Part shown: one piece after another, positions 1 through 64,000 of the stretch
How positions within the stretch are numbered: position 1 is the stretch's first letter
Layout: every line of letters starts with the position of its first letter
Source of the DNA: Paracrocinitomix mangrovi
Lineage (GTDB): Bacteria > Bacteroidota > Bacteroidia > Flavobacteriales_D > Crocinitomicaceae
Direction of reading: 5' to 3'
Length of the DNA stretch: 64,000 nt
NCBI RefSeq assembly: GCF_019740355.2
Contig: NZ_CP091819.1
Location: forward strand, 1,736,001 to 1,800,000
Translations under genes and position numbers: made by a program
Notes under the pieces: model-generated
Databases searched by the model: none
What the model was told of the DNA's origin: nothing
The model's input: the letters and a program-made list of their open reading frames with translations, nothing else

Positions 1-190
1 CGTATCTAATATTATTATTAGCAGGATCATCATTGAGCTTTTTCTGAAAATAAGTCAGGGAATCTGTTACAATCAAAGAATCTTTTTCTGTTGTAATGGT
101 TTCGTCTTGCTCTGCTTCACCTCCACACGATTGTATGGTAAGTGAAAAAACAATTAAACCGATAATTATTTTGAAGTCCAATTTAAGCAT
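1..190 (-). CDS. Putative lipoprotein, N-terminal part only (runs off the left edge)
   Basis: Reading leftwards from the ATG at 190 there is an open frame of about 63 codons to the window edge. It begins with a short positively charged start and a hydrophobic stretch, then a lipobox-like TIQSC followed by GGE, so the product is probably a lipoprotein of the cell envelope. The rest seen is acidic and polar. It lies downstream of recA on the same strand, separated from it by a likely terminator. Function is unknown because most of the gene is outside the window. Confidence 0.6.
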   Translation of the reverse strand, partial: MLKLDFKIIIGLIVFSLTIQSCGGEAEQDETITTEKDSLIVTDSLTYFQKKLNDDPANNNIRY

Positions 191-245
191 GCATCAAAAT
201 TAATACTTTCTATTTTCTGAAGAACTTCAATTGACTAAAGTGTAT

Positions 246-300
246 AAAAAAAGGAGTCTTCAAATTACAGTTGCTTAAACAAATGCAATGAAGAACTCCC
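246..300 (-). terminator. Probable terminator after recA
   Basis: On the - strand GGAGTTCTTC (290-299) pairs with GAAGACTCC (253-261) across a long loop of about 28 nt and is followed by a run of T. It lies just past the recA stop codon. The long loop makes it weaker than a textbook terminator. Confidence 0.5.
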
Positions 301-323
301 TCTCTTTGGTAGAAGTAAAAAGT

Positions 324-1343
324 TTAACTACTAACCTCGTTCGACTCTAAAGTCTCGTATATTTTTGCTTCTAGTTCATCAAGTAATTCAGGATTATCAG
401 CCAATAAAGCTTTTACTCCATCTCTACCCTGACCTAGTTTTGTTTCTCCATAGCTGAACCATGAACCACTTTTTTTGATGATTCCCATTTCAACTCCCAA
501 ATCTAAAATTTCACCAACCTTAGATATACCTTCTCCATACATGATATCAAACTCTGCTTTTCTGAAAGGAGGAGCAACTTTGTTTTTAACAATTTTAATT
601 TTTGTTCTGTTACCAATTACTTCATCACCATCTTTAATTTGAGAAGATCTTCTGATATCCATTCTGATTGAAGAATAGAATTTCAAAGCATTACCACCGG
701 TAGTTGTTTCAGGGTTTCCGAACATTACACCGATTTTATCTCTCAACTGATTAATAAATATGCAACATGTATGCGCCTTATTAATTGAAGCAGTCAATTT
801 TCTTAAGGCTTTCGACATCAACCTTGCCTGAAGACCCATTTGAGAATCTCCCATTTCACCTTCAATCTCAGCTCTTGGAGTCAAAGCAGCTACTGAATCC
901 ACTACTAAAAGATCAATTGCACCTGAACGAATCAAATTATCAGCAATTTCTAAAGCTTGTTCACCATTATCCGGTTGTGAAATCAATAAATTTTGTGTAT
1001 CAACACCTAATTTTTCGGCATAAAAACGATCAAAAGCATGCTCTGCATCAATGAAAGCAGCAATACCACCTTGTTTTTGACACTCGGCAATTGCATGAAT
1101 TGCAACAGTTGTTTTACCTGAAGACTCAGGCCCAAATATCTCAACAATTCTACCTTTAGGAAAACCTTTTACGCCTAAAGCCATATCCAATGTCAAAGAA
1201 CCAGTAGGAATAACATCTATATCCTCAATTGCTTCATCTCCTAACTTCATTACGGTACCTTTACCGTATGTCTTTTCTAATTTGTCTAATGTTAACTGTA
1301 AAGCTTTTAGCTTTTCACCGTTTACTTCTTTTACTTCTGCCAT
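324..1343 (-). CDS. recA: Recombinase RecA
   Basis: Full-length RecA (339 aa): ATP-dependent strand exchange in recombinational repair and activation of the SOS response. The Walker A motif GPESSGKT is at residues 71-78 and Walker B LLVVD at about 144-148. The [20 protein letters not shown] region (loops L1/L2) is intact, and the short acidic C-terminus is typical. It is transcribed alone leftwards. RecA also matters to the cassette array further right, because homologous recombination between duplicated cassettes is an alternative to site-specific events. Confidence 0.98.
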
Positions 1344-1411
1344 AATTATTAATTTGATAACAAAGGAATGGGGGTAGATCGTAAACTATTTACGTTCTCA
1401 TTCAAATGCTA

Positions 1412-1876
1412 TTATTTTTTTGCTTGCTCCATTATTTGCTCGGCGTGTTCTTTAGTTTTCACCTTTGTGAAAACCTCATCAATTACACCTTTTTCATTAA
1501 TTACAAATGTTGTTCGGTGAATACCATCAAATGTGCGTCCCATAAATTTTTTAGGGCCCCAAACTCCATAGTCATTAATTACTTTTTTATCAGTATCTGC
1601 CAATAAATGAAAAGGCAAATCATACTTTTCAATAAAATTCTGATGCTTTTGCTCAGTATCTGCACTAACTCCCAAAATCTCATACCCCTGTTTTTGCATT
1701 GCCTTATAATTGTCTCTCAAATTACAAGACTCTGCCGTACAACCGGGCGTATTATCTTTTGGATAGAAATACAGAATTAATTTTTTACCTTTAAAATCTG
1801 ATAAAGAAATGATATTTCCGTTTTCATCCGGAGCGGAAAAATTCGGTGCTTTGTCTCCTACCTTTAAATGTGTCAT
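1412..1876 (-). CDS. bcp: Thiol peroxidase, Bcp/PrxQ type peroxiredoxin
   Basis: A 154 aa thioredoxin-fold peroxidase that reduces hydroperoxides using thioredoxin. The active site reads NTPGCTAESC, with peroxidatic Cys46 and resolving Cys51 five residues on, as in the PrxQ/Bcp branch. The family motif YFYPKDNTPGCT is clear and the length is normal. It sits on the same strand just downstream in sequence from recA's start (68 bp gap) and is probably transcribed separately from recA's upstream region. Confidence 0.95.
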   Translation of the reverse strand: MTHLKVGDKAPNFSAPDENGNIISLSDFKGKKLILYFYPKDNTPGCTAESCNLRDNYKAMQKQGYEILGVSADTEQKHQNFIEKYDLPFHLLADTDKKVINDYGVWGPKKFMGRTFDGIHRTTFVINEKGVIDEVFTKVKTKEHAEQIMEQAKK

Positions 1877-2034
1877 GTTTATTTTTTAGGTTTTGATTAT
1901 TTTTTAATCATTTCTTGACGCAATATTAATCAAAATAAATAATACGCTCCAAGAATTTTGTCAATTATTTTATATTTCATCCTCCAATTAAGGATATTTG
2001 TTTAGCTTTAAATGGCTCTAAACACAAGCGATTG

Positions 2035-4866
2035 ATGTCCAACTTTCTTAAAGAACAAGCACAGCATATCTACCAACAACATCAAGGGGAATTTGATCAA
2101 ATATCTGTCATCATTCCCAACAGAAGAGCTGCCGTGTATTTACAAAAGTACCTAGCTGACATCATTCAGAAGCCATTCTATGCTCCAGAGATATTAACAA
2201 TTCACGAATGGATTGATAAAAACACCCCTCAAAACATACTTAACAAGACAGAATTACTTTTTGTTCTTTATGAAATTCACTGCGAATTGATGGGAGAAAA
2301 TAAGGAAGACTTTGACCAATTCATTTTGTGGGGACAAATCATGTTGAGTGATTTTGATGAGATTGACAGATACCTGATTCCTCCTGAGACTGCCTTCCAG
2401 AACCTTAAAGACATTAAAGCCTTAGAAAGTTGGGACATAGAGGAATCAGAAATGGGTAAAGCCCAAAAACTTTTTGAGAAACTATGGGATCAGCTCGGCG
2501 ACTATTACAATCTTTTAAATAAAAAGTTAGCTGAGCAAAACGCCATTTACTCAGGTAAAGCGTACCTCAATTTTTATGAAAGATTGAATCAAATTAAGAT
2601 TCCTAAAAAAGTATTTTTTCTAGGATTCAATGCTATATCCAAAGTTGAAGAATCTATAATGAAACAACTCATAATAGAGGAAAAGGCAGAAGTTATATTT
2701 GATATTGATAAGTTCTATTTTGATAATCCACATCACGAAGCAGCACATTTTTACCGCAAACTTTGTAAAGAGTGGAAAATAAAACCTACCGTTAGAGATG
2801 ACTTTAACAGTTCACCAAAAAGTATTGAAATAATTGAATGCTCTCAACAAGTATCACAGGCTAAAATTGGCGGAGCACTTGTAAAAGAATTAAAAGACAA
2901 GAATTATAAAATGGGAAATACCGCAGTAGTATTGGCAGATGAATCCCTTTTAATTCCTTTTACCAAATCCCTACCACAGGATCTTGAAAAAGCAAACATC
3001 ACAATGGGCTGGCCAATAAAATTCTCCCATTTACAGAGCTTTTTAGACATAGTTTTTGATTTCCAATTTAATTTTCAAAAATTTAAATCTTCAAAAATCT
3101 ATCACAAGACACTCACTGAATTAATTCAACATCCTTATACCAAATCACTTTTGGGAAAAACATTTTCCGTATCCGACATATTGAATGAAATCACCAAAAG
3201 CAATCAAATATTTATTGAAAAAGAATCGCTACTAATTGACTATCCGGGATTAGCTAAGTTTGAAAATATATTTAAACAATGGCCGAAAAGTAATTCAGGA
3301 AAGTTGGAAGTTTTTGATGGAATTACAACTTTACTGTATGGTTCATTTAAAAACAAAGAAGAGAGAGAGATTGATTTGGAAATTATCTATCAATTCAATC
3401 TTGGTTTACAGAAATTTGTAAAAGTAGTCTCACAGCAAAACATAGAACTCAAACTACATGTATTCAAAAATCTGTTCTATCAATTTTGGCAAAACGAAAC
3501 ACTTTCATTTTTAGGTAATCCAATTGACGGATTACAGGTAATGGGAATTTTAGAAACCCGTACAATTGACTTTGACAACTTGATTTTTTTGGGAATGAAT
3601 GAAGGAAATCTTCCGAAAACAAATAGTAACAACTCTTTCATTCCAAGAGATTTAAGGTTGTACTTAAACCTTCCTACTGAAGAAGATCGTCAAGCCATTT
3701 TCTCACATCATTTTTACCGTTCATTACATAGAGCTGAAAACGTATATATGGTTTATAACTCCACAACAGACAAAATGTCAAGCGGAGAAAAATCCAGGTA
3801 CATTATTCAACTAGAAAATGAATTAGACAAATCTTTTCATCACTTTAAGACATCTGTATATTCAGGAAACGACACAAAAGCAACTACTTCTCAAACAGTA
3901 TATAAATCAACTCCAGAAGTTCACAAAAAACTAGATGAATTAATTGAGCAAAAAGGACTTTCACCTTCAGCCTTAAACAAACTCATCTATTGTCCCTTGG
4001 ACTTTTACTATAGATATATACTAGATTTTAAAGAAGATGAAAATGTTGAAGAAAGCATTGAATCATCCACATTTGGAACAGCCATTCATGAAGTTTTAGA
4101 AAGAATTATAGAAGATAATTTTAAGGATGGTGATACTTATCAAGCTTTGAATATTTCAAAATTATCTGCAGAAAACAAGCCTGAACAAATAAGAAAAAGA
4201 CTTGAAACTGCCTACTTGAAAGGAGATGGGATGAAACAGTATAAATTGAGTGACTTGCAGTATGGTCAAAACAAGTTATCATTTGATGTTTCAATGCGTT
4301 TGATTGGATCCTTTTTAAAAGAACAAATTGACGAATTAAAAAACACAGAAGAAGCAGTTACCCCAATAGATTTAGAAAAGGCCGTGGAAGCCTCCTTCTC
4401 AATATCACGAAATGGATTAAACAAACAAATTAAGATCCAGGGTCATGCTGATAGAATAGATAAAAAAGGAGAGGTGTACCGAATTTTAGATTACAAATCC
4501 GGAAAATCTAAGGCAGATAAATTAGTGTTAAAAGACGATTTATCTTCTGCTGAAAAAATGGAAAATTTGTTCAATAATCCTGATTTAAAGTTTGCGCGTC
4601 AATTGTTGATGTATGGAATTATGTTCAGATCAACTTATAAAAGTGAGATTCCAGATTCTTCACCTTTACAAGCAGGTATTATTTCAATGATAAACATTTC
4701 AGATTGGATACAAAGTGTTTCTTATAAGGGAAACAATTGTATTGATAATCAACTACTGGAATTATTTCAGAATGCTTTGGGTGAATTTATTTTGGATTTA
4801 TACGATCCTGATTTTGAATTCAAACACAATCCAGACTCAATGTATTGTCAGCATTGCGGAAAGTAA
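2035..4866 (+). CDS. AddB/RexB-like PD-(D/E)XK exonuclease
   Basis: A 943 aa protein resembling the AddB subunit of AddAB double-strand-break repair nucleases. The N-terminal half has an inactive-helicase-like start (VIIPNRRAAVYL, residues 26-37). The C-terminal nuclease domain shows FGTAIHEVLE and LDYKSGK, with Asp819 and Lys821 as likely catalytic residues. Cys653 (CPLDFYYRY) and the C-terminal C938xxC941 could form the iron-sulfur cluster typical of AddB; only three of the usual four cysteines are evident. I start at the ATG at 2035 rather than the TTG one codon upstream. No AddA helicase gene is adjacent, unlike the usual operon. Confidence 0.85.
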   Translation: MSNFLKEQAQHIYQQHQGEFDQISVIIPNRRAAVYLQKYLADIIQKPFYAPEILTIHEWIDKNTPQNILNKTELLFVLYEIHCELMGENKEDFDQFILWGQIMLSDFDEIDRYLIPPETAFQNLKDIKALESWDIEESEMGKAQKLFEKLWDQLGDYYNLLNKKLAEQNAIYSGKAYLNFYERLNQIKIPKKVFFLGFNAISKVEESIMKQLIIEEKAEVIFDIDKFYFDNPHHEAAHFYRKLCKEWKIKPTVRDDFNSSPKSIEIIECSQQVSQAKIGGALVKELKDKNYKMGNTAVVLADESLLIPFTKSLPQDLEKANITMGWPIKFSHLQSFLDIVFDFQFNFQKFKSSKIYHKTLTELIQHPYTKSLLGKTFSVSDILNEITKSNQIFIEKESLLIDYPGLAKFENIFKQWPKSNSGKLEVFDGITTLLYGSFKNKEEREIDLEIIYQFNLGLQKFVKVVSQQNIELKLHVFKNLFYQFWQNETLSFLGNPIDGLQVMGILETRTIDFDNLIFLGMNEGNLPKTNSNNSFIPRDLRLYLNLPTEEDRQAIFSHHFYRSLHRAENVYMVYNSTTDKMSSGEKSRYIIQLENELDKSFHHFKTSVYSGNDTKATTSQTVYKSTPEVHKKLDELIEQKGLSPSALNKLIYCPLDFYYRYILDFKEDENVEESIESSTFGTAIHEVLERIIEDNFKDGDTYQALNISKLSAENKPEQIRKRLETAYLKGDGMKQYKLSDLQYGQNKLSFDVSMRLIGSFLKEQIDELKNTEEAVTPIDLEKAVEASFSISRNGLNKQIKIQGHADRIDKKGEVYRILDYKSGKSKADKLVLKDDLSSAEKMENLFNNPDLKFARQLLMYGIMFRSTYKSEIPDSSPLQAGIISMINISDWIQSVSYKGNNCIDNQLLELFQNALGEFILDLYDPDFEFKHNPDSMYCQHCGK

Positions 4867-4870
4867 GCTA

Positions 4871-5197
4871 TTATTTTAACTTCTCGTTTTCTTTGTGGCG
4901 AGTATTATCTCGCTTTGTTTTCTTATCCAGATTTTTCTTCAAAGCCTCTTCTAAATCAATGCCTGTTTGATTTGCCAAGCAGATCAGCACCCATAAAACA
5001 TCCGCCATCTCATCACCAAGGTCTTTAGCTTTGTCAGATTCTTTTTCTGATTGTTCGCCGTATCTTCTGGCAATGATTCGAGCAACTTCGCCTACTTCTT
5101 CTGTAAGCTGAGCCATATTTGTCAACTCATTAAAATAACGAACCCCGTATTCATTAATCCAATTATCTACCAACTTTTGAGCTTCTTTTATGGTCAT
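4871..5197 (-). CDS. MazG-like nucleotide pyrophosphohydrolase
   Basis: A 108 aa all-alpha NTP pyrophosphohydrolase. It has the MazG metal-binding pattern EEVGEVAR followed about 20 residues later by DEMADVLW (E-x2-E ... E-x2-D). Such proteins hydrolyse non-canonical or excess NTPs to NMP and pyrophosphate. It overlaps the end of rfaE2 by 4 bp and converges with the AddB-like gene, 4 bp away. The exact substrate cannot be read from sequence. Confidence 0.88.
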   Translation of the reverse strand: MTIKEAQKLVDNWINEYGVRYFNELTNMAQLTEEVGEVARIIARRYGEQSEKESDKAKDLGDEMADVLWVLICLANQTGIDLEEALKKNLDKKTKRDNTRHKENEKLK

Positions 5198-5709
5198 TTT
5201 TGCAACTTATTTATGATGTTAGTTGTTGAAAATCCTTCAACCAGATCAATTACTTTTACTACACCTCCATTATCTATCACTACCTCCCTGCCTACAATGT
5301 ACTTCTTGTTCTGAGGATCTGTTTCAGCCGGATCATAATCAGCACCTTTTACTAAAACATCCGGTTTAATTTCTTCGATCAAAGCAATAGGAGTATCGTC
5401 ATCAAACTCAATTACTGCTTCTACAAAACCCAAAGCAGCCAGCACAACTGACCTACCATCAAATTTATTAACCGGTCTATCCTCTCCCTTTCCCTGACGT
5501 TGTACAGAAGCATCTGAATTTATCCCCACTATCAAAACATCTCCTAATTCAGCTGCTTTTGCCAAATAGGTAACATGTCCTTTGTGCAGGATATCAAAAC
5601 AACCATTAGTAAAAACAATCTTCTTACCTGAATCACGGAATTGTGAAACAGTTTTACTTAACTGATCTGAAGTAATGATTTTATTATGAATCTGATTGAG
5701 CCATTGCAT
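5194..5709 (-). CDS. rfaE2: D-glycero-beta-D-manno-heptose 1-phosphate adenylyltransferase
   Basis: A cytidylyltransferase-fold protein (about 171 aa) with NGCFDILHKGH, the HxGH nucleotide-binding motif, near the N-terminus. In two-protein systems it transfers AMP from ATP to heptose 1-phosphate on the way to ADP-heptose. No kinase domain is attached. Two ATGs are possible (5736 and 5709). I prefer 5709, because the longer form would run 53 bp into the preceding gene. It is in an apparent operon with the membrane protein before it and the MazG-like gene after it (4 bp overlap). Confidence 0.88.
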   Translation of the reverse strand: MQWLNQIHNKIITSDQLSKTVSQFRDSGKKIVFTNGCFDILHKGHVTYLAKAAELGDVLIVGINSDASVQRQGKGEDRPVNKFDGRSVVLAALGFVEAVIEFDDDTPIALIEEIKPDVLVKGADYDPAETDPQNKKYIVGREVVIDNGGVVKVIDLVEGFSTTNIINKLQK

Positions 5710-6727
5710 CTCGATCAAATTTAATGTTTTTCCCATTGATGGCCAGAGAAATCAAACCAAGAACGATCATCATCAATGTTTGAGATGTCCAAATTATCCA
5801 ACCAAGTGCCAGTGCAGCAGGATGAATTCCAGGCAAATCAGGCGCTATGTAGATGGTTACTATCAATCCAACAAAAGCAGGATAAACTCCAATTCCACCC
5901 TGAACCAAGACTATTCCAATTGTACCGGCAACAAAACCGGCCAACATAGCATCTATACCCAAATCTGAAGTTTCTTCAATTGCAAAAAAGCAAACACTAA
6001 ACATCAGGATATACATGATCCAGATAAAAAATGTATGACCAATAAATTGAAGTTTATACTTGGTTTTGAGTACAGATTTTAAGCCTTCTATTACACCAAG
6101 CGCAAAATCTTTGATCTTTTTTCTCAAAGACTTCATGAAAATAGTCCCAAGCACTACCGCCAGGAAACCAAGGATGATCACCCATTTTACAATTTGTCCA
6201 AGCACTGTAAAAACCATTGCGTTTCCACAACCCATTTCACCCGCTTGAAAAGTTTCTATTTTTGCTTGAAAAAGGTCAATTTTATTGATTTGAAGCCCTA
6301 ACATTACCAGGGTAACAATTCCCAACATCACCACATCAATAGCTCTTTCAGCAATGATGGTTCCAAATCCTTTCTTAAAAGGTACATTTTCTGTTTTAGA
6401 AATAACTCCAGCTCTGAAAGGCTCTCCTGCTCTCGGAAAAACCAGGTTTACTATATAACCAATCATTAAAGCATGATATGCACTCCAATAAGATACTTTG
6501 TGACCTAGAGGATCTAGCAAATACTTCCATCTATACGCTCTACTTGCATGAGAAAGAAAGCTGAACACTAAAGCTAAAACAACCCAGAAATAATCTACAC
6601 GACCAAAAGCATCAAACAAATCTGCTTTTTGATCTTCACATAAAGCATCATAAAACAACCAGATTAAAAAAATTCCAAACCCAAGAGGCAGGAGAATTTT
6701 TAGGATGTTTATAAGCTTTGATTTCAT
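5684..6727 (-). CDS. Lysylphosphatidylglycerol synthase TM-like membrane protein (UPF0104)
   Basis: A 347 aa integral membrane protein with about eight hydrophobic segments, matching the flippase-like transmembrane region of the LPG synthase family (PF03706). The SRAYRWKYLLDPL and FPRAGEPFRAG stretches are typical of the family. It lacks the catalytic aminoacyltransferase domain of MprF, so it is more likely a lipid transporter or flippase-like protein. It is transcribed with rfaE2, whose coding region overlaps its 3' end. Confidence 0.82.
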   Translation of the reverse strand: MKSKLINILKILLPLGFGIFLIWLFYDALCEDQKADLFDAFGRVDYFWVVLALVFSFLSHASRAYRWKYLLDPLGHKVSYWSAYHALMIGYIVNLVFPRAGEPFRAGVISKTENVPFKKGFGTIIAERAIDVVMLGIVTLVMLGLQINKIDLFQAKIETFQAGEMGCGNAMVFTVLGQIVKWVIILGFLAVVLGTIFMKSLRKKIKDFALGVIEGLKSVLKTKYKLQFIGHTFFIWIMYILMFSVCFFAIEETSDLGIDAMLAGFVAGTIGIVLVQGGIGVYPAFVGLIVTIYIAPDLPGIHPAALALGWIIWTSQTLMMIVLGLISLAINGKNIKFDRDAMAQSDS

Positions 6728-6778
6728 GAATTTTATTTCGAATAACGAACAATCTAGAATTAAATTATCTAAATAATG

Positions 6779-7126
6779 TTAATCTAATTTATTGTGTTCG
6801 TTTGGAAAGATAACAGTTGGCTTAAAATCTTTTGCCTCTTCAGCAGTCATCATTGCGTAAGTGATCACAATTACTGTGTGACCAACATGTATTTTATGCG
6901 CAGCAGGACCATTCATACAAATCACTCCTGAACCTCTCTCTCCTTCAATAATGTATGTTTCTAAACGCTCTCCATTTTCCAGGTCCAAAACCTGAACTTT
7001 TTCGCCATCCATCATATCTGCCGCTTCCAATAAATCTTTATCGATTGTAATACTTCCGATATAATCAAGTTCCGCTTCAGTTACTTTTACCCTGTGAATC
7101 TTTGATTTAAAGTATGTTCTTAGCAT
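6779..7126 (-). CDS. panD: Aspartate 1-decarboxylase
   Basis: A 115 aa pyruvoyl enzyme that makes beta-alanine from aspartate for pantothenate and coenzyme A. The self-cleavage site is DYIGSI, with Gly24-Ser25; Ser25 becomes the pyruvoyl group. The ICMNGPAAH motif is intact and the length is standard. A TATCTTTG box lies about 50 bp upstream of the start codon. Confidence 0.97.
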
Positions 7127-7178
7127 TCCCGCACATTAATTGTAGATGCAATTTTTGCATCATTTATTTTTATGGGCG

Positions 7179-7186
7179 CAAAGATA
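7179..7186 (-). promoter_or_regulatory. Likely -7 box of the panD promoter
   Basis: On the - strand TATCTTTG matches the Bacteroidota -7 consensus TAnnTTTG. It is followed by GCGCCC and then the panD leader. A clear TTG at -33 is not obvious. Confidence 0.55.
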
Positions 7187-7225
7187 GCTAATTTTTAATC
7201 TAAACATTGACAAACGAATCAATGA

Positions 7226-7294
7226 TTAAACCAGAAATGCCAATATCAGCACTAGAAATAATAAGAAATTCAACAACACATTTTTCATCTTCAT
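7226..7294 (-). CDS. Possible 22-residue hydrophobic peptide
   Basis: A tiny frame starting with MKMKNV and continuing with an almost uninterrupted Leu/Phe/Val/Ile stretch, ending LAFLV. It would make a single membrane-spanning peptide. It is the only coding candidate in the 314 bp gap between panD and the next gene. There is no supporting ribosome-binding signal, and chance hydrophobic frames are common in AT-rich DNA, so this is tentative. Confidence 0.25.
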   Translation of the reverse strand: MKMKNVLLNFLLFLVLILAFLV

Positions 7295-7440
7295 AATTTT
7301 ATTAGTTCAAAAATTAAAAAGCAATGTGTGTGCCAAAAAACTCATTCAATCCCAACAACTGAAAGATTTAGTAAATTTTTAACAATTTAACTTTGTCAGG
7401 TATTTTTTGAATTATCCCTTACTATCCATAAATTGCTTGG

Positions 7441-7863
7441 ATGAAGACAATAATACCTTTCTTTCTATTTTTCCTTTTGACAAGTCAGACGCTATTTGCA
7501 CAAGACAAAAAAGTAAAAACTTATTGGGTGATGACACTGATTACAGTACCGGATACTAAACCAGATGAACAAACTGCTTATCTATCTTTTAGATTAGGGC
7601 AAAAACACGATCATTTAGAACTAAAAACAACAGAAGGAAAAACTGTTTATTTATACGGAGGAACCACAGATGAAAAAAGCAACGAGGCGCTTTTAAAAGA
7701 ATGTATAGATCTAGGATTTAAAAATGCTTTGGTTGTTATACAACAGGACGATACTTTTTATTTGCATTCAGAAGTCTATAAAGATCTCAAAAAGAAAGAC
7801 CTCATTTCTGTTAATGCTGACACCTATAAAGTGACTATCAAATTATTGAATTCTCAGCTATAA
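7441..7863 (+). CDS. Secreted protein of unknown function
   Basis: A 140 aa protein beginning with a signal peptide (FFLLTSQTLFAQ, cleavage probably after A20-Q21). The mature part is a small, charged alpha/beta protein with no motif I recognise. It converges on prfB with 1 bp between the stop codons. The gene is flanked on the left by a long AT-rich leader, so it probably has its own promoter. Confidence 0.75.
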   Translation: MKTIIPFFLFFLLTSQTLFAQDKKVKTYWVMTLITVPDTKPDEQTAYLSFRLGQKHDHLELKTTEGKTVYLYGGTTDEKSNEALLKECIDLGFKNALVVIQQDDTFYLHSEVYKDLKKKDLISVNADTYKVTIKLLNSQL

Positions 7864-7864
7864 T

Positions 7865-8950
7865 TTAATTGTGTAAGGCCATTAAATAAGCTTTTAAAAA
7901 GCCTCCAATCTCACCATCTAAAACTGCATCTACATTTGAGGTTTCATAATTGGTTCTTACATCTTTCACCAATTTATAAGGCTGCATAACATAGTTTCGG
8001 ATTTGAGAACCCCACTCAATTTTCATTTTATTGGCTTCAATTTCATTCTGCTTTGCCATTCTTTCACGCATCTCAATTTCGTATAATTGAGATTTTAATA
8101 GCTGCATGGCTTTTTCTTTATTGGTTAACTGCGACCTAGATTCTGAGTTCTCAATAATGATCCCTGATGGCGCATGTCTTAAACGAACTGCAGTCTCCAC
8201 TTTATTAACATTTTGACCACCTGCACCTCCTGATCTGAAAGTTTCAAAAGTAATATCAGCTGGATTAATATCTATCTCAATTGTATCATCAACTAATGGA
8301 TACACATATACTGAAACAAAAGAAGTGTGTCTTTTAGCATTTGAGTCAAAAGGGGAAATTCGCACTAACCTGTGAACACCATTTTCACCTTTTAAATAAC
8401 CAAAAGCAAAATCACCATCAAATTGAAGTGAAACTGTTTTAACACCTGCAACATCTCCCGGTTGGTAGTTAAGTTCTTTTACTTTAAATCCATTTTTTTC
8501 TCCCCACATGATGTACATCCTCATTAACATTGATGCCCAATCACAACTCTCTGTTCCTCCTGCTCCCGCAGTTATTTGCATAACAGCACTTAAATTGTCT
8601 TCTTCTGCAGAAAGCATGTTTTTAAATTCAAGTTCTTCTAAAAAGTCAATGGATTTATTATAATGTTCATCTATTTCCTCTTCAGTTGTTTCACCTAATT
8701 CATGAAATTCCAGTAACACTTTTAAATCCTCTAAGTCAGTTTGAACCTTTTCAAAGTCTTCTACCCAGCCTTTTTTTACACGCAATTTTTTCATGAGTGC
8801 TTCTGCCATTTTTGGATCATCCCAAAAGGTTGGATCCTGTGACTTCAACTCATCTTCTTGAATTTCCACTCGCTTTTCATCAATCTTCAAATAAGCTTGA
8901 AGATCATTCACTCTTTTTTCAAATGCTTTTACTTGGTCTTGCGTGATCAT
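7865..8950 (-). CDS. prfB: Peptide chain release factor 2
   Basis: A 361 aa class I release factor for UGA/UAA. GGQ (residues 244-246) triggers peptide hydrolysis and SPF (199-201) is the RF2 stop-codon discriminator. Unlike many prfB genes there is no in-frame UGA and no programmed +1 frameshift. The position equivalent to the frameshift (around Tyr20-Leu21-Lys22) reads straight through as TAT TTG AAG. A good promoter lies immediately upstream and could give a nearly leaderless mRNA. Confidence 0.97.
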
Positions 8951-8955
8951 AGTGA

Positions 8956-8984
8956 CAAAGATAATTTGTTATTGAAAATGCAAA
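8956..8984 (-). promoter_or_regulatory. Predicted prfB promoter (TTTG-N17-TATCTTTG)
   Basis: On the - strand, TTTG (8981-8984) is followed 17 nt later by TATCTTTG (8956-8963). Both match the Bacteroidota -33/-7 elements. The -7 box ends only five bases before the prfB ATG, so the transcript would have almost no 5' leader. Confidence 0.6.
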
Positions 8985-9073
8985 GCGGTTCATCAAACAT
9001 CAATTCATTTTTTAAGTGTTTATACATTTTCAACACTGTTAATAAATGAGCTAGATTTAATTAAATATTATTA

Positions 9074-9081
9074 TAAATTTG
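9074..9081 (+). promoter_or_regulatory. Possible -7 box of the gcvH promoter
   Basis: TAAATTTG fits TAnnTTTG and lies about 25 bp upstream of the gcvH ATG, which is preceded by an A-rich leader. No good -33 element is visible. Confidence 0.4.
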
Positions 9082-9105
9082 TTGCTCTCTAAAATCTAGA
9101 AAAAA

Positions 9106-9483
9106 ATGAATGTACCTGCAGATTTAAAATACACTAAAGATCACGAATGGATTAAAGTTGACGGTGATGTTGCAACAGTTGGAATTACTGATTTTGCTCA
9201 AAGCGAATTAGGTGATATCGTTTATGTTGAAATTGAAACTGAAGGAGAAACTTTAGACCAAGAAGAAGTTTTTGGTTCAATTGAAGCAGTAAAAACAGTA
9301 TCTGATCTTTTTATGCCTGTTGGTGGAGAAGTAATTGAGATCAACGAAGAAATCGAATCAAATCCTGAAGTAATTAATAGTGATGCTTACGGATCAGGTT
9401 GGTTGATCAAAGTTAAATTAACTGATGCTTCTCAATTAGACGATCTTTTATCAGCTGATGCTTATAAAGATTTAATTGGCTAA
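9106..9483 (+). CDS. gcvH: Glycine cleavage system H protein
   Basis: A 125 aa lipoyl carrier that shuttles the aminomethyl group among the P, T and L proteins of glycine cleavage. The lipoylation site is Lys63 in [12 protein letters not shown]. Length and the N-terminal KYTKDHEWI motif are standard. The VanZ-like gene overlaps its last codons, so the two are probably co-transcribed. Confidence 0.97.
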
Positions 9484-9880
9484 GAAAAGCTTTTTTTATC
9501 ACCTTCCTTGGATTGGTTGGCTGATACTGATCACGGTACTTTGTATAACACCGGGCGATAAATTGCCAAAAATTGAATGGCAACTTATTACGATAAGCAC
9601 TTTTGCCCACTTTTCAATGTACTTTGGACTTTCAGCTTTAATGCTTTGGGGGATTTACAAAGCCAAAAAAAATACAGTTTCAAAATTTTTGAACCTTTCT
9701 GATTTTTGGTTGTACATAATGGTGATATCAATTGGAATTAGCTACGGTTATTTGATAGAATTGATACAGGGAAATTTTATTTATCAACGTTATTACGACA
9801 CAGAAGACATCATAGTTAACGGAATTGGTACAATTTTTGGTGTTTTAGGTTATATTTTGATAGGTAAAAAATTAGTATAA
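9476..9880 (+). CDS. VanZ-like membrane protein
   Basis: A 134 aa protein with four hydrophobic segments. ITPGDKLP after the first, [11 protein letters not shown] in the second and a glutamate-containing [21 protein letters not shown] region match the VanZ-like family (PF04892), whose general role is unclear. The start is TTG at 9476, overlapping gcvH by 8 bp; no earlier ATG exists in frame and the next Met is far inside. Confidence 0.85.
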
Positions 9881-9937
9881 ATCGTATCGCTAAGTGAGAC
9901 AAATTTTTGTACTTTAGCGATCACAACAAAACGAATT

Positions 9938-10612
9938 ATGGAGAAGAAAAAATCCAGTGAAGCGGATTTAGAACGCAAAGTTTGGGTGTTCCGATCTCTC
10001 GGTTTGCTTATTATCGCCTCAATTGTTTTAATGGCATTCACCTATGAAGCATTTGAAGTTGAAGAAGTTGCAGACGTAGTAGAAGATGACGGAATGCGAG
10101 ATGAATTGGTATTCGATATTCCAATGGATGAACCGGAACCTCCACCAGAAGAGGACACTCCTCCTCCACCACCACCTCAACCTGACGAAGTAGTGGAAGT
10201 TGATGACGACGTAGAGATTGATGAAGACATCAGCTTTGATATGGAAGTTACTGACGAGCCTATCCTAGATGATGAGCCCGAAGAAATTGTTGAACAACCA
10301 ATTTATGAATTTGCTGATGTTGAACCAGCTTTCCCAGGGGGAGAAGGTGCAATGGCACAATGGTTAAATGACAATATTCAGTATCCTCAATTATCAATTG
10401 AAATGGGTGAGCAAGGAATCGTTTATGTACAGTTCGTTGTAAACTCAGATGGATCAATTGAGCAAGTGAAAGTTTTACGTGGAGTTTCTGACGCTCTTGA
10501 TGCTGAAGCAAAAAGAGTTGTTAAGCAAATGCCTAAATGGGCACCAGGTGAACAAGCAGGAAAACCTGTAAGGGTAAAATTTACTTTACCAATTCACTTT
10601 AGATTAGGATAA
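9938..10612 (+). CDS. tonB: Energy transducer TonB
   Basis: A 224 aa TonB: cytoplasmic basic N-terminus, one membrane anchor at about residues 15-36, an acidic and proline-rich spacer including PPPPPP near residue 75, and a C-terminal domain from about residue 140 with FPGGEGAM, YPQLS and the conserved MPKWAPG. It passes proton-motive energy from ExbB/ExbD to outer-membrane receptors. A stand-alone version of the same C-terminal domain occurs in the cassette array at 61917. Confidence 0.93.
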   Translation: MEKKKSSEADLERKVWVFRSLGLLIIASIVLMAFTYEAFEVEEVADVVEDDGMRDELVFDIPMDEPEPPPEEDTPPPPPPQPDEVVEVDDDVEIDEDISFDMEVTDEPILDDEPEEIVEQPIYEFADVEPAFPGGEGAMAQWLNDNIQYPQLSIEMGEQGIVYVQFVVNSDGSIEQVKVLRGVSDALDAEAKRVVKQMPKWAPGEQAGKPVRVKFTLPIHFRLG

Positions 10613-10639
10613 AAAAGCAATAGATATTCTTATATTTAA

Positions 10640-10663
10640 TCCCGCCAATGGCGGGATTTTTTT
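10640..10663 (+). terminator. Rho-independent terminator after tonB
   Basis: CCCGCC-AAT-GGCGGG (10641-10655) forms a perfect six-pair stem with a three-base loop and is followed by seven T. It sits 28 bp after the tonB stop and directly before the deoC start codon. Confidence 0.88.
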
Positions 10664-11398
10664 ATGCATAAAAATCAGATACTTACAATATTATCCCTAA
10701 TTGATCTTACTACATTAAACGATAATGATACCGAAAATGTAGTGGAACAACTAGTTAATAAAGCAAATACGGGATTCGAAAATGTTCATCCTGCAGCCGT
10801 TTGTGTTTATTCAAACTTCGGGAATTTTGCAGCCAATATTTCAAAAACTAAGGTTGCCGTCGTTGGAGGATGTTTTCCAAGCGGTCAAACTTTGATTGAA
10901 GCTAAGGCGGCAGAGTACAAATTAATCCAACAACTCAACGTTGATGAAGTAGATATCGTTATCAATAGAGGTGACTTAATTGCTTCTGATTTTGAAAATG
11001 TTGCAAAGGATGTAAAAGCAGCCAGATCTATATTTACTAATAAATCATTAAAGGTAATTATAGAATCGGGCGAATTAAATGCTGAGTTAATAAAAAAAGC
11101 GAGTGAAATTGCGATATCTGAAGGTGCTGATTTTATTAAAACATCTACAGGAAAATCAAAAACCGGAGCAACACCGGAAGCCGCACAAATTATGTGTAAT
11201 GTAATCCAAAACCATTTCACCCAAACAGGTAAAAAAATTGGATTCAAAGCTTCAGGTGGTATCAGAACAAAGGAAGATGCTGATAAATACATCAACATAG
11301 TTAAAAACACTTTGGGAGATGAGTGGATCAATCCTTCTCTTTTGAGAATTGGTGCAAGCTCATTATATGACAATTTAATAGACAGCCTTAAAGCCTAA
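10664..11398 (+). CDS. deoC: Deoxyribose-phosphate aldolase
   Basis: A 244 aa class I aldolase that splits 2-deoxyribose 5-phosphate into glyceraldehyde 3-phosphate and acetaldehyde. The Schiff-base lysine is Lys159 in DFIKTSTG, and the proton-relay lysine lies in GFKASGGIRT. EVDIVIN (Asp97) is also conserved. Its stop codon overlaps the cysQ start (TAATG), starting a tight operon with cysQ, gmd and fcl. Confidence 0.95.
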   Translation: MHKNQILTILSLIDLTTLNDNDTENVVEQLVNKANTGFENVHPAAVCVYSNFGNFAANISKTKVAVVGGCFPSGQTLIEAKAAEYKLIQQLNVDEVDIVINRGDLIASDFENVAKDVKAARSIFTNKSLKVIIESGELNAELIKKASEIAISEGADFIKTSTGKSKTGATPEAAQIMCNVIQNHFTQTGKKIGFKASGGIRTKEDADKYINIVKNTLGDEWINPSLLRIGASSLYDNLIDSLKA

Positions 11399-12198
11399 TG
11401 AAAAAAGAATGGGTTCCGTTAATAATTGATGCTTTATACGAAGCAACGGAAGCTATTATGGGTGTATACACAGGAAACTTTGAAGTCATAATAAAGTCTG
11501 ACCATTCTCCTGTTACTATTGCTGACAAACAATCCAACGTAATAATTCAAAACGCACTAAAAAAAACAGGTGTTTTAATCGTTTCAGAAGAGTCTGAGAA
11601 ACCTCCCTATGAAACTAGAAAAAATGAAGACATTTGGTTGGTTGACCCTTTGGACGGCACCAAAGAATTTGTTAAAAAAAATGACGAGTTTGCTATTTGC
11701 ATAGCCTATGTAAGTGAGCACCGTTCAATTTTTGGAATCATTGCTGATCCGGTGAATAGACAAATTATTTTTGGTGGAGAAAATATACCACCTGCCCTAA
11801 TTTCTTATGGAGAAGAAGACATATTTTCTTCTAAACATCATTTAGCAAAATTAAAGGGAGATAAAATAGATCATATTATCTATTCTAGAACTCACTACAC
11901 ACCTAGAATAGATAAACTTCTTGAAAAGTTGGAGCATCAATACGGACATATTGATAGAATATTGAAAGGAAGCGCTTTGAAGTTTTTTGATCTAGTCCAG
12001 GATCATGCCCAATTATATCCAAGATTATGGCCAACAATGGAATGGGACATTGCAGCCGGAAATGCAATCTACAGTGCTTTAGGAGGTGAAGTGTTAGATT
12101 TTAATACTTTTGCACCTTTGGAATACAATAAAGAAGATTTACACAATCCTCAATTCATAGCTAAACCAAAAGAATTACAAATTACAACAGATGAGTAA
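11398..12198 (+). CDS. cysQ: 3'(2'),5'-bisphosphate nucleotidase, CysQ type
   Basis: A 266 aa member of the inositol monophosphatase superfamily. It removes the 3' phosphate from PAP, a by-product of sulfate assimilation. Metal-binding motifs SEES (about 63-66), DPLDGT (83-88) and WDIAAG are all present. It overlaps deoC by 1 bp and gmd by 8 bp. Confidence 0.92.
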
Positions 12199-13282
12199 AA
12201 AAGTTGCCTTTATAACGGGAATTACAGGACAAGATGGAGCCTATTTGGCTGAATTACTTCTGGAAAAAGGTTATATCGTTCATGGTCTTAAAAGAAGATC
12301 ATCTTTGTTTAATACAGATAGAATTGACCATTTATACAAAGACAAACATGAAGAAGGTGTAAACTTATTTCTTCATTATGGTGATTTGACAGACTCAACT
12401 AATCTTATAAGGTTGGTACAGCAAATAAAACCTGATGAAATCTATAATCTGGCAGCAATGTCGCATGTTAAGGTTTCATTTGACACCCCTGAGTACACTG
12501 CCAATGCAGATGCCTTAGGAACCTTGAGACTTTTAGAAGCAATCAGAATTTTAAAAATGGAGAAATCTGTAAAATTCTATCAAGCCTCAACTTCAGAATT
12601 GTACGGAAAAGTAATGGAAACCCCACAATCTGAAACCACTCCTTTTTATCCAAGAAGTCCTTATGCTGTAGCAAAACTTTATGGATTTTGGATTGTTAAA
12701 AATTACCGTGAAGCTTACGGAATTTATGCATGTAATGGTATTTTGTTCAACCATGAAAGTCCATTAAGAGGAGAAACTTTTGTTACCAGAAAAATTACAC
12801 GTGCCGTAGCCAAAATAAAATTAGGACTACAAAACAAACTTTATCTTGGAAACCTTGATGCAAAAAGAGACTGGGGACATGCTAGAGATTACGTTTACGG
12901 TATGTGGCAAATGCTTCAACAAGAAGAAGCAGAAGATTTTGTTTTGGCATCCGGTGAAACGCATCCGGTAAGAGAGTTTGTAGAAAAAGCTTTTGCCGAA
13001 GTAGACATTAAAATCAGATGGGAAGGAAGTGGAATTAATGAAAAAGGAATCAACGAAGCGACTAACGAAATTTTAGTTGAAGTTGACGAACAATATTTCA
13101 GACCAACTGAAGTTGAATTACTACTTGGTGATCCAACAAAAGCAAAAGAAAAATTAGGCTGGACCCATAAAATTAGTTTTGAAGAACTAGTGAAAGAAAT
13201 GGTGCAGGCTGACGTCAAATTGTTTGAACGTGACAAATACCTTAAAGAAGGTGGACATCAAACATTCGAGTACAATGAATAA
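12191..13282 (+). CDS. gmd: GDP-mannose 4,6-dehydratase
   Basis: A 363 aa extended short-chain dehydrogenase that converts GDP-D-mannose to GDP-4-keto-6-deoxymannose. The NAD(P) motif [12 protein letters not shown] is at the N-terminus. STSELYG and YAVAKLY supply the catalytic Ser/Thr, Tyr and Lys, and [17 protein letters not shown] is typical of Gmd. The next gene catalyses the following step. Confidence 0.97.
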
Positions 13283-14210
13283 AACAGATAAGATTTATGT
13301 TGCCGGACACAACGGCATGGTAGGTTCTGCAATTGTCAGACTTTTACAAAAAGAAGGTTATTCAAACATTGTTACAAGAAGTTCAAAAGAAGTAGATCTT
13401 AGAAATCAAGCCGAAGTAAACGCATTTTTTGAAAGCGAAAAACCTCAATTTGTTTTTTTAGCAGCCGCAAAAGTTGGAGGAATTTTAGCTAACAATACCT
13501 ACAGAGCCGAATTCTTATATGACAACTTGATGATCGCAAGCAATATAATTCACGCCTCATATGTCAATAAGGTTGAAAAATTACTGTTTTTAGGATCTTC
13601 ATGTATTTATCCAAAAATGGCTCCTCAACCACTTAAAGAAGAGTACCTTTTAACAGGTGAACTTGAGTGTACCAATGAACCTTATGCCATTGCGAAAATT
13701 GCAGGCATCAAATTATGCGAATCATACAGAGATCAATACGGATGCAACTTTATTTCTGCCATGCCTACAAATTTGTATGGTCCAAATGACAACTATGATT
13801 TGCAAACATCACATGTTTTACCAGCTTTGATCAGAAAATTCCATACTGCAAAAGTGGAGAATTCACCCAATGTTGAGATATGGGGAACAGGCTCACCATT
13901 AAGAGAGTTTTTGTATGTTGATGATGTAGCGGAAGCTTGTCTTCACTTAATGCTACACTATAATGAGAAGCAATTTGTAAATGTTGGTGCAGGAAAAGAT
14001 ATCTCCATCAAAGATTTGGCGCTAACCATAAAAGACGTCATTGGATTTGAAGGTGAACTCACTTTTGATACATCAAAACCTGATGGAACTCCAAGAAAAT
14101 TAATGGATGTCTCAAAACTTGCACAAGCAGGATGGTCTTACAGAGTAGAGCTAAAGGATGGAATTAAATTGGCTTATGAAGATGCTTTAAGCAAAGGCTT
14201 GCTTGATTAA
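13275..14210 (+). CDS. fcl: GDP-L-fucose synthase
   Basis: A 311 aa epimerase/reductase that makes GDP-L-fucose from the Gmd product. [11 protein letters not shown] binds NADP, GSSCIYP and YAIAKIAG provide the catalytic residues, and [12 protein letters not shown] is diagnostic. I start at the ATG at 13275 (overlapping gmd by 8 bp); an upstream ATG at 13224 would add 17 unrelated residues. The pair shows that the cell makes fucose for surface polysaccharide. Confidence 0.95.
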
Positions 14211-14284
14211 GTAATTCAACAGCTACTTCCCACCAGATCTATAACACATAACCTTTACCTCTTATTTCCCGTATTGTTAAACGC

Positions 14285-15871
14285 ATGCGCGCGTATCTGA
14301 GCATATTTATTTTGATGAGCTTTAGTTGGTTTAAAGCTTATGGACAACTGTATTTTCCTAACGAACAATACTATAACAGTGAATTGGATAGATTCTTCTT
14401 GAAGGATTCTGTCAACCAAAACTTTTACAATTCGCATCAAAGTTTAAAACCAATTCTGGATAAACGCACCAATCCTGATTCAATATTTTACAAAGACAGC
14501 AAGCACTATTACTGGATTACACAAAAATTATTCAAAGAAAACTTCTTGATATTTGAAGGGAAAGATTTTTGGTGTGCAGTTGATCCAATTTTAGATTTGG
14601 AAGGCGGAACAGATTTTTCTGCAGACTCACTGGACATTTTATACTGGAATACCAGAGGTATAAGAGTACAAGCAAAATTTTTAGACAAAGTTGCTTTTAC
14701 CACTTCTGTTTATGAAAATCAGGCAGTGTTACCGAATTATTATAGCAATTACATTGACCAGTATGGCGAATTCAGGCCATCAGGAAGTAATTACAAACAG
14801 GAAAACGCCGTAGTTCCGGGATACGCCAGAACCAAGACTTTTAAAACTAATGGTTACGACTTTGCTTTTGCAGAAGGACAAGTATCCATTGTTCCCAACG
14901 AATATTTTAATGTTCAATTCGGAAATGGAAATCAATTCATAGGAAACGGACACCGCTCGCTTTTACTTTCAGACTTTTCAAGCAATTACCCCTTTGCTAA
15001 ATTTGAAGGTAATTTTTTAAAAGGTCGAATTCAATACAATGCGATTTATGCGGTACACCAAAACCTTTACAGGCTCCCTTTTTTCAATTCGGTTGAATCA
15101 ACATATGAACGAAAAATAGGAACCTACCATTATTTAGACTTTGCCATTACGCCGAAAATTAATGTCGGACTTTTTGAAGGAGCCCTTTGGCAACGAACAG
15201 ATAGCCTGGGATCTCATCAACCAAATTGGCTCTTTGTAAATCCGGTTCCATTTGTCAATGCAGCTGTAATGTCAAAAAATGATTCCACTTACAACCATGT
15301 ACTGGGAATAAATTATTCGTGGGCATTTTTGAAAAATCGATTATATGGACAAGTTGTTTTGGATAATGGCTTTGGAGGCTTTCAGCTAGGAATCAAATCA
15401 TATGATCTATTTATTGAAAATTTTGATGTACGTGCTGAATACAACATGTCAAAAAGAGGAACCTATTTCTCATCAAACAAAAGGTACAATTACTCACACA
15501 ACAATTTATCTTTAGCTCATCCTCTAGCTTCTGGATTCACAGAATATATTTTACAACTGAAATATGAATTCAAAGAATTCTTTATTACGAATGAAACTGT
15601 ATATAGCAGACGAGATATAGTTGATACAAACTATAGAGACATCAATATTGTCAATGATAATATTAATTCAATTAATCTCATGCTAGGCGATAGTAGAAGA
15701 ACTCTTATAAACACACTAGAGATAGGTTATAGATTCAATAAAAGATATAATCTACAGGCTGTAGCAGGTTGGATGTTTAGAAATGGAAGTGGTCAAGGTC
15801 CTGACACCCATACCAACTACGTTTATTGCGCAGTAAGAACAAGATTGAGAAATAAAACAAGAGATTTTTAA
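14285..15871 (+). CDS. Wzi/RemB-like outer-membrane beta-barrel
   Basis: A 528 aa protein with a signal peptide (FSWFKAYGQ) and a long aromatic-rich beta-strand pattern ending in a strand that closes with F. It resembles capsule-assembly Wzi-like barrels and the RemB family of gliding Bacteroidota (conserved GNGNQFIGNGHRSLLLSD region). Such proteins help bind or assemble capsular polysaccharide at the outer membrane. A paralogue lies after the next gene. Confidence 0.78.
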   Translation: MRAYLSIFILMSFSWFKAYGQLYFPNEQYYNSELDRFFLKDSVNQNFYNSHQSLKPILDKRTNPDSIFYKDSKHYYWITQKLFKENFLIFEGKDFWCAVDPILDLEGGTDFSADSLDILYWNTRGIRVQAKFLDKVAFTTSVYENQAVLPNYYSNYIDQYGEFRPSGSNYKQENAVVPGYARTKTFKTNGYDFAFAEGQVSIVPNEYFNVQFGNGNQFIGNGHRSLLLSDFSSNYPFAKFEGNFLKGRIQYNAIYAVHQNLYRLPFFNSVESTYERKIGTYHYLDFAITPKINVGLFEGALWQRTDSLGSHQPNWLFVNPVPFVNAAVMSKNDSTYNHVLGINYSWAFLKNRLYGQVVLDNGFGGFQLGIKSYDLFIENFDVRAEYNMSKRGTYFSSNKRYNYSHNNLSLAHPLASGFTEYILQLKYEFKEFFITNETVYSRRDIVDTNYRDINIVNDNINSINLMLGDSRRTLINTLEIGYRFNKRYNLQAVAGWMFRNGSGQGPDTHTNYVYCAVRTRLRNKTRDF

Positions 15872-15872
15872 A

Positions 15873-16955
15873 ATGAAAGATTATCATTTAGTACTCGTAT
15901 TTTTAACCGCTTTTGGTGTTGTGTTACTGGCAACTCCATCCTTAATAAAGGTGGCTAAATTAAAGCATCTTGTGGACGAGCCGTCTGAAGACAGAAAGCT
16001 ACACACACGCAGTATTCCAACTATTGGCGGAATCATCATTTTCTCTGCTTTTATATTCTCATCATTGCTTTGGTTCCCAGATCATTCAATGATTGCAAAG
16101 GCTGAATTAGGCCAATTTAATTACCTCATGGCCTCATTGATATTGCTATTTTTTGTTGGAGTTAAAGATGATATTATCGGCATGTCCCCAATGAAAAAAC
16201 TACTGGCTCATTTAATGGTAGGATTCATTTTGGTAGTAATGGGTGAAATTAGAATCACCTCTTTTCAAGGATTATTAGGAATGGACATAGAATTACCGGA
16301 ATATGGCAGTATCCTGATCTCAATTTTTGCTTATATCGTTATTGTGAATGCCATTAATTTAGTAGATGGAGTAGACGGATTAGCCTCCGGAGTGGGATTA
16401 ATAGCGGCTGCAGCATTTGGTGTGTGGTTTTCATACACGGGAGCAGTTCACTGGGCACTTGTATCTTTTAGTTTAAGTGGAGCTTTATTAGGATTTCTTG
16501 TATTTAACTTTAATCCTGCCAGGATATTTATGGGAGATTCGGGTTCACTTTCAATTGGAGCCATTTTAAGTGTATTGGCTATCAAATTAATTGACACACC
16601 AATTGAAACATTACCTGTTGAAATACAATACGTATCTAAACCCGTATTAGCTATGACCATATTGGCATACCCATTATTAGATACTTTGAGAGTTTTTTCA
16701 ATAAGGATAGCGAGTGGAAGATCACCATTAAGTGCCGATAGAAATCACTTGCATCACAAAATGTTAGACCAGGACAACAATCACAAAAAAACGGTCATCA
16801 TAATCTACATCTTTACATTGATCATGATTGGGCAAGCATTCTTTTTACAATTCCCTAACCCCAACATCAGTTTTGGAATAAGTGCTGCCACCTGTTTTTT
16901 ATTCATGCTATTTGTTTTCTACGCTTATCCAAAAGGAAAAAAGAAAAATGCATAA
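15873..16955 (+). CDS. WecA/MraY-family polyprenyl-phosphate sugar-1-phosphate transferase
   Basis: A 360 aa integral membrane enzyme with about ten or eleven hydrophobic segments. It carries the family motifs VKDDIIGM, NAINLVDGVDGLASG, FMGDSGSL and DRNHLHHK. It moves a sugar 1-phosphate (usually GlcNAc-1-P) from UDP-sugar to undecaprenyl phosphate, starting a polysaccharide repeat unit. It is squeezed between two Wzi/RemB-like genes, with 1 bp between it and the upstream stop codon. Confidence 0.92.
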   Translation: MKDYHLVLVFLTAFGVVLLATPSLIKVAKLKHLVDEPSEDRKLHTRSIPTIGGIIIFSAFIFSSLLWFPDHSMIAKAELGQFNYLMASLILLFFVGVKDDIIGMSPMKKLLAHLMVGFILVVMGEIRITSFQGLLGMDIELPEYGSILISIFAYIVIVNAINLVDGVDGLASGVGLIAAAAFGVWFSYTGAVHWALVSFSLSGALLGFLVFNFNPARIFMGDSGSLSIGAILSVLAIKLIDTPIETLPVEIQYVSKPVLAMTILAYPLLDTLRVFSIRIASGRSPLSADRNHLHHKMLDQDNNHKKTVIIIYIFTLIMIGQAFFLQFPNPNISFGISAATCFLFMLFVFYAYPKGKKKNA

Positions 16956-18495
16956 GTGGATCTTATACATATCACTATTCGTTTCTCAATTTTCATTTGG
17001 GCAAAATCTCTTGCGTGTTCATGACATACATTACCGTAATCAGATCCAATCACCTTATGTGATGAGCGACAATCAAAGTGTACACAGCTCAGTTAAACCA
17101 ATCATTAATAGTGCTCCACTAAATTTGACAGATAAAAAGGATTTAGCCTTTAAAAGATCTTTCATTATTACCAGCAGCGCAACTGTTGACAGCAGCAAAC
17201 TATACAATTTTAGACTTTATCCTTTGGTAGATATCAATGGCGGAATTGAATTAGGTCAAAACTCAATCCCCAAAATTACAGCCGGTGCAGGTTTCGGACT
17301 GAATTATAGCAAACGTAAATTTTACTTAACATTTAAAATGCTGCCTTATTACAAAATAGACGGTGTGTTAGGTGATTCCATTCAATCCAATTACAACATG
17401 GATTTTGGAACAAATAGAGCAATTGCTAACAACATTTTTTACAGGGGTGAATTCTTAATGGCATACAGACCAAATAGGTTCTTTACCTTTTTAGGAGGAT
17501 ACGGTAAAAACTTTTTTGGTGAAGGATACAGATCAATGTTGTTGTCTGATAACATTGGTGCACATCCATTTTTCAAAATTGAAACAAGTTTTGGTAGCAT
17601 TAAATATGTCAACTTATACAATTTTTGGAGAGACAATAGCACAGACCCCTTTGACCGATCACAAGACATTCCAAAGTTCAATGCCACACATTATTTATCC
17701 TGGAACATTATTCAAGGATTAAACTTATCTGTATTTGAAACGGTGAATTTCAGAACTAAAGACACTTTAGTAAATAGAGGGTTTGATTTTAATTACATCA
17801 ACCCGGTAGTTTTTTACAGACCTGTTGAATATGGCTTAGGTTCGGCAGATAATGTTTTACTGGGAATGAACGCTTCGTACAAACTAAACAGACATCATAA
17901 TATTTACACTCAATTTATACTGGACGAATTTTTATTGTCAGAAATACAAGCACAAAGCAGATGGTGGGCCAATAAATATGCATGGCAATTGGGATATAAG
18001 TCTGATGAATTTTTTAAGGAGAATCTGTATTTCCAAATTGAACTCAATGGCGCAAGACCATTTACTTACTCTCACAAATCATCTGCTCATGCGTATGGAC
18101 ATATGAATGCAGCAGCAGCCCACCCATTAGGAGCCAATTTTATGGAGTTGTTACAAATTACTTCTTATAGTTTTGGAGATCACAGGATTACGAATAAAAT
18201 AACGTTTGCATCATTTGGAACCGATATTGATTCTTTGACCAGTTATGGACAGGATATTTTTAAATCATACTCAAATCGTCCAGGGGATTTTGATCAAATG
18301 ATGTATCAAGGAAATAGAAACAACGTGTTGAATGAGACATTTATATATGAGTACGCCCTGATTCCATCTATAGATATGTATTTAACAGCAGCCTACAACT
18401 TAAGGGTAGCGAATAATGAGTACAACACAAAAATTTACAATTCATTCCAGATAGGAATCAGATCAAGAATATGGAATGTTTATAATGATTTTTAG
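16948..18495 (+). CDS. Second Wzi/RemB-like outer-membrane beta-barrel
   Basis: A 515 aa paralogue of the protein encoded at 14285, with signal peptide (FVSQFSFGQ) and the matching GKNFFGEGYRSMLLSD motif. The start at ATG 16948 overlaps the WecA-like gene by 8 bp. The two barrels probably act in the same capsule or adhesin export process. The C-terminal strand ends in F, as expected for an outer-membrane protein. Confidence 0.78.
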   Translation: MHKWILYISLFVSQFSFGQNLLRVHDIHYRNQIQSPYVMSDNQSVHSSVKPIINSAPLNLTDKKDLAFKRSFIITSSATVDSSKLYNFRLYPLVDINGGIELGQNSIPKITAGAGFGLNYSKRKFYLTFKMLPYYKIDGVLGDSIQSNYNMDFGTNRAIANNIFYRGEFLMAYRPNRFFTFLGGYGKNFFGEGYRSMLLSDNIGAHPFFKIETSFGSIKYVNLYNFWRDNSTDPFDRSQDIPKFNATHYLSWNIIQGLNLSVFETVNFRTKDTLVNRGFDFNYINPVVFYRPVEYGLGSADNVLLGMNASYKLNRHHNIYTQFILDEFLLSEIQAQSRWWANKYAWQLGYKSDEFFKENLYFQIELNGARPFTYSHKSSAHAYGHMNAAAAHPLGANFMELLQITSYSFGDHRITNKITFASFGTDIDSLTSYGQDIFKSYSNRPGDFDQMMYQGNRNNVLNETFIYEYALIPSIDMYLTAAYNLRVANNEYNTKIYNSFQIGIRSRIWNVYNDF

Positions 18496-18647
18496 CAAGA
18501 ATCAAGTTCTAAAATCATTGGTTTTCAACGAATGACAAGATAAATTGTTAAGTCTGTTTTTAAAATGTTGATAATATAGAATCAATCTAGATTCAAACTT
18601 ATCAATTCATTGGTCCTTTTTTTATTAAATTTGCCCAGATTTATCAA

Positions 18648-19538
18648 ATGTTGGCCAAAGAATCCACTATAGAAAAAGCGACTAGCGTGAGTAAAATAAA
18701 AGACATTGCAATGCTGATGAAATTGCGTCTGTCTTTCTTGGTAGTTATTTCTGCTATTGCTTGCTATTTCTTCGCAGGCGGAGGTTTCGATATCAACTTA
18801 TTATACATGACGTTGGGTGGTTTTTTAATCACAGGAGCATCTAATGGCTACAATCAAGTTATTGAAAGAGACATTGATAAATTGATGACCAGAACCATGA
18901 ACAGACCTATGCCTCAAGGCAGATTAACTGTAACAGAAGGACTGGTAATCTCTTCTATTTTTGGTATTGCAGGCGCATTTTTATTATTTCAAATTAATTG
19001 GTTTTCTGGAGTATTAGGAATCTTAGCCATGTTTTTATATGCAGCAGTTTATACACCTTTGAAACCTATTACACCATGGGCTGTATTTGTTGGAGCATTT
19101 CCCGGAGCCATTCCACCAATGATTGGAATTGTTGCATTTGATGGTTTTTTCAGTTTTAAAGCAGGCATCTTATTCTTTATACAATTTATTTGGCAATTCC
19201 CTCACTTTTGGGCCATTGCCTGGTTAAAAGATGATGATTATCGCAAGGCTGGATTTTCTTTATTGCCTTTGAAATCAGGAAAATCTAAAAAGACATTATT
19301 TTTAATTGTAATCTACACTGCTATTATGGTGCCTGTTGGTATTTTGCCTTGGTACTTTGAATGGGCAGGTGATATAACTTTGATATTAGGAACATTGGCA
19401 GGGATCTGGTTTTTCATGATCGCTTACAAGTTCTATTTGGTACAGGAGGATAAATGGGCTAAAAAATTGATGTTCGCATCTTTTATATACCTGCCTTTTA
19501 TTCAATTTTTATACGTTTTTGATAAACTTTTACAGTGA
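18648..19538 (+). CDS. cyoE: Protoheme IX farnesyltransferase
   Basis: A 296 aa UbiA-superfamily membrane enzyme that converts heme B to heme O for terminal oxidases. The Asp-rich motif is NQVIERDIDKLMTRT, followed by NRPMPQG. It opens the cytochrome oxidase cluster; subunit III starts at a GTG inside its last codons. A TAAATTTG box about 20 bp before the ATG may be the promoter -7 element. Confidence 0.95.
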   Translation: MLAKESTIEKATSVSKIKDIAMLMKLRLSFLVVISAIACYFFAGGGFDINLLYMTLGGFLITGASNGYNQVIERDIDKLMTRTMNRPMPQGRLTVTEGLVISSIFGIAGAFLLFQINWFSGVLGILAMFLYAAVYTPLKPITPWAVFVGAFPGAIPPMIGIVAFDGFFSFKAGILFFIQFIWQFPHFWAIAWLKDDDYRKAGFSLLPLKSGKSKKTLFLIVIYTAIMVPVGILPWYFEWAGDITLILGTLAGIWFFMIAYKFYLVQEDKWAKKLMFASFIYLPFIQFLYVFDKLLQ

Positions 19539-20584
19539 GTAAAAACTTACTAGATCCCGAACAAAATAAGAAAGCCAAAAAGAATCTTCTTTGGTTTTTC
19601 ATTATTACAGTAGTCATGTTATTTGCTGGTTTTACCAGTGCGTATTTAGTTGTTAGAGGCTCAGGTTTCTGGGTACAACTTCCAATGCCAAAAGGTTTTG
19701 TTATGAGTACTGTCATGATTGTCCTGAGTAGTATCATGATGTTCATTGCCGTTTATGCTGTAAAAAATGCCAAAGACTCAATTTTAAATTTTTCACTAGG
19801 CGTTGCTTTATTGACCGGAATTGGATTTGGGTATTTTCAGTTTACTGCATTTAATCAAATGATTGAAGACGGAAACAGAATAACTGGACCTATCCTTACT
19901 AACAGTGGAAGATATGGTAACATCTTCAGTTTAACTTATGAAGGAAAATCTTTGAGTTTTGAAAACGAAGAATTCTTTTGGAAAGGTGATAAAATCTCTC
20001 CTGAAATGGAGCAGGATTTAATTGAGCTTGGTGCTATATTGGAAGAAGGAGGAAGAACTAGAACCAATAATTTTGACATTGGTAATTATGGTGCGGGTTG
20101 GATGATGTATTACAAAAATCAACCGGTTACTTACAGCAATAAAATGTTCTTTTTAAATGATCAAGAACTAGATAGAGATCAGCTTTTTGAATTGTACCAG
20201 TTTGGTGAAAACTTACACAACCAAAGAGGTGATTTTACTATGGAAGGTCAATATGGAAAAGACTTTGTGATTGTTTACAATGAGAAAAAATTAGATTATA
20301 AAAACAGAACATTTTTCTTGGATGGCAAACCACTTTCTGCCAAATTAGAAACAGAATTATACGGTGCAAATAACACAGCAAGTTCATTTATTTATGTTTT
20401 TGCAGGAATGCATTTATTGCACTGGCTTGGAGGAATTATCGCCCTATTGGTGGTGTTTATCAGAGGGTTAAAAAAATCTTATACTGCTTCAAATTACCTT
20501 GGTTTAACGCTCGGTGCAAACTACTGGCATTTTTTGGGTATTTTGTGGTTGTATTTGTACGGATTTTTAATTTTTATTCATTAA
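19535..20584 (+). CDS. Cytochrome c oxidase subunit III-like protein with a large repeat insertion
   Basis: A 349 aa protein. Residues 18-105 hold about three membrane helices; residues 284-347 hold two more, including the subunit III motif GMHLLHWLGG. Between them is a soluble insertion of about 170 residues that is not part of normal subunit III. It consists of three similar units beginning at about 126, 184 and 239, each with a YG..., a hydrophobic-Y, and an FF[WL] core. The start is GTG, overlapping cyoE by 4 bp. Another complete subunit III follows. Confidence 0.82.
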   Translation: MSKNLLDPEQNKKAKKNLLWFFIITVVMLFAGFTSAYLVVRGSGFWVQLPMPKGFVMSTVMIVLSSIMMFIAVYAVKNAKDSILNFSLGVALLTGIGFGYFQFTAFNQMIEDGNRITGPILTNSGRYGNIFSLTYEGKSLSFENEEFFWKGDKISPEMEQDLIELGAILEEGGRTRTNNFDIGNYGAGWMMYYKNQPVTYSNKMFFLNDQELDRDQLFELYQFGENLHNQRGDFTMEGQYGKDFVIVYNEKKLDYKNRTFFLDGKPLSAKLETELYGANNTASSFIYVFAGMHLLHWLGGIIALLVVFIRGLKKSYTASNYLGLTLGANYWHFLGILWLYLYGFLIFIH

Positions 20585-20608
20585 ACTTGCACTAATTAAA
20601 ATTGTATT

Positions 20609-21367
20609 ATGGCAGGAGCAGCTTCTACAGAAATCGATTCAGCTACGGCATGGGGAGGCGGACACGAATCACCGTTTAAAGTAAGTTATGGTAAAATGAT
20701 GATGTGGTTTTTCCTAGTGTCAGATGGTTTGACATTTGGAGGACTTTTGTGTGCTTTGGGATATACCAAGTTTACCAACGTCACCGGAGATTGGCCTATG
20801 GGTGAGGAAGTGTTTACACACATTCCTTTTTCACACATGCCGGCACCATTAATTTACGTTGCATTCATGACTTTCGTCTTGATTGTTTCTTCAGTAACTA
20901 TGGTATTAGCGGTAGAAGCCGGTCATAGAATGGACAAAAAGGGAGTTATCAAGTGGTTGTTATGGACAGTTGTTGGTGGTTTGATCTTCTTAGGTTCTCA
21001 GGTTTGGGAGTGGTCAACGTTCATTGCTGGTTATGATGGAATATTAAGTACGTGGCATGATAACGCCACCTTACTTCATAGTCCATACGGAGGAGAGTAT
21101 GAATTAGTTAATCACCACGGCCACGAAATTAAAGAAATGGTCACATATGGCCCTACTTTATATGCAAACTTCTTCTTCTTTATTACAGGTTTCCACGGAT
21201 TCCACGTATTCACGGGAGTATTGTTTAATGCACTTGTTTTACGTAATGTGATTCGCGGCGTATACCACAAAAGAGGACATTATGAAATGGTTGAAAAAGT
21301 TGGTCTTTACTGGCACTTTGTAGACCTTGTTTGGGTATTTGTATTTACCTTCTTTTATCTTGTTTAA
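20609..21367 (+). CDS. Cytochrome c oxidase subunit III
   Basis: A 252 aa membrane protein with the subunit III motif FHGFHVFTG and the C-terminal YWHFVDLVWVFVF. It is part of the heme-copper terminal oxidase and stabilises proton uptake around subunit I. A soluble loop of about 35 residues after the third helix (around HSPYGGEYELV) is somewhat longer than usual. It is followed by subunit IV. Confidence 0.93.
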   Translation: MAGAASTEIDSATAWGGGHESPFKVSYGKMMMWFFLVSDGLTFGGLLCALGYTKFTNVTGDWPMGEEVFTHIPFSHMPAPLIYVAFMTFVLIVSSVTMVLAVEAGHRMDKKGVIKWLLWTVVGGLIFLGSQVWEWSTFIAGYDGILSTWHDNATLLHSPYGGEYELVNHHGHEIKEMVTYGPTLYANFFFFITGFHGFHVFTGVLFNALVLRNVIRGVYHKRGHYEMVEKVGLYWHFVDLVWVFVFTFFYLV

Positions 21368-21392
21368 TTACGATCAATAAAATTTTCAGAAA

Positions 21393-21767
21393 ATGGAAAG
21401 AGACGATATAGTAGAATATTCATTACATGCACACCACTCTGATGAAGAGGGGAAAGCAATCAGAAAGAAAATCTGGTTTGTTACCATTTTATTGTCAGTT
21501 GTAACGATCGTAGAAGTAGCAGTTGGTATTTTCTTCCCTAAAGCAGATGTTTCAACCGGAGCTTGGACAGCCATTAAATTTGGATACATCATTTTAACAT
21601 TAGTTAAAGCCGGATATATCATTATGGTTTTCATGCACCTTGGAGATGAGAACAGAAACCTTAGAAGAATGATTCTTTGGCCATATATGTTGTTCATCTG
21701 TTACCTAATCTTCATCTTATTAACTGAAGCAGGGTACGTACACCAGGTTTGGGAGACATTACACTAA
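21393..21767 (+). CDS. Cytochrome c oxidase subunit IV (prokaryotic type)
   Basis: A 124 aa protein with three membrane segments, matching the small prokaryotic subunit IV family (PF03626). The middle helix contains KAGYIIMVFMHLGDE, a strongly conserved family stretch. It lies between subunit III and a SCO-like gene, consistent with an accessory subunit of the same oxidase. Confidence 0.9.
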   Translation: MERDDIVEYSLHAHHSDEEGKAIRKKIWFVTILLSVVTIVEVAVGIFFPKADVSTGAWTAIKFGYIILTLVKAGYIIMVFMHLGDENRNLRRMILWPYMLFICYLIFILLTEAGYVHQVWETLH

Positions 21768-21781
21768 GCTGCTATTAGCAA

Positions 21782-22513
21782 ATGAGGAAATGGAAAAGGG
21801 TCTTGACGCTCTTATTGATCGTCTGTGGGCCGGGAGCTATCATTTACTATCTTGCTACACACCTTAAGAACAAGTTTATTTCTTTGCCTTATGTAGGTGA
21901 ATGGACTTATGTTTATGATGCTGACAGCAACATTGTTGACAGTACTGCATATGTGATTCCTGATTTTAACCTTACTAGATTTGATGGTACACCGCTTACC
22001 AAAGATTCAATTGAAGGGAAGTTTATTGTGTTGACAACACTGCAAACTCAATGTCCTGATATGGATTCTTGCGGAATAAACTTGTTTCTATTCAACAACA
22101 TCTTTTTTAAGAAATTAGTTAGCAATAAAGACAATTACAGCAATGTGCGTGTCATGTCTATACTTACTGATGTTGAAGGAAATCCTGTTGAAGGTCCAAG
22201 CCAAAAAATCATTGATGAAATGGAACAGTATGACAAGGACTTTTGGTGGCTTACGTACGGTGATCCAACTCCATTTTACTCTTTCATTTATTACGATAGC
22301 ATCTTTAAAACATTACCATCTGTTACTGAAGAAGGTGAAGCAGGTCCTTATGCCTTTATAAATTCACTTGTTTTGATTGATGATCAAGGACACATTAGAG
22401 GTGTAACAGGAGCCAAACGCGATTCAGATATCAGAAACTTTTTTGATCTTTTAAAGGTCCTTAAAAAAGAAGAGTTTGACGCTAAATGGGAAGCAGAACA
22501 TCCCGATTCTTAA
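21782..22513 (+). CDS. SCO1-like protein with a degenerate copper site
   Basis: A 243 aa thioredoxin-fold protein with one N-terminal membrane anchor, homologous to the SCO copper chaperones for oxidase assembly. The usual CxxxC is replaced by QCPDMDSC (five residues between cysteines), and the ligand histidine of the IHS motif is Asn (AFINSLVLID). The QGHIRG tail is conserved. It may therefore act as a thiol protein rather than a copper donor. It ends 4 bp into the convergent lipoprotein gene. Confidence 0.82.
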   Translation: MRKWKRVLTLLLIVCGPGAIIYYLATHLKNKFISLPYVGEWTYVYDADSNIVDSTAYVIPDFNLTRFDGTPLTKDSIEGKFIVLTTLQTQCPDMDSCGINLFLFNNIFFKKLVSNKDNYSNVRVMSILTDVEGNPVEGPSQKIIDEMEQYDKDFWWLTYGDPTPFYSFIYYDSIFKTLPSVTEEGEAGPYAFINSLVLIDDQGHIRGVTGAKRDSDIRNFFDLLKVLKKEEFDAKWEAEHPDS

Positions 22514-23217
22514 TCTAAAAACTCAATTTCCTTCCATCTGTATTGCAGATTATAAGCTGTTCTATTCTGATCAGTTTCACTTTTTGATATTACTGATTGC
22601 ATGCACTTATCATCCAAATTAATCATGATAACTGTTGGAAAAAATTGACTGTTGTACTCCTCTATTGTCAATATCCAACATTCACTATCATTGATCCAAA
22701 CAGCATCTTCTATTGTAACTGCAGGACCCAAAAATAACACCTCCAGTACTCTCCAATCTTTGCTTACTATCTGAACCTGGGTGTCCACTTCCCCACCCGG
22801 ACTCACCAATGTATTTCCTCTTTTTTCAATATTCAATGAATAACTATCTAAATCAATAAACCTATCACCTTTGGGGTTAGTAATAAACAAAGACTGATAC
22901 ATTTTTAACTGATCCACATATTGTAGATTATCCGAAACATCAAACCATTCTTTTGTCATCTTATGGCCGGGCATAAAATTTTGAAAATCATCACTCTTAA
23001 TGTTATGATGAATCACCCATTGCTCAGGCAACAAATGAAAATCCAGTTCAGACCTAAGTTCACATACATCATCAATCAAAACATCCTCACTCACTTTTGA
23101 AGGATTATCATAAGCAATTTCAGGAAGTTGCTCAGGAACGTTAGCTGTATCAGTATCCCCACACGCAGGTATTACAGCCAAACTGATCATCAATAAATAT
23201 CCACCAATCTTTTTCAT
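22510..23217 (-). CDS. Lipoprotein of unknown function
   Basis: A 235 aa protein with signal peptide and lipobox (AVIPAC, then GDTD). The mature part is acidic with several Trp residues and no motif I recognise. It is inserted on the opposite strand between two SCO-like genes and overlaps the upstream one tail to tail by 4 bp. Confidence 0.72.
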   Translation of the reverse strand: MKKIGGYLLMISLAVIPACGDTDTANVPEQLPEIAYDNPSKVSEDVLIDDVCELRSELDFHLLPEQWVIHHNIKSDDFQNFMPGHKMTKEWFDVSDNLQYVDQLKMYQSLFITNPKGDRFIDLDSYSLNIEKRGNTLVSPGGEVDTQVQIVSKDWRVLEVLFLGPAVTIEDAVWINDSECWILTIEEYNSQFFPTVIMINLDDKCMQSVISKSETDQNRTAYNLQYRWKEIEFLD

Positions 23218-23285
23218 GAAGCCATCATTTACCCTTCAAAAAACATTAATTTTGCACCACTAAACAAAGATTGAAACCTTATTCT

Positions 23286-23951
23286 ATGAAGTATTTATTT
23301 TCTGCATTTGTTTTGCTGATATTCGTTTCATGTGGTTCAAATGAATCTGATGAAAGCGGCGAACAAAACACCTACGAACCTTTGCCTTATATAGGTCAGC
23401 ATGACGCTTTTATAACCACTGAAAACGGAACAGAAAAATGGGATACAATCTACTACACAATTCCAAAATTTGAATTCATAAACCAGGATTGCGTTACTGT
23501 AAACAATGAAACTGTAAAAGGACATGTATATGTAGCTAATTTCTTTTTCACTTCATGCCCTTCAATTTGTCCTGCTATGATGGAACAAATGAAAAGATTA
23601 CAGGAAATGACTGCTGATGTAGATGAGTTAATCATTTTAAGTCATACAATTGATCCTGACAGAGACAGTATAGGCAAACTGAACCAATTTATTGCTGATA
23701 AAGAAATTGATACACACAACTGGCACTTTTTGTACAACGAAAGAGAATACGTTCACTTTATTGCAAGAGAAGGTTATTTACTAAGTGCTAATAAAGATGA
23801 CAATGCAGATGGTGGATTTATCCACTCAGACTTTTTTACCTTAGTTGACAGAGAAGGACACATTAGAGGTATGTATCAAGGAACAGTAACAGAAGAAGTA
23901 GACAAACTAGCAGAAGACATTAAAAAACTAATTAAAAATGAGTACAACTAA
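23286..23951 (+). CDS. SCO1/SenC-type copper chaperone
   Basis: A 221 aa lipoprotein (LIFVSCGSN). It has the intact copper-binding TSCPSICP (CxxxC) and the distal histidine in FIHSDFF, followed by REGHIRG. It delivers copper to the CuA centre of cytochrome c oxidase. I choose the ATG at 23286 over an upstream TTG. The DUF420 gene overlaps its 3' end by 14 bp. Confidence 0.92.
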   Translation: MKYLFSAFVLLIFVSCGSNESDESGEQNTYEPLPYIGQHDAFITTENGTEKWDTIYYTIPKFEFINQDCVTVNNETVKGHVYVANFFFTSCPSICPAMMEQMKRLQEMTADVDELIILSHTIDPDRDSIGKLNQFIADKEIDTHNWHFLYNEREYVHFIAREGYLLSANKDDNADGGFIHSDFFTLVDREGHIRGMYQGTVTEEVDKLAEDIKKLIKNEYN

Positions 23952-24504
23952 ATCGGTAGAGCAAAAATTCAAACCACTTGTAATTGTATTATCAATTGTC
24001 ATACCGGCAGTTGTTGCCATATTATTTAACGTATCAATTGAAGGCGTTGATTTATCATTTTTACCACCTGTTTATGCTGGTATCAATGGGTTGACTGCTA
24101 TTTTACTTATAGCCGCCGTGGTATCTGTTAAAAAAGGAAACATTCAACGTCATCAAAAATTGATGTTTACAGCCATTATTTGTTCTCTTTTGTTTTTAGT
24201 AATGTATGTGGCCTATCACATTACTTCTGAGAGTACTTTGTATGGAGATGCAGACCATAATGGGATTAGATCTGCAGCTGAATTAGCTACAGTAGGCTTC
24301 TCTTATTATATCTACACCTTTATTTTATTATCACACATCTTATTGAGTTTGGCAGTGTTGCCTTTGGTGATGATGACTTATTTAAAAGGATGGGCAGACA
24401 ACAGAGTATCTCATAGAAAATGGGCGAAAATTACTTTCCCAATTTGGTTGTATGTAGCTGTAACAGGTGTAGTGGTTTACTTTATGATCAGTCCTTATTA
24501 TTAG
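23938..24504 (+). CDS. DUF420 membrane protein
   Basis: A 188 aa protein with five membrane helices. KKGNIQRHQKLM and HRKWAKITFPIWLYVAVTG match the DUF420 family, which accompanies SCO and oxidase genes in many bacteria. Conserved His residues suggest a role in heme or copper handling during oxidase assembly, but this is unproven. Its stop codon overlaps the stop of the convergent OMP gene by 4 bp. Confidence 0.88.
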   Translation: MSTTKSVEQKFKPLVIVLSIVIPAVVAILFNVSIEGVDLSFLPPVYAGINGLTAILLIAAVVSVKKGNIQRHQKLMFTAIICSLLFLVMYVAYHITSESTLYGDADHNGIRSAAELATVGFSYYIYTFILLSHILLSLAVLPLVMMTYLKGWADNRVSHRKWAKITFPIWLYVAVTGVVVYFMISPYY

Positions 24505-25331
24505 TGGAAAGGAGCTCCAAAATCACAAATTCCTCTTTTGAAAGGCTTAAATGTGATCATTATACCATAGAATGAATACCAATCTTTATTGGTTGATGTT
24601 CCTCTATTGAACCCAGTTCTTGACACACCATCCAAACTAGGATTTGATAAATCACCGGCAATCGGACCGTTTTCTGCTCTCAGTAAATCTGCGTCTACAT
24701 AATTACCTGAAACATCATCTAAATAATCTGTGAATGTTTTGCGTATACCGTATTCTACTGAGATGGCTAACCTTTCTCTGATATTGAATTTCATACCAAT
24801 CCCAAGAGGAATTGAAATTTGATTTAAACTGTATCTGTTTCTGTCAGATAAAGATGTACCCTGCCCTTCTGTACCTAAAGACTGTAATTCAATTTCGTTC
24901 CCTTGATAATCAGTTTTAGGATTCATTCTGAAGTAGGCCAATTCATAAAACAAATAAGGTGTAAAAGGATACTTCATATCGTTGATTCGATAATTCAATA
25001 AATGAATTTCAACTCCGGCGGCTAATTCAAAAATGGAAGATCTAAAGTTTAGGTTTCTATTTACTTCTTGTGATTCATTAGATCTGGCATCATCTCCCCA
25101 AACATTACCATAAGTACCTGTAAATCTCAATGAAGCTCTATTAGATAAGTTATATCTCACAATTGCTCCAAAAGCAGGCTTGCTGTATACAAAGTGTTTG
25201 TATTGGTTTAAATCACCAATGTAATAAGAACCACCACCCATAAAGCCCATTTCAAAACGCGCTTTGAATCTTTGCTGAGCCATACCATTGGTCAGCACCA
25301 AAAGGGAAAATAATACAATCAGGTTTCTCAT
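24501..25331 (-). CDS. Outer-membrane beta-barrel protein (DUF6089-like)
   Basis: A 276 aa protein with signal peptide (LVLTNGMAQ) and an eight-stranded barrel pattern. Key stretches are GGGSYYIGDLN, FELAAGVEIHL and the turn SVEYGIRKTFTDYLDDVSG. It is one of two tandem paralogues and probably an OmpA-like structural barrel. Confidence 0.78.
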   Translation of the reverse strand: MRNLIVLFSLLVLTNGMAQQRFKARFEMGFMGGGSYYIGDLNQYKHFVYSKPAFGAIVRYNLSNRASLRFTGTYGNVWGDDARSNESQEVNRNLNFRSSIFELAAGVEIHLLNYRINDMKYPFTPYLFYELAYFRMNPKTDYQGNEIELQSLGTEGQGTSLSDRNRYSLNQISIPLGIGMKFNIRERLAISVEYGIRKTFTDYLDDVSGNYVDADLLRAENGPIAGDLSNPSLDGVSRTGFNRGTSTNKDWYSFYGIMITFKPFKRGICDFGAPFH

Positions 25332-25348
25332 TACAAGTTCAAAAATAA

Positions 25349-26266
25349 CTAGAACTTTGGAATATACGTTTGTCCTTTAGTAAAACGGTAATGAACAGAG
25401 AATATTGCAAACATGTAGGCATCATTGTAATTAGGATTACCTCTTTGCTTGTAATTTACTAAACCATTGTCAAATTCAGTTACTCCGGTCCACCCTAAAT
25501 TAGGATCCAGAGATCTGTCTTGCAATTCAAGTGCCACAGGATCTGTAAAAGAACCCGGCTTGTAATAAGTAGTGCTTACATCATCAATATAATCAGACAA
25601 TGTATATCTCACAGATAATTCAAATCCTAATGACCATTGTGAGGTAATAAGATACTTAGCCCCAATTCCAATAGGGAAATTCATGGTAATTCTTTTGTAA
25701 GGTTCAGGTCTGCCCATCATTCCTTGCCCTTCAGTGTGCAAAGGTTGTAATGCCACCCAGTTTCCGTTGTACTTAGCTTTTGGATTAAACATGGTCATCC
25801 CCATTCCCAATGAAACATAAGGCATAATGGTAAATGTTCTATTACCGTAAATTCCTGAAATCTTATATCTGTGTGAAATTCTTTCTTCCCAAGGATACCA
25901 CTGACCAACCACAGACCAATCACCGATCATTGATCTAAAATGCAGATTTCTATTGTTTCTGATCAAATTTTTAGTTGTTGCATCATCACCATTTAAATAT
26001 CCCCAAACAACAGATGTTTTTACAGAAAATGCAGGTGTGATGGTAAACTTGTATCCAAGTTCTATTGCGGGTCTTGTTGATCTACCTCTAAGATCCTTGA
26101 AATAGTGCGTACCAATACCCTTTGCTCCCCCTAAATCTCCGAGGAAGTTTGAAACTCCTACACCAAAGTTCACCTCATGACGTACAAAGCGCCATTGCTG
26201 AGCATTCAGTGAAAAAGTTGCCAAAAAAAGCAATATGACAAATAGTAGCCTTTTCATTTTAACCAA
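25349..26266 (-). CDS. Outer-membrane beta-barrel protein (DUF6089-like), paralogue
   Basis: A 305 aa protein with signal peptide (FLATFSLNAQ), homologous to the following gene. It shares GVSNFLGDLGG, the LQ.L.TEGQG segment and VRYTLSDYIDDVS. The two genes are 17 bp apart and surely one transcript. Role unknown beyond an outer-membrane location. Confidence 0.78.
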   Translation of the reverse strand: MVKMKRLLFVILLFLATFSLNAQQWRFVRHEVNFGVGVSNFLGDLGGAKGIGTHYFKDLRGRSTRPAIELGYKFTITPAFSVKTSVVWGYLNGDDATTKNLIRNNRNLHFRSMIGDWSVVGQWYPWEERISHRYKISGIYGNRTFTIMPYVSLGMGMTMFNPKAKYNGNWVALQPLHTEGQGMMGRPEPYKRITMNFPIGIGAKYLITSQWSLGFELSVRYTLSDYIDDVSTTYYKPGSFTDPVALELQDRSLDPNLGWTGVTEFDNGLVNYKQRGNPNYNDAYMFAIFSVHYRFTKGQTYIPKF

Positions 26267-26343
26267 GTTCTACGAGAATCGAGTTAAAAGGTTAAGGCAA
26301 AGTTAGGTGAGAATAGATGGCTCTATATTTAATTTCGATAAAA

Positions 26344-27123
26344 TCAAGCCATTAATCGTTGAGTAAGCAAGATAAAATCCTGAACTGAAAGATGTTCAGG
26401 GCGTTTTTGAAAAAAGTCGTCTGTAGTGTCAATACTAGAATTTAATTCAGAAATAATTTGCTTTAAGCTATTGCGTAATGTCTTTCTTCTTTGATTAAAA
26501 GCTGCTTTTACCACTCTGATAAACATCTTTTCATCACATGGTAATTCATTTACCCCATTTCTTGTCAATCTGATTACTCCGGACTTCACTTTTGGAGGTG
26601 GAATAAATACGTGCTCATCTACCGTGAATAAATACTCAACATCATACCAGGCTTGAATTAACACTGAGATTATTCCATACTTTTTTGAACCGGGTTTTTC
26701 TGCAACACGTTCAGCCACTTCTTTTTGAAACATGCCAACCACCAAAGGAATATGATCCTTGAAATCAACTACTTTAAATAAAATTTGGGATGAAATGTTA
26801 TACGGAAAGTTACCAACTACAGCAAAAGGTTCATCAAATAATTGAGTGGGATCAGATTTTAAAAAATCAGCAAAGTGAATCTTTCCATTTAATTGGGTAT
26901 AGTTTTGATAAAGATAATCCACAGATTCTTCATCAATCTCCATTACATGAACATCAAAATCTTCTTTATCTAACAAGTATTTTGTCAATGCTCCTGTTCC
27001 GGGACCAATTTCCAAAATGTGTTTAGGACAATTATCTACAAAGATGTTATCAGCAATTCTGACACATACACTTTCATCTTTTAAAAAGTGCTGACCTAAG
27101 TGTTTTTTTGGTCTTACTGACAT
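26344..27123 (-). CDS. rsmA: 16S rRNA (adenine1518-N6/adenine1519-N6)-dimethyltransferase
   Basis: A 259 aa SAM-dependent enzyme (KsgA) that dimethylates two adenosines near the 3' end of 16S rRNA, a late check in 30S assembly. HLGQHFLKD, the SAM loop EIGPGTGALT and the catalytic NFPYNIS are all present. It directly follows the DUF4286 gene with no gap. Confidence 0.96.
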   Translation of the reverse strand: MSVRPKKHLGQHFLKDESVCVRIADNIFVDNCPKHILEIGPGTGALTKYLLDKEDFDVHVMEIDEESVDYLYQNYTQLNGKIHFADFLKSDPTQLFDEPFAVVGNFPYNISSQILFKVVDFKDHIPLVVGMFQKEVAERVAEKPGSKKYGIISVLIQAWYDVEYLFTVDEHVFIPPPKVKSGVIRLTRNGVNELPCDEKMFIRVVKAAFNQRRKTLRNSLKQIISELNSSIDTTDDFFQKRPEHLSVQDFILLTQRLMA

Positions 27124-27432
27124 TTAAAATGTTTTATCTACGCGCAATAATGTGCGGAAAGCCACGAATTTACCTTCGTATCTCTTGTGATGATCTAATT
27201 GCAATTTTGGAGCATGCTCTTGTTGATACTTTTCAAGCGTCTCCATATCCTTGCATAAATATTGAATTGAATAAGACATTCCGCCTTCTTCTTCCGCCAG
27301 GATTCTTGAAAATCTAGCTTCCAAAAACAAACCGGTATCCATTACATCTTTGATATGCACATCTGACATCCAATCAAACCAATCTTGATGAACATCTGAA
27401 TCAATATTTACTGTTACGTTATATATTATCAT
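27124..27432 (-). CDS. DUF4286 protein
   Basis: A 102 aa protein that fits the small DUF4286 family, with MIIYNVTVNID at the start, WFDWM..VHI and the EGKFVAFRTLLR end. Function unknown; a ferredoxin-like fold is likely. It is coupled to the TPR gene upstream (4 bp overlap) and abuts rsmA. Confidence 0.85.
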   Translation of the reverse strand: MIIYNVTVNIDSDVHQDWFDWMSDVHIKDVMDTGLFLEARFSRILAEEEGGMSYSIQYLCKDMETLEKYQQEHAPKLQLDHHKRYEGKFVAFRTLLRVDKTF

Positions 27433-29255
27433 TGGATTTCTTCTTGATTATATCGCGCTCGGGCCTCTGCAGTATACAAACTCCCTTTAAAGTCGAACAA
27501 TATCTTTTTATAATATTCTTTTGCCTTTTCCCTGTTCTTTAGTCTGTAGTCGTAGATCTGAGCAATTCTAAAGGCCGCATCATCCCCTAAAATATCATGT
27601 GCATACGAACTTACCACAACATCATACAATTCAATTGCTTTTTCCCAGTTTTGCATTTCTTCATAAATCTCCGCCTTTTTAAAAAGTACTTCATCAGCTA
27701 AAGAATGGAAAGGATATTTTTTTTCTAAACTATCTAATATTGCCAGTGCTTGTTGATACTTGTTTTGTTGTAAAAGCAAATCTGCATTGGCAAACATTTG
27801 AACCGGCGCCTGTGTAGTATCAATTCCTAAATTATCCTGCAATAAAAGAGACAACTGCATGGCATCATTGGCAATCAATTTACTGGTAGATGCTTTTAAA
27901 ACATCCAACTGTGCTTTTGCATATTCAAACTCTCCGTCATAATAAAACACCTTGGCATTTTTGTACTTTGCCTCATGCCCTATTACATCTTCTGAAAAGT
28001 CTTTTTCAACTTGCATGTACAATAAACTTGCATCCCAAATTCTGTCAGACACCACGTAAACATCTCCCAATAAAATTTTCAGTTCTGCTTTTCTAATGGC
28101 AGGTAAAGGAAGTGCCAAACCTTCTTTAATCAAGGCTTCAGACTTATCTGTTTCACTTAAATAAAAGGCATAAATTTCTGCTAATTGCATCATGATTCCC
28201 AATGTCTTTGGGGATTTTCCTAAATTCTGCAAAGCCGCTTCAAAATCTGCCGCAACAGTTTCTAAATCTGCTTTTGTATAAGATTTTTCTTGTGTAATTT
28301 GAATAAAACCAAGGTTGAGTTTTCGCTCAGTTGCCATTACATAATAAGGTGAAGTTTCTCCCAAATCAATTACATACTGATAACCTTTTGACGCAGAAGT
28401 ATAGCTGTTGTTCACCTCACAAACTTCTGCCACTTCAAAAACTCTTTTACCTTGCATGTTCAGCCTTTTATCCAAAGCCTTAGCCTGAATAATGGCTCCC
28501 GGAAACTCCTTTTTGTGCAGGTAAAACCAAATCAACATCTCACTGTAATACTCCTTATCCGGATTTTTTTGAACGCGGGTAAGCAATTCTACTTTCAACA
28601 TTTCAACCAGGTCTTCGTCCTCTTCAAAATCAATAACCCTTGAAAGGTAAGTTTGAACTGTACGGATGTAGTTTTTACTGTATTCAAGCAAATTGAGGTA
28701 TTCGGCAATCATTTTATCCGGCTGCTTTAAAAGCGAATAAATCTCTGCCATTTCCAATTGAAACTGATATCCGTTTTTGATGAGCTTTCTTCCTTTGAGA
28801 TAAGTTTCAAGGGCGTATTCGTTCTTCCCTCTTACTTTAAAAGCCTTACCAAGCGCCAGTACTCTACTTTGAATAGCGCCCATTTCGTTGATCATGTTTT
28901 CGTAAAGCTTGTTAGCTTCTTCTTGTCTATCGGTTTCTTCATAAACCTGACCCAACATGAATTGCACCTCAATGTCAAAAGGATCTAATTTGATTTGCTT
29001 TTCACAAAGCTTTTCTGCCTCTTCGTACTTTTTTTGATAAAATAGACAGAGATAGTACTTTTCAAAGTAAACACTGTGCTTGTACTTTTTGTAAGCCTTT
29101 TTGTAGTACTCTTCAGCCTTGTCGTACTCACCTTTGTTATAATAATGATCAGCCAGTTTAGTGTCATTATCCATTGGCTGGGCATAAACACTATTGTTTA
29201 CTGATAAAAATACCAGTAACAAAAAGAACAATATTTTATGCTGGCTGAGCTTCAC
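27429..29255 (-). CDS. Tetratricopeptide-repeat protein, secreted
   Basis: A 608 aa protein with a signal peptide (FLSVNNSVYAQ) and many TPR-like helical pairs, clearest at residues 35-100 (YNKGEYDKAEEYYKKAY) and near the C-terminus (WEKAIELYDVVV, KNREKAKEYYKKIL). Such proteins are periplasmic scaffolds. It overlaps the upstream lipoprotein gene by 20 bp and the downstream DUF4286 gene by 4 bp. Confidence 0.85.
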   Translation of the reverse strand: MKLSQHKILFFLLLVFLSVNNSVYAQPMDNDTKLADHYYNKGEYDKAEEYYKKAYKKYKHSVYFEKYYLCLFYQKKYEEAEKLCEKQIKLDPFDIEVQFMLGQVYEETDRQEEANKLYENMINEMGAIQSRVLALGKAFKVRGKNEYALETYLKGRKLIKNGYQFQLEMAEIYSLLKQPDKMIAEYLNLLEYSKNYIRTVQTYLSRVIDFEEDEDLVEMLKVELLTRVQKNPDKEYYSEMLIWFYLHKKEFPGAIIQAKALDKRLNMQGKRVFEVAEVCEVNNSYTSASKGYQYVIDLGETSPYYVMATERKLNLGFIQITQEKSYTKADLETVAADFEAALQNLGKSPKTLGIMMQLAEIYAFYLSETDKSEALIKEGLALPLPAIRKAELKILLGDVYVVSDRIWDASLLYMQVEKDFSEDVIGHEAKYKNAKVFYYDGEFEYAKAQLDVLKASTSKLIANDAMQLSLLLQDNLGIDTTQAPVQMFANADLLLQQNKYQQALAILDSLEKKYPFHSLADEVLFKKAEIYEEMQNWEKAIELYDVVVSSYAHDILGDDAAFRIAQIYDYRLKNREKAKEYYKKILFDFKGSLYTAEARARYNQEEIQ

Positions 29256-29796
29256 TTTTTAATTTGGCAATCAAACTATCAATAATAGGTGTTGCTGAAT
29301 AATAATATAATTTCTGTCTGTCTTGTAATGTATAAAAGTCAGAAACTGTTTGGTTCAAAACATTTAAATCATCTTTCTCTGTAGCTAAATACTCTTTTAC
29401 TTTCTCTTCAGCTAATCTTCCATTTTCAATGTCGTCTTTAAGATCAGAAAATTGTTTAGTTAATTCAGCAATTTCATCTGCATATTTAGTACGCTTCACT
29501 TCCAAATCTTTCAAAGACTTACGGATTCCTTTACACTCATTCATTCTCGTACCAATTTCAAGTGAAACAGTATCCGGATGATAATATTCCTGAATATCAG
29601 CTTCATTAGCCAATACATGGTCAACCATCATCTGTAAACTATCAAATTCTATACCGTCATACATTTCCTGAATGTCAGTAAGTACAGTCATACACGAATC
29701 AATTTCTGATAATTCAGCTTTGTATTTAGATGATGGGCTACAAGAAGTTGCCAACACCAACAATCCCACACTTAATAAGGTCAAAAGGTTTTTCAT
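29236..29796 (-). CDS. Lipoprotein with long coiled coil
   Basis: A 186 aa lipoprotein (VLATSCSPSS) whose mature part is largely helical. A heptad-like region lies at about residues 90-150 (KRTKYADEIAELTKQFSDLK). It probably works with the TPR protein, with which it overlaps and shares a transcript. Function unknown. Confidence 0.78.
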   Translation of the reverse strand: MKNLLTLLSVGLLVLATSCSPSSKYKAELSEIDSCMTVLTDIQEMYDGIEFDSLQMMVDHVLANEADIQEYYHPDTVSLEIGTRMNECKGIRKSLKDLEVKRTKYADEIAELTKQFSDLKDDIENGRLAEEKVKEYLATEKDDLNVLNQTVSDFYTLQDRQKLYYYSATPIIDSLIAKLKSEAQPA

Positions 29797-29825
29797 AATG
29801 TTATAACAATTTTTAGACGATTATA

Positions 29826-31094
29826 TTATTTAATCATGTCAAATCCGGTGTAAGGAACCAATACTTCAGGCACCTTAATTCCGTCTGCAGTTTGATTATT
29901 CTCTAACAAAGCAGCCATAATTCTTGGCAATGCCAAAGCAGAACCATTCAATGTATGCGCTAATTGTTTTTTACCATCTGCATCTTTAAATCTCAGCTTA
30001 AGTCTGTTAGCCTGGAAAGTTTCAAAGTTAGAAACTGAACTCACCTCTAACCACTTTTCTTGAGCAGCAGAATACACCTCAAAATCATAAGTCAAAGCAG
30101 AAGTAAATCCTAAATCACCTCCACACAATCTTACAATTCTAAAAGGCAAACCTAAAGCAGTAACTAATCCTTTAACGTAATCTACCATTTCGGTTAAAGC
30201 GGCATATGAATTATCCGGATGCTCTAAACGAACAATCTCTACTTTATCAAATTGATGCAATCTGTTCAATCCTCTAACATCTTTACCGTATGATCCTGCT
30301 TCACGTCTAAAACAAGGAGTATATCCGGTAACTTTTACTGGAAAATCTGATTCATTTAAAATCACATCTCTGTACATATTGGTTAAAGGCACTTCAGCTG
30401 TAGGAATCAAATACAAATCATCTTCACCTACGTGATACATCTGCCCTTCTTTATCCGGCAATTGTCCTGTTCCGTAACCCGAAGCTTCATTCACAACAAA
30501 TGGAGGAATAAATTCGGTATAACCACTGTCTCTTGCTGAATCCAAAAAGAAATTGATCAATGCTCTTTGCAATCTGGCACCTTGACCAACGTAAAAAGGA
30601 AAACCGGCTCCGGTTACTTTCACTCCCATTTCAAAGTCAATCAAATTATACTTTTCTGCCAATTCCCAATGAGGCACAGCATTTGACAATTGAGGAATCA
30701 CTCCACCTTTGTCTACTTCTTCATTGTCTTTATCCGTTTTTCCCTGAGGAACAAGTGGATCCGGCACATTTGGAATTTCGTACATCAACTTTTGAAGCTC
30801 ATCAGCCAATTGTTGTACTTCATCTTTCAATGTTTTTTCTGAAGCTTTTAAGTCTTGCGTTTTTGCCTTTGCTTCATTGGCTTCTTCTTGCTTTCCTTGT
30901 GCAAAAAGTTGTCCAATCATTTTAGACAATTTGTTTGATTCAGCCGCTATTTCATCAAGTTGCGTTTTTTTATCACGCCATTTAGCATCTGTTTCAATAA
31001 CAGCATTAACTACTTGTTGGGCATCAAAATTTCTAACCTTTAAGGCTTCTACAATTTTATCTTTTTCTTCTCGGATCCTGGCTATTTCAAGCAT
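29826..31094 (-). CDS. serS: Seryl-tRNA synthetase
   Basis: A 422 aa class II synthetase. The N-terminal coiled-coil arm (residues 25-105) contacts tRNA-Ser. The catalytic core has motif 2 (PCFRREAGSYGKDVRG) and motif 3 (NGSALALPRIMAALLENNQ). It charges tRNA-Ser with serine. Length is standard. Confidence 0.97.
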   Translation of the reverse strand: MLEIARIREEKDKIVEALKVRNFDAQQVVNAVIETDAKWRDKKTQLDEIAAESNKLSKMIGQLFAQGKQEEANEAKAKTQDLKASEKTLKDEVQQLADELQKLMYEIPNVPDPLVPQGKTDKDNEEVDKGGVIPQLSNAVPHWELAEKYNLIDFEMGVKVTGAGFPFYVGQGARLQRALINFFLDSARDSGYTEFIPPFVVNEASGYGTGQLPDKEGQMYHVGEDDLYLIPTAEVPLTNMYRDVILNESDFPVKVTGYTPCFRREAGSYGKDVRGLNRLHQFDKVEIVRLEHPDNSYAALTEMVDYVKGLVTALGLPFRIVRLCGGDLGFTSALTYDFEVYSAAQEKWLEVSSVSNFETFQANRLKLRFKDADGKKQLAHTLNGSALALPRIMAALLENNQTADGIKVPEVLVPYTGFDMIK

Positions 31095-31117
31095 ACCAAA
31101 ATTTTTTACTATAAAAT

Positions 31118-31156
31118 TAAAAAACCCTGACGATTATGTATCGGCCAGGGCTTTTA
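31118..31156 (-). terminator. Terminator after rpmA
   Basis: On the - strand the segment GCCCTGGCCGATA ... TCGTCAGGG forms an imperfect hairpin (31125-31151) followed by TTTTTTAATTTT. It lies between rpmA and serS and probably separates the ribosomal operon from serS. Confidence 0.7.
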
Positions 31157-31179
31157 AAAAATGTTTATTCTTCAAAGGA

Positions 31180-31695
31180 TTAGCTCAATGCCTCAATCAA
31201 TTCTGCTTTCTTCATTGATGAGTATCCTGAGATACCTTTGTCTTTTGCCATATCTTTCAACTCAGCAACAGTTTTGCTGCTCAAGTCGTTATCAGCTTTC
31301 TTAGCTTCAGCTTTTGGAGCTTCTTTCTTTTCTGCTGCTTTTGTTTCTTCTTTAGCCGGAGCTTCTACTTCAGCTTTAGGCGTTTCTTTTTTAGGTGCTG
31401 ATTTTTTAGGAGCAGCTTTTGCTTTCTCCATAACCTCAGCCTCAAAAGGAACTACAGAAACAAATGATCTGTTATTCTTTTTCTTTCTGAATTCAACAAT
31501 ACCGTCAGTTAAAGCATACAAAGTATGGTCTTTTCCTATTCCAACATTGTTTCCAGGGTGGTGTTGAGTTCCTCTTTGACGTACAATAATGTTACCTGCA
31601 ATTGCAGCTTGTCCACCAAAAATCTTAACACCTAATCGTTTCGATTCTGATTCTCTACCGTTCTTCGAACTACCGACTCCTTTCTTATGTGCCAT
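31180..31695 (-). CDS. rpmA: Ribosomal protein L27 with a C-terminal SAP-like extension
   Basis: A 171 aa protein. Residues 1-87 are a complete L27 ([16 protein letters not shown]..., [14 protein letters not shown]). This is followed by an Ala/Lys/Glu/Pro-rich linker (about 88-135) and a terminal helix-turn-helix of SAP/HeH or Rho-N type ([23 protein letters not shown]). Normal L27 ends at about 85 aa. The tail may bind nucleic acid. It is preceded by rplU in the usual order. Confidence 0.95.
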
Positions 31696-31728
31696 AATTT
31701 TATGTGTTAGGCCAATGGTTGTGCACCA

Positions 31729-32040
31729 TTAAGCTTTGATACTTTCTATTTTAATTTCAGTTAAATACTGTCTGTGACCGTTTTTCTTTCTGTAACCTTT
31801 TCTTCTTTTCTTCTTGAAAACAATCACTTTATCGCCTTTCAAGTGTCTTACCACCGAAGCTTGGACTTTTGCTCCTTTAATAGCTGGGGCGCCTACGTTC
31901 ACTTTTCCTCCATCTTCAGTCAAAAGAACATTATCAAAATCAACTTTTGATCCTTCTTCAGCTTCTAATCTGTGAACGAAAATCTGTTGGTCTTTCTCAA
32001 CTTTAAATTGTTGGCCTGCTATTTCTACAATTGCGTACAT
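31729..32040 (-). CDS. rplU: Ribosomal protein L21
   Basis: A 103 aa ribosomal protein of the large subunit, beginning [14 protein letters not shown] and containing [14 protein letters not shown], the rRNA-binding basic region. Length is standard, with no extension. It is first in the rplU-rpmA operon. Confidence 0.97.
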
Positions 32041-32101
32041 AACAAATCTTCTAGTTAATAATTTTAGTATCTATCCGCATGAAAAATTCATAACGGGAGC
32101 G

Positions 32102-32109
32102 CAAAGATA
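32102..32109 (-). promoter_or_regulatory. Likely -7 box of the rplU-rpmA promoter
   Basis: On the - strand TATCTTTG fits TAnnTTTG and is followed by GCGCTCCCG. It lies about 60 bp before the rplU start codon. Confidence 0.55.
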
Positions 32110-32224
32110 GTAGTTTATTTTGTAAATAAAACAGTACCTGCGCATTAATTTTGGCATTTGTACCACTTTGAGGAAGATAAAGTTACCTAAATCGGCAAAT
32201 ACTTAGACATACAGAAACACAAAT

Positions 32225-33172
32225 CTACACCTCAGCAACCACTTGCTCCTCCTCTATTTTATTGACTTTCTGCTTTTTTGAATTGGCCTTACTCATCAAG
32301 AAAACACCCAATATTATCAGCACCACATACAGCAGGTTAATCAATGCAAATTTTTCTCCATCTGCCAAACCAATCAAAATTGCCACCACCGGTAACATAT
32401 AAGCAATTGCTGATGAAAAAATGTGATTTGAAATTGCAATCAATTTGGTAAACAACATTACCGCAATGGCTGTACCTACAATACTGAGTATTGCAATGTA
32501 TCCAAAACCTTTCCATGCCAATTCATGCTGCATAAATGGTTCATAAGCCTTAGTTACTATTCCTGCAATGATAGCCGGAACCAAAATCAATAAAAAGGAA
32601 AGTGAAGTAATAGCCGTTGAAGGCATGTGCTGCAATTTAAATTTGATGGTGGTCAAAGAAATGGCGTATCCTAAAGTAGCCGGAAAAATGAAAAACGCAT
32701 AGCGAGGATCTTTCATCTCTGCCGCATTAAACTGTTGTGATAAAACCAAATACAAACCGGTAGACCCTATTGCAAGCCCCAGCAATTGCCACTTAGATGG
32801 TTTGGATTTGTAAAAGAAAATACCAATCAGCACCACAAAAAAGGTGGTTGACATGTTCAGTAATCCTGCCAATGAACTATCAATATTGGTTTCTGCCAGG
32901 GTAAACATCATAGCCGGTATAAAATTGCCAAACAAACCTGATACTAAAAGCAGGCCTACATTCTTTTTAGTAAGGTATTTTCTGAATTTAATGGCCAAAG
33001 GTAAAAGGGCAGTTCCCGCTAAAATAATGCGCCAGGCACCTAATTGAAAAGGACCAAAAACAAGGTCATTTTTCTCGCCCGGATACATACCCTTTTTCAT
33101 TAAAATAAAAGAGCTTCCCCAGGTTAAAGAGAGGAAAATAAACAGAATCCAGGTGAGTGCCTTATTGCTCAT
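32225..33172 (-). CDS. EamA/DMT-family transporter
   Basis: A 315 aa membrane protein with ten hydrophobic segments in two EamA repeats. WGSSFILMKKG in helix 1 and the second repeat around IVGTAIAVMLF are typical of drug/metabolite exporters. Substrate unknown. ATG at 33172 is chosen over a TTG three codons upstream. Confidence 0.88.
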   Translation of the reverse strand: MSNKALTWILFIFLSLTWGSSFILMKKGMYPGEKNDLVFGPFQLGAWRIILAGTALLPLAIKFRKYLTKKNVGLLLVSGLFGNFIPAMMFTLAETNIDSSLAGLLNMSTTFFVVLIGIFFYKSKPSKWQLLGLAIGSTGLYLVLSQQFNAAEMKDPRYAFFIFPATLGYAISLTTIKFKLQHMPSTAITSLSFLLILVPAIIAGIVTKAYEPFMQHELAWKGFGYIAILSIVGTAIAVMLFTKLIAISNHIFSSAIAYMLPVVAILIGLADGEKFALINLLYVVLIILGVFLMSKANSKKQKVNKIEEEQVVAEV

Positions 33173-33246
33173 TACAGCCAATTAGTAAATGGGCTGCAAA
33201 TTTAGTCAAAGTAATCCGTGAAATGATCTTAAAAAATGTGAATTGG

Positions 33247-33636
33247 CTATTTCTTTTTCTTCGCCAGCAAAGCCATAATCAAACTGAACAAAAGCTCTAC
33301 TGCTCCAAGTCCAATTAAACCAAGATAAATCTCATCCAAATCAACTCCGCTTGAACTTACCATAATGGCCACCCAAAAGCAAACAAAAAGAGCAATAATT
33401 AGGGAAAGAATTGAAATCAGCTTCACCCCTCTTCTTTTCACTCTAATCCAACCAATGATGGTAAATAAAATGGAGATAAAACCAACGCCCCAGCTAATCA
33501 TTGAATAAGTAGCCATTTCTTCTGCCTCAATATATCTTCCCATTGATCCGCCTAATCTTTCAAGCGTGCCATAATCATAGGTAACATATATAAACACCAA
33601 CCACAAAACAGATGAAATAAGAAATACAATGCGCAT
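33247..33636 (-). CDS. Four-helix membrane protein, unknown
   Basis: A 129 aa protein with four hydrophobic segments and a C-terminal LLAKKKK. No family recognised. It is the last chromosomal gene before the cassette array and points away from it, in the place where a divergent integrase gene would be expected. It has no recombinase motifs. Confidence 0.7.
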   Translation of the reverse strand: MRIVFLISSVLWLVFIYVTYDYGTLERLGGSMGRYIEAEEMATYSMISWGVGFISILFTIIGWIRVKRRGVKLISILSLIIALFVCFWVAIMVSSSGVDLDEIYLGLIGLGAVELLFSLIMALLAKKKK

Positions 33637-33716
33637 AATTCGTTTTTCTTGTAATATAGTGATTTATAGAGGAAGTAGTAAATACAAGCAATCAAAGCAG
33701 GTATACTTTTATCATT

Positions 33717-33870
33717 TTCATGCGCTTCCTTCGCTTTGCTGCGGCCAGGCTTTCGCTTGTCGCCGGGAGGGCTCCACAACCAACCCACCTTGCTACGCAC
33801 CCGCTCAATCCTTAAGCGGACGTTGCCGTATATTTATACGTTTAATTATACGCTTAAACTTTTGGTTAAG
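33717..33870. repeat. GC-rich palindromic segment left of the cassette array
   Basis: A short stretch much richer in GC than its surroundings, with CTTCCTTCGCTTTGCTGCGG, CGCCGGGAGGGC and CCTTAAGCGGACGTTGCCG. The last part resembles the right half (L'-core) of an integron attC site of a different family. It is followed by GCTTAAAC...GGTTAAGC. No matching left half is found. It could be a dispersed repeat or an attC remnant; no gene is visible here. Confidence 0.35.
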
Positions 33871-34039
33871 CTCCATTTTAAGTATCTTAAACACATAAGT
33901 TCTTTGAACGTATTTACAACTCTCAAGACTAAGTATTTATACAAGATTTCAAGGAATCTAACAGCAATTGTACACTTCAATTCAAATTGAATTGGGTTCA
34001 ATTCTTTTTTATAAATTAGGTGAACAATAACTATAAAAG

Positions 34040-34072
34040 GAATAAAGTAACCAGTTACTTTATTCGGATGTT
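34040..34072. other. Left boundary of the cassette array: perfect hairpin next to the first core GTT
   Basis: GAATAAAGTAAC (34040-34051) and GTTACTTTATTC (34054-34065) form a perfect 12-pair stem with a 2-base loop. Four bases later comes GTT (34070-34072), the start of cassette 1. The assignment rests on the 13 nt from 34070 (GTTGTAAACAATT) pairing with the R'' end of cassette 1. The site could be the attI-like insertion point, a minimal attC, or a terminator. Confidence 0.5.
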
Positions 34073-34090
34073 GTAAACAATTAACCCAAA

Positions 34091-35104
34091 ATGGCAAATC
34101 AAGCACAATACAAACAGTTAAGAGAGCAGACGGAAGCTTCTCTAAGCAGAATCCATGAGGCGAATCCAGAATCTTACATACGAGAAAAAGAACTCGGTAG
34201 TTTATCTAATTTCAAAGAGATCGAAGGTTTAATTAACAAGATTCTTAACTTATATGGAAGTATTAATATTGAGGATGTAATTGACCTTCCGTTTGATTTG
34301 CAGCGAGCGTTTACAAACCACCTAAATGATGCTCTTCAGCGATTACAAGAATTAGCAGAATATGATCCAAATCAAAACAATGCCCAAAGAAGAACACAGC
34401 TAATCAATAATATTGAATCTAACTACGGCAACTATTACACGCATACTCTTCCTGTTCTGGTGAATAAATTACTAACCGGAAACGATTTAGAAGGTCGTAA
34501 AGGCCAACTTGACAATTTTATTTCGGAATACAAATCAAGGTTGAATAAGGATGCAACAGAGAGCCAAGAAAAATTACAGCAAATAGAAAAAGTACTTCAA
34601 AATGTTGAAGATTCAGCCGCAGAGTCAGGCGTTGTGAAATATGCCGAATTATTCGCAGACGAGTCTTCAGACCATGAGACTAAAGCAACCAAATGGTTGC
34701 AAGCATCATTTTGGTTAATTGGAATTGTAATAGTTGCAGCAACTTTGTTAATTCTTCTATTTCCTGATGAAGAGTCGAGCACAGGCGAAATTGTACAGTA
34801 TACAATTACTAAAGTCATCATTCTATCCTCTCTATTTATTGCACTTTCAATTTGCACAAGAAATTACAAAGCACATAAGCATAATGCGGTTTTAAATAAG
34901 CATAGACAAAATGCACTATCCACTTTTGAAACTTTTGTGAGTGCTGCTGGTGAAGATGAACCAACAAAAAATGCTGTATTACTTGAAGCAACTCATACAA
35001 TTTTTTCGAATCAGCAAACTGGATACTTAATGAACGGAAATGATAATGAAGGCCCAAATAAAATTGTAGAGATTTTTAAGAATGTTTCAAGCAAGCCAGA
35101 GTAA
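34091..35104 (+). CDS. Cassette 1: coiled-coil protein with two membrane helices, unknown
   Basis: A 337 aa protein, the longest cassette product. Residues 1-200 are helical and charged, with coiled-coil-like segments. Two membrane helices follow (about 204-222 and 236-256), then a cytoplasmic C-terminal part with LLEATHTIFSNQQTGYLM. Function not recognised; the layout (large soluble helical head, two helices, small tail) is seen in some defence-related membrane proteins, but that is only an analogy. The first position in an array is usually the best expressed. Confidence 0.82.
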   Translation: MANQAQYKQLREQTEASLSRIHEANPESYIREKELGSLSNFKEIEGLINKILNLYGSINIEDVIDLPFDLQRAFTNHLNDALQRLQELAEYDPNQNNAQRRTQLINNIESNYGNYYTHTLPVLVNKLLTGNDLEGRKGQLDNFISEYKSRLNKDATESQEKLQQIEKVLQNVEDSAAESGVVKYAELFADESSDHETKATKWLQASFWLIGIVIVAATLLILLFPDEESSTGEIVQYTITKVIILSSLFIALSICTRNYKAHKHNAVLNKHRQNALSTFETFVSAAGEDEPTKNAVLLEATHTIFSNQQTGYLMNGNDNEGPNKIVEIFKNVSSKPE

Positions 35105-35112
35105 AAAACTGT

Positions 35113-35279
35113 TCACAACATAATAGCTAAAGCTAACGTCCGACCCTTTGGCCGGCGCGCTTTCGCCCATTACGTGTCCATAATCCGGGCGGCCATCTCG
35201 GTCGGACAGCCAGAGTCCGGGGTTTTTTGCCCTCGCACTTCGCACGCAATAAATTGCTAGCTTTAGCCAAACGTTATGC
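35113..35279 (+). repeat. attC site 1
   Basis: R'' TCACAAC at 35113-35119 pairs with cassette 1's own start (GTTGTAAACAATT). Outer stem TAGCTAAAGC / GCTTTAGC; inner GTCCGAC / GTCGGAC; core GTT at 35273. Type I, 167 bp. Confidence 0.85.
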
Positions 35280-35797
35280 TTCATTCCGAACCAGAAATTA
35301 ATGACTTAGAAGTAATGGCTATTTTCAGAATGGCACTAGAGAAGTCTATAATTGAACAGAAATCTGTAGTTGAATGGTCGGACAAAATCATATCTTCAAA
35401 TCCAGAAAATGTCCCTGACTTTGCGCTCGAACTAAGTATATCTGGCAACTACGGAGTTAATGAAGCTGTTCACTTATTGCGTGAAAACGAGTCAACTTTG
35501 GAAAATCCAGTGTTATGGAAAATCTTATACGGACTTGTAGGCCTATTTTATCGGGAAAAGCAAATCGAACTCTCGCGTGCATGCAATGCTATTGCTGATT
35601 TTGCCAATGAAATTATGTCAAAAACCGAATATGACCTATTTGGAATGTCAGTGTCTGATGCATACTTTCTTGCTGAAAATGGTTCTTATGGAAATTTGGA
35701 GAATGTCGAAAAGTCTTTACTAGAATTAACAGAAGAACAATTGCATCTTGGCAAGTGGTTCAGATCAAAATACTTAATGCAGAAAAACGAAGCATAA
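35276..35797 (+). CDS. Cassette 2: helical protein of unknown function (copy 1 of 2)
   Basis: A 173 aa soluble, mostly helical acidic protein without recognised motif. The ATG is part of the core GTTATG, and the stop codon TAA lies inside the R'' box (GCATAAC), so the gene fills the whole cassette. An identical 681 bp cassette, including its attC, occurs at 42976-43657. Confidence 0.82.
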   Translation: MLHSEPEINDLEVMAIFRMALEKSIIEQKSVVEWSDKIISSNPENVPDFALELSISGNYGVNEAVHLLRENESTLENPVLWKILYGLVGLFYREKQIELSRACNAIADFANEIMSKTEYDLFGMSVSDAYFLAENGSYGNLENVEKSLLELTEEQLHLGKWFRSKYLMQKNEA

Positions 35798-35960
35798 CAC
35801 AATAGCTAAAGCAAAGCGTCTACCCTTGGCCAGCACACCTGCTCCCAATGGCGTGTACAAAGTCCTGGTTTGGCCTAACACGGTGGACTACCAAAGTACG
35901 GGGTTTTGGCCTGCGCACTTTCGCACGCAATAAATTGCTAGCTTTAGCCAAACGTTATGT
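35792..35960 (+). repeat. attC site 2
   Basis: R'' GCATAAC overlaps the gene's stop codon. Cassette ends GTTATGCTTC / GAAGCATAAC are complementary. Core GTT at 35954. Type I with a diverged inner stem (GTCTACCC). Confidence 0.85.
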
Positions 35961-35984
35961 GTAATTAACGTTTTGACTCACCAT

Positions 35985-36251
35985 ATGTCCAACCAAAATA
36001 TTCTAGACCGACTTGAAATTAAGCTGGAAGAATTCCTAAAAGGAGATCTTGAAAAACATGCTTTTATTGAGTTTTTACATAACTCGTTCGAAGCTCTTGA
36101 CGGAATAAGTTATAGGACACTTCAGAATAGTAGAGACTTAGAGTATAAAATTGATGTAGCAGAATTTGCTGATGAAGATGAATCACTTGAGCCACTTTCG
36201 GAGGTAATAGACAAGTTAAAAGCTCTAATCAAAAGTATAAAACAGGGGTAG
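35985..36251 (+). CDS. Cassette 3: small acidic helical protein
   Basis: An 88 aa protein rich in Glu, Asp, Leu and Lys, predicted helical throughout, with FADEDESLEP in the middle. ATG at 35985 is chosen; a TTG at 35973 would add four residues. Function unknown. The frame is not in phase with the ATG in the cassette core. Confidence 0.72.
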   Translation: MSNQNILDRLEIKLEEFLKGDLEKHAFIEFLHNSFEALDGISYRTLQNSRDLEYKIDVAEFADEDESLEPLSEVIDKLKALIKSIKQG

Positions 36252-36259
36252 AAAACTAC

Positions 36260-36450
36260 ACATAACACAGTAAGCAAAGCTTACGTCCACCCTTGTCCAG
36301 CGCAAAAAGCTCCCATTAGCGTGTCCAAAGTCCTGGGGTGCCATCACACGGTCGGACAGCCAGAGTCCGGGGTTTTTGGCCTACGCACTCGTTCGCAATT
36401 TAGGTTTGCTGCGCGCACCATAAATTGCTAGCTTTGCTCAAACGTTAGGG
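36260..36450 (+). repeat. attC site 3
   Basis: R'' ACATAAC; cassette ends GTTATGTGTAATT / AACTACACATAAC match. Core GTT at 36444. 191 bp, with an extra internal hairpin module (CGCAATTTAGGTTTGCTGCG). The L' box reads TAGCTTTG, an exact TAnnTTTG match. Confidence 0.85.
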
Positions 36451-36493
36451 GTAATTGTCTGTAGGACAAAAACCAACCTAACGGACCCAAAAC

Positions 36494-36949
36494 TTGAAAA
36501 CAAAGCATATTCATATCGCTTACGGACTGACAGCTCTATTATTGCTGTTTATGTCTTTATTCACTGGAGCAACATTTGATATTGCATTGCATGATACATA
36601 TGTAGTCATACCAAATTGGCACATTTTCATTGTGCTTTCATTTCTATTCGGACTGTACTTTATTGTCGCTTACCTACTTTACAAGAATTCAAGAGCTATG
36701 CGAAAAGTTTTGGGCCTAATTCATTGGTCAATTACTGTACTCGGACTAATTACGAGTGCATTGCTAGTTAAAAATATAATCAACGAAACACCAAGACGAT
36801 ACTATGATTATAGTGTGTATGATCCTGAAAATACTTACTCAAACTCTACAGACTTGAATTATGTCTTAGGGATAGTTCTAATCATCACACTAATCGCCCA
36901 ACTGCTATTCGTTCTGAATTTGGTTTTAGCACTGACCAAAAAAGAGTGA
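36494..36949 (+). CDS. Cassette 4: membrane protein with a COX1-like HDTYxV motif (copy 1 of 2)
   Basis: A 151 aa protein with four hydrophobic segments, TTG start at 36494. FDIALHDTYVVIPNWHIF aligns with the heme-binding helix of cytochrome oxidase subunit I (HDTYYVVAHFHYV). HDTY and the last His (heme a ligand position) are kept, but the heme a3 His is Asn. Too short to be an oxidase subunit. It belongs to small membrane proteins of unknown role. The full cassette is repeated at 40981. Confidence 0.8.
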   Translation: MKTKHIHIAYGLTALLLLFMSLFTGATFDIALHDTYVVIPNWHIFIVLSFLFGLYFIVAYLLYKNSRAMRKVLGLIHWSITVLGLITSALLVKNIINETPRRYYDYSVYDPENTYSNSTDLNYVLGIVLIITLIAQLLFVLNLVLALTKKE

Positions 36950-36957
36950 AAAACTAC

Positions 36958-37127
36958 CCCTAACATAATAACTAAAAATCATGTCCGACACTCTGGCCAC
37001 GCTTCTTCCTCCCATTACTTGTCCATAGTCCGGGCGGCCATCACTCGGTCGGACAGCCAAAGTCCGGGTTTTTTGGCCAACGCACTTCACGACGCAATAA
37101 ATTGCTATTTTTAGTCAAACGTTATGA
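36958..37127 (+). repeat. attC site 4
   Basis: R'' CCCTAAC; cassette ends GTTAGGGGTAATT / AACTACCCCTAAC match. Core GTT at 37121. Type I, with L' box TATTTTTAG. Confidence 0.85.
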
Positions 37128-37648
37128 GTAATTCAGATTACATACCTGACTCAATAGTTTTATCACACATTCTTTCTGTTTTGCTATCTCTCTGGGGCTT
37201 GGCATTAATCGGACTAACCATCTCAATTATGCTGACCGTAAAGGAAAATGAAGCATTATTCATTTATGGAACTACGGAATATGGCGAAGGGGACTTTAGT
37301 TATCTCAAATTATCCGTGAGATTTCACAGCACTTTAATTCAAGGAATATTAGCGTTTATTGGAGGTGTGTTAATGCTATTTCGTAAAAACATTGGTTGGT
37401 CAATAGCTCTCGCAGTCGGAATTATTGAAATCATAAGGTTCATATGGTTCATTTTTGCGTTTGATCCAGATCCAGACATAAAAGAATTTTCAAAATTGCT
37501 TTCGGTCGGACTGGTGGCGTTCTTCATTATATTTTCATCTCTGTTGTTCTTACCCAGAATCCGAGAGCGCTTTACTGTTATTCGTAAAAATGGCTTGTCA
37601 GTACTTGTTATTTCTGCAGTAGTTCTACTTGACTACTTTCTGCTATAG
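37124..37648 (+). CDS. Cassette 5: multi-pass membrane protein, unknown
   Basis: A 174 aa protein with about five hydrophobic segments separated by short charged loops (one reads FDPDPDIKEF). The ATG lies in the cassette core GTTATG. No family recognised. Confidence 0.78.
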   Translation: MSNSDYIPDSIVLSHILSVLLSLWGLALIGLTISIMLTVKENEALFIYGTTEYGEGDFSYLKLSVRFHSTLIQGILAFIGGVLMLFRKNIGWSIALAVGIIEIIRFIWFIFAFDPDPDIKEFSKLLSVGLVAFFIIFSSLLFLPRIRERFTVIRKNGLSVLVISAVVLLDYFLL

Positions 37649-37657
37649 AAAAACTAC

Positions 37658-37824
37658 TCATAACAAAATAGGTAAAGCCCACGTCCGACTCTCGTCCACG
37701 CGCTTTTCGCCCATTATTTGTCCATAGTCCGGGCGGCCATCACGCGGTCGGACAGCCAGAGTCCGGGGTTTTGGCCTGCACACTTCGCACGCAATAAATT
37801 GCTAGCTTTACCCAAACGTTATGG
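37658..37824 (+). repeat. attC site 5
   Basis: R'' TCATAAC; cassette ends GTTATGAGTAATT / AACTACTCATAAC match. Core GTT at 37818. Type I. Confidence 0.85.
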
Positions 37825-38405
37825 CTCATTCCATGCAGGACCAATTGAAATACATAGAATTAAAAACTGGTTATTCTGATGACGGACCAGCATGGATAGG
37901 TATGGTGCAATTCTCAAAGTCTGGTAGGACAATTTACTTCAATGGTCAAGCATTCAAGTCGCTTAACGGACAGGGAGTTGGAGCTAATTACTATGATCTA
38001 GAATCACTAGATGAATATTGGATCTCAGGTGTAAAAAAAGACGGTACAGACCGCCATTGGGCTGGTGGAGGAAAAATTATGATCCAAAAAGACATAGTTG
38101 ACCAATACTTGACCATAACCGGGTGGTCGGAACTTGACAAAAACCAATACGAATTAGTTGAAATTGCACCAACGGATAAGCAGTACTTTAAAGATTTGGA
38201 AAACGAGACACTGGAAGAGGAACTAGACTTCCAAAAACTCAAAGAAAAAGAACTTCACAAGTTGACTGATGAAGAACTCGATTTTCTGATTGAGGAATTT
38301 GAATATGATGTACAAAGCACCAAATTCAGCAAGGCAAGGCGCAGTTTGTCTCGCAAATTGACTGAACTGCAAGAGGAAAAAGAAAAACGAGCCATAACAC
38401 AATAG
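37821..38405 (+). CDS. Cassette 6: soluble protein of a recurrent hypothetical family
   Basis: A 194 aa protein. Residues 1-110 form a compact beta-rich unit with GPAWIGMVQFSKSGRTIYF, YYDLESLDEYWISGVKK and HWAGGGKI. From memory, this pattern recurs in short bacterial hypotheticals. The C-terminal 70 residues are a charged helix (EELDF, KLTELQEEKEK). The ATG is in the core GTTATG, and the frame runs into its own attC. Function unknown. Confidence 0.78.
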   Translation: MAHSMQDQLKYIELKTGYSDDGPAWIGMVQFSKSGRTIYFNGQAFKSLNGQGVGANYYDLESLDEYWISGVKKDGTDRHWAGGGKIMIQKDIVDQYLTITGWSELDKNQYELVEIAPTDKQYFKDLENETLEEELDFQKLKEKELHKLTDEELDFLIEEFEYDVQSTKFSKARRSLSRKLTELQEEKEKRAITQ

Positions 38406-38560
38406 GTAAAGTTCATGTCCGACACTCTGGCAACGCTTTTCCCTCCCATTACTTGTACATATCCGGGCTGCCATCACTCGGTCGGACAAACCAGAATCCG
38501 GGGTTTTGGCCACCGCACATCAAGACGGCATAAATGCCTAACTTTACCCAAACGTTGTGT
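38392..38560 (+). repeat. attC site 6
   Basis: R'' CCATAAC; cassette ends GTTATGGCTCATT / AACGAGCCATAAC pair (rc GTTATGGCTCGTT). Core GTT at 38554. Type I with the right end GGCATAAATGCCTAACTTTACCC, which contains an ATG in frame with the next gene. Confidence 0.85.
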
Positions 38561-38578
38561 GTAATTACCAGAACCCAA

Positions 38579-38977
38579 TTGACTTCAGAATTCATTCATA
38601 GAATTACAGAAATCCTAAACAAGTTCAATGTCGACTATGTCGTAACTGGCGGAACTTCCAAAATAATTAGGGGCGAAGATTATTTGACATTTGATTTGGA
38701 TATTGTAGTGGAAAATTCCAATGATAATTTAAATAGAGTGAACAAGTTCGTACATCAAATTACGTCAGAGAAAATTGATCTTACGGATAATTTCAAATCA
38801 AACAGAATTACAAGAATAAATACGTTTCCATTCTCAATTGATATAATGCCTAGATTAGACGGTCTAGAAAATATTAACATCTTCAAAAACTCTGAATTAG
38901 TGGAATTCGAAGGACGAAAAATCCCATGCATTTCAGAAAGTGATTTGATGAAAAACTATAAAAGCTTTAAGACATGA
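38579..38977 (+). CDS. Cassette 7, gene a: nucleotidyltransferase-fold protein
   Basis: A protein of about 132 aa with a minimal nucleotidyltransferase signature: YVVTGGTSKII, then FDLDIVVE with two acidic metal ligands, and a third Asp in FSIDIMPRLDG. This resembles the AbiEii/MNT/DUF6036 group used in toxin-antitoxin and abortive-infection modules. The start is uncertain: TTG 38579, TTG 38555 in the core, or an ATG at 38534 inside the preceding attC. It overlaps gene b by ATGA. Confidence 0.75.
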   Translation: MTSEFIHRITEILNKFNVDYVVTGGTSKIIRGEDYLTFDLDIVVENSNDNLNRVNKFVHQITSEKIDLTDNFKSNRITRINTFPFSIDIMPRLDGLENINIFKNSELVEFEGRKIPCISESDLMKNYKSFKT

Positions 38978-39477
38978 ACGAACAAAAGATGGTATTCGTA
39001 ATCAACAGTTCCAAATCAAATTACGAGAATTCTCCTGAATTTGCGTCAATTTCATCCTACATAAAACCTACCATGTGGCATGCGGATGGTGATATAGAAA
39101 CCTTCTGCACTGAGATATCCTATTCGACATTTAAACTGTTGGACAATCAATTCTCATTCGACTTTGACAGATCAGCAAAGCAAGAAGGAAAAGTATCTTA
39201 CAAAGAATTTCTCAATGAAAATGAAATTCAGAGCCTGAGTTATTTCGATTATGGTGGGGAGAAAATATACCGATTGCTTTTACACGACATGGACTGGTAT
39301 AAAGTAAAATCAAAGGATTTGAAATTGATTTGTGACAAACTTCAAAATTATTTGGCATCTCATCAAATTCTGCATAGCACCGAAGTAATCACTGAAGACT
39401 TAGACAAGCTGTCTGCTATTGCTGAGTTCTGTAGCTCCAATAATCTGAATTTGTCAGTGTTCGACCCAAACTTTTAA
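38974..39477 (+). CDS. Cassette 7, gene b: partner of the nucleotidyltransferase, unknown
   Basis: A 167 aa soluble protein starting at the ATG that overlaps the stop of gene a, so the two are translationally coupled. No RxxxxH of HEPN proteins or DNA-binding domain is seen. The pairing inside one mobile cassette suggests joint function, possibly toxin and antidote. Confidence 0.72.
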   Translation: MNEQKMVFVINSSKSNYENSPEFASISSYIKPTMWHADGDIETFCTEISYSTFKLLDNQFSFDFDRSAKQEGKVSYKEFLNENEIQSLSYFDYGGEKIYRLLLHDMDWYKVKSKDLKLICDKLQNYLASHQILHSTEVITEDLDKLSAIAEFCSSNNLNLSVFDPNF

Positions 39478-39483
39478 AACTAC

Positions 39484-39653
39484 ACACAACACAATAGGTA
39501 AAGTTCATGCCCGACACTCTGGCCGCGCTTTTCCCTCCCAGCACGTGTACATATCCGGGCTGCCATCACTCGGTCGGACAAACCAGAGTCCGGGGTTTCT
39601 TGCCAGCGCACATCAAGACGGCATAAATGCCTAACTTTACCCAAACGTTATAA
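39484..39653 (+). repeat. attC site 7
   Basis: R'' ACACAAC; cassette ends GTTGTGTGTAATT / AACTACACACAAC match, proving both genes belong to one cassette. Core GTT at 39647. Type I with the GGCATAAATGCC right end. Confidence 0.85.
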
Positions 39654-39664
39654 GCAATTACGAT

Positions 39665-40132
39665 TTGGACGAAGAGTTATTCAATAGTATTAAGGACAAT
39701 GCACTTGGGTGGGAATTCGACTGGTTTGCATTTGATAAAAAAGGACAAATCGGAATGTTCACAACATTTTATGGCTGCATAGTTCCAAGTCAAGTTTGGG
39801 AATCTTATGAAAACTACGGAAATACTTTGAACTACTTTATTGGTTTGCAACCTGAACTTACACCGGAACAAATACTGGACTCAATTCCTGGGCAGACCAA
39901 TGACTGGAAAGAATATGCCAAAACAGGACTTTTTGCTCATAATTACGAAAGCACGGACTACGGTGCTACAAAAGATTATTATGAATTGAAAGTCAAACCA
40001 GAAAAACCATTGCTCAAAGCGGACTTGAAATTGGAAAAGCAGTATATCGAAGCAATGCCTGTGCTAGATGTAGAGTTTGGAGTTGACACCCAAATCAACA
40101 GTAAAGGGATTGAAAAACTGCTTATAACATAA
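39665..40132 (+). CDS. Cassette 8: soluble acidic protein, unknown
   Basis: A 155 aa protein, TTG start at 39665. The first half resembles small immunity-type proteins in composition (EFDWFAFDKKGQIGMFTTF, aromatic and acidic), but no family is assigned. The stop codon lies inside the R'' region, so the attC encodes the last residues (LLIT). Confidence 0.72.
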   Translation: MDEELFNSIKDNALGWEFDWFAFDKKGQIGMFTTFYGCIVPSQVWESYENYGNTLNYFIGLQPELTPEQILDSIPGQTNDWKEYAKTGLFAHNYESTDYGATKDYYELKVKPEKPLLKADLKLEKQYIEAMPVLDVEFGVDTQINSKGIEKLLIT

Positions 40133-40288
40133 TAGCTAAAGCATACGTCCGACACTTGGCCGGCGCGCTTTCGCCCATTACTTGCCCATAATCCGGGCGG
40201 CCATCTCGGTCGGACAGCCAGAGTCCGGGGATTTTTTGCCCGCACACTTCGCACGCAATAAATTGCTAGCTTTAGCCAAACGTTATGC
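40122..40288 (+). repeat. attC site 8
   Basis: R'' TTATAAC; cassette ends GTTATAAGCAATT / AACTGCTTATAAC match. Core GTT at 40282. Type I. Confidence 0.85.
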
Positions 40289-40812
40289 ACAATTGCAGTA
40301 TGGACGGAATCACCTTCATAGAAAATGTAATCCCTAATCCTGAAAAACTCTACGAAAAACTAGAGCTTTCAGTCAATTGGGATGAACGCATGCACGCTCG
40401 AAAGACAGCAAGCTACGGAGTTGCATATAACTATTCACAAATCAGTTATCCTTTTCAAGAATTTACGCCTGAACTTGTTGGACTGCTTGATTTAATTGAA
40501 AAACATCTCGGTTTCAGACCGAATAATTGCTTAATCAACTTTTATCTTGACGGAAAGTCAACCATGGGTTGGCATTCGGATCAGACAGATATTTTGCATG
40601 ACGGAACAGGTGTAGCAATTATTTCTCTTGGAGACACTCGGTCACTGAGATTCAGAGAAATTGCAAATAAAGAAAATAAATTAGACTTCCCATTACCAGC
40701 TGGATCACTGATTTATATGACACAGGAAGTTCAGGATCTTTGGCATCATTCTGTACCTAAATCGCCAGAAAGCAAAGGTAGAATGAGTCTGACATTTCGT
40801 AGAATTAAATAA
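40285..40812 (+). CDS. Cassette 9: AlkB-like 2-oxoglutarate/Fe(II) dioxygenase
   Basis: A 175 aa member of the AlkB superfamily, which oxidatively removes alkyl groups from nucleic acids or acts on other substrates. Iron ligands are H97 and D99 (GWHSDQ) and probably H155 (WHHSVP). R166 and R172 (RMSLTFRR) fit the 2-oxoglutarate and substrate arginines. NFYLDGKSTMGWHSD is typical. The ATG in the core GTTATG or a second ATG at 40300 can start it. A DNA-repair role is likely but unproven. Confidence 0.9.
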   Translation: MHNCSMDGITFIENVIPNPEKLYEKLELSVNWDERMHARKTASYGVAYNYSQISYPFQEFTPELVGLLDLIEKHLGFRPNNCLINFYLDGKSTMGWHSDQTDILHDGTGVAIISLGDTRSLRFREIANKENKLDFPLPAGSLIYMTQEVQDLWHHSVPKSPESKGRMSLTFRRIK

Positions 40813-40816
40813 CTGT

Positions 40817-40987
40817 GCATAACACAATAGGTAAAGCACATGTCCTTCCCATTTTTGCCAACTCACTTGCACCCATTACGTGCCCATGAAGTGGTTTTTG
40901 CCTTCACACGGTCGGACAGCCAGAGTACGGGTTTGGCCAGCGCACTTCACGTCGCAATAAATTGCTAGCTTTACCCAAACGTTAGGG
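40817..40987 (+). repeat. attC site 9
   Basis: R'' GCATAAC; cassette ends GTTATGCACAATT / AACTGTGCATAAC match. Core GTT at 40981. Type I with a diverged left inner arm (GTCCTTCCC). Confidence 0.85.
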
Positions 40988-41030
40988 GTAATTGTCTGTA
41001 GGACAAAAACCAACCTAACGGACCCAAAAC

Positions 41031-41486
41031 TTGAAAACAAAGCATATTCATATCGCTTACGGACTGACAGCTCTATTATTGCTGTTTATGTCTTTATTCA
41101 CTGGAGCAACATTTGATATTGCATTGCATGATACATATGTAGTCATACCAAATTGGCACATTTTCATTGTGCTTTCATTTCTATTCGGACTGTACTTTAT
41201 TGTCGCTTACCTACTTTACAAGAATTCAAGAGCTATGCGAAAAGTTTTGGGCCTAATTCATTGGTCAATTACTGTACTCGGACTAATTACGAGTGCATTG
41301 CTAGTTAAAAATATAATCAACGAAACACCAAGACGATACTATGATTATAGTGTGTATGATCCTGAAAATACTTACTCAAACTCTACAGACTTGAATTATG
41401 TCTTAGGGATAGTTCTAATCATCACACTAATCGCCCAACTGCTATTCGTTCTGAATTTGGTTTTAGCACTGACCAAAAAAGAGTGA
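41031..41486 (+). CDS. Cassette 10: COX1-motif membrane protein (copy 2 of 2)
   Basis: The predicted protein is identical to that of cassette 4 (151 aa, TTG start, HDTYVV motif). The copied unit is 677 bp between core GTT sites (40981 to 41658), including leader and attC. The DNA outside the cores differs on both sides, as expected for a cassette inserted a second time. Confidence 0.8.
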   Translation: MKTKHIHIAYGLTALLLLFMSLFTGATFDIALHDTYVVIPNWHIFIVLSFLFGLYFIVAYLLYKNSRAMRKVLGLIHWSITVLGLITSALLVKNIINETPRRYYDYSVYDPENTYSNSTDLNYVLGIVLIITLIAQLLFVLNLVLALTKKE

Positions 41487-41494
41487 AAAACTAC

Positions 41495-41664
41495 CCCTAA
41501 CATAATAACTAAAAATCATGTCCGACACTCTGGCCACGCTTCTTCCTCCCATTACTTGTCCATAGTCCGGGCGGCCATCACTCGGTCGGACAGCCAAAGT
41601 CCGGGTTTTTTGGCCAACGCACTTCACGACGCAATAAATTGCTATTTTTAGTCAAACGTTGTAC
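41495..41664 (+). repeat. attC site 10
   Basis: Copy of attC site 4 up to the core GTT at 41658, where identity ends (GTTGTACG instead of GTTATGAG). Confidence 0.85.
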
Positions 41665-41672
41665 GCCATTAG

Positions 41673-42068
41673 ATGAAAGTTTCAGATAATCAAATAAGGT
41701 TTGTGCTAATAGATTCTGTTAATGATGATATCATGCAACTGTGGGAAATTAATTCTGACTTACAACGTGAATTTGGCTCTGAACCAAATTTAATTGAACG
41801 GACTGTAAAACTAATTTTGGAATATCTTGAAACAGGACTTATTTGTGCAGGTAAATTAGACTGGAAAAATTCAAGTCCAGAGTTTAATAGAATTTCTCTA
41901 TCGGAAGCTCAGGCTGTAATTCGAGATCATGAAAATTGGAAAAATTTTGATTCAAATTCTGGCAAAGAGTGGAGCTATGCTCTCAGTTCTACCAACCTTG
42001 AAAATTCAATTGCAGAGGAGAACCGTCTGGCTACCATAGTGAAAAACGGCGCACAACATAATAGCTAA
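41673..42068 (+). CDS. Cassette 11: soluble acidic protein, unknown
   Basis: A 131 aa protein with ISLSEAQAVIRDHENWKNF in its second half. No domain recognised. The frame continues through the R'' box and stops at TAG in the L'' box (TAGCTAAA), so the last residues (AQHNS) are attC-encoded. Confidence 0.72.
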   Translation: MKVSDNQIRFVLIDSVNDDIMQLWEINSDLQREFGSEPNLIERTVKLILEYLETGLICAGKLDWKNSSPEFNRISLSEAQAVIRDHENWKNFDSNSGKEWSYALSSTNLENSIAEENRLATIVKNGAQHNS

Positions 42069-42221
42069 AATTCATGTCCGACACTCTGGCCACGCTTTTA
42101 CCGCCCATTACGTGTCCATAATCCGGGCGTCCAACTCGCGGTCGGACAGACCAGAATCCGGGGTTTTTCCCCACCGCACATCAAGTCGCCATAAATGGCT
42201 AATTTTAGCCAAACGTTATGC
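42051..42221 (+). repeat. attC site 11
   Basis: R'' GCACAAC; cassette ends GTTGTACGCCATT / AACGGCGCACAAC pair (rc GTTGTGCGCCGTT). Core GTT at 42215. Type I with the right end CGCCATAAATGGC. Confidence 0.85.
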
Positions 42222-42784
42222 ACAATTACGCAAAAATAATCAAAGTACTTACCTTAATTTTTTTGTTTTGCACAAAGACCACCTTTTGCCAAGAGATTAA
42301 TATAAACTGGAAAGCTTATCAGTCTGAAATAAATAAAGCCGACAGAAATTTTAGAAATCAAAAATTCCAGAAAGCTCTCAATCATTACAAAATAGCCTCA
42401 AAAGAATGGAAATTCAACTATGTACAAAGTATGATCTCAATTTGCGAATCTTTGGTTGACAAAATTGAAAATTCAAAGAATCCAAATCTGGCAGTAGTCT
42501 CGTTCGCCGATTCTTTATTTACTAAAAGAAATTATTGCTTGTCATATCGAATTTATTCAGGATGTAAACAAGACGCTCATGTCACTTCTAGAATAAATGA
42601 TATTGATAAAATGGTAATACATTGTGATTCAGATGAAGAGCAATATTTCGCAATTATTCAGACAGCAGAAAAATATGTTAAAGAAGGAAACCATGAAAAA
42701 GCATTACTGTTGTTTCAAAGAGCATTAGCTATTAATCCTAATGATCCATATCCAAAAAAGAGAATTACGGACTTAGGTGGTTAA
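42218..42784 (+). CDS. Cassette 12: secreted TPR-like protein
   Basis: A 188 aa protein with a signal peptide (FLFCTKTTFCQ) followed by TPR-like helices: FRNQKFQKALNHYKIA at about 44-59 and VKEGNHEKALLLFQRAL near the C-terminus. Probably periplasmic. The ATG is in the core GTTATG. Partner unknown. Confidence 0.78.
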   Translation: MHNYAKIIKVLTLIFLFCTKTTFCQEININWKAYQSEINKADRNFRNQKFQKALNHYKIASKEWKFNYVQSMISICESLVDKIENSKNPNLAVVSFADSLFTKRNYCLSYRIYSGCKQDAHVTSRINDIDKMVIHCDSDEEQYFAIIQTAEKYVKEGNHEKALLLFQRALAINPNDPYPKKRITDLGG

Positions 42785-42790
42785 AACTGT

Positions 42791-42982
42791 GCATAACACA
42801 ATAGGTAAAGCAAAGCGTCCTCCCTTGTCCATCACACTTGCTCCCATTTGCGTGTACATATCTTGGTTTGGCCACTTCACGTAGGACGCGCCCAGTATCC
42901 GGGGTTTGGCCTGCGCACTTTCGCACGTAATTTGTATTTGCTGCGCAAACAACAAATCACTAGCTTTAGCCAAACGTTATGC
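42791..42982 (+). repeat. attC site 12
   Basis: R'' GCATAAC; cassette ends GTTATGCACAATT / AACTGTGCATAAC match. Core GTT at 42976. 192 bp with an extra AT-rich hairpin (GTAATTTGTATTTGCTGCGC). Confidence 0.85.
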
Positions 42983-43500
42983 TTCATTCCGAACCAGAAA
43001 TTAATGACTTAGAAGTAATGGCTATTTTCAGAATGGCACTAGAGAAGTCTATAATTGAACAGAAATCTGTAGTTGAATGGTCGGACAAAATCATATCTTC
43101 AAATCCAGAAAATGTCCCTGACTTTGCGCTCGAACTAAGTATATCTGGCAACTACGGAGTTAATGAAGCTGTTCACTTATTGCGTGAAAACGAGTCAACT
43201 TTGGAAAATCCAGTGTTATGGAAAATCTTATACGGACTTGTAGGCCTATTTTATCGGGAAAAGCAAATCGAACTCTCGCGTGCATGCAATGCTATTGCTG
43301 ATTTTGCCAATGAAATTATGTCAAAAACCGAATATGACCTATTTGGAATGTCAGTGTCTGATGCATACTTTCTTGCTGAAAATGGTTCTTATGGAAATTT
43401 GGAGAATGTCGAAAAGTCTTTACTAGAATTAACAGAAGAACAATTGCATCTTGGCAAGTGGTTCAGATCAAAATACTTAATGCAGAAAAACGAAGCATAA
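42979..43500 (+). CDS. Cassette 13: helical protein (copy 2 of 2)
   Basis: The predicted protein is identical to that of cassette 2 (173 aa). The copied unit spans 681 bp between cores, 42976 to 43657. Flanking attC sequences differ, so this is a second copy of a whole cassette rather than a longer segmental duplication. Confidence 0.82.
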   Translation: MLHSEPEINDLEVMAIFRMALEKSIIEQKSVVEWSDKIISSNPENVPDFALELSISGNYGVNEAVHLLRENESTLENPVLWKILYGLVGLFYREKQIELSRACNAIADFANEIMSKTEYDLFGMSVSDAYFLAENGSYGNLENVEKSLLELTEEQLHLGKWFRSKYLMQKNEA

Positions 43501-43663
43501 CACAATAGCTAAAGCAAAGCGTCTACCCTTGGCCAGCACACCTGCTCCCAATGGCGTGTACAAAGTCCTGGTTTGGCCTAACACGGTGGACTACCAAAGT
43601 ACGGGGTTTTGGCCTGCGCACTTTCGCACGCAATAAATTGCTAGCTTTAGCCAAACGTTAGCA
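43495..43663 (+). repeat. attC site 13
   Basis: Copy of attC site 2 up to the core GTT at 43657; beyond GTTA the sequences differ (GCATT here, TGTGT there). Confidence 0.85.
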
Positions 43664-43678
43664 TTAATTACCCAAAAC

Positions 43679-44272
43679 ATGAAATTCCATCTCTTTATTC
43701 TACCGTTTTTGCTGTTTGCATGTGCTGGAACTGAGCAAGAAAATAATGCGGAGCAAGAAGAAACAAATCTCGATAAGAATGACGAGCCAACTTTCACAGG
43801 ATACTTATCGAAAATTCCAGATGAAAAATTGCCTTTTGAAATTGATTGCAGCACTCCATTTTTTAAGTTTGATATCAGTTATAAAGTTTATGAAAAGTAT
43901 ATCCCTGAAGGAGGCTCCACTTATAGCAAACTGATAACGGAAGCTGGACACAACCTGGTTGTTTACACATTTGCCGGTGACATCATCAATCCAATACTAT
44001 ATTCATACGATTCCAACGGACAAGTAATTGACTCATTATGGCTGTATAATGGATCATGCAACGGAGACCCTTGGCTTGAGAGTAGCTGTCACACTATCGT
44101 AAGAGAAGATTTAACAATCGAAATGCATGATACTATTCAACACTATTTCTTCAATGACACTATTAGAAGACTAGACTCAACCTCTCTTGAAACTGAGCTT
44201 TACAAGGTCAACGAAGAAGGAAAGTTCGCATTTGTTAGCAAAAATACCGTGTTATTAGGAGTAGAAAACTAA
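43679..44272 (+). CDS. Cassette 14: lipoprotein, unknown
   Basis: A 197 aa lipoprotein (FLLFACAGT). After the lipobox comes an acidic, Glu/Asn-rich linker and a beta-rich domain with several Cys (GSCNGDPWLESSC). ATG at 43679, 22 bp after the core. Function unknown. First of the clear lipoprotein cassettes. Confidence 0.78.
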   Translation: MKFHLFILPFLLFACAGTEQENNAEQEETNLDKNDEPTFTGYLSKIPDEKLPFEIDCSTPFFKFDISYKVYEKYIPEGGSTYSKLITEAGHNLVVYTFAGDIINPILYSYDSNGQVIDSLWLYNGSCNGDPWLESSCHTIVREDLTIEMHDTIQHYFFNDTIRRLDSTSLETELYKVNEEGKFAFVSKNTVLLGVEN

Positions 44273-44440
44273 TGCTAACATAGTAGGTAAAGCTCACGTC
44301 CGACACTCGTCCACGCGCTTTTCGCCCATTACTTGTCCATAGTCCGGGCGGCCACCACTCGGTCGGACAGCCAAAGTCCGGGATTTTTTGCCTACACACT
44401 TCGCACGCAATAAATTGCTAGCTTTAGCCAAACGTTATGT
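44273..44440 (+). repeat. attC site 14
   Basis: R'' TGCTAAC; cassette ends GTTAGCATTAATT / AACTAATGCTAAC match. Core GTT at 44434. Type I. Confidence 0.85.
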
Positions 44441-44446
44441 GCAATT

Positions 44447-44812
44447 ATGGGACTGAAACGGGCAATTGACCAGTATTCTGGTAACAATCAAACTTTAGAA
44501 GAACATTACGAATTCTTGAAAGGATACAATCCCATACTTTCACAAAACATGATTCAATGTCTTAAAGTTTTAAACGATAATCTGAAAAAAAGGGATTACT
44601 ATGCATTCACTTCACATGAAACTTTAGTCTTTGTGGATGGACATAGATCGAATTCGAACCCTATAGCATTCGTTCAATGCAAATTTCAGCAACCAGAACT
44701 TCTTGAAGTGGGTATTTGTAAAGGACCAAATCTCCAAGATAGAGTTTTAACAAAGTCTGATCTGACCATTTCGGAAGCAATGGAAACTATATTGAGTTAT
44801 TTGCAAAAATGA
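44447..44812 (+). CDS. Cassette 15: small soluble protein, unknown
   Basis: A 121 aa protein with a helical N-terminal half and a beta-rich second half (YYAFTSHETLVFVDGHR). ATG at 44447, 13 bp after the core G. No domain recognised. Confidence 0.72.
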   Translation: MGLKRAIDQYSGNNQTLEEHYEFLKGYNPILSQNMIQCLKVLNDNLKKRDYYAFTSHETLVFVDGHRSNSNPIAFVQCKFQQPELLEVGICKGPNLQDRVLTKSDLTISEAMETILSYLQK

Positions 44813-44820
44813 AAAACTGC

Positions 44821-44958
44821 ACATAACACAATAGGTAAAGCGCATGACCTAACCATTTTTACCTTCACCCCTAAAAGCCATCAGGATCGCACCCAATTCA
44901 ACTAAAATTTCATTTTCGTTGAACAAAGTAAATTGTTAGTTTTAGCCAAACGTTAACA
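44821..44958 (+). repeat. attC site 15
   Basis: R'' ACATAAC; cassette ends GTTATGTGCAATT / AACTGCACATAAC match. Core GTT at 44952. First type II site: the right half carries the TTCAACTA...TCGTTGAACAAAG module; 138 bp. Confidence 0.83.
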
Positions 44959-44983
44959 TTAATTAAAACCAAAACTTAAAACT

Positions 44984-45472
44984 ATGGGACTGTTCAGTAG
45001 GAAAAAGAAATCGAATTCAGAAGAGCCAAAAAAGCAAGAAAGCTCTCAGCTTGATGAATTCACACAACAAATGTCGGACACTGCTGAACAATGTGTAGCC
45101 CGTTTTAAGGATCGCCATAATTTGGATTTTTCGGTGAAAAGTCTCGAGTTAATTGATGAACTTCTTGAAGAAGCTTCTGACTTTTACCCAGAAATGCCGG
45201 ACGGACAAAAAAAGGGAATGATCCAATCGTTTGGTTCATACATATTTGAAGTCGCTCGAAGAAATTATGGCGGAAAATACTTTTGGTATGACCAGGGAAA
45301 TCAACCAATATTTGTCACTGGACAACCAAAGTTTGAAATCTCTTTAATTGCTTTCGACAAAGTCAAAGGAAGACTGGAAAATGGAAAAGAAGATAATATC
45401 CCATTCTTCTTTGCCGGTTACACTGAAAGAGTCGAGAGCGCTAAGGAGGGTGATCGCGCTACCATTGTGTAG
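44984..45472 (+). CDS. Cassette 16: soluble protein of unknown function
   Basis: A 162 aa protein: lysine-rich N-terminus (MGLFSRKKK), a helical region with MSDTAEQCVARF, then GGKYFWYDQGNQPIFVTGQP and a C-terminal FFFAGYTERV. The pattern looks like a conserved small family, but I cannot name it. Confidence 0.74.
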   Translation: MGLFSRKKKSNSEEPKKQESSQLDEFTQQMSDTAEQCVARFKDRHNLDFSVKSLELIDELLEEASDFYPEMPDGQKKGMIQSFGSYIFEVARRNYGGKYFWYDQGNQPIFVTGQPKFEISLIAFDKVKGRLENGKEDNIPFFFAGYTERVESAKEGDRATIV

Positions 45473-45480
45473 AAAACTAA

Positions 45481-45706
45481 TGTTAACATAATAGCTAAAG
45501 CTAAGCGTCCACCCTTGGACGCCGCACTTGCTCCCATTTGAGTGTCCAAAGTTCTGGTTTGGCCTAACTCGGTAGACAGCCATCCCGAGGACTCGGGAGG
45601 TTTTTTTTGCCTACACTCCCGATAGCTATCGGGATCGCACGCAATTCAACTACAAATTCATTTTTGTTGAACAAAGTAAATTGCTAGATTTAACCAAACG
45701 TTATGC
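45481..45706 (+). repeat. attC site 16
   Basis: R'' TGTTAAC; cassette ends GTTAACATTAATT / AACTAATGTTAAC match. Core GTT at 45700. 226 bp hybrid: a type I left arm, CCCGAGGACTCGGG, the 16-nt palindrome CCCGATAGCTATCGGG (45618-45633), and the type II right arm. Confidence 0.85.
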
Positions 45707-46494
45707 TTCATTCAGTCATCAGCATTTTACAACCGAATATCTTAATAGCAGCAGCAGTTGCTTTAATATTCTGTTCTTGTAATGGTGAAAATACATCTAG
45801 TAATGAAAATGTCAACGATATCAATAGTTCTGAAGATTTGACAATTTGGACTTATGATCCTGTTAAAGACACCATTTTATTGAATGAAGAATTTCCAATT
45901 GAGTCACTTCATTTAGATCAAATATTAGAGATTCAAAATTCAAACTATGATAACAAAGTATTCTTAGAATACTCTAAAAAATCTAATGACGCAATCTTTG
46001 TAAAAATCCAAGACAGTAAATTTCTAACTCAAAGGATGGGAAGCACGGGTGCATATGAATATATGGTATCCGCGACTTTTAATCTGACTGAACTACCTGA
46101 TATTAACTTCGTGAATTTTGATTTTGAAATAGGTGATCATGCTAGTCCTGGCACTTATAACCGCAACCATTTTTGGAATGAAATACTGCCTGAAAATGAC
46201 AGTTTATTTTATCGATATATCGAGTACTTGGACGTTGTTTTTCTCGACAAGAATCCAAAAAACACACTCCCATATACTCCCATTCTCGTTGGTACAGACT
46301 CGTCTTATGGATGGCGTAACACGGATATTGCCAGAGTAATAGGATTTTTAGACAAGGCTACTAATCGGCATACGCAATTTGAAATCAGTTATGGGACATT
46401 TGGTGCTTACATCAACAATTATACTGATTCACTGTATAATCTAGAGCGCATGGAATGGCTCAATTTATATGAAAAACGAAGCATAACAAAGTAA
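45703..46494 (+). CDS. Cassette 17: lipoprotein, unknown
   Basis: A 263 aa lipoprotein (ALIFCSCNGEN) starting at the ATG in the core. The mature protein is acidic and beta-rich with many Asn and Tyr. The frame ends inside its attC (RSITK). It resembles no family known to me. Confidence 0.76.
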   Translation: MLHSVISILQPNILIAAAVALIFCSCNGENTSSNENVNDINSSEDLTIWTYDPVKDTILLNEEFPIESLHLDQILEIQNSNYDNKVFLEYSKKSNDAIFVKIQDSKFLTQRMGSTGAYEYMVSATFNLTELPDINFVNFDFEIGDHASPGTYNRNHFWNEILPENDSLFYRYIEYLDVVFLDKNPKNTLPYTPILVGTDSSYGWRNTDIARVIGFLDKATNRHTQFEISYGTFGAYINNYTDSLYNLERMEWLNLYEKRSITK

Positions 46495-46601
46495 GCAAGG
46501 CTAACTTCCAACCTTCATTTATCAAACATTAAAACCCAATTCAACTACAATTTCATTTTCGTTGAACAAAGTAAATTGCTAGCTTTAGCCAAACGTTAGC
46601 T
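46481..46601 (+). repeat. attC site 17
   Basis: R'' GCATAAC; cassette ends GTTATGCTTCATT / AACGAAGCATAAC pair. Core GTT at 46595. Short type II, 121 bp; the middle is AT-rich (CTTCCAACCTTCATTTATC) and resembles attC site 38. Confidence 0.83.
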
Positions 46602-46622
46602 ACAATTACAATAGGAACCACC

Positions 46623-46946
46623 ATGACTTCAGAGGAATTTGTAAAAGGGTTTAAAGACCTAAAAGATGACTTGATCAAAGAATACTTGAACTCGCAACAA
46701 ACAGAAGTTGGGAAGAAAATTGCGGAACTACATCTTGAAGATAAATCTCAAATTAAATCTATCCTAGACGGTGCTCTGACAGACTGCATGTACTCAATTT
46801 TACTTGGGTTGGACGGGTGTGCAAGTATTGGAAATAATATGCAACAGCCTTTTCAAATCAAAGATGAAAACGGACAAGCAGTGTCTGAGGGAGACGGCAC
46901 CTTAGAAGCACTAGCATATGACTTTTTTCATGGTGAAAGATCCTGA
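46623..46946 (+). CDS. Cassette 18: small acidic protein, unknown
   Basis: A 107 aa protein with a helical N-terminal half and GDGTLEALAYDFFHGERS at the end. Composition is like small immunity proteins, but no family is recognised. ATG at 46623. Confidence 0.7.
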   Translation: MTSEEFVKGFKDLKDDLIKEYLNSQQTEVGKKIAELHLEDKSQIKSILDGALTDCMYSILLGLDGCASIGNNMQQPFQIKDENGQAVSEGDGTLEALAYDFFHGERS

Positions 46947-46958
46947 TTGAAAAACTGT

Positions 46959-47182
46959 AGCTAACACAGTAAGCAAAGCTCACGTCCGACACTAGTCCAT
47001 CTCACTTTGTGCCCAATGGCACGTCCATAAAGTGCTTTTTGCCTTCACATCAACTTCGCCAAGGCTACGTTGATTCAAAACGGTCGGACAGCCATCCCGA
47101 GTCCTCGGGATCGCACGTAATTCAACTACAATTTCATTTTCGTTGAACAAAGTAAATCACTAGCTTTAGCCAAACGTTATGA
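46959..47182 (+). repeat. attC site 18
   Basis: R'' AGCTAAC; cassette ends GTTAGCTACAATT / AACTGTAGCTAAC match. Core GTT at 47176. 224 bp with the hairpin module ATCAACTTCGCCAAGGCTAC...GTTGAT, CCCGAGTCCTCGGG and the type II arm. Confidence 0.85.
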
Positions 47183-47202
47183 GTAATTAGCGGTTATAAC
47201 TT

Positions 47203-47811
47203 ATGAGCAAAAAATATTCAGCTGACAATATACAATCTCTTTCTGCAGGTGAACACGTTAGGAAAAGACCTGAAATGTATTTTGAGGACTGTTTTAAAAA
47301 TGGAACTTTAGACTCGTTGCCCTTCGAGGTACTTTGTCATGCAATAGATGAATATTTTGAGGGAAATTGTAATCAAATCAACATAGAAATCAGTGATTTC
47401 GCATTTTCTGTAGAGTATAATGCTAGTATGTCTTTGGAATTAATTCATGGCTTAACTAAAGCTGAAGTTATAATGACCAAAATAGGGGCATGCTCAAATC
47501 AAAAGAAACATCTTGAAGTAGGAGCAGAATTCTGCAGAATAGGCATGGCAGCTATCAATTTTGCCTCGAAAGAAAGTAAGGTTTCTACCGTATGGGTAAA
47601 TCAAAAGGGAATTTTGACTTTCCAAAATGGAAAAACTCAATCAGTAGAGATTTTAGATTATCCAAACTCAAAACCTCACACTAAAATCGAGATTAAAATT
47701 GATCAATCTATTTTCCCAGAACTAAAATTCACTGAGGAAGGCGTATCTCAAAAAGCAAAAGAATTGCAAAACAAACTAAACAAGCTCAAAGTAACCGTCA
47801 AAAAAATATAG
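47203..47811 (+). CDS. Cassette 19: GyrB/ParE-like N-terminal domain, predicted pseudo-ATPase
   Basis: A 202 aa protein aligning with roughly residues 1-220 of DNA gyrase B. IQSLSAGEHVRKRPEMYF matches the N-terminal arm, FEVLCHAIDEY the ATP-lid helix, and GLTKAEVIMTKIGA the region before the lid. E42, D49 and E50 are kept, but the magnesium-binding Asn46 is His. The DGRGIP loop (here about 71-78) and the glycines of GGLHGVG (here AEFCRIG, 108-114) are lost. No transducer, TOPRIM or C-terminal domains. It might dimerise with or mimic gyrase; catalysis is unlikely. Confidence 0.82.
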   Translation: MSKKYSADNIQSLSAGEHVRKRPEMYFEDCFKNGTLDSLPFEVLCHAIDEYFEGNCNQINIEISDFAFSVEYNASMSLELIHGLTKAEVIMTKIGACSNQKKHLEVGAEFCRIGMAAINFASKESKVSTVWVNQKGILTFQNGKTQSVEILDYPNSKPHTKIEIKIDQSIFPELKFTEEGVSQKAKELQNKLNKLKVTVKKI

Positions 47812-47825
47812 GAGTAGAAAACTAT

Positions 47826-47963
47826 TCATAATACAATAGGTAAAGCACATGTCCTTCCCTTTTTTGCCAACTCTCCCGATAGCTATCGGGATCACACGCA
47901 ATTCAACTACAATTCCATTTTCGTTGAACAAAGTAAATTGCTAGCTTTAGCCAAATGTTATGT
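47826..47963 (+). repeat. attC site 19
   Basis: R'' is changed to TCATAAT; cassette ends GTTATGAGTAATT / AACTATTCATAAT still pair. Core in ATGTTA at 47957. Type II with the palindrome CCCGATAGCTATCGGG at 47875-47890. Confidence 0.75.
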
Positions 47964-47984
47964 GTTATTGACGATTTGACTTAT

Positions 47985-48662
47985 TCATGGATACGATTTT
48001 TTACCATCCATGAACATTTTCAACTTAAACTTTAGAAAGAAAACATCAGACTCAGACATTTCTGAAAATGACTTACCTGTTAATTCCTCAAAATACAAAT
48101 TGACTTTTATCATCCATTCTTCCCATTCTGCTAACTGCTGTTCTCTCCACTTTGGGAAATTTTCGATCTTGACTTTTTCTCCGTCAATAATTGTAACCGT
48201 ATCTCCGTTTTCCTTGTTTATAAAATCTTCAACATACTCATCACCCTGAATATATTCACCGTTACTAAGAACCTGACCAGAATTATACAATATAATCTCA
48301 TTGCCCAACCACCACATCATCCTCCTGCTTTTTTCAAGACTAATCCCTTCTCCATATGGTCTGTTATCATAACACCATGAACGAATTGAATCTTCTGTAC
48401 TGAAATCGTCCAATTTATATGCTCGACTAAAACTGTCCAGCTTTTCATTTTTCACTACGTACAAACTGTCAAGAACAGCTTTCAATGAATCCTGATATGG
48501 TTTATTCTTAACTTTTGATACAACGTATTTAATTTCAGCATCTTGAACATGCTCCTCCAAAATACAAAACTGACATTCTGCTGTTACATCAACGTATTCA
48601 GAATCACTTTGACACGAAGAAAATAAAAATAGATTACAAAGTGTTACTAATACTATACGCAT
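47985..48662 (-). CDS. Cassette 20: lipoprotein in reverse orientation
   Basis: A 225 aa lipoprotein (LFLFSSCQSD) read on the - strand, the only reversed cassette gene seen. It has several Cys near the N-terminus (ECQFCILEE) and a Trp-rich central part. The cassette itself is in normal orientation (its attC lies to the right), so the gene must have its own promoter, probably near 48665-48690. Confidence 0.76.
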   Translation of the reverse strand: MRIVLVTLCNLFLFSSCQSDSEYVDVTAECQFCILEEHVQDAEIKYVVSKVKNKPYQDSLKAVLDSLYVVKNEKLDSFSRAYKLDDFSTEDSIRSWCYDNRPYGEGISLEKSRRMMWWLGNEIILYNSGQVLSNGEYIQGDEYVEDFINKENGDTVTIIDGEKVKIENFPKWREQQLAEWEEWMIKVNLYFEELTGKSFSEMSESDVFFLKFKLKMFMDGKKSYP

Positions 48663-48689
48663 AGACTAAATATATTGTAAAAAAACAAC

Positions 48690-48919
48690 ACATAACACAA
48701 TAGCTAAAGCTAAGCGTCCACCCTTGGCCACCACACTTGCTCTCAATAGCGTGTCCATAAAGTAGTTTGGCCTTCACATCAACTTCGCCAAGGCTACGTT
48801 GATTCAAAACGGTCGGACAGTCAGAGTACGAATTGGCCACCGCACTTCAAGACGGCATTCTACTTCAATTTCGCTTCCGTAGAACAAGGTAAATGCCTAA
48901 CTTTAGCCAAACATTATGT
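48690..48919 (+). repeat. attC site 20
   Basis: R'' ACATAAC; cassette ends GTTATGTGTTATT / AACAACACATAAC match. The core is mutated to ATT (48913). 230 bp with the ATCAACTTCGCC hairpin and a variant right arm (TTCTACTTCAATTTCGCTTC). Confidence 0.78.
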
Positions 48920-48944
48920 TCAATTCCCAAAACATACCCAACCC

Positions 48945-49727
48945 ATGAACATATTTAAATCATTATTCAAACCTAAAGGCAGCATTTTCGAAGGACTAGT
49001 AGATGAATCTGGTACTGGAGGAGTTTTGGACAAAGGCGATACATGGACTCTATTTTTTTCAGTACTTGCATACAGTGAAAACGATTCTGACTTAATTGAG
49101 GAAAAAATTACAGTACATAAAACTACGACTCAAGAAAAGGCGAAAAAACTCATGAACCAAATTGAACCTTTGTCTTTGCTCAAATTTTCGGGCGAAATAG
49201 TCCAAGAAAAAAATAGACGGAAACTAATCATGAATGATCTTATCGATTCTAATTGGAAAAATGAGAAGTTCACAAGCTTTATTGCAGATAGAATTAAGCC
49301 TGTGCATTTTGAAAGTTCATTATTCGGACAATTGACTTTGGAAAGAGCATATGACTGGTTTAGTGGAACTGGAACTTGGTGTGAGCATAAGGTTGGAATT
49401 AATTACAGTTCGCAGGAACACAATGCTGCCAAGGTCGAAGAATTCGCAAAGACCGTTGTTTCAGACCAAACTGAATGGAGCAAGAAAATCAATTCAGGAA
49501 TAATCAAGGATTTATTAAATCTAAAAAACACATCCTGGTTAGAAGATGATGAGCCGACAATTTCAGAACAAGATTTTCTAGACAAAATCTCATTGGAGAC
49601 AATCACTTTTTATGATGATGGTTCATTCGAATTCTGGTACAATGATGGCGATTTATTCTGGGGACATTCCATTCAAGTTGACGGATCTATCAATGATGGC
49701 ATTGACAGAGCAACCATAGTTGGATAA
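48945..49727 (+). CDS. Cassette 21: DUF2262-like protein
   Basis: A 260 aa protein. The C-terminal half matches what I know of DUF2262: LERAYDWFSGTGTWCEHKV, a run of helices with NTSWL, then FYDDGSFEFWYNDGDLFWGHSI and a final ATIVG. The family occurs as stand-alone proteins and in immunity-like contexts; its activity is unknown. ATG at 48945. Confidence 0.78.
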   Translation: MNIFKSLFKPKGSIFEGLVDESGTGGVLDKGDTWTLFFSVLAYSENDSDLIEEKITVHKTTTQEKAKKLMNQIEPLSLLKFSGEIVQEKNRRKLIMNDLIDSNWKNEKFTSFIADRIKPVHFESSLFGQLTLERAYDWFSGTGTWCEHKVGINYSSQEHNAAKVEEFAKTVVSDQTEWSKKINSGIIKDLLNLKNTSWLEDDEPTISEQDFLDKISLETITFYDDGSFEFWYNDGDLFWGHSIQVDGSINDGIDRATIVG

Positions 49728-49744
49728 CCAGAGTAGAAAACTGA

Positions 49745-49986
49745 ACATAACATAATAGCTAAAGCTAACGTCCTCCCTTGGCCGGCTCACTTTCACCCAT
49801 TACGTGTCCATAATCCGGGCGGCCATCATCAACTTCGCTGAAACTATGTTGATTGAGAGCGGTCGGACAGCCAGTATCCGGGGTTTTGGCCTACACTCCC
49901 GATAGCTATCGGGATCACACGCAATTCAACTACAATTTCATTTTCGTTGAACAAAGTAAATTGCTAGCTTTACCCAAACGTTAGCT
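49745..49986 (+). repeat. attC site 21
   Basis: R'' ACATAAC pairs with the cassette start (ATTATGTTCAATT). Core GTT at 49980. 242 bp with the ATCAACTTCGCTG hairpin, the palindrome at 49898-49913 and the type II arm. Confidence 0.82.
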
Positions 49987-49992
49987 ACAATT

Positions 49993-50625
49993 ATGAAGTA
50001 CGTCATTGTTTTCATATTTCTTTCATTCCAACTTGGAACATTTTGTCAATTAGATACGATTTGGACATTGAAAAATAGCAAACATCATATAGGAAGAATC
50101 TATTCTGATAGTACTCTTTACCAATCATTTGATTTAAATTATGAAGAGTATTCTTACTTCAGCCCTGACTCAAGTAAGCAAATTATAATTTACGAAACAC
50201 CAAGCATACATAATGATAGTATTGTAGAAGGTGTTGGGACATTATCAGGAGACGATTATTTCCGAAATGGGACAGTCAAGACTTATTATCCAAATGGTAA
50301 TCTAAAAGAGATTATTAATTATAAAAGTGGGTTACTCAATGGAAAATATGAACTTTATTATAAATCAGGAAACCTTGCTGTAACCGGACAATACTTAAAA
50401 CATGCCAGAATTGGAAAATGGAAATACTTTTATAATAATCAGACCGTGATTTCGCAAAAGGAATACAATGGCACCATGACTGTCTGCTGGGTTTATCCTC
50501 CAACATTAGAATCAATTTACTTTTCGGAAGGATATACATTAATCCATTCTGATGAAAAAATTCAGACTTTCAAAGACACTTACTGCCCTGGAGGTTACTG
50601 CAGTCTCACTTGGATCAATTTGTAA
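49993..50625 (+). CDS. Cassette 22: secreted MORN-repeat protein
   Basis: A 210 aa protein with signal peptide (FQLGTFCQ) and MORN-like repeats in the middle: GTVKTYYPNGNLKEIINY, LLNGKYELYYKSGNL and ARIGKWKYFYNNQ. These resemble the YwqK-type MORN variant common in Bacteroidota. A cysteine-rich end follows (CPGGYC). Role unknown; cassette 43 encodes a similar protein. Confidence 0.82.
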   Translation: MKYVIVFIFLSFQLGTFCQLDTIWTLKNSKHHIGRIYSDSTLYQSFDLNYEEYSYFSPDSSKQIIIYETPSIHNDSIVEGVGTLSGDDYFRNGTVKTYYPNGNLKEIINYKSGLLNGKYELYYKSGNLAVTGQYLKHARIGKWKYFYNNQTVISQKEYNGTMTVCWVYPPTLESIYFSEGYTLIHSDEKIQTFKDTYCPGGYCSLTWINL

Positions 50626-50644
50626 TTGGATTGTAGGAAACTAC

Positions 50645-50753
50645 AGCTAACATAATAGCTAAAACATACGTCTGACCTTTGGCCAGCGCAGTCGTTCGCA
50701 ATTTAGGTTTGCTGCGCGCACCATAAATTGCTAGCTTTACCTAAACGTTAGGT
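50645..50753 (+). repeat. attC site 22
   Basis: R'' AGCTAAC; cassette ends GTTAGCTACAATT versus rc GTTAGCTGTAGTT, nearly matching. Core GTT at 50747. Short, 109 bp, with the TTTAGGTTTGCTGCG module also seen in site 3. Confidence 0.8.
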
Positions 50754-50763
50754 GTCATTACCA

Positions 50764-51387
50764 ATGAGACAGTTTATCTATAATATTTTCCTTGTATCAA
50801 TTTTATCAAGCTGCTATTCAGAAAGCTCTGAAAATAATGTATTAGAGGACTACAAACATGATAACATAGATCAGTTGGACTCAACTGAGGATCATACAGA
50901 ACAAATCCTTAACATTCTAGATAGTATTGATTATTCAATTCAATTTATAGAAAAGCTTAAAGACATACCTGCAAAAACTATATCTCTTAGTGATAGCTTA
51001 TTTATAATTGACCAAACTGACACATTCATATTTCCTCAAAATCTGAATTTAGAAGAGGATATCGTTTTTACTGGAAAGAAAGATCATGTTGCAATTGCTT
51101 TGTCTCTAAAAAGAATAAACCAAACATCTCTTAACTATCGCTTCGAAATGGTAGAATTTGGTAATTCAAGTTATTTTCAAAATGGTATTTTGACATTAAC
51201 TCCAAATTTCTACGAAGAAAATTATCTGGCCGAATATAATGACATCACAGACTCATGTTCTTTCCGAATTTTTATTGGTCCAGATGAAGAAACAGGATCT
51301 TCATTGTCATGCAAGCTTATAAAAGACTGTAACGACAAACTAAAAAATATTGAAGATCAGGATTTCCCAGTACTTCTACCAAAGTAA
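50764..51387 (+). CDS. Cassette 23: lipoprotein, unknown
   Basis: A 207 aa lipoprotein (SILSSCYSE) with an acidic, Asn/Asp-rich linker and a beta-rich domain. Paired Cys near the end (DSCSF, LSCKLIKDC). ATG at 50764 is preferred to a GTG at 50752. Function unknown. Confidence 0.75.
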   Translation: MRQFIYNIFLVSILSSCYSESSENNVLEDYKHDNIDQLDSTEDHTEQILNILDSIDYSIQFIEKLKDIPAKTISLSDSLFIIDQTDTFIFPQNLNLEEDIVFTGKKDHVAIALSLKRINQTSLNYRFEMVEFGNSSYFQNGILTLTPNFYEENYLAEYNDITDSCSFRIFIGPDEETGSSLSCKLIKDCNDKLKNIEDQDFPVLLPK

Positions 51388-51397
51388 AAAAAACGCC

Positions 51398-51531
51398 ATC
51401 TAACATAATAACTAAAGAATATGTCCACCCTTGGCTAGCTCACCCAATAGCTATCGGGATCGCACGCAATTCAACTACAATTTCATTTTCGTTGAACAAA
51501 GTAAATTGCTAGTTTTAGGCAAACGTTAGCA
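51398..51531 (+). repeat. attC site 23
   Basis: R'' ATCTAAC; cassette ends GTTAGGTGTCATT versus rc GTTAGATGGCGTT. Core GTT at 51525. Type II, 134 bp, with the palindrome variant CAATAGCTATCGGG. Confidence 0.8.
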
Positions 51532-51544
51532 TTAATTACACGCC

Positions 51545-51904
51545 ATGATCTTTAGATTATTATTAGTCATATTGTTTGGAGTTATTGTTTCGTGTTCTTC
51601 GGAATCTGAATCAGAATCTCAAGAGAAAGTGGTAAAGAATTATCTAAGACTTTTATCCGAAGGAAAATGTGATAAAGCTTATGAATTAACACTTGAATAT
51701 GAAAATGATATCCCTCAAGATTCAACGGAATTAGAATGTGATAAATTCCATATGGATATTAAAACATGTTCTTGTAAAACGGACGGTGAAACTGCATATT
51801 GTTTCGTCAAATATCAAACATCAATTCAATCTCAGTCTGAAAATTACAACTTAAAAAAAGTTGATGGGGAGTGGTTAATATCTCTGGCTAATAATGACAA
51901 GTAA
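51545..51904 (+). CDS. Cassette 24: small lipoprotein, NTF2-like/DUF4878-like
   Basis: A 119 aa lipoprotein (VIVSCSSES). VVKNYLRLLSEGKCDKAYELT and KKVDGEWLIS match the pattern of DUF4878/NTF2-like lipoproteins, which bind unknown ligands in the periplasm. Four Cys in the mature part (ECDKF, CSCK). Confidence 0.74.
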   Translation: MIFRLLLVILFGVIVSCSSESESESQEKVVKNYLRLLSEGKCDKAYELTLEYENDIPQDSTELECDKFHMDIKTCSCKTDGETAYCFVKYQTSIQSQSENYNLKKVDGEWLISLANNDK

Positions 51905-51943
51905 AAGTTCTGCTAGCTTAAAAATATTGGAGTGAAAAACTAA

Positions 51944-52180
51944 TGCGAACACAGTTGCTAAAGCATACGTCCACCCTTGGCCAGCGCTCTTTCGCCCATT
52001 ACGTGTACACAGTCCGGGCGGCCATCAACAACTTCGCTGAAGCTATGTTGATTGAGAGCGGTCGGACAGCCATCCCTAGGACTCGGGAGGGTTTTGGCCC
52101 GCGCACATCAAGACGGCATTCTACTTCAGCTTCGCTTCCGTAGAACAAGGTAAATGCCTAACTTTACCCAAACGTTATGG
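51944..52180 (+). repeat. attC site 24
   Basis: R'' TGCGAAC, one change from the expected TGCTAAC (cassette start GTTAGCATTAATT). Core GTT at 52174. 237 bp with the ATCAAC hairpin and the TTCTACTTC arm ending TAAATGCC. Confidence 0.8.
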
Positions 52181-52193
52181 TTAATTCAAAAAT

Positions 52194-52568
52194 ATGCTTG
52201 CAATGCGAAACTATGTCATTCTGATAGCATTAGCGGTTATTACTACAGCTTGTCCTGGACCATGTGTGTATGAAGAAAAAACTGTTGATGCATACGTATC
52301 ATTTTTTGAATTAGAAAATGATGAAGTAACCTTTGTCACTTTTAAACCAGTGGAGAAGAATCAAAATAGTTCAGCTTGGGAGACGGACGCAACTAACAAA
52401 AAGACTTGGGTAGATTTGAACCGTGAAGAAATGACAGAGTTGGAAATAGACTTTTCAAAGGAAATTGCACAGGACACAACTATCATTTACGAAGTCACTG
52501 GTTCATTCATTACTGAAGGCACTTGCTCTCCATCAAGCATTTCAAAAATAAAGAGGTTGAAAAACTAG
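52194..52568 (+). CDS. Cassette 25: small lipoprotein, unknown
   Basis: A 124 aa lipoprotein (VITTACPGPC) with a further cysteine near the C-terminus (GTCSPSS). The mature domain is beta-rich. ATG at 52194 or 52203 are both possible. Function unknown. Confidence 0.75.
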   Translation: MLAMRNYVILIALAVITTACPGPCVYEEKTVDAYVSFFELENDEVTFVTFKPVEKNQNSSAWETDATNKKTWVDLNREEMTELEIDFSKEIAQDTTIIYEVTGSFITEGTCSPSSISKIKRLKN

Positions 52569-52812
52569 CCATTGCACAGTAAGCAAAGCTTACGTCCACC
52601 CTTGTCCATCTCACATATACGCCCATTACTTGTCCAAAGTCCAGGCGGCCATCATCAACTTCGCCAAGGCTACATTGATTCAAAACGGTCGGACAGCCAT
52701 AGTCCTGAGGTTTGGCCAGCACTCTCGATAGCAATCGGGATCGCACACAATTCAACTACAATTTCATTTTCGTTGAACAAAGTAAATTGCTAGCTTTACC
52801 TAAACGTTATGT
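52569..52812 (+). repeat. attC site 25
   Basis: R'' is degenerate (CCATTGC; expected CCATAAC). Core GTT at 52806. 244 bp with the ATCAACTTCGCCAAGG hairpin and the type II arm. Confidence 0.72.
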
Positions 52813-52822
52813 ACAATTACCA

Positions 52823-53374
52823 ATGGTACGTTTACTTCTTCTCAAACTAATAATTTTGGTTTTTGCATCTTGTTCTAATCAAGAACCAGAGAGCTATATT
52901 CAACAGGTAGACAACAAACAGAATGTAATTTATTCAGAACCAAATTTTGATACTACAATTCAGAACATGACGCTCTCTATGTATAATGAGGACTACCAAC
53001 TAGAAATAAAAATGTATTCACTCAATGATAGTTTGGTCAAGAACCCCATTTACATAAATTCAGAAGAATATGACACAATTACAAAAGTCACTCATAATAA
53101 TGTAGCTTCAATTATTTTAAATAAAGGATCACAAGAAATTTTTCAAAAAACTGTTTACAAGGAAACCTTTGAAGACAGTTTGGATCCAGAAATGATGGAC
53201 AACATTCACTTGTACAGTGTCAATTATGAAGCTGTTCGAACTAACAGACTTTATTTTGAAGCAAATCTTGGTGTTCCAGAAACTGAAGTGACTTTTGAAG
53301 CGCAATTAGCAATTTTCTACCAAACAGATAAACTTGGTCGTCTAGACTACTGGGGAGTAAAACCTTTGGAATAA
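52823..53374 (+). CDS. Cassette 26: lipoprotein, unknown
   Basis: A 183 aa lipoprotein (LVFASCSNQ). ATG at 52823 is used, because a longer frame would start within the preceding attC. Mature part acidic and beta-rich, ending LGRLDYWGVKPLE. Function unknown. Confidence 0.75.
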   Translation: MVRLLLLKLIILVFASCSNQEPESYIQQVDNKQNVIYSEPNFDTTIQNMTLSMYNEDYQLEIKMYSLNDSLVKNPIYINSEEYDTITKVTHNNVASIILNKGSQEIFQKTVYKETFEDSLDPEMMDNIHLYSVNYEAVRTNRLYFEANLGVPETEVTFEAQLAIFYQTDKLGRLDYWGVKPLE

Positions 53375-53392
53375 TATTAGCTTGAAAACTGT

Positions 53393-53531
53393 GCATAACA
53401 CAGTAGGTAAAGCGCATGTCCCTCCTTTTTTTTGCCAAATCTCCTGTTAGCTATCGGGATCGCACGCAAATCAACTACAATTTCATTTTCGTTGAACAAA
53501 GTAAATTGCTAGCTTTAGCCAAACGTTATGG
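53393..53531 (+). repeat. attC site 26
   Basis: R'' GCATAAC; cassette ends GTTATGTACAATT versus rc GTTATGCACAGTT. Core GTT at 53525. Type II, 139 bp. Confidence 0.82.
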
Positions 53532-53923
53532 GCATTTATAAATTCTACCTGATATTGATTTTCCTAATAGTGTCAAAATCATACGCTCAGGAAATTCGTC
53601 TGGAAATTTATAATAGCACCAAGTTTGATCTTTCAAATGTGCAGTTAGGTGGAGAATCAATCAAATTGCTAAAATCCGGAAAGACTAAAACCTTAATTGT
53701 TAAAACTGCAATTGATTGGCAAGATGGTGCGCCATTTGGAAATGTAGTTGCCCAGGTGAAGAAACATGGCGAAAAACGTTATTGGAAATTGGATTGCGGA
53801 ACAGGACTACATTCAATTTCTTCTGGAACTTATTGCGTATCAATCGTCATGTCTCCAACAGAAAATAAAGAAGGCTATTATTTGTTTTGGCGCAGAAATA
53901 CCGGCGTAAAAAACTGCCCATAA
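53528..53923 (+). CDS. Cassette 27: small secreted protein, unknown
   Basis: A 131 aa protein with signal peptide (FLIVSKSYAQ), ATG in the core. The mature part is beta-rich, with Cys at WKLDCGTG, YCVSIV and the end NCP. The stop codon overlaps the R'' box. Function unknown. Confidence 0.76.
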   Translation: MGIYKFYLILIFLIVSKSYAQEIRLEIYNSTKFDLSNVQLGGESIKLLKSGKTKTLIVKTAIDWQDGAPFGNVVAQVKKHGEKRYWKLDCGTGLHSISSGTYCVSIVMSPTENKEGYYLFWRRNTGVKNCP

Positions 53924-54196
53924 CACAATAGCTACAGCTAACGTCCACCCTTTGGCCGCGAGCATTACGCCCAATGCGTGTTCACTATCCGGGCAACCAT
54001 CATCAACTTCGCTGAAGCTATGTTGATTGAGAGCGGTCGGACAGACCTTGCTTAGTCGAAGCGGCTACGCGAAGGCAATGCAGAGTCCGGGATTTTTCGC
54101 CCATAATCCCGATAGCTATCGGGATCGCACGCAAGTCAACTGCAATTTCATTTTCGTTGAACAAAGTAAATTGCTAATTTTATTCAAACGTTATGG
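53918..54196 (+). repeat. attC site 27
   Basis: R'' CCATAAC. Core GTT at 54190. The longest site, 279 bp, with four nested palindromic modules including CCCGATAGCTATCGGG at 54108-54123. Its first 127 bp (53918-54044) are identical to attC site 28. Confidence 0.82.
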
Positions 54197-54206
54197 TAAA
54201 TTGAAA

Positions 54207-54719
54207 ATGAGAGTTTTAGCAATTATATTTTTTCTGTTAGTACAAGGAACTCTATTCTCTCAAAAATGGACCCCAGAGCGCGCAGGGATTCAGAAGACCT
54301 TGGATTCAAATAAAGCTTTTTTAATAAAAAATACCATTCAATTTAAACCTGAAATATTGGACAGATCTAATCTGAAAAAAATTGAATCTGAATCCAAAGG
54401 TTGCAACGTAATACAAGCAATTGAAAGTGCAGGTGCCTGGAAGAAAAAAGATACATTATTGCAATTCATATCTTTTTATCCTGACACCACAAGCATCTAT
54501 AATGGCTACTTAAAAATATTTCCCGACCTAAAATACGAGTTTGTCCTAACAGAAATGAAATCAAAAAATTCTAGTGAAAATGTTGTTGAAATAACATCAT
54601 GCAAAATCATGTCCACCAGTCTTAGAAAACTCAAAAAAGGAGAAATCTATTTAGATGTAAGTTTTAAATCTTTGATTTGTAAGAAAGAATCAAGACTCGT
54701 GCTGATTGTGATAAGTTGA
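54207..54719 (+). CDS. Cassette 28: secreted protein, unknown
   Basis: A 170 aa protein with signal peptide (LLVQGTLFSQ). Start at ATG 54207; a longer frame begins inside the attC and is unlikely. The mature part has a basic helical start, then beta-rich sequence with CNVIQ and TSCKIM. Function unknown. Confidence 0.76.
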   Translation: MRVLAIIFFLLVQGTLFSQKWTPERAGIQKTLDSNKAFLIKNTIQFKPEILDRSNLKKIESESKGCNVIQAIESAGAWKKKDTLLQFISFYPDTTSIYNGYLKIFPDLKYEFVLTEMKSKNSSENVVEITSCKIMSTSLRKLKKGEIYLDVSFKSLICKKESRLVLIVIS

Positions 54720-54730
54720 TTGAAAACTTT

Positions 54731-54924
54731 CCATAACACAATAGCTACAGCTAACGTCCACCCTTTGGCCGCGAGCATTACGCCCAATGCGTGTTCACTA
54801 TCCGGGCAACCATCATCAACTTCGCTGAAGCTATGTTGATTGAGAGCGGTCGGACAGCCCAGAGTCGTGACTGGCCGACTCACTCGCGCCAGCATAAATG
54901 CTTATATTTACTCAAACGTAATGG
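54731..54924 (+). repeat. attC site 28
   Basis: R'' CCATAAC; cassette ends GTTATGGTAAATT / AACTTTCCATAAC pair. The core is mutated to GTA (54918). The first 127 bp equal attC site 27, then it diverges to a short right arm. Confidence 0.78.
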
Positions 54925-54940
54925 CTAATTCCTTGGACCT

Positions 54941-55453
54941 ATGAACACAATGTTTAAGATCATCATTCCTATTATTTGCATCACACTAATCCAAAGTTGT
55001 GGTCAATCTGACAGCCAAACTGAAAGTTCGGAAGAACTTGAAAATCTTCGTTCAGAAAATGAAATATTAAAGGCTGAAATTGATAGTCTAAATTCAATTC
55101 TTGAGAATGAAAAGCTTGAACCCATTGCTTTAAATAACTCTTACAGATTGAATTTAACTGAAGGAGACTCAATTGAATTTTTGTTTGGACTCTTTTACAA
55201 CAGACCAAATTTAGCAAGTACTTTTTATGCCGACATCTTCACAAACCAAGATTCTTTAAAATTAGCGCAAGATGATCCCAACAATTACCAATTTATGTAC
55301 GAAATAGACCTATTAAAAGATGAACCAGTTGCAAGTATTCCTTTGAGCTTTCCTTACATCAATTCAGATTTCTGCGTTGTCGGAGGCGTTATGGAGGTTC
55401 AATCTGCCACAGGCATAAAGTACATTCCACTTCAGTTCAATTTGAACCTATAA
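54941..55453 (+). CDS. Cassette 29: lipoprotein with short coiled coil
   Basis: A 170 aa lipoprotein (TLIQSCGQS). Residues about 28-58 form a heptad-like coil (ELENLRSENEILKAEIDSLN), followed by a beta-rich domain. ATG at 54941. The R'' of this cassette does not match its own start, so the cassette may be a hybrid. Function unknown. Confidence 0.76.
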   Translation: MNTMFKIIIPIICITLIQSCGQSDSQTESSEELENLRSENEILKAEIDSLNSILENEKLEPIALNNSYRLNLTEGDSIEFLFGLFYNRPNLASTFYADIFTNQDSLKLAQDDPNNYQFMYEIDLLKDEPVASIPLSFPYINSDFCVVGGVMEVQSATGIKYIPLQFNLNL

Positions 55454-55470
55454 AAGGAGTAGAAAACTAA

Positions 55471-55691
55471 TGCTAACATAATTAGCTAAAGTTCATGTCC
55501 GAGACTCTGGTCGCGCTCTTCTTGCCCATTACGTGTCCATAATCCGGGCGGCCATCTCCCTATAGCTATCGGGACGGTCGGACAGCCCTTTCTTCGCTGA
55601 AGCGGCTACGCGAAGACAATGCAGAGTACGGGGCTTTTAGCCAGCTCACTTCGCGCCAGCATAAATACCTATCTTTGCTAAAATGTTAGCT
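55471..55691 (+). repeat. attC site 29
   Basis: R'' TGCTAAC (AACTAATGCTAAC) does not pair with the cassette start GTAATGGCTAATT. Core in ATGTTAGC at 55685. 221 bp; the L' box reads TATCTTTG, an exact match to the -7 promoter consensus. Confidence 0.75.
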
Positions 55692-55702
55692 TCCATTGCA
55701 AT

Positions 55703-56062
55703 ATGGCTTTAATTGGACAAAAAAAATATGACCTCTATATCAAATACGGAGAGCTTAAAAGTCTAGATGATTCTAGACAAGCACCACCAAAGGAAGCTGA
55801 CGGAATTTCGCTCGAAGAAATTTCAATTCTTGACGAACTCGAAAGAAATTTATGTACTCTACAGACAGGAATGTATAGCCAGAAACTGGAGTTGGAAATG
55901 CAAGAAGTAATTGACAGACTGAAGCCAAAATTAACTGAGGAAGTATTTCAATTACTTAAGATGCGAGCAGCAAATCCATCAATTTATTCGCCACCTGAGC
56001 GAAAAGGACTGCTAACCAGAATCCGGGAAATGTTTGGTAGAAAACGCCACCTACCATTATAG
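55703..56062 (+). CDS. Cassette 30: small soluble protein, unknown
   Basis: A 119 aa mostly helical protein with LDELERNLCTLQTGMY in the middle and a basic tail (RIREMFGRKRH). ATG at 55703, 18 bp after the core. No family recognised. The frame ends within its own attC. Confidence 0.7.
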   Translation: MALIGQKKYDLYIKYGELKSLDDSRQAPPKEADGISLEEISILDELERNLCTLQTGMYSQKLELEMQEVIDRLKPKLTEEVFQLLKMRAANPSIYSPPERKGLLTRIREMFGRKRHLPL

Positions 56063-56295
56063 TTAAAGCGAACGTCCGACACCTTTGGCCGACACACAAT
56101 GCTCCCTTTGAGGTGTCAAGTATCCGGGTGTCCATCATCAACTTCGCCAAGGCTACGTTGATTCAAAACGGTCGGACGTTTAGGGTTCGGGGGTTTTGCC
56201 AACTCTCCCGATAGCTATCGGGATCGCATTCAATTCAACTACAATTTCATTTTCGTTGAACAAAGTAAATTGCTAGCTTTACCTAAACGTTATAA
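56049..56295 (+). repeat. attC site 30
   Basis: R'' is degenerate (ACCTACC). Core GTT at 56289. 247 bp with the ATCAACTTCGCCAAGG hairpin, the palindrome at 56207-56222 and the type II arm. Confidence 0.72.
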
Positions 56296-56303
56296 ACCAT
56301 TAC

Positions 56304-56828
56304 ATGGCAAGCCAAATCCAACATACAAGTTCATCTAAACTGGAGGAATCTGCCGGACCAGATTACTCATTTTTGAAGAAGCTAATATTAGGCGGAATAG
56401 GCTCCATGAAAATGATCCATATAGAAGGGCTAGAATATATCGACCCGTGCATTGCAAATTCTGAAAGTCCTCAATATTTATCTTTCGAACTAAGACCAAA
56501 TTCTTTAATCGGTCGGACACATGGCAATTCAGGTAAAACCTTTCTTGTAAAAAAAGACGATCTAAAAGTTGTCCTATTTGAGACATTTAAACTGAAAATT
56601 GCCACTCGAAAAGGAATAGTGATTAGACATGAAGCAATAATTGATTTCACTTTTAATTCTGGAAATATAAAACTCTATGTTCCTGGTAATGCTTACAAAT
56701 CTGTTAAGAACTATTTCAGAAAGGACTGGCTCGGAAAAATAACAGAATTCTCCGTAAGCAGCACAGAACCTGAGATATCCTATGAAGCCAGAATTGTAGA
56801 GATAATCGCACGCCTAATTGGTTTGTAG
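56304..56828 (+). CDS. Cassette 31: soluble protein, unknown
   Basis: A 174 aa protein with a disordered, Ser-rich first 20 residues and then a beta-strand-rich body (YLSFELRPNSLIG, VLFETFKLKIATRKG). The strand pattern ending in a helix recalls PH-like domains, but this is a guess. ATG at 56304. Confidence 0.7.
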   Translation: MASQIQHTSSSKLEESAGPDYSFLKKLILGGIGSMKMIHIEGLEYIDPCIANSESPQYLSFELRPNSLIGRTHGNSGKTFLVKKDDLKVVLFETFKLKIATRKGIVIRHEAIIDFTFNSGNIKLYVPGNAYKSVKNYFRKDWLGKITEFSVSSTEPEISYEARIVEIIARLIGL

Positions 56829-56836
56829 AAAACGGT

Positions 56837-56951
56837 TCATAACATAATAGCTAATGTCCGATACTAGGCCCACGCACTTCACGTCGCAATTCAACTACAA
56901 TTTCATTTTCGTTGAACAAAGTAAATTGCTAGCTTTACCCAAACGTTAGCT
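56837..56951 (+). repeat. attC site 31
   Basis: R'' TCATAAC; cassette ends GTTATAAACCATT versus rc GTTATGAACCGTT. Core GTT at 56945. Short type II, 115 bp. Confidence 0.82.
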
Positions 56952-56962
56952 ATAATTGATAT

Positions 56963-57292
56963 ATGTTCTTGATTTTTAAAAACCGAGGAATATTAATTCC
57001 AGTGTATTTCATAGTTACCGCATTAATCGTAGGCTTTGGATCAAAAGCCGTTTACACTTCCTTGTTCAACCCAAATCCACCAGACGAACTATTTCAATTT
57101 GGAATAGGATTATCTTGCTGGATTACTGCTCTGATAACCTTTCTAAATAAAAATGATTATTTCGTAGACAGAAACGGAATAAAGAAAAAAATGGATATTG
57201 AACACTCCTTATTCTTCATCAAAATGGACTATTGGGTGTACATTTTCTTGGTAATCGGTACAATTGTGCTTTTGTTAATCCCATTTGGATAA
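56963..57292 (+). CDS. Cassette 32: small membrane protein
   Basis: A 109 aa protein with three hydrophobic segments (about 10-30, 47-62, 88-107) and a charged loop (NKNDYFVDRNGIKKKMD). No family recognised. ATG at 56963. Confidence 0.7.
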   Translation: MFLIFKNRGILIPVYFIVTALIVGFGSKAVYTSLFNPNPPDELFQFGIGLSCWITALITFLNKNDYFVDRNGIKKKMDIEHSLFFIKMDYWVYIFLVIGTIVLLLIPFG

Positions 57293-57329
57293 ACAAGCTT
57301 CTATGCTAGACATAGTAGGAGTAAAAACT

Positions 57330-57494
57330 ATAGCTTAAGTTCATGTCTGACACCCTGACCACACTTTTCCCTCCCAGTACGCGTAGGCATCCAGGGCTGC
57401 GATATACAGATAGCTATTAGGATCTCACCCAATTCAACTACAATTTCATTTTCGTTGAACAAAGTAAATTGCTAGCTTTAGCCAAACGTTAGCT
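57330..57494 (+). repeat. attC site 32 (damaged)
   Basis: The left end reads AACTATAGCTTAAGTTCATG. The cassette-specific AACTATAGC is there but the TAACAYARTAG part is missing, so R'' and spacer are deleted. Core GTT at 57488. Right half is normal type II. Confidence 0.68.
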
Positions 57495-57512
57495 TTAATT
57501 ACCCAGAACTTA

Positions 57513-58106
57513 ATGGAATTTATCTACTTCACTGATCAACAGCTGCTCCCTGACAAATTAAAAAATGGAATTGCAATCGAAGATAATTATCGTGGTAAGG
57601 GAGTATTATTTCATCCATTGATACGAATACAAGCAATAGCACCTGCCTCAAATGAATTTCCTGAGTTTATTGACGACCAAAACAGATTGAATAATGAAAT
57701 TTCAATCGAAGAACTTTGGCAAGAATTAGGCGCATTAGGACTTAGACAACACAATAAAAAGGTAGCTGGAATTGTATTCTCTTTGGACAATGAAAATTGG
57801 CCTATAAAAGTACACATTGATCTACGCGACAAAGTAGCTCCTATTCTTTCTGAGAAATTGGAAAATTCGAGCCAAAAGGATGTGAAATATGCTCATAAAA
57901 TTTCATTGTCAGAAGCAATCAAGAATATTGGTTCAAAAAAGTATGTAATGGAAAGTTCCTTTCATGTCCAATCGGAAAAGGGGTTATTAGGGCTTATTGA
58001 AAAATTTGAAGAAGCTGGAGGTGGAGTATGGAGTGCCCAATCAATCGACTGCACAATAAATCAAAAAATAAAACCTCAACAGATATTACGCACTGTTGAT
58101 TATTAA
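57513..58106 (+). CDS. Cassette 33: soluble protein, unknown
   Basis: A 197 aa mixed alpha/beta protein: LFHPLIRIQAIAPASNEFPEF, then an ELWQELGALGLR helix and a final GGVWSAQSIDCTI. Not recognised. ATG at 57513. Confidence 0.72.
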   Translation: MEFIYFTDQQLLPDKLKNGIAIEDNYRGKGVLFHPLIRIQAIAPASNEFPEFIDDQNRLNNEISIEELWQELGALGLRQHNKKVAGIVFSLDNENWPIKVHIDLRDKVAPILSEKLENSSQKDVKYAHKISLSEAIKNIGSKKYVMESSFHVQSEKGLLGLIEKFEEAGGGVWSAQSIDCTINQKIKPQQILRTVDY

Positions 58107-58130
58107 TGCCATAAAGGGGTAAAAAACTAA

Positions 58131-58258
58131 TGCTAACACAGTTGCTTACGTCCTCCCTCGGCCAACTCTCCTAATAGCTATCAGGATCGCACGGAAATCA
58201 ACTTCAATTTCATTTTCATTGAACAAAGTAAATTGTTAGTTTTAGGCGAATGTTATGG
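58131..58258 (+). repeat. attC site 33
   Basis: R'' TGCTAAC; cassette ends GTTAGCTTTAATT versus rc GTTAGCATTAGTT. Core in ATGTTATG at 58252. Short type II, 128 bp; the L'' box is partly lost (CAGTTGCTTACG). Confidence 0.75.
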
Positions 58259-58279
58259 TACATTACAATTTGACCTTTG

Positions 58280-58639
58280 ATGATTAATCTAATTGTGATA
58301 AAGACGAATAAGTTAGAAGAATTGAAATCGCAATATGAGGTTTTAGGACTTGATTTTACCTATCACAATCATGGCAATGGACCATTTCATTATTCTACAC
58401 AATTGAACGGAATAGTATTCGAAATATATCCTCTACCACAGAATTTAAAGGAAGCTGACAATACAACTCGACTTGGATTTGAAGTTGATCAAATTTCTAA
58501 ACTCATTTCGAAGCTTGAAAAAATTGGTTGGAAAGTAATTTCTTCACCAAAGGAAAGTGCTTGGGGAATTAGAGCTGTCATTCAGGACTTGGACGAACGG
58601 AAAGTAGAGCTTATTGAAAAACGTACCTTAACACAGTAG
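58280..58639 (+). CDS. Cassette 34: VOC-fold (glyoxalase/bleomycin-resistance-like) protein
   Basis: A 119 aa protein with the beta-alpha-beta-beta-beta pattern of vicinal-oxygen-chelate proteins in two halves: LIVIKTNKLEELKSQYEVLG with FHYSTQLNGIVFEIYP, then TRLGFEVDQISKL with GIRAVIQDLDERKVELIEK. Possible metal ligands are H in FHYS and the Glu residues of FEIY and VELIE. Substrate unknown; relatives include drug-resistance and detoxification proteins. ATG at 58280. Confidence 0.84.
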   Translation: MINLIVIKTNKLEELKSQYEVLGLDFTYHNHGNGPFHYSTQLNGIVFEIYPLPQNLKEADNTTRLGFEVDQISKLISKLEKIGWKVISSPKESAWGIRAVIQDLDERKVELIEKRTLTQ

Positions 58640-58892
58640 GCATAGCACAAGCCCCACACTCTTTCCACGCGCAAAAGTGCCCATTACTTGCCCAAAGTCC
58701 GATCAGCTGCGCAAGGTCGGACAGCCCCTGCTTCGTCAAAGCGGCTACACCAAGACAATAAATAGTACGGGTTTTGGCCACCGCACATCAGACTTTGCTT
58801 CGCTGAAGCTACGCGAAAGCGAAGACGGCATTCAACTACAGCAAAGCTTTCGTTGAACACTGTAAATGCCTAACTTTACCCAAACAATAGCA
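58626..58892 (+). repeat. attC site 34
   Basis: R'' CCTTAAC; cassette start GTTATGGTACATT versus rc GTTAAGGTACGTT. The core is mutated to AAT (58886). 267 bp with two Gly/Arg-codon-like palindromes (CTTCGTCAAAGCGGC and CTTCGCTGAAGC). Confidence 0.72.
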
Positions 58893-58907
58893 ACAATTAA
58901 ACGAATT

Positions 58908-59504
58908 TTGAAAGAAAGAATATTTGCCATTATATTGATCTCATTTTTGAGCATTACTGCCTTCTCACAAGAAGATAAAAAAAGAAAAGTGGCAGAAATT
59001 GATAGTATAATTCACCTTTTCCTCCCAGCAAATTGGTTAACCGTTAACACTGACTCTTCAATACATGTGTATTTTTCTATGAAGGGGCTGTCTTCTTGGG
59101 AATCAAGGGACATACCTGACTCACTTTTAATTATAACGGATAGCTCTTCATACGGTCCCGCGTTTTATTATCAAGTGCGACCTGATTCAATTGTTTCAAA
59201 ATTTTTTTCAGTGAAAAACTTTATGGGGGCTGATAAGAAAAAATTATATAAACTAAACCTTAAAAATTATCAACCAAATAACATTTTGAAAATTGATATT
59301 TACATAGAAAATCAAGATCAAAATAACAATCTTGGATATCAATTTAAAATTGAAACTTCTATGGAACAGTTCAATAGCATCTATTATTTAGATGAGACAT
59401 TTAAACACCCTCATTACGGTGATAAATTAAGCTCTGAACTGATTGTTGAATATAATTGGCTTTATCTTTCATTACGCTTATTTTTAGGTTTTCTTCCTGA
59501 ATAG
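58908..59504 (+). CDS. Cassette 35: secreted protein, unknown
   Basis: A 198 aa protein with signal peptide (FLSITAFSQ) beginning at TTG 58908. A longer frame opens at an ATG inside the preceding attC (58866) and would place a 14-residue leader before the signal peptide. Mature part beta-rich, ending in a hydrophobic LSLRLFLGFLPE. Function unknown. Confidence 0.72.
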   Translation: MKERIFAIILISFLSITAFSQEDKKRKVAEIDSIIHLFLPANWLTVNTDSSIHVYFSMKGLSSWESRDIPDSLLIITDSSSYGPAFYYQVRPDSIVSKFFSVKNFMGADKKKLYKLNLKNYQPNNILKIDIYIENQDQNNNLGYQFKIETSMEQFNSIYYLDETFKHPHYGDKLSSELIVEYNWLYLSLRLFLGFLPE

Positions 59505-59512
59505 AAAACTGT

Positions 59513-59585
59513 TGCTAACACAATAGGTTAAGCTAAGTGCCCACTCTTGGCGAGCGCTCTCGATAACTATAGTCAAACGTTGAAC
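59513..59585 (+). repeat. attC site 35 (shortest)
   Basis: R'' TGCTAAC pairs with the cassette start (AATAGCAACAATT). Core GTT at 59579. Only 73 bp, with L' reduced to ACTATAGTC. Confidence 0.68.
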
Positions 59586-59659
59586 CATTATCAGGTTTGA
59601 CTGTCTAAAACTACAAGTTACCTAAACGGACTTGTTACATCTCTGATAAATAACGAATC

Positions 59660-60202
59660 ATGAAACTAATTCTTTCTGCCTTGCTATTATTTCCTTTAAT
59701 AGCATTTAATCAAATGAATTCTCAGGACTCATTACTAAACAGTCAAGCTCAATGGCTGGCATTTGATTGTTATGATTCTAAAGGATACAGGATATTCTTG
59801 AAATATTCTAATGGACAAGAATCTTATGTCATATATAATTTAGAAGATAAAGATTCCATTGTTAAATACTATTACTCTGGACAAATAGCAACCATAGGCT
59901 TGTATTATGGTTGTCAAAGGGACACCTTATGGTCCACAAACTTTACAGAATTGAAACCTGGAAAAGATATACCAAGTCCCATGGCTAGAGACGGAAAAAC
60001 TGTTAACCCTGATGAATACATTGTAAAAATCGATTCAACGGAGTATGCATATTACACAGGATATCAATTTAGTTACTCACCTATCTATGAAATTACTGTT
60101 TTTAATGAAGAAGAAAAAATCATAGAACGGAAGTGGAAAGGTAGATCTGCGTTCATTGATTTTAAGACAGTGCAACGAGATAGTTACATAAAACCAGAGT
60201 AA
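59660..60202 (+). CDS. Cassette 36: secreted protein, unknown
   Basis: A 180 aa protein with signal peptide (LLFPLIAFNQ). ATG at 59660, with an unusually long leader (about 80 bp) after the core. The mature domain has YYYSGQIATIGLYYG, reminiscent of a single MORN-like strand pair. Function unknown. Confidence 0.72.
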   Translation: MKLILSALLLFPLIAFNQMNSQDSLLNSQAQWLAFDCYDSKGYRIFLKYSNGQESYVIYNLEDKDSIVKYYYSGQIATIGLYYGCQRDTLWSTNFTELKPGKDIPSPMARDGKTVNPDEYIVKIDSTEYAYYTGYQFSYSPIYEITVFNEEEKIIERKWKGRSAFIDFKTVQRDSYIKPE

Positions 60203-60210
60203 AAAACGGT

Positions 60211-60384
60211 TCAAAACATAATAACTAAAACCAACGTCCTACCCTTGGACGGCACGCTTTCGTCCATTACGTGTCCACAGTCCGGGTTACCATCTCCCGA
60301 TAGCTATTGGGATCGCACGCAATTCAACTATAATTTCATTTTCGTTGAACAAAGTAAATTGTTAGTTTTAGGCAAATGATATGC
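60211..60384 (+). repeat. attC site 36
   Basis: R'' TCAAAAC; rc GTTTTGAACCGTT resembles the cassette start GTTGAACCATT with 2 nt lost. The core is mutated to GAT (60378). Type II, 174 bp. Confidence 0.72.
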
Positions 60385-60402
60385 GTCATCACATTTTGAC
60401 AA

Positions 60403-60744
60403 ATGAAATCAGACTTTAACACCACCATTTTTATTAAAACAGCTTCTGACTGGAACCTTGAAAACAAAATAAAGTTTTGCGAGAAATTCCTGTACCAACT
60501 CGCAATAACCAATCGAGCAATTTGGTCTGATGACTCATACTTAAATGAACAAAAAATTGAAATGCTTAAGTGGTCAAATGAATTGAATCACAGAGTTTGG
60601 AACATACTACTTGAACTTAAGCGCGGTGAGGACAAAAATTCAATGACAAGACTGATAGAAAACTTAAAATTCTCTGGTCAACAAGCTGCAGATCTACACG
60701 GTCATTTAGGTGCGAACCTGAAACTTAGTTTTGAAAAAATGTAG
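60403..60744 (+). CDS. Cassette 37: small helical protein, unknown
   Basis: A 113 aa protein, predicted helical, with KIKFCEKFLYQLAI and a conserved-looking SGQQAADLHGHLGANL near the end. ATG at 60403. No family recognised. Confidence 0.7.
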   Translation: MKSDFNTTIFIKTASDWNLENKIKFCEKFLYQLAITNRAIWSDDSYLNEQKIEMLKWSNELNHRVWNILLELKRGEDKNSMTRLIENLKFSGQQAADLHGHLGANLKLSFEKM

Positions 60745-60759
60745 GGGGTAAAAAACCAA

Positions 60760-60897
60760 GCATAACACAGTAAGTACGGCACACGTCCGACACTTTTTGG
60801 TCCACACTCCGGTTTGCTTTCAGGATCTCACCCAATTCTACTACAATTTCATTTTCGTTGAACAAAGTAAATTGTTAGTTTTACTCAAACGTTATGC
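60760..60897 (+). repeat. attC site 37
   Basis: R'' GCATAAC; cassette start GATATGCGTCATC pairs only partly (rc GTTATGCTTGGTT). Core GTT at 60891. Type II, 138 bp. Confidence 0.76.
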
Positions 60898-61229
60898 CTA
60901 GTCAGTTATCTAAATTCCGATATATCTTCATTTTTCAGTGGCTGCTAGTTATTCTGGGCATATCGTTATTCGGACTTCTTCTAATCGGTAAAATATCATT
61001 CGGATACGGACTTGGTGATCTTACTTTTTTAGTTATCATTTTCGGTGCTATTATTACCCAATTGATATTTATGTTCATGCAAAAACGGAAGAAAAATTTA
61101 AAATTGAACCTATTTATTACTGTGCTAATTACTGGGTTTTATTTATTCCTAGTTTATAAGGCTACAGTCGGAAGAGGACCTGAACAAAACTGGGACGGAC
61201 AGATCTTTGTGCAAAGTTCCTCTCACTAA
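60894..61229 (+). CDS. Cassette 38: small membrane protein
   Basis: A 111 aa protein with three hydrophobic segments (about 10-32, 40-61, 70-90), ATG in the core. The C-terminal tail GRGPEQNWDGQIFVQ is soluble. No family recognised. Confidence 0.7.
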   Translation: MPSQLSKFRYIFIFQWLLVILGISLFGLLLIGKISFGYGLGDLTFLVIIFGAIITQLIFMFMQKRKKNLKLNLFITVLITGFYLFLVYKATVGRGPEQNWDGQIFVQSSSH

Positions 61230-61247
61230 AAGTAAGTGAAAGACTGA

Positions 61248-61368
61248 ACCTAACACAGTTATCAAGGCTAACTTCCAACCTTTGGTTATAACCCTTTAAA
61301 ACCCAATTCAACTACAATTTCATTTTCGTTGAACAAAGTAAATTGTTAGTTTTAGGCGAACTTTATGA
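61248..61368 (+). repeat. attC site 38
   Basis: R'' ACCTAAC; cassette start GTTATGCCTAGTC pairs partly. The core is mutated to TTT (61362). Short type II, 121 bp, with the same AT-rich middle as site 17. Confidence 0.74.
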
Positions 61369-61700
61369 GCAATTACGAGAATCACTCTTTATGCATTAAG
61401 GACATACCAAACAGCTGGAATGTTGCCAAAAATGAATGGAGGAATGTTAGCTTATCGGAAGCAATTGCTCAAGACGAATTTTATACCTATTTCTCAGAAG
61501 ATTTGATTCAAGTAACAAACTCAAAATACAAACTTGATCTTGGCTGGTACGGTGAAGAAGACGGTCAATATGTTATCTATTTATTTGATGGACATGATTG
61601 GAATGAATCCCCATGCCTACTTAAATTTGAAAGCAAAGACCAAGAGGAAGTTAGAGCAAAATTTTCCCAGTTGCTTGCCCAATACTCAGAAGTGTTGTAG
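61365..61700 (+). CDS. Cassette 39: small acidic protein, unknown
   Basis: A 111 aa acidic protein, ATG in the core region. KLDLGWYGEEDGQYVIYLF and a Trp-rich HDWNESP give it the look of contact-toxin immunity proteins, but no family is assigned. Confidence 0.7.
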   Translation: MSNYENHSLCIKDIPNSWNVAKNEWRNVSLSEAIAQDEFYTYFSEDLIQVTNSKYKLDLGWYGEEDGQYVIYLFDGHDWNESPCLLKFESKDQEEVRAKFSQLLAQYSEVL

Positions 61701-61708
61701 AAAACTGC

Positions 61709-61883
61709 TCATAATATAGTAAGCCAAGCTTACGTCCGACACTTGTCCATCACTCTTCTCTCCCATTACGTGTCCATAGTCCGGCTTACCATCTCCCGAT
61801 AACTGTCAGAATCGCTCGCAATTCAACTACAATTTCATTTTCGTTGAACAAGGTAAATTGCTAGCTTTGCTCAAACATTATGG
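61709..61883 (+). repeat. attC site 39
   Basis: R'' is TCATAAT; it pairs with the cassette start TTTATGAGCAATT. The core is mutated to ATT (61877). 175 bp; the L' box is TAGCTTTG. Confidence 0.73.
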
Positions 61884-61916
61884 GTACATTGGCATAAATT
61901 GTGCAGACTTCTTATT

Positions 61917-62333
61917 ATGAATCAATTAGCTTCTTTGGTATTTATTGTTTTCTTGGGTGGTTATAGTGTATTCGGACAACAAAATACTGACTGTATTTTA
62001 ATGACAGACAGCATTTTTGATATAGAATATACAATTTTACCAGATGTTGTTCCAGAATATCCAGGTGGTATTAAAGAAATGAATTCTTTTCTCCTCTCTA
62101 ATATTGAATATCCTGAAACTGGAATGTGTGGCATGGGCATGATTTATATCTCATTTTTTGTTTTGAAAGATGGAACAATAACACATATCAAAGTCGAAAA
62201 ATCTTTTGATGATGCAATTGCGCAAGAAGGAGTAAAGGCAATAAAAAAAATGCCTAAATGGTCACCGGGAAAATGTAATGGTAATGCGGTAAACGTTAAA
62301 TACACAATTCCAATAAACATTCACTTTCGTTAA
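61917..62333 (+). CDS. Cassette 40: secreted stand-alone TonB C-terminal domain
   Basis: A 138 aa protein with signal peptide (GGYSVFGQQ) and a TonB C-terminal fold: EYPGGIKEMNSFL, IEYPETG, VLKDGTITHIKV and KKMPKWSPG, parallel to the chromosomal TonB at 9938. There is no membrane anchor or Pro-rich spacer after signal cleavage, so it would float in the periplasm. It could interact with TonB boxes of receptors. ATG at 61917 preferred over GTG 61899. Confidence 0.85.
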   Translation: MNQLASLVFIVFLGGYSVFGQQNTDCILMTDSIFDIEYTILPDVVPEYPGGIKEMNSFLLSNIEYPETGMCGMGMIYISFFVLKDGTITHIKVEKSFDDAIAQEGVKAIKKMPKWSPGKCNGNAVNVKYTIPINIHFR

Positions 62334-62347
62334 GGGTTAAAAACGCA

Positions 62348-62449
62348 CTTTAACATAATAAATTAAGCTAACACATTTAGCACGCAATTCAACTACAATT
62401 TCATTTTCATTGAACAAAATATATTGCTAGCTTTAGTCAAACGTTGTGG
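62348..62449 (+). repeat. attC site 40
   Basis: R'' CTTTAAC does not match the cassette start well. Core GTT at 62443. Short, decayed type II, 102 bp (L'' reads AAATTAAGC). Confidence 0.68.
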
Positions 62450-62456
62450 CAATTAC

Positions 62457-62870
62457 ATGATTAAGTGGGTTAGAATAATAATTTGTGTTTTGGTCGGAAT
62501 TCCTACCATTTACAACTTATCCATGTTCATTTATAATGGACCCTATCATCTTCCTTTAAGGATAATATTACCTGTACTTTGTTTAGTTGCTCTTTTTGTA
62601 AAACGAAAGGAATTTAGATATGTCCTGATCGGACTATCATTAATCGGAATTGGCGCATTCATTTATACCGACTTCTTTGCTCCAAAAAGTGCTAGTATTT
62701 CAGGGTTTTACTTTACTCATGCCATTCTGTATGATTTAGGAATAGAACAAAAGAGCTTTGTGTGGTATTCTGTTATACTTGTTCCAGTACTAACTTATCC
62801 TATGCTTTTAATTGCAGCTGTATCTCATTCTGCAAGGAAGTATTATGGGGAAAAACTGTGCATAACATAA
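62457..62870 (+). CDS. Cassette 41: membrane protein, unknown
   Basis: A 137 aa protein with four hydrophobic segments and basic C-terminus. ATG at 62457 is used; a longer frame begins in the attC. The frame ends in the attC R'' region (GEKLCIT). No family recognised. Confidence 0.7.
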   Translation: MIKWVRIIICVLVGIPTIYNLSMFIYNGPYHLPLRIILPVLCLVALFVKRKEFRYVLIGLSLIGIGAFIYTDFFAPKSASISGFYFTHAILYDLGIEQKSFVWYSVILVPVLTYPMLLIAAVSHSARKYYGEKLCIT

Positions 62871-62996
62871 TAGGAAAGCTCACGTCCGACACTTTTTTGT
62901 CCACACTCCCGTTTGCTATTAGGATCTCACCCAATTCAACTACAATTTCATTTTCGTTGAACAAAGTAAATTGCTAGCTTTAGCCAAACGTTAGGT
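62860..62996 (+). repeat. attC site 41
   Basis: R'' GCATAAC; cassette start GTTGTGGCAATT pairs partly. Core GTT at 62990. Type II, 137 bp. Confidence 0.76.
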
Positions 62997-63007
62997 GTCA
63001 TTACAAT

Positions 63008-63475
63008 ATGAATTTAATTGGAACCAACAATACTTGGAAAATATACTGGTCGGACTACCACAACATATTTGAAGAAAGTATTCCTTCTGACACGTGGGTA
63101 TGTATGTTTATCGCTAATTCAGAACCTGACTGGAAACAATTCGAGCAATTTATTAATAAAGCTCTCAGTTTCGGAATAGTTGACTTTAAATCGAACGGTA
63201 AATATGCAGAACAACTTCATGATTATTTTGATTTTCATCTTGTAGACCTAAACTTAGAAATAGAAGAAAAGGACTGGACTGAAGTAATGACCACTTGGCA
63301 CACAAACGAAACTGTTGCCGATACATTTTGGCAGACATTGAATATCGCATGTTTGCCAGATCACCATAGTTATCAAGATGTAAAAGTTCTTTGTTCGGAT
63401 TTGGATGGTTTAAATCGTGAAGATGAATTGGCCAATTATCTGCAAAAGTTTAAAGAAGGCTGGTTACCAAAGTAA
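63008..63475 (+). CDS. Cassette 42: soluble Trp-rich protein, unknown
   Basis: A 155 aa acidic protein with many Trp and Asp. Segments include WKIYWSDYHNIFEES, WVCMFIANSEPDWKQFEQF and a C-terminal LQKFKEGWLPK. Its stop codon TAA is part of the residual attC (AAAGTAAATTGC), so a deletion has joined gene and attC end. No family recognised. Confidence 0.73.
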   Translation: MNLIGTNNTWKIYWSDYHNIFEESIPSDTWVCMFIANSEPDWKQFEQFINKALSFGIVDFKSNGKYAEQLHDYFDFHLVDLNLEIEEKDWTEVMTTWHTNETVADTFWQTLNIACLPDHHSYQDVKVLCSDLDGLNREDELANYLQKFKEGWLPK

Positions 63476-63502
63476 ATTGCTAGCTTTACTCTAACTTTAG
63501 CA
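63470..63502 (+). repeat. attC site 42 (right-end remnant)
   Basis: Only AAAGTAAATTGCTAGCTTTACTC and a mutated core (TTT at 63496) remain. R'', L'' and the central stem are missing, so it should be unable to fold as an attC. Confidence 0.7.
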
Positions 63503-63555
63503 TTAATTAACACTCCCAGGCCAATTTAATACCTAAATTGTTGTTTTATATTGTC

Positions 63556-64000
63556 ATGAAAACCGCTTGGATTATATGTTTAATCATCTTTCCCTTCCTA
63601 AGTATCGGACAGCAAGATTCTACCCTTTCTAAAATTCGAAATCATTTCCTAAATGGAACTTTAGATTCCATGTCTTACCGAATTAATACCTATTCAAATC
63701 AATTCAATAACATTGATAGTTCCATCACATTTTATGTTGAACAAGACACAATTATTGATTCATCTGGAATACAATGGATTGGTAACATAATTCTTGATCC
63801 TTTTAATCAGTTTAATGATGCAAGAATTGGAAAATGGAAATCGTATTATTCAAATGGTCAGTTAAGATCTGAGGGGTCATTTGATCTTGGTGCATTTAAC
63901 TTTTGTCAATTCGCAGGTCCATCAATTGTAGGCTACTATTACAAATCAGGATCATGGACTTACTTTTACGATAATGGTCAAGTAAAAGCAAAAGGAACTT
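63556..64000 (+). CDS. Cassette 43: secreted MORN-repeat protein, incomplete at the window edge
   Basis: Open from ATG 63556 to the edge (148 codons). Signal peptide (FPFLSIGQQ), then MORN-like repeats ARIGKWKSYYSNGQLRSEG and GSWTYFYDNGQVKAKG, as in cassette 22. The 60 bp before the ATG are AT-rich and could hold a promoter (the cassette boundary upstream is damaged). The end of the gene is outside the window. Confidence 0.78.
   Translation, partial: MKTAWIICLIIFPFLSIGQQDSTLSKIRNHFLNGTLDSMSYRINTYSNQFNNIDSSITFYVEQDTIIDSSGIQWIGNIILDPFNQFNDARIGKWKSYYSNGQLRSEGSFDLGAFNFCQFAGPSIVGYYYKSGSWTYFYDNGQVKAKGT

Follow-up and report, generated by a model that had tools for sequence, protein, structure and literature searches.

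An open reading frame of Paracrocinitomix mangrovi (ORF 47203-47811), carried on a cassette of integron-like anatomy, encodes a stand-alone homolog of the GyrB ATPase subdomain in which the nucleotide-binding motifs are replaced and the former ATP pocket is conserved in a new state throughout a small family of relatives. Most likely, the product derives from gyrase but has taken on a new job and is not a part of gyrase. As far as the open-licence literature shows, a gyrase ATPase subdomain that exists on its own, without ATP motifs and under selection, is undescribed; no account of a GyrB-domain mimic or of an orphan GyrB-domain family was found there. Coordinates refer to the window, the whole 64,000-nucleotide stretch of DNA that was analysed.

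The ORF (ATG start, TAG stop) is an open frame of 203 codons encoding 202 aa, with the boundaries given in the original prediction. The protein is matched over residues 2-199 by the NCBIfam profiles NF011501 (E 5.8e-21) and TIGR01059 (E 1.5e-18), and a phmmer search of PDB sequences retrieves the N-domains of solved GyrB/ParE proteins (best E 6.9e-12). These E-values exclude chance homology to GyrB/ParE. A Pfam search with the protein returned only noise below cut-off, and the HATPase models were not reached. Identity to the host's own GyrB is 31%. The transducer (QTK loop) and TOPRIM domains are absent, as the chain stops at residue 202. Thus, the homology to the GyrB N-domain and the altered motifs, both claimed at the outset, are borne out by the NCBIfam, PDB and host GyrB comparisons and by an alignment to 27 GyrBs. 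The features of the coding region are:

47203-47811, plus strand: ORF for a stand-alone GyrB ATPase-subdomain homolog without nucleotide-binding motifs (202 aa; profile, structure and alignment matches)
47203-47283, plus strand: N-terminal arm and RxRPxMYF segment (aa 1-27), the most GyrB-like part, with Y5 and I10 kept (alignment, segment conservation)
47323-47364, plus strand: former N-box helix (aa 41-54), FEVLCHAIDEYFEG, with E42, D49 and E50 kept, D45 replaced by C and N46 by H (alignment)
47413-47442, plus strand: former G1 box DGRGIP (aa 71-80), now EYNASMSLEL (alignment)
47491-47544, plus strand: former ATP lid (aa 97-114), CSNQKKHLEVGAEFCRIG, the best-conserved stretch within the family, only about 20% GyrB-like (alignment, segment conservation)

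The predicted structure retains the GHKL ATPase fold. While AlphaFold gave an unusable model from the single sequence (pLDDT 33), the low score was cured by the family alignment of 18 sequences, from which a model of pLDDT 90.9 and pTM 0.87 was obtained. A Foldseek search of the PDB with this model listed 50 matches, every one of them to a GyrB, ParE or gyrase ATPase structure, with a best E of 1e-13 and TM values that mostly lie at 0.7-0.8 when normalized by query length. The structure prediction of the lone protein that had been called for thus yields a GyrB/ParE-like fold. The first ten residues are modeled with low confidence (66), as would be expected of a free arm.

The motifs were compared in an alignment of the 18 family members and 27 GyrBs (Klebsiella GyrB numbering), in which the register of the G1 box (GyrB 73-79) is uncertain to within one residue. 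GyrB residues retained in the protein are Y5, I10, R22, Y26, E42, D49, E50, G119 and T165. Replacements in the first part include D45 to C, N46 to H, D73 to Y, P79 to S, G101 to C, G102 to S and K103 to N, with R76 deleted; toward the lid end, Y109 is replaced by L, S112 by G, G113/G114 by A/E, H116 by C and G117 by R. Six of these changes (D45C, N46H, D73Y, K103N, S112G and H116C) occur in all 18 members, and the nucleotide motifs N46, D73-x-G-x-G, K103 and GGLHGVG are replaced in the protein and in nearly all of the family. The alignment confirms the specific observations of the original prediction (i.e., E42, D49 and E50 in register, His for Asn46, and DGRGIP and GGLHGVG destroyed). The broader claim that catalytic residues were lost stands for the residues that bind nucleotide, but the presumed general base of the GyrB ATPase, Glu42, is still present. 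Since Gly occupies this position in 9 of the 18 members, the family does not appear to need E42. In GyrB, the triphosphate is contacted by backbone amides and by Asn46, Lys103, Gln335 and Lys337, Asp73 binds adenine (PMC4388272), and the ATP lid is formed by residues 99-120 (PMC4159350).

Likeness to GyrB is unevenly distributed along the protein. The arm and RxRPxMY segment are 46-65% GyrB-like, with Y5 in 15/18 and I10 in 17/18 members (dimerisation arm), compared to 16-26% for most of the rest and 39% for the helix before the lid. The lid segment (97-114) shows the highest conservation within the family (85%), while its GyrB likeness (20%) is among the lowest. The residues that are changed and fixed (C45, H46, Y72, C97, N99, K102, H103, G107 and C111) are concentrated in the former nucleotide pocket. 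Likewise, 12 of the 21 columns that are fixed in the family yet unlike GyrB fall in the old pocket and lid, which hold 43 of the 202 columns (p 1.5e-4, a value inflated by the generally higher conservation of pocket positions). As mere loss of ATP binding should let these positions drift, the old pocket is considered locked in a new state and not merely lost.

The relatives form a small and coherent family. In an order-level search of whole genomes, relatives that are likewise stand-alone and about 200 aa long turned up in three other genomes from the same taxonomic family as the window (E 1e-43 to 1e-61), and a collection scan with their alignment found 17 loci, three of which are identical to loci of the order-level search. 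The 17 loci are from two Crocinitomix MAGs, ten Chryseobacterium, one Flavobacteriaceae MAG, one Saprospiraceae MAG and three further MAGs; the family is thus known here from 18 aligned sequences, ten of them from one genus (Chryseobacterium). It is infrequent, being found in 5 of 240 Crocinitomicaceae genomes and in 1 of 395 genomes of a phylum sample (the genome of the window itself). The members share a signature (single clade, stand-alone, about 200 aa, C45-H46, N99, K101-K102-H103, G107 and C111) to which the cassette-borne protein conforms; this copy keeps every family-invariant residue. All 18 members match GyrB models below cut-off, none reaches a Pfam family, and no Pfam or NCBIfam model is specific to the family. 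No relative was found in the viral_contigs collection; matches in phages and plasmids are to gyrase/topoisomerase genes, unannotated stretches or a longer ATP-binding protein, and are far weaker than those within the orphan family. PADLOC found nothing.

The family has a single origin, as all 18 members fall in one clade (support 100/100), the very long stem of which makes the exact point of attachment to the tree uncertain. The orphans favor the flavobacterial letter at six of the seven positions (e.g., in MEHVR and TKIGA) by which flavobacterial GyrBs are distinguished from the other GyrBs sampled. From these data we infer that the 5' part of a flavobacterial gyrB was duplicated once and that rapid change and then stability followed. 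Ratios of dN/dS between orthologs within Chryseobacterium and within Crocinitomix are 0.08-0.26 (approximate values, as synonymous distances often approach or exceed 1) and indicate that purifying selection acts on the relatives of ORF 47203-47811.

The cassette that carries the gene belongs to a long array of repeated sites, the relevant features of which are:

47165-47189, plus strand: right end of the preceding attC-like site, with the cassette start GTTATGAGTAATTAG at 47176 (repeat analysis)
47823-47960, plus strand: attC-like site closing the cassette of ORF 47203-47811, its left part complementary to the cassette start (ATTATGAATA versus GTTATGAGTA), with the right core TTTAGCCAAATGTTA (repeats, complementarity)
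35262-64000, plus strand: array of about 40 attC-like sites in the same direction, running past the end of the window (repeat and border analysis)

Cassette starts are complementary to their own ends, as the integron model demands: on average, 5.7 of the 7 variable bases pair, compared to 3.26 +/- 0.19 in shuffled sets, and 21 of the 40 are perfect. The predicted single-strand fold of the site that closes the cassette is mildly better than that of shuffles, a weak effect (z -2.26). No recombinase gene was found at the left border of the array; the array thus looks like a CALIN, with its right end outside the window. The stand-alone, GyrB-derived pseudo-ATPase domain on a cassette that had been proposed is therefore supported by homology, motif loss and cassette anatomy. 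Further clusters of the same site type occur in the genome at about 925, 2128, 2331 and 2444 kb, for a total of about five clusters and roughly 100 sites of one attC-like type. The 2331 kb array follows immediately upon a Xer-like recombinase of 380 aa (2329887-2331029), which has the same orientation and an N-terminal extension, scores over the cut-off of NF040815 and reaches 202 bits against the 265-bit cut-off of TIGR02249 (integron integrase). Relatives of this recombinase (49-68% identity) are found in several genomes of the same order. Among the genomes examined, cassette carriage of the orphan gene is confined to P. mangrovi, the gene being chromosomal elsewhere; no attC-like repeats were found around five relatives from outside Chryseobacterium.

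Other contents of the array were also noted. Most of the cassette ORFs tested (35276-51384) have no Pfam match, the exceptions being a DUF2262 protein (48945-49727) and a protein with MORN repeats (49993-50625); several apparently encode lipoproteins, including one in minus-strand orientation (47985-48662). Two successive attC-like sites (53910-54047 and 54723-54860) share 98% identity across 138 nt, compared to 60-85% for most of the others, which points to recent duplication or to a common source of capture.

Across the ten Chryseobacterium genomes, the position of the orphan gene is syntenic, between genes for a DUF2807 protein and phosphoglucomutase. It starts within about 20 bases of the end of the DUF2807 (head GIN domain) gene or overlaps it, and the two are, by reason of this spacing, probably co-transcribed. 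The relatives in the two Crocinitomix MAGs are located downstream of the gene for a protein with PLD, ResIII helicase, DUF3427 and S24-peptidase parts (locus coordinates 4624-7974 and 2-1930), a defense-like architecture that was not seen beside the orphan gene in the other lineages examined. A constant partner gene was considered and rejected, as the neighbors are unrelated in lineages other than Chryseobacterium; the lack of a constant neighbor across lineages suggests that the orphan protein acts alone.

Chances are about even that the family represents neofunctionalised non-ATPases in which the rebuilt ATP pocket does the work. A flavobacterial GyrB would have had its ATPase subdomain duplicated without the transducer and TOPRIM parts, the copy retaining the GHKL fold and N-terminal arm while giving up Mg-ATP binding, and the former pocket and lid would have been rebuilt as an invariant site (C45-H46, Y72, C97, N99, K101-K102-H103, G107 and C111). 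The result would be a small stand-alone protein, possibly an arm-swapped homodimer, which would not hydrolyse ATP and would bind something other than ATP in the rebuilt pocket; in P. mangrovi, it is carried by an integron-type cassette. The absence of ATP use, the dimerisation and the nature of the ligand are put forward as predictions. A metal or thiol ligand bound through the Cys/His residues is a first candidate, as is a partner peptide; the conserved C30, C45, H46, C97, H103 and C111 suggest a metal or thiol site. The kept arm may allow a homodimer or docking on GyrB/ParE. Counting against neofunctionalisation is the retention of E42, D49, E50 and T165 in the cassette-borne protein, which may reflect weak or unusual nucleotide binding. 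On this reading, the family is a clean case of the ATP site of an essential enzyme remade into something else, and the strong pocket signature makes its function testable.

Nucleotide binding in an altered manner, with the protein sensing but not hydrolysing, for example, ADP, a different nucleotide or a messenger derived from one, would accommodate these residues and the retained GHKL fold, G119 and, in half of the family, E42. It is nonetheless unlikely, as the adenine-binding Asp73 is replaced (N/D if the register is shifted by one residue), Asn46 and Lys103, which bind the triphosphate in GyrB, are missing (roles from PMC4388272), and the Gly-rich loop is lost. A decaying gyrB fragment without function would explain the truncation, the missing motifs and the mere 31% identity to host GyrB, but is hardly credible given that intact relatives across Bacteroidota carry the same replacements, dN/dS is well below 1 and the cassette copy preserves all of the invariant residues. 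A decoy role, in which the protein would sequester toxins or drugs directed against the ATPase domain of GyrB/ParE (e.g., Fic AMPylators, Cpe1-type proteases and aminocoumarins), is very improbable, although the protein is a copy of a frequent toxin target and resides on a mobile cassette in one genome. Arg136 and Asp73 of GyrB bind aminocoumarins such as novobiocin; Arg136 is absent in all 18 members and Asp73 is replaced by Tyr, which disfavors the suggested protection against these drugs by a novobiocin sponge. Protection against gyrase poisons as a substrate decoy is similarly disfavored, as the Fic target Tyr109 (PMC7479194, PMC10886550) is absent (Leu in 16/18) and the Cpe1 cleavage motif LHAGGKF (PMC12136450) has its Gly-Gly replaced, by Cys-Ser in most members; the protein could still bind such an agent without being its substrate.

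Regulation of gyrase or topo IV, in which the orphan would dock through its conserved arm at the N-gate, stand in for the second protomer of GyrB or ParE and damp or protect the enzyme, is a tentative possibility that narrows the originally suggested gyrase binding to GyrB/ParE. Such regulation is consistent with the high GyrB likeness of the arm, RxRPxMY segment and helix before the lid, and with the reach of the GyrB N-terminal segment into the ATP site of its neighbor (PMC4159350). However, closure of the N-gate is driven by ATP binding (PMC4159350), which the orphan domain should lack, the arm may be retained for a homodimer, a surface mimic would have no need for an invariant rebuilt pocket, and the family is present in few genomes. 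Contact with GyrA, as originally suggested, has no basis by homology, with the TOPRIM, tail and transducer parts absent; CcdB acts on GyrA (PMC10886550), to which the domain has no homology. A metal- or redox-responsive regulator that combines the Cys/His-rich rebuilt pocket with docking on gyrase/topo IV via the GyrB arm, captured by an integron-type system in at least one genome, is doubtful.

Compared to the 24 kDa N-terminal ATPase subdomain of GyrB (and ParE), the orphan shares the fold, subdomain length, arm, RxRPxMY segment, D49, E50 and, in the cassette-borne protein, E42; it differs in being stand-alone, without transducer, TOPRIM or tail, and in having another invariant set in place of the nucleotide motifs. 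Among published proteins, Arabidopsis GYRB3 and longer truncated GyrB-like proteins such as PDB 3cwv come closest as precedents. GYRB3 is similarly GyrB-derived, shortened and not a gyrase subunit, but it is eukaryotic and truncated differently (PMC2845627). PDB 3cwv (369 aa) and a Streptomyces plasmid ATP-binding protein (388 aa) likewise have the GyrB N-terminal region without the rest, but are longer than the orphan, with room for a transducer domain, and the match to 3cwv is very weak (E 2.6). The array resembles integron gene cassettes and CALINs in its tandem, same-direction attC-like sites, mostly one ORF per cassette and no integrase found beside it within the window, and differs in that the other arrays of the genome include one directly behind an Xer-like recombinase that scores below the integron-integrase cut-off. 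The gyrase-binding MfpA/Qnr, CcdB, ParE toxin and Igy are also small proteins, some of them cassette- or plasmid-borne, that act on gyrase (PMC10886550); these are DNA mimics or toxins of other folds, whereas the orphan is a copy of a GyrB domain that is like them in size and carriage, with gyrase binding hypothetical. Contact of the orphan with gyrase, if it occurs, would make it a mimic of a GyrB domain, in contrast to the DNA-mimic proteins that are known.
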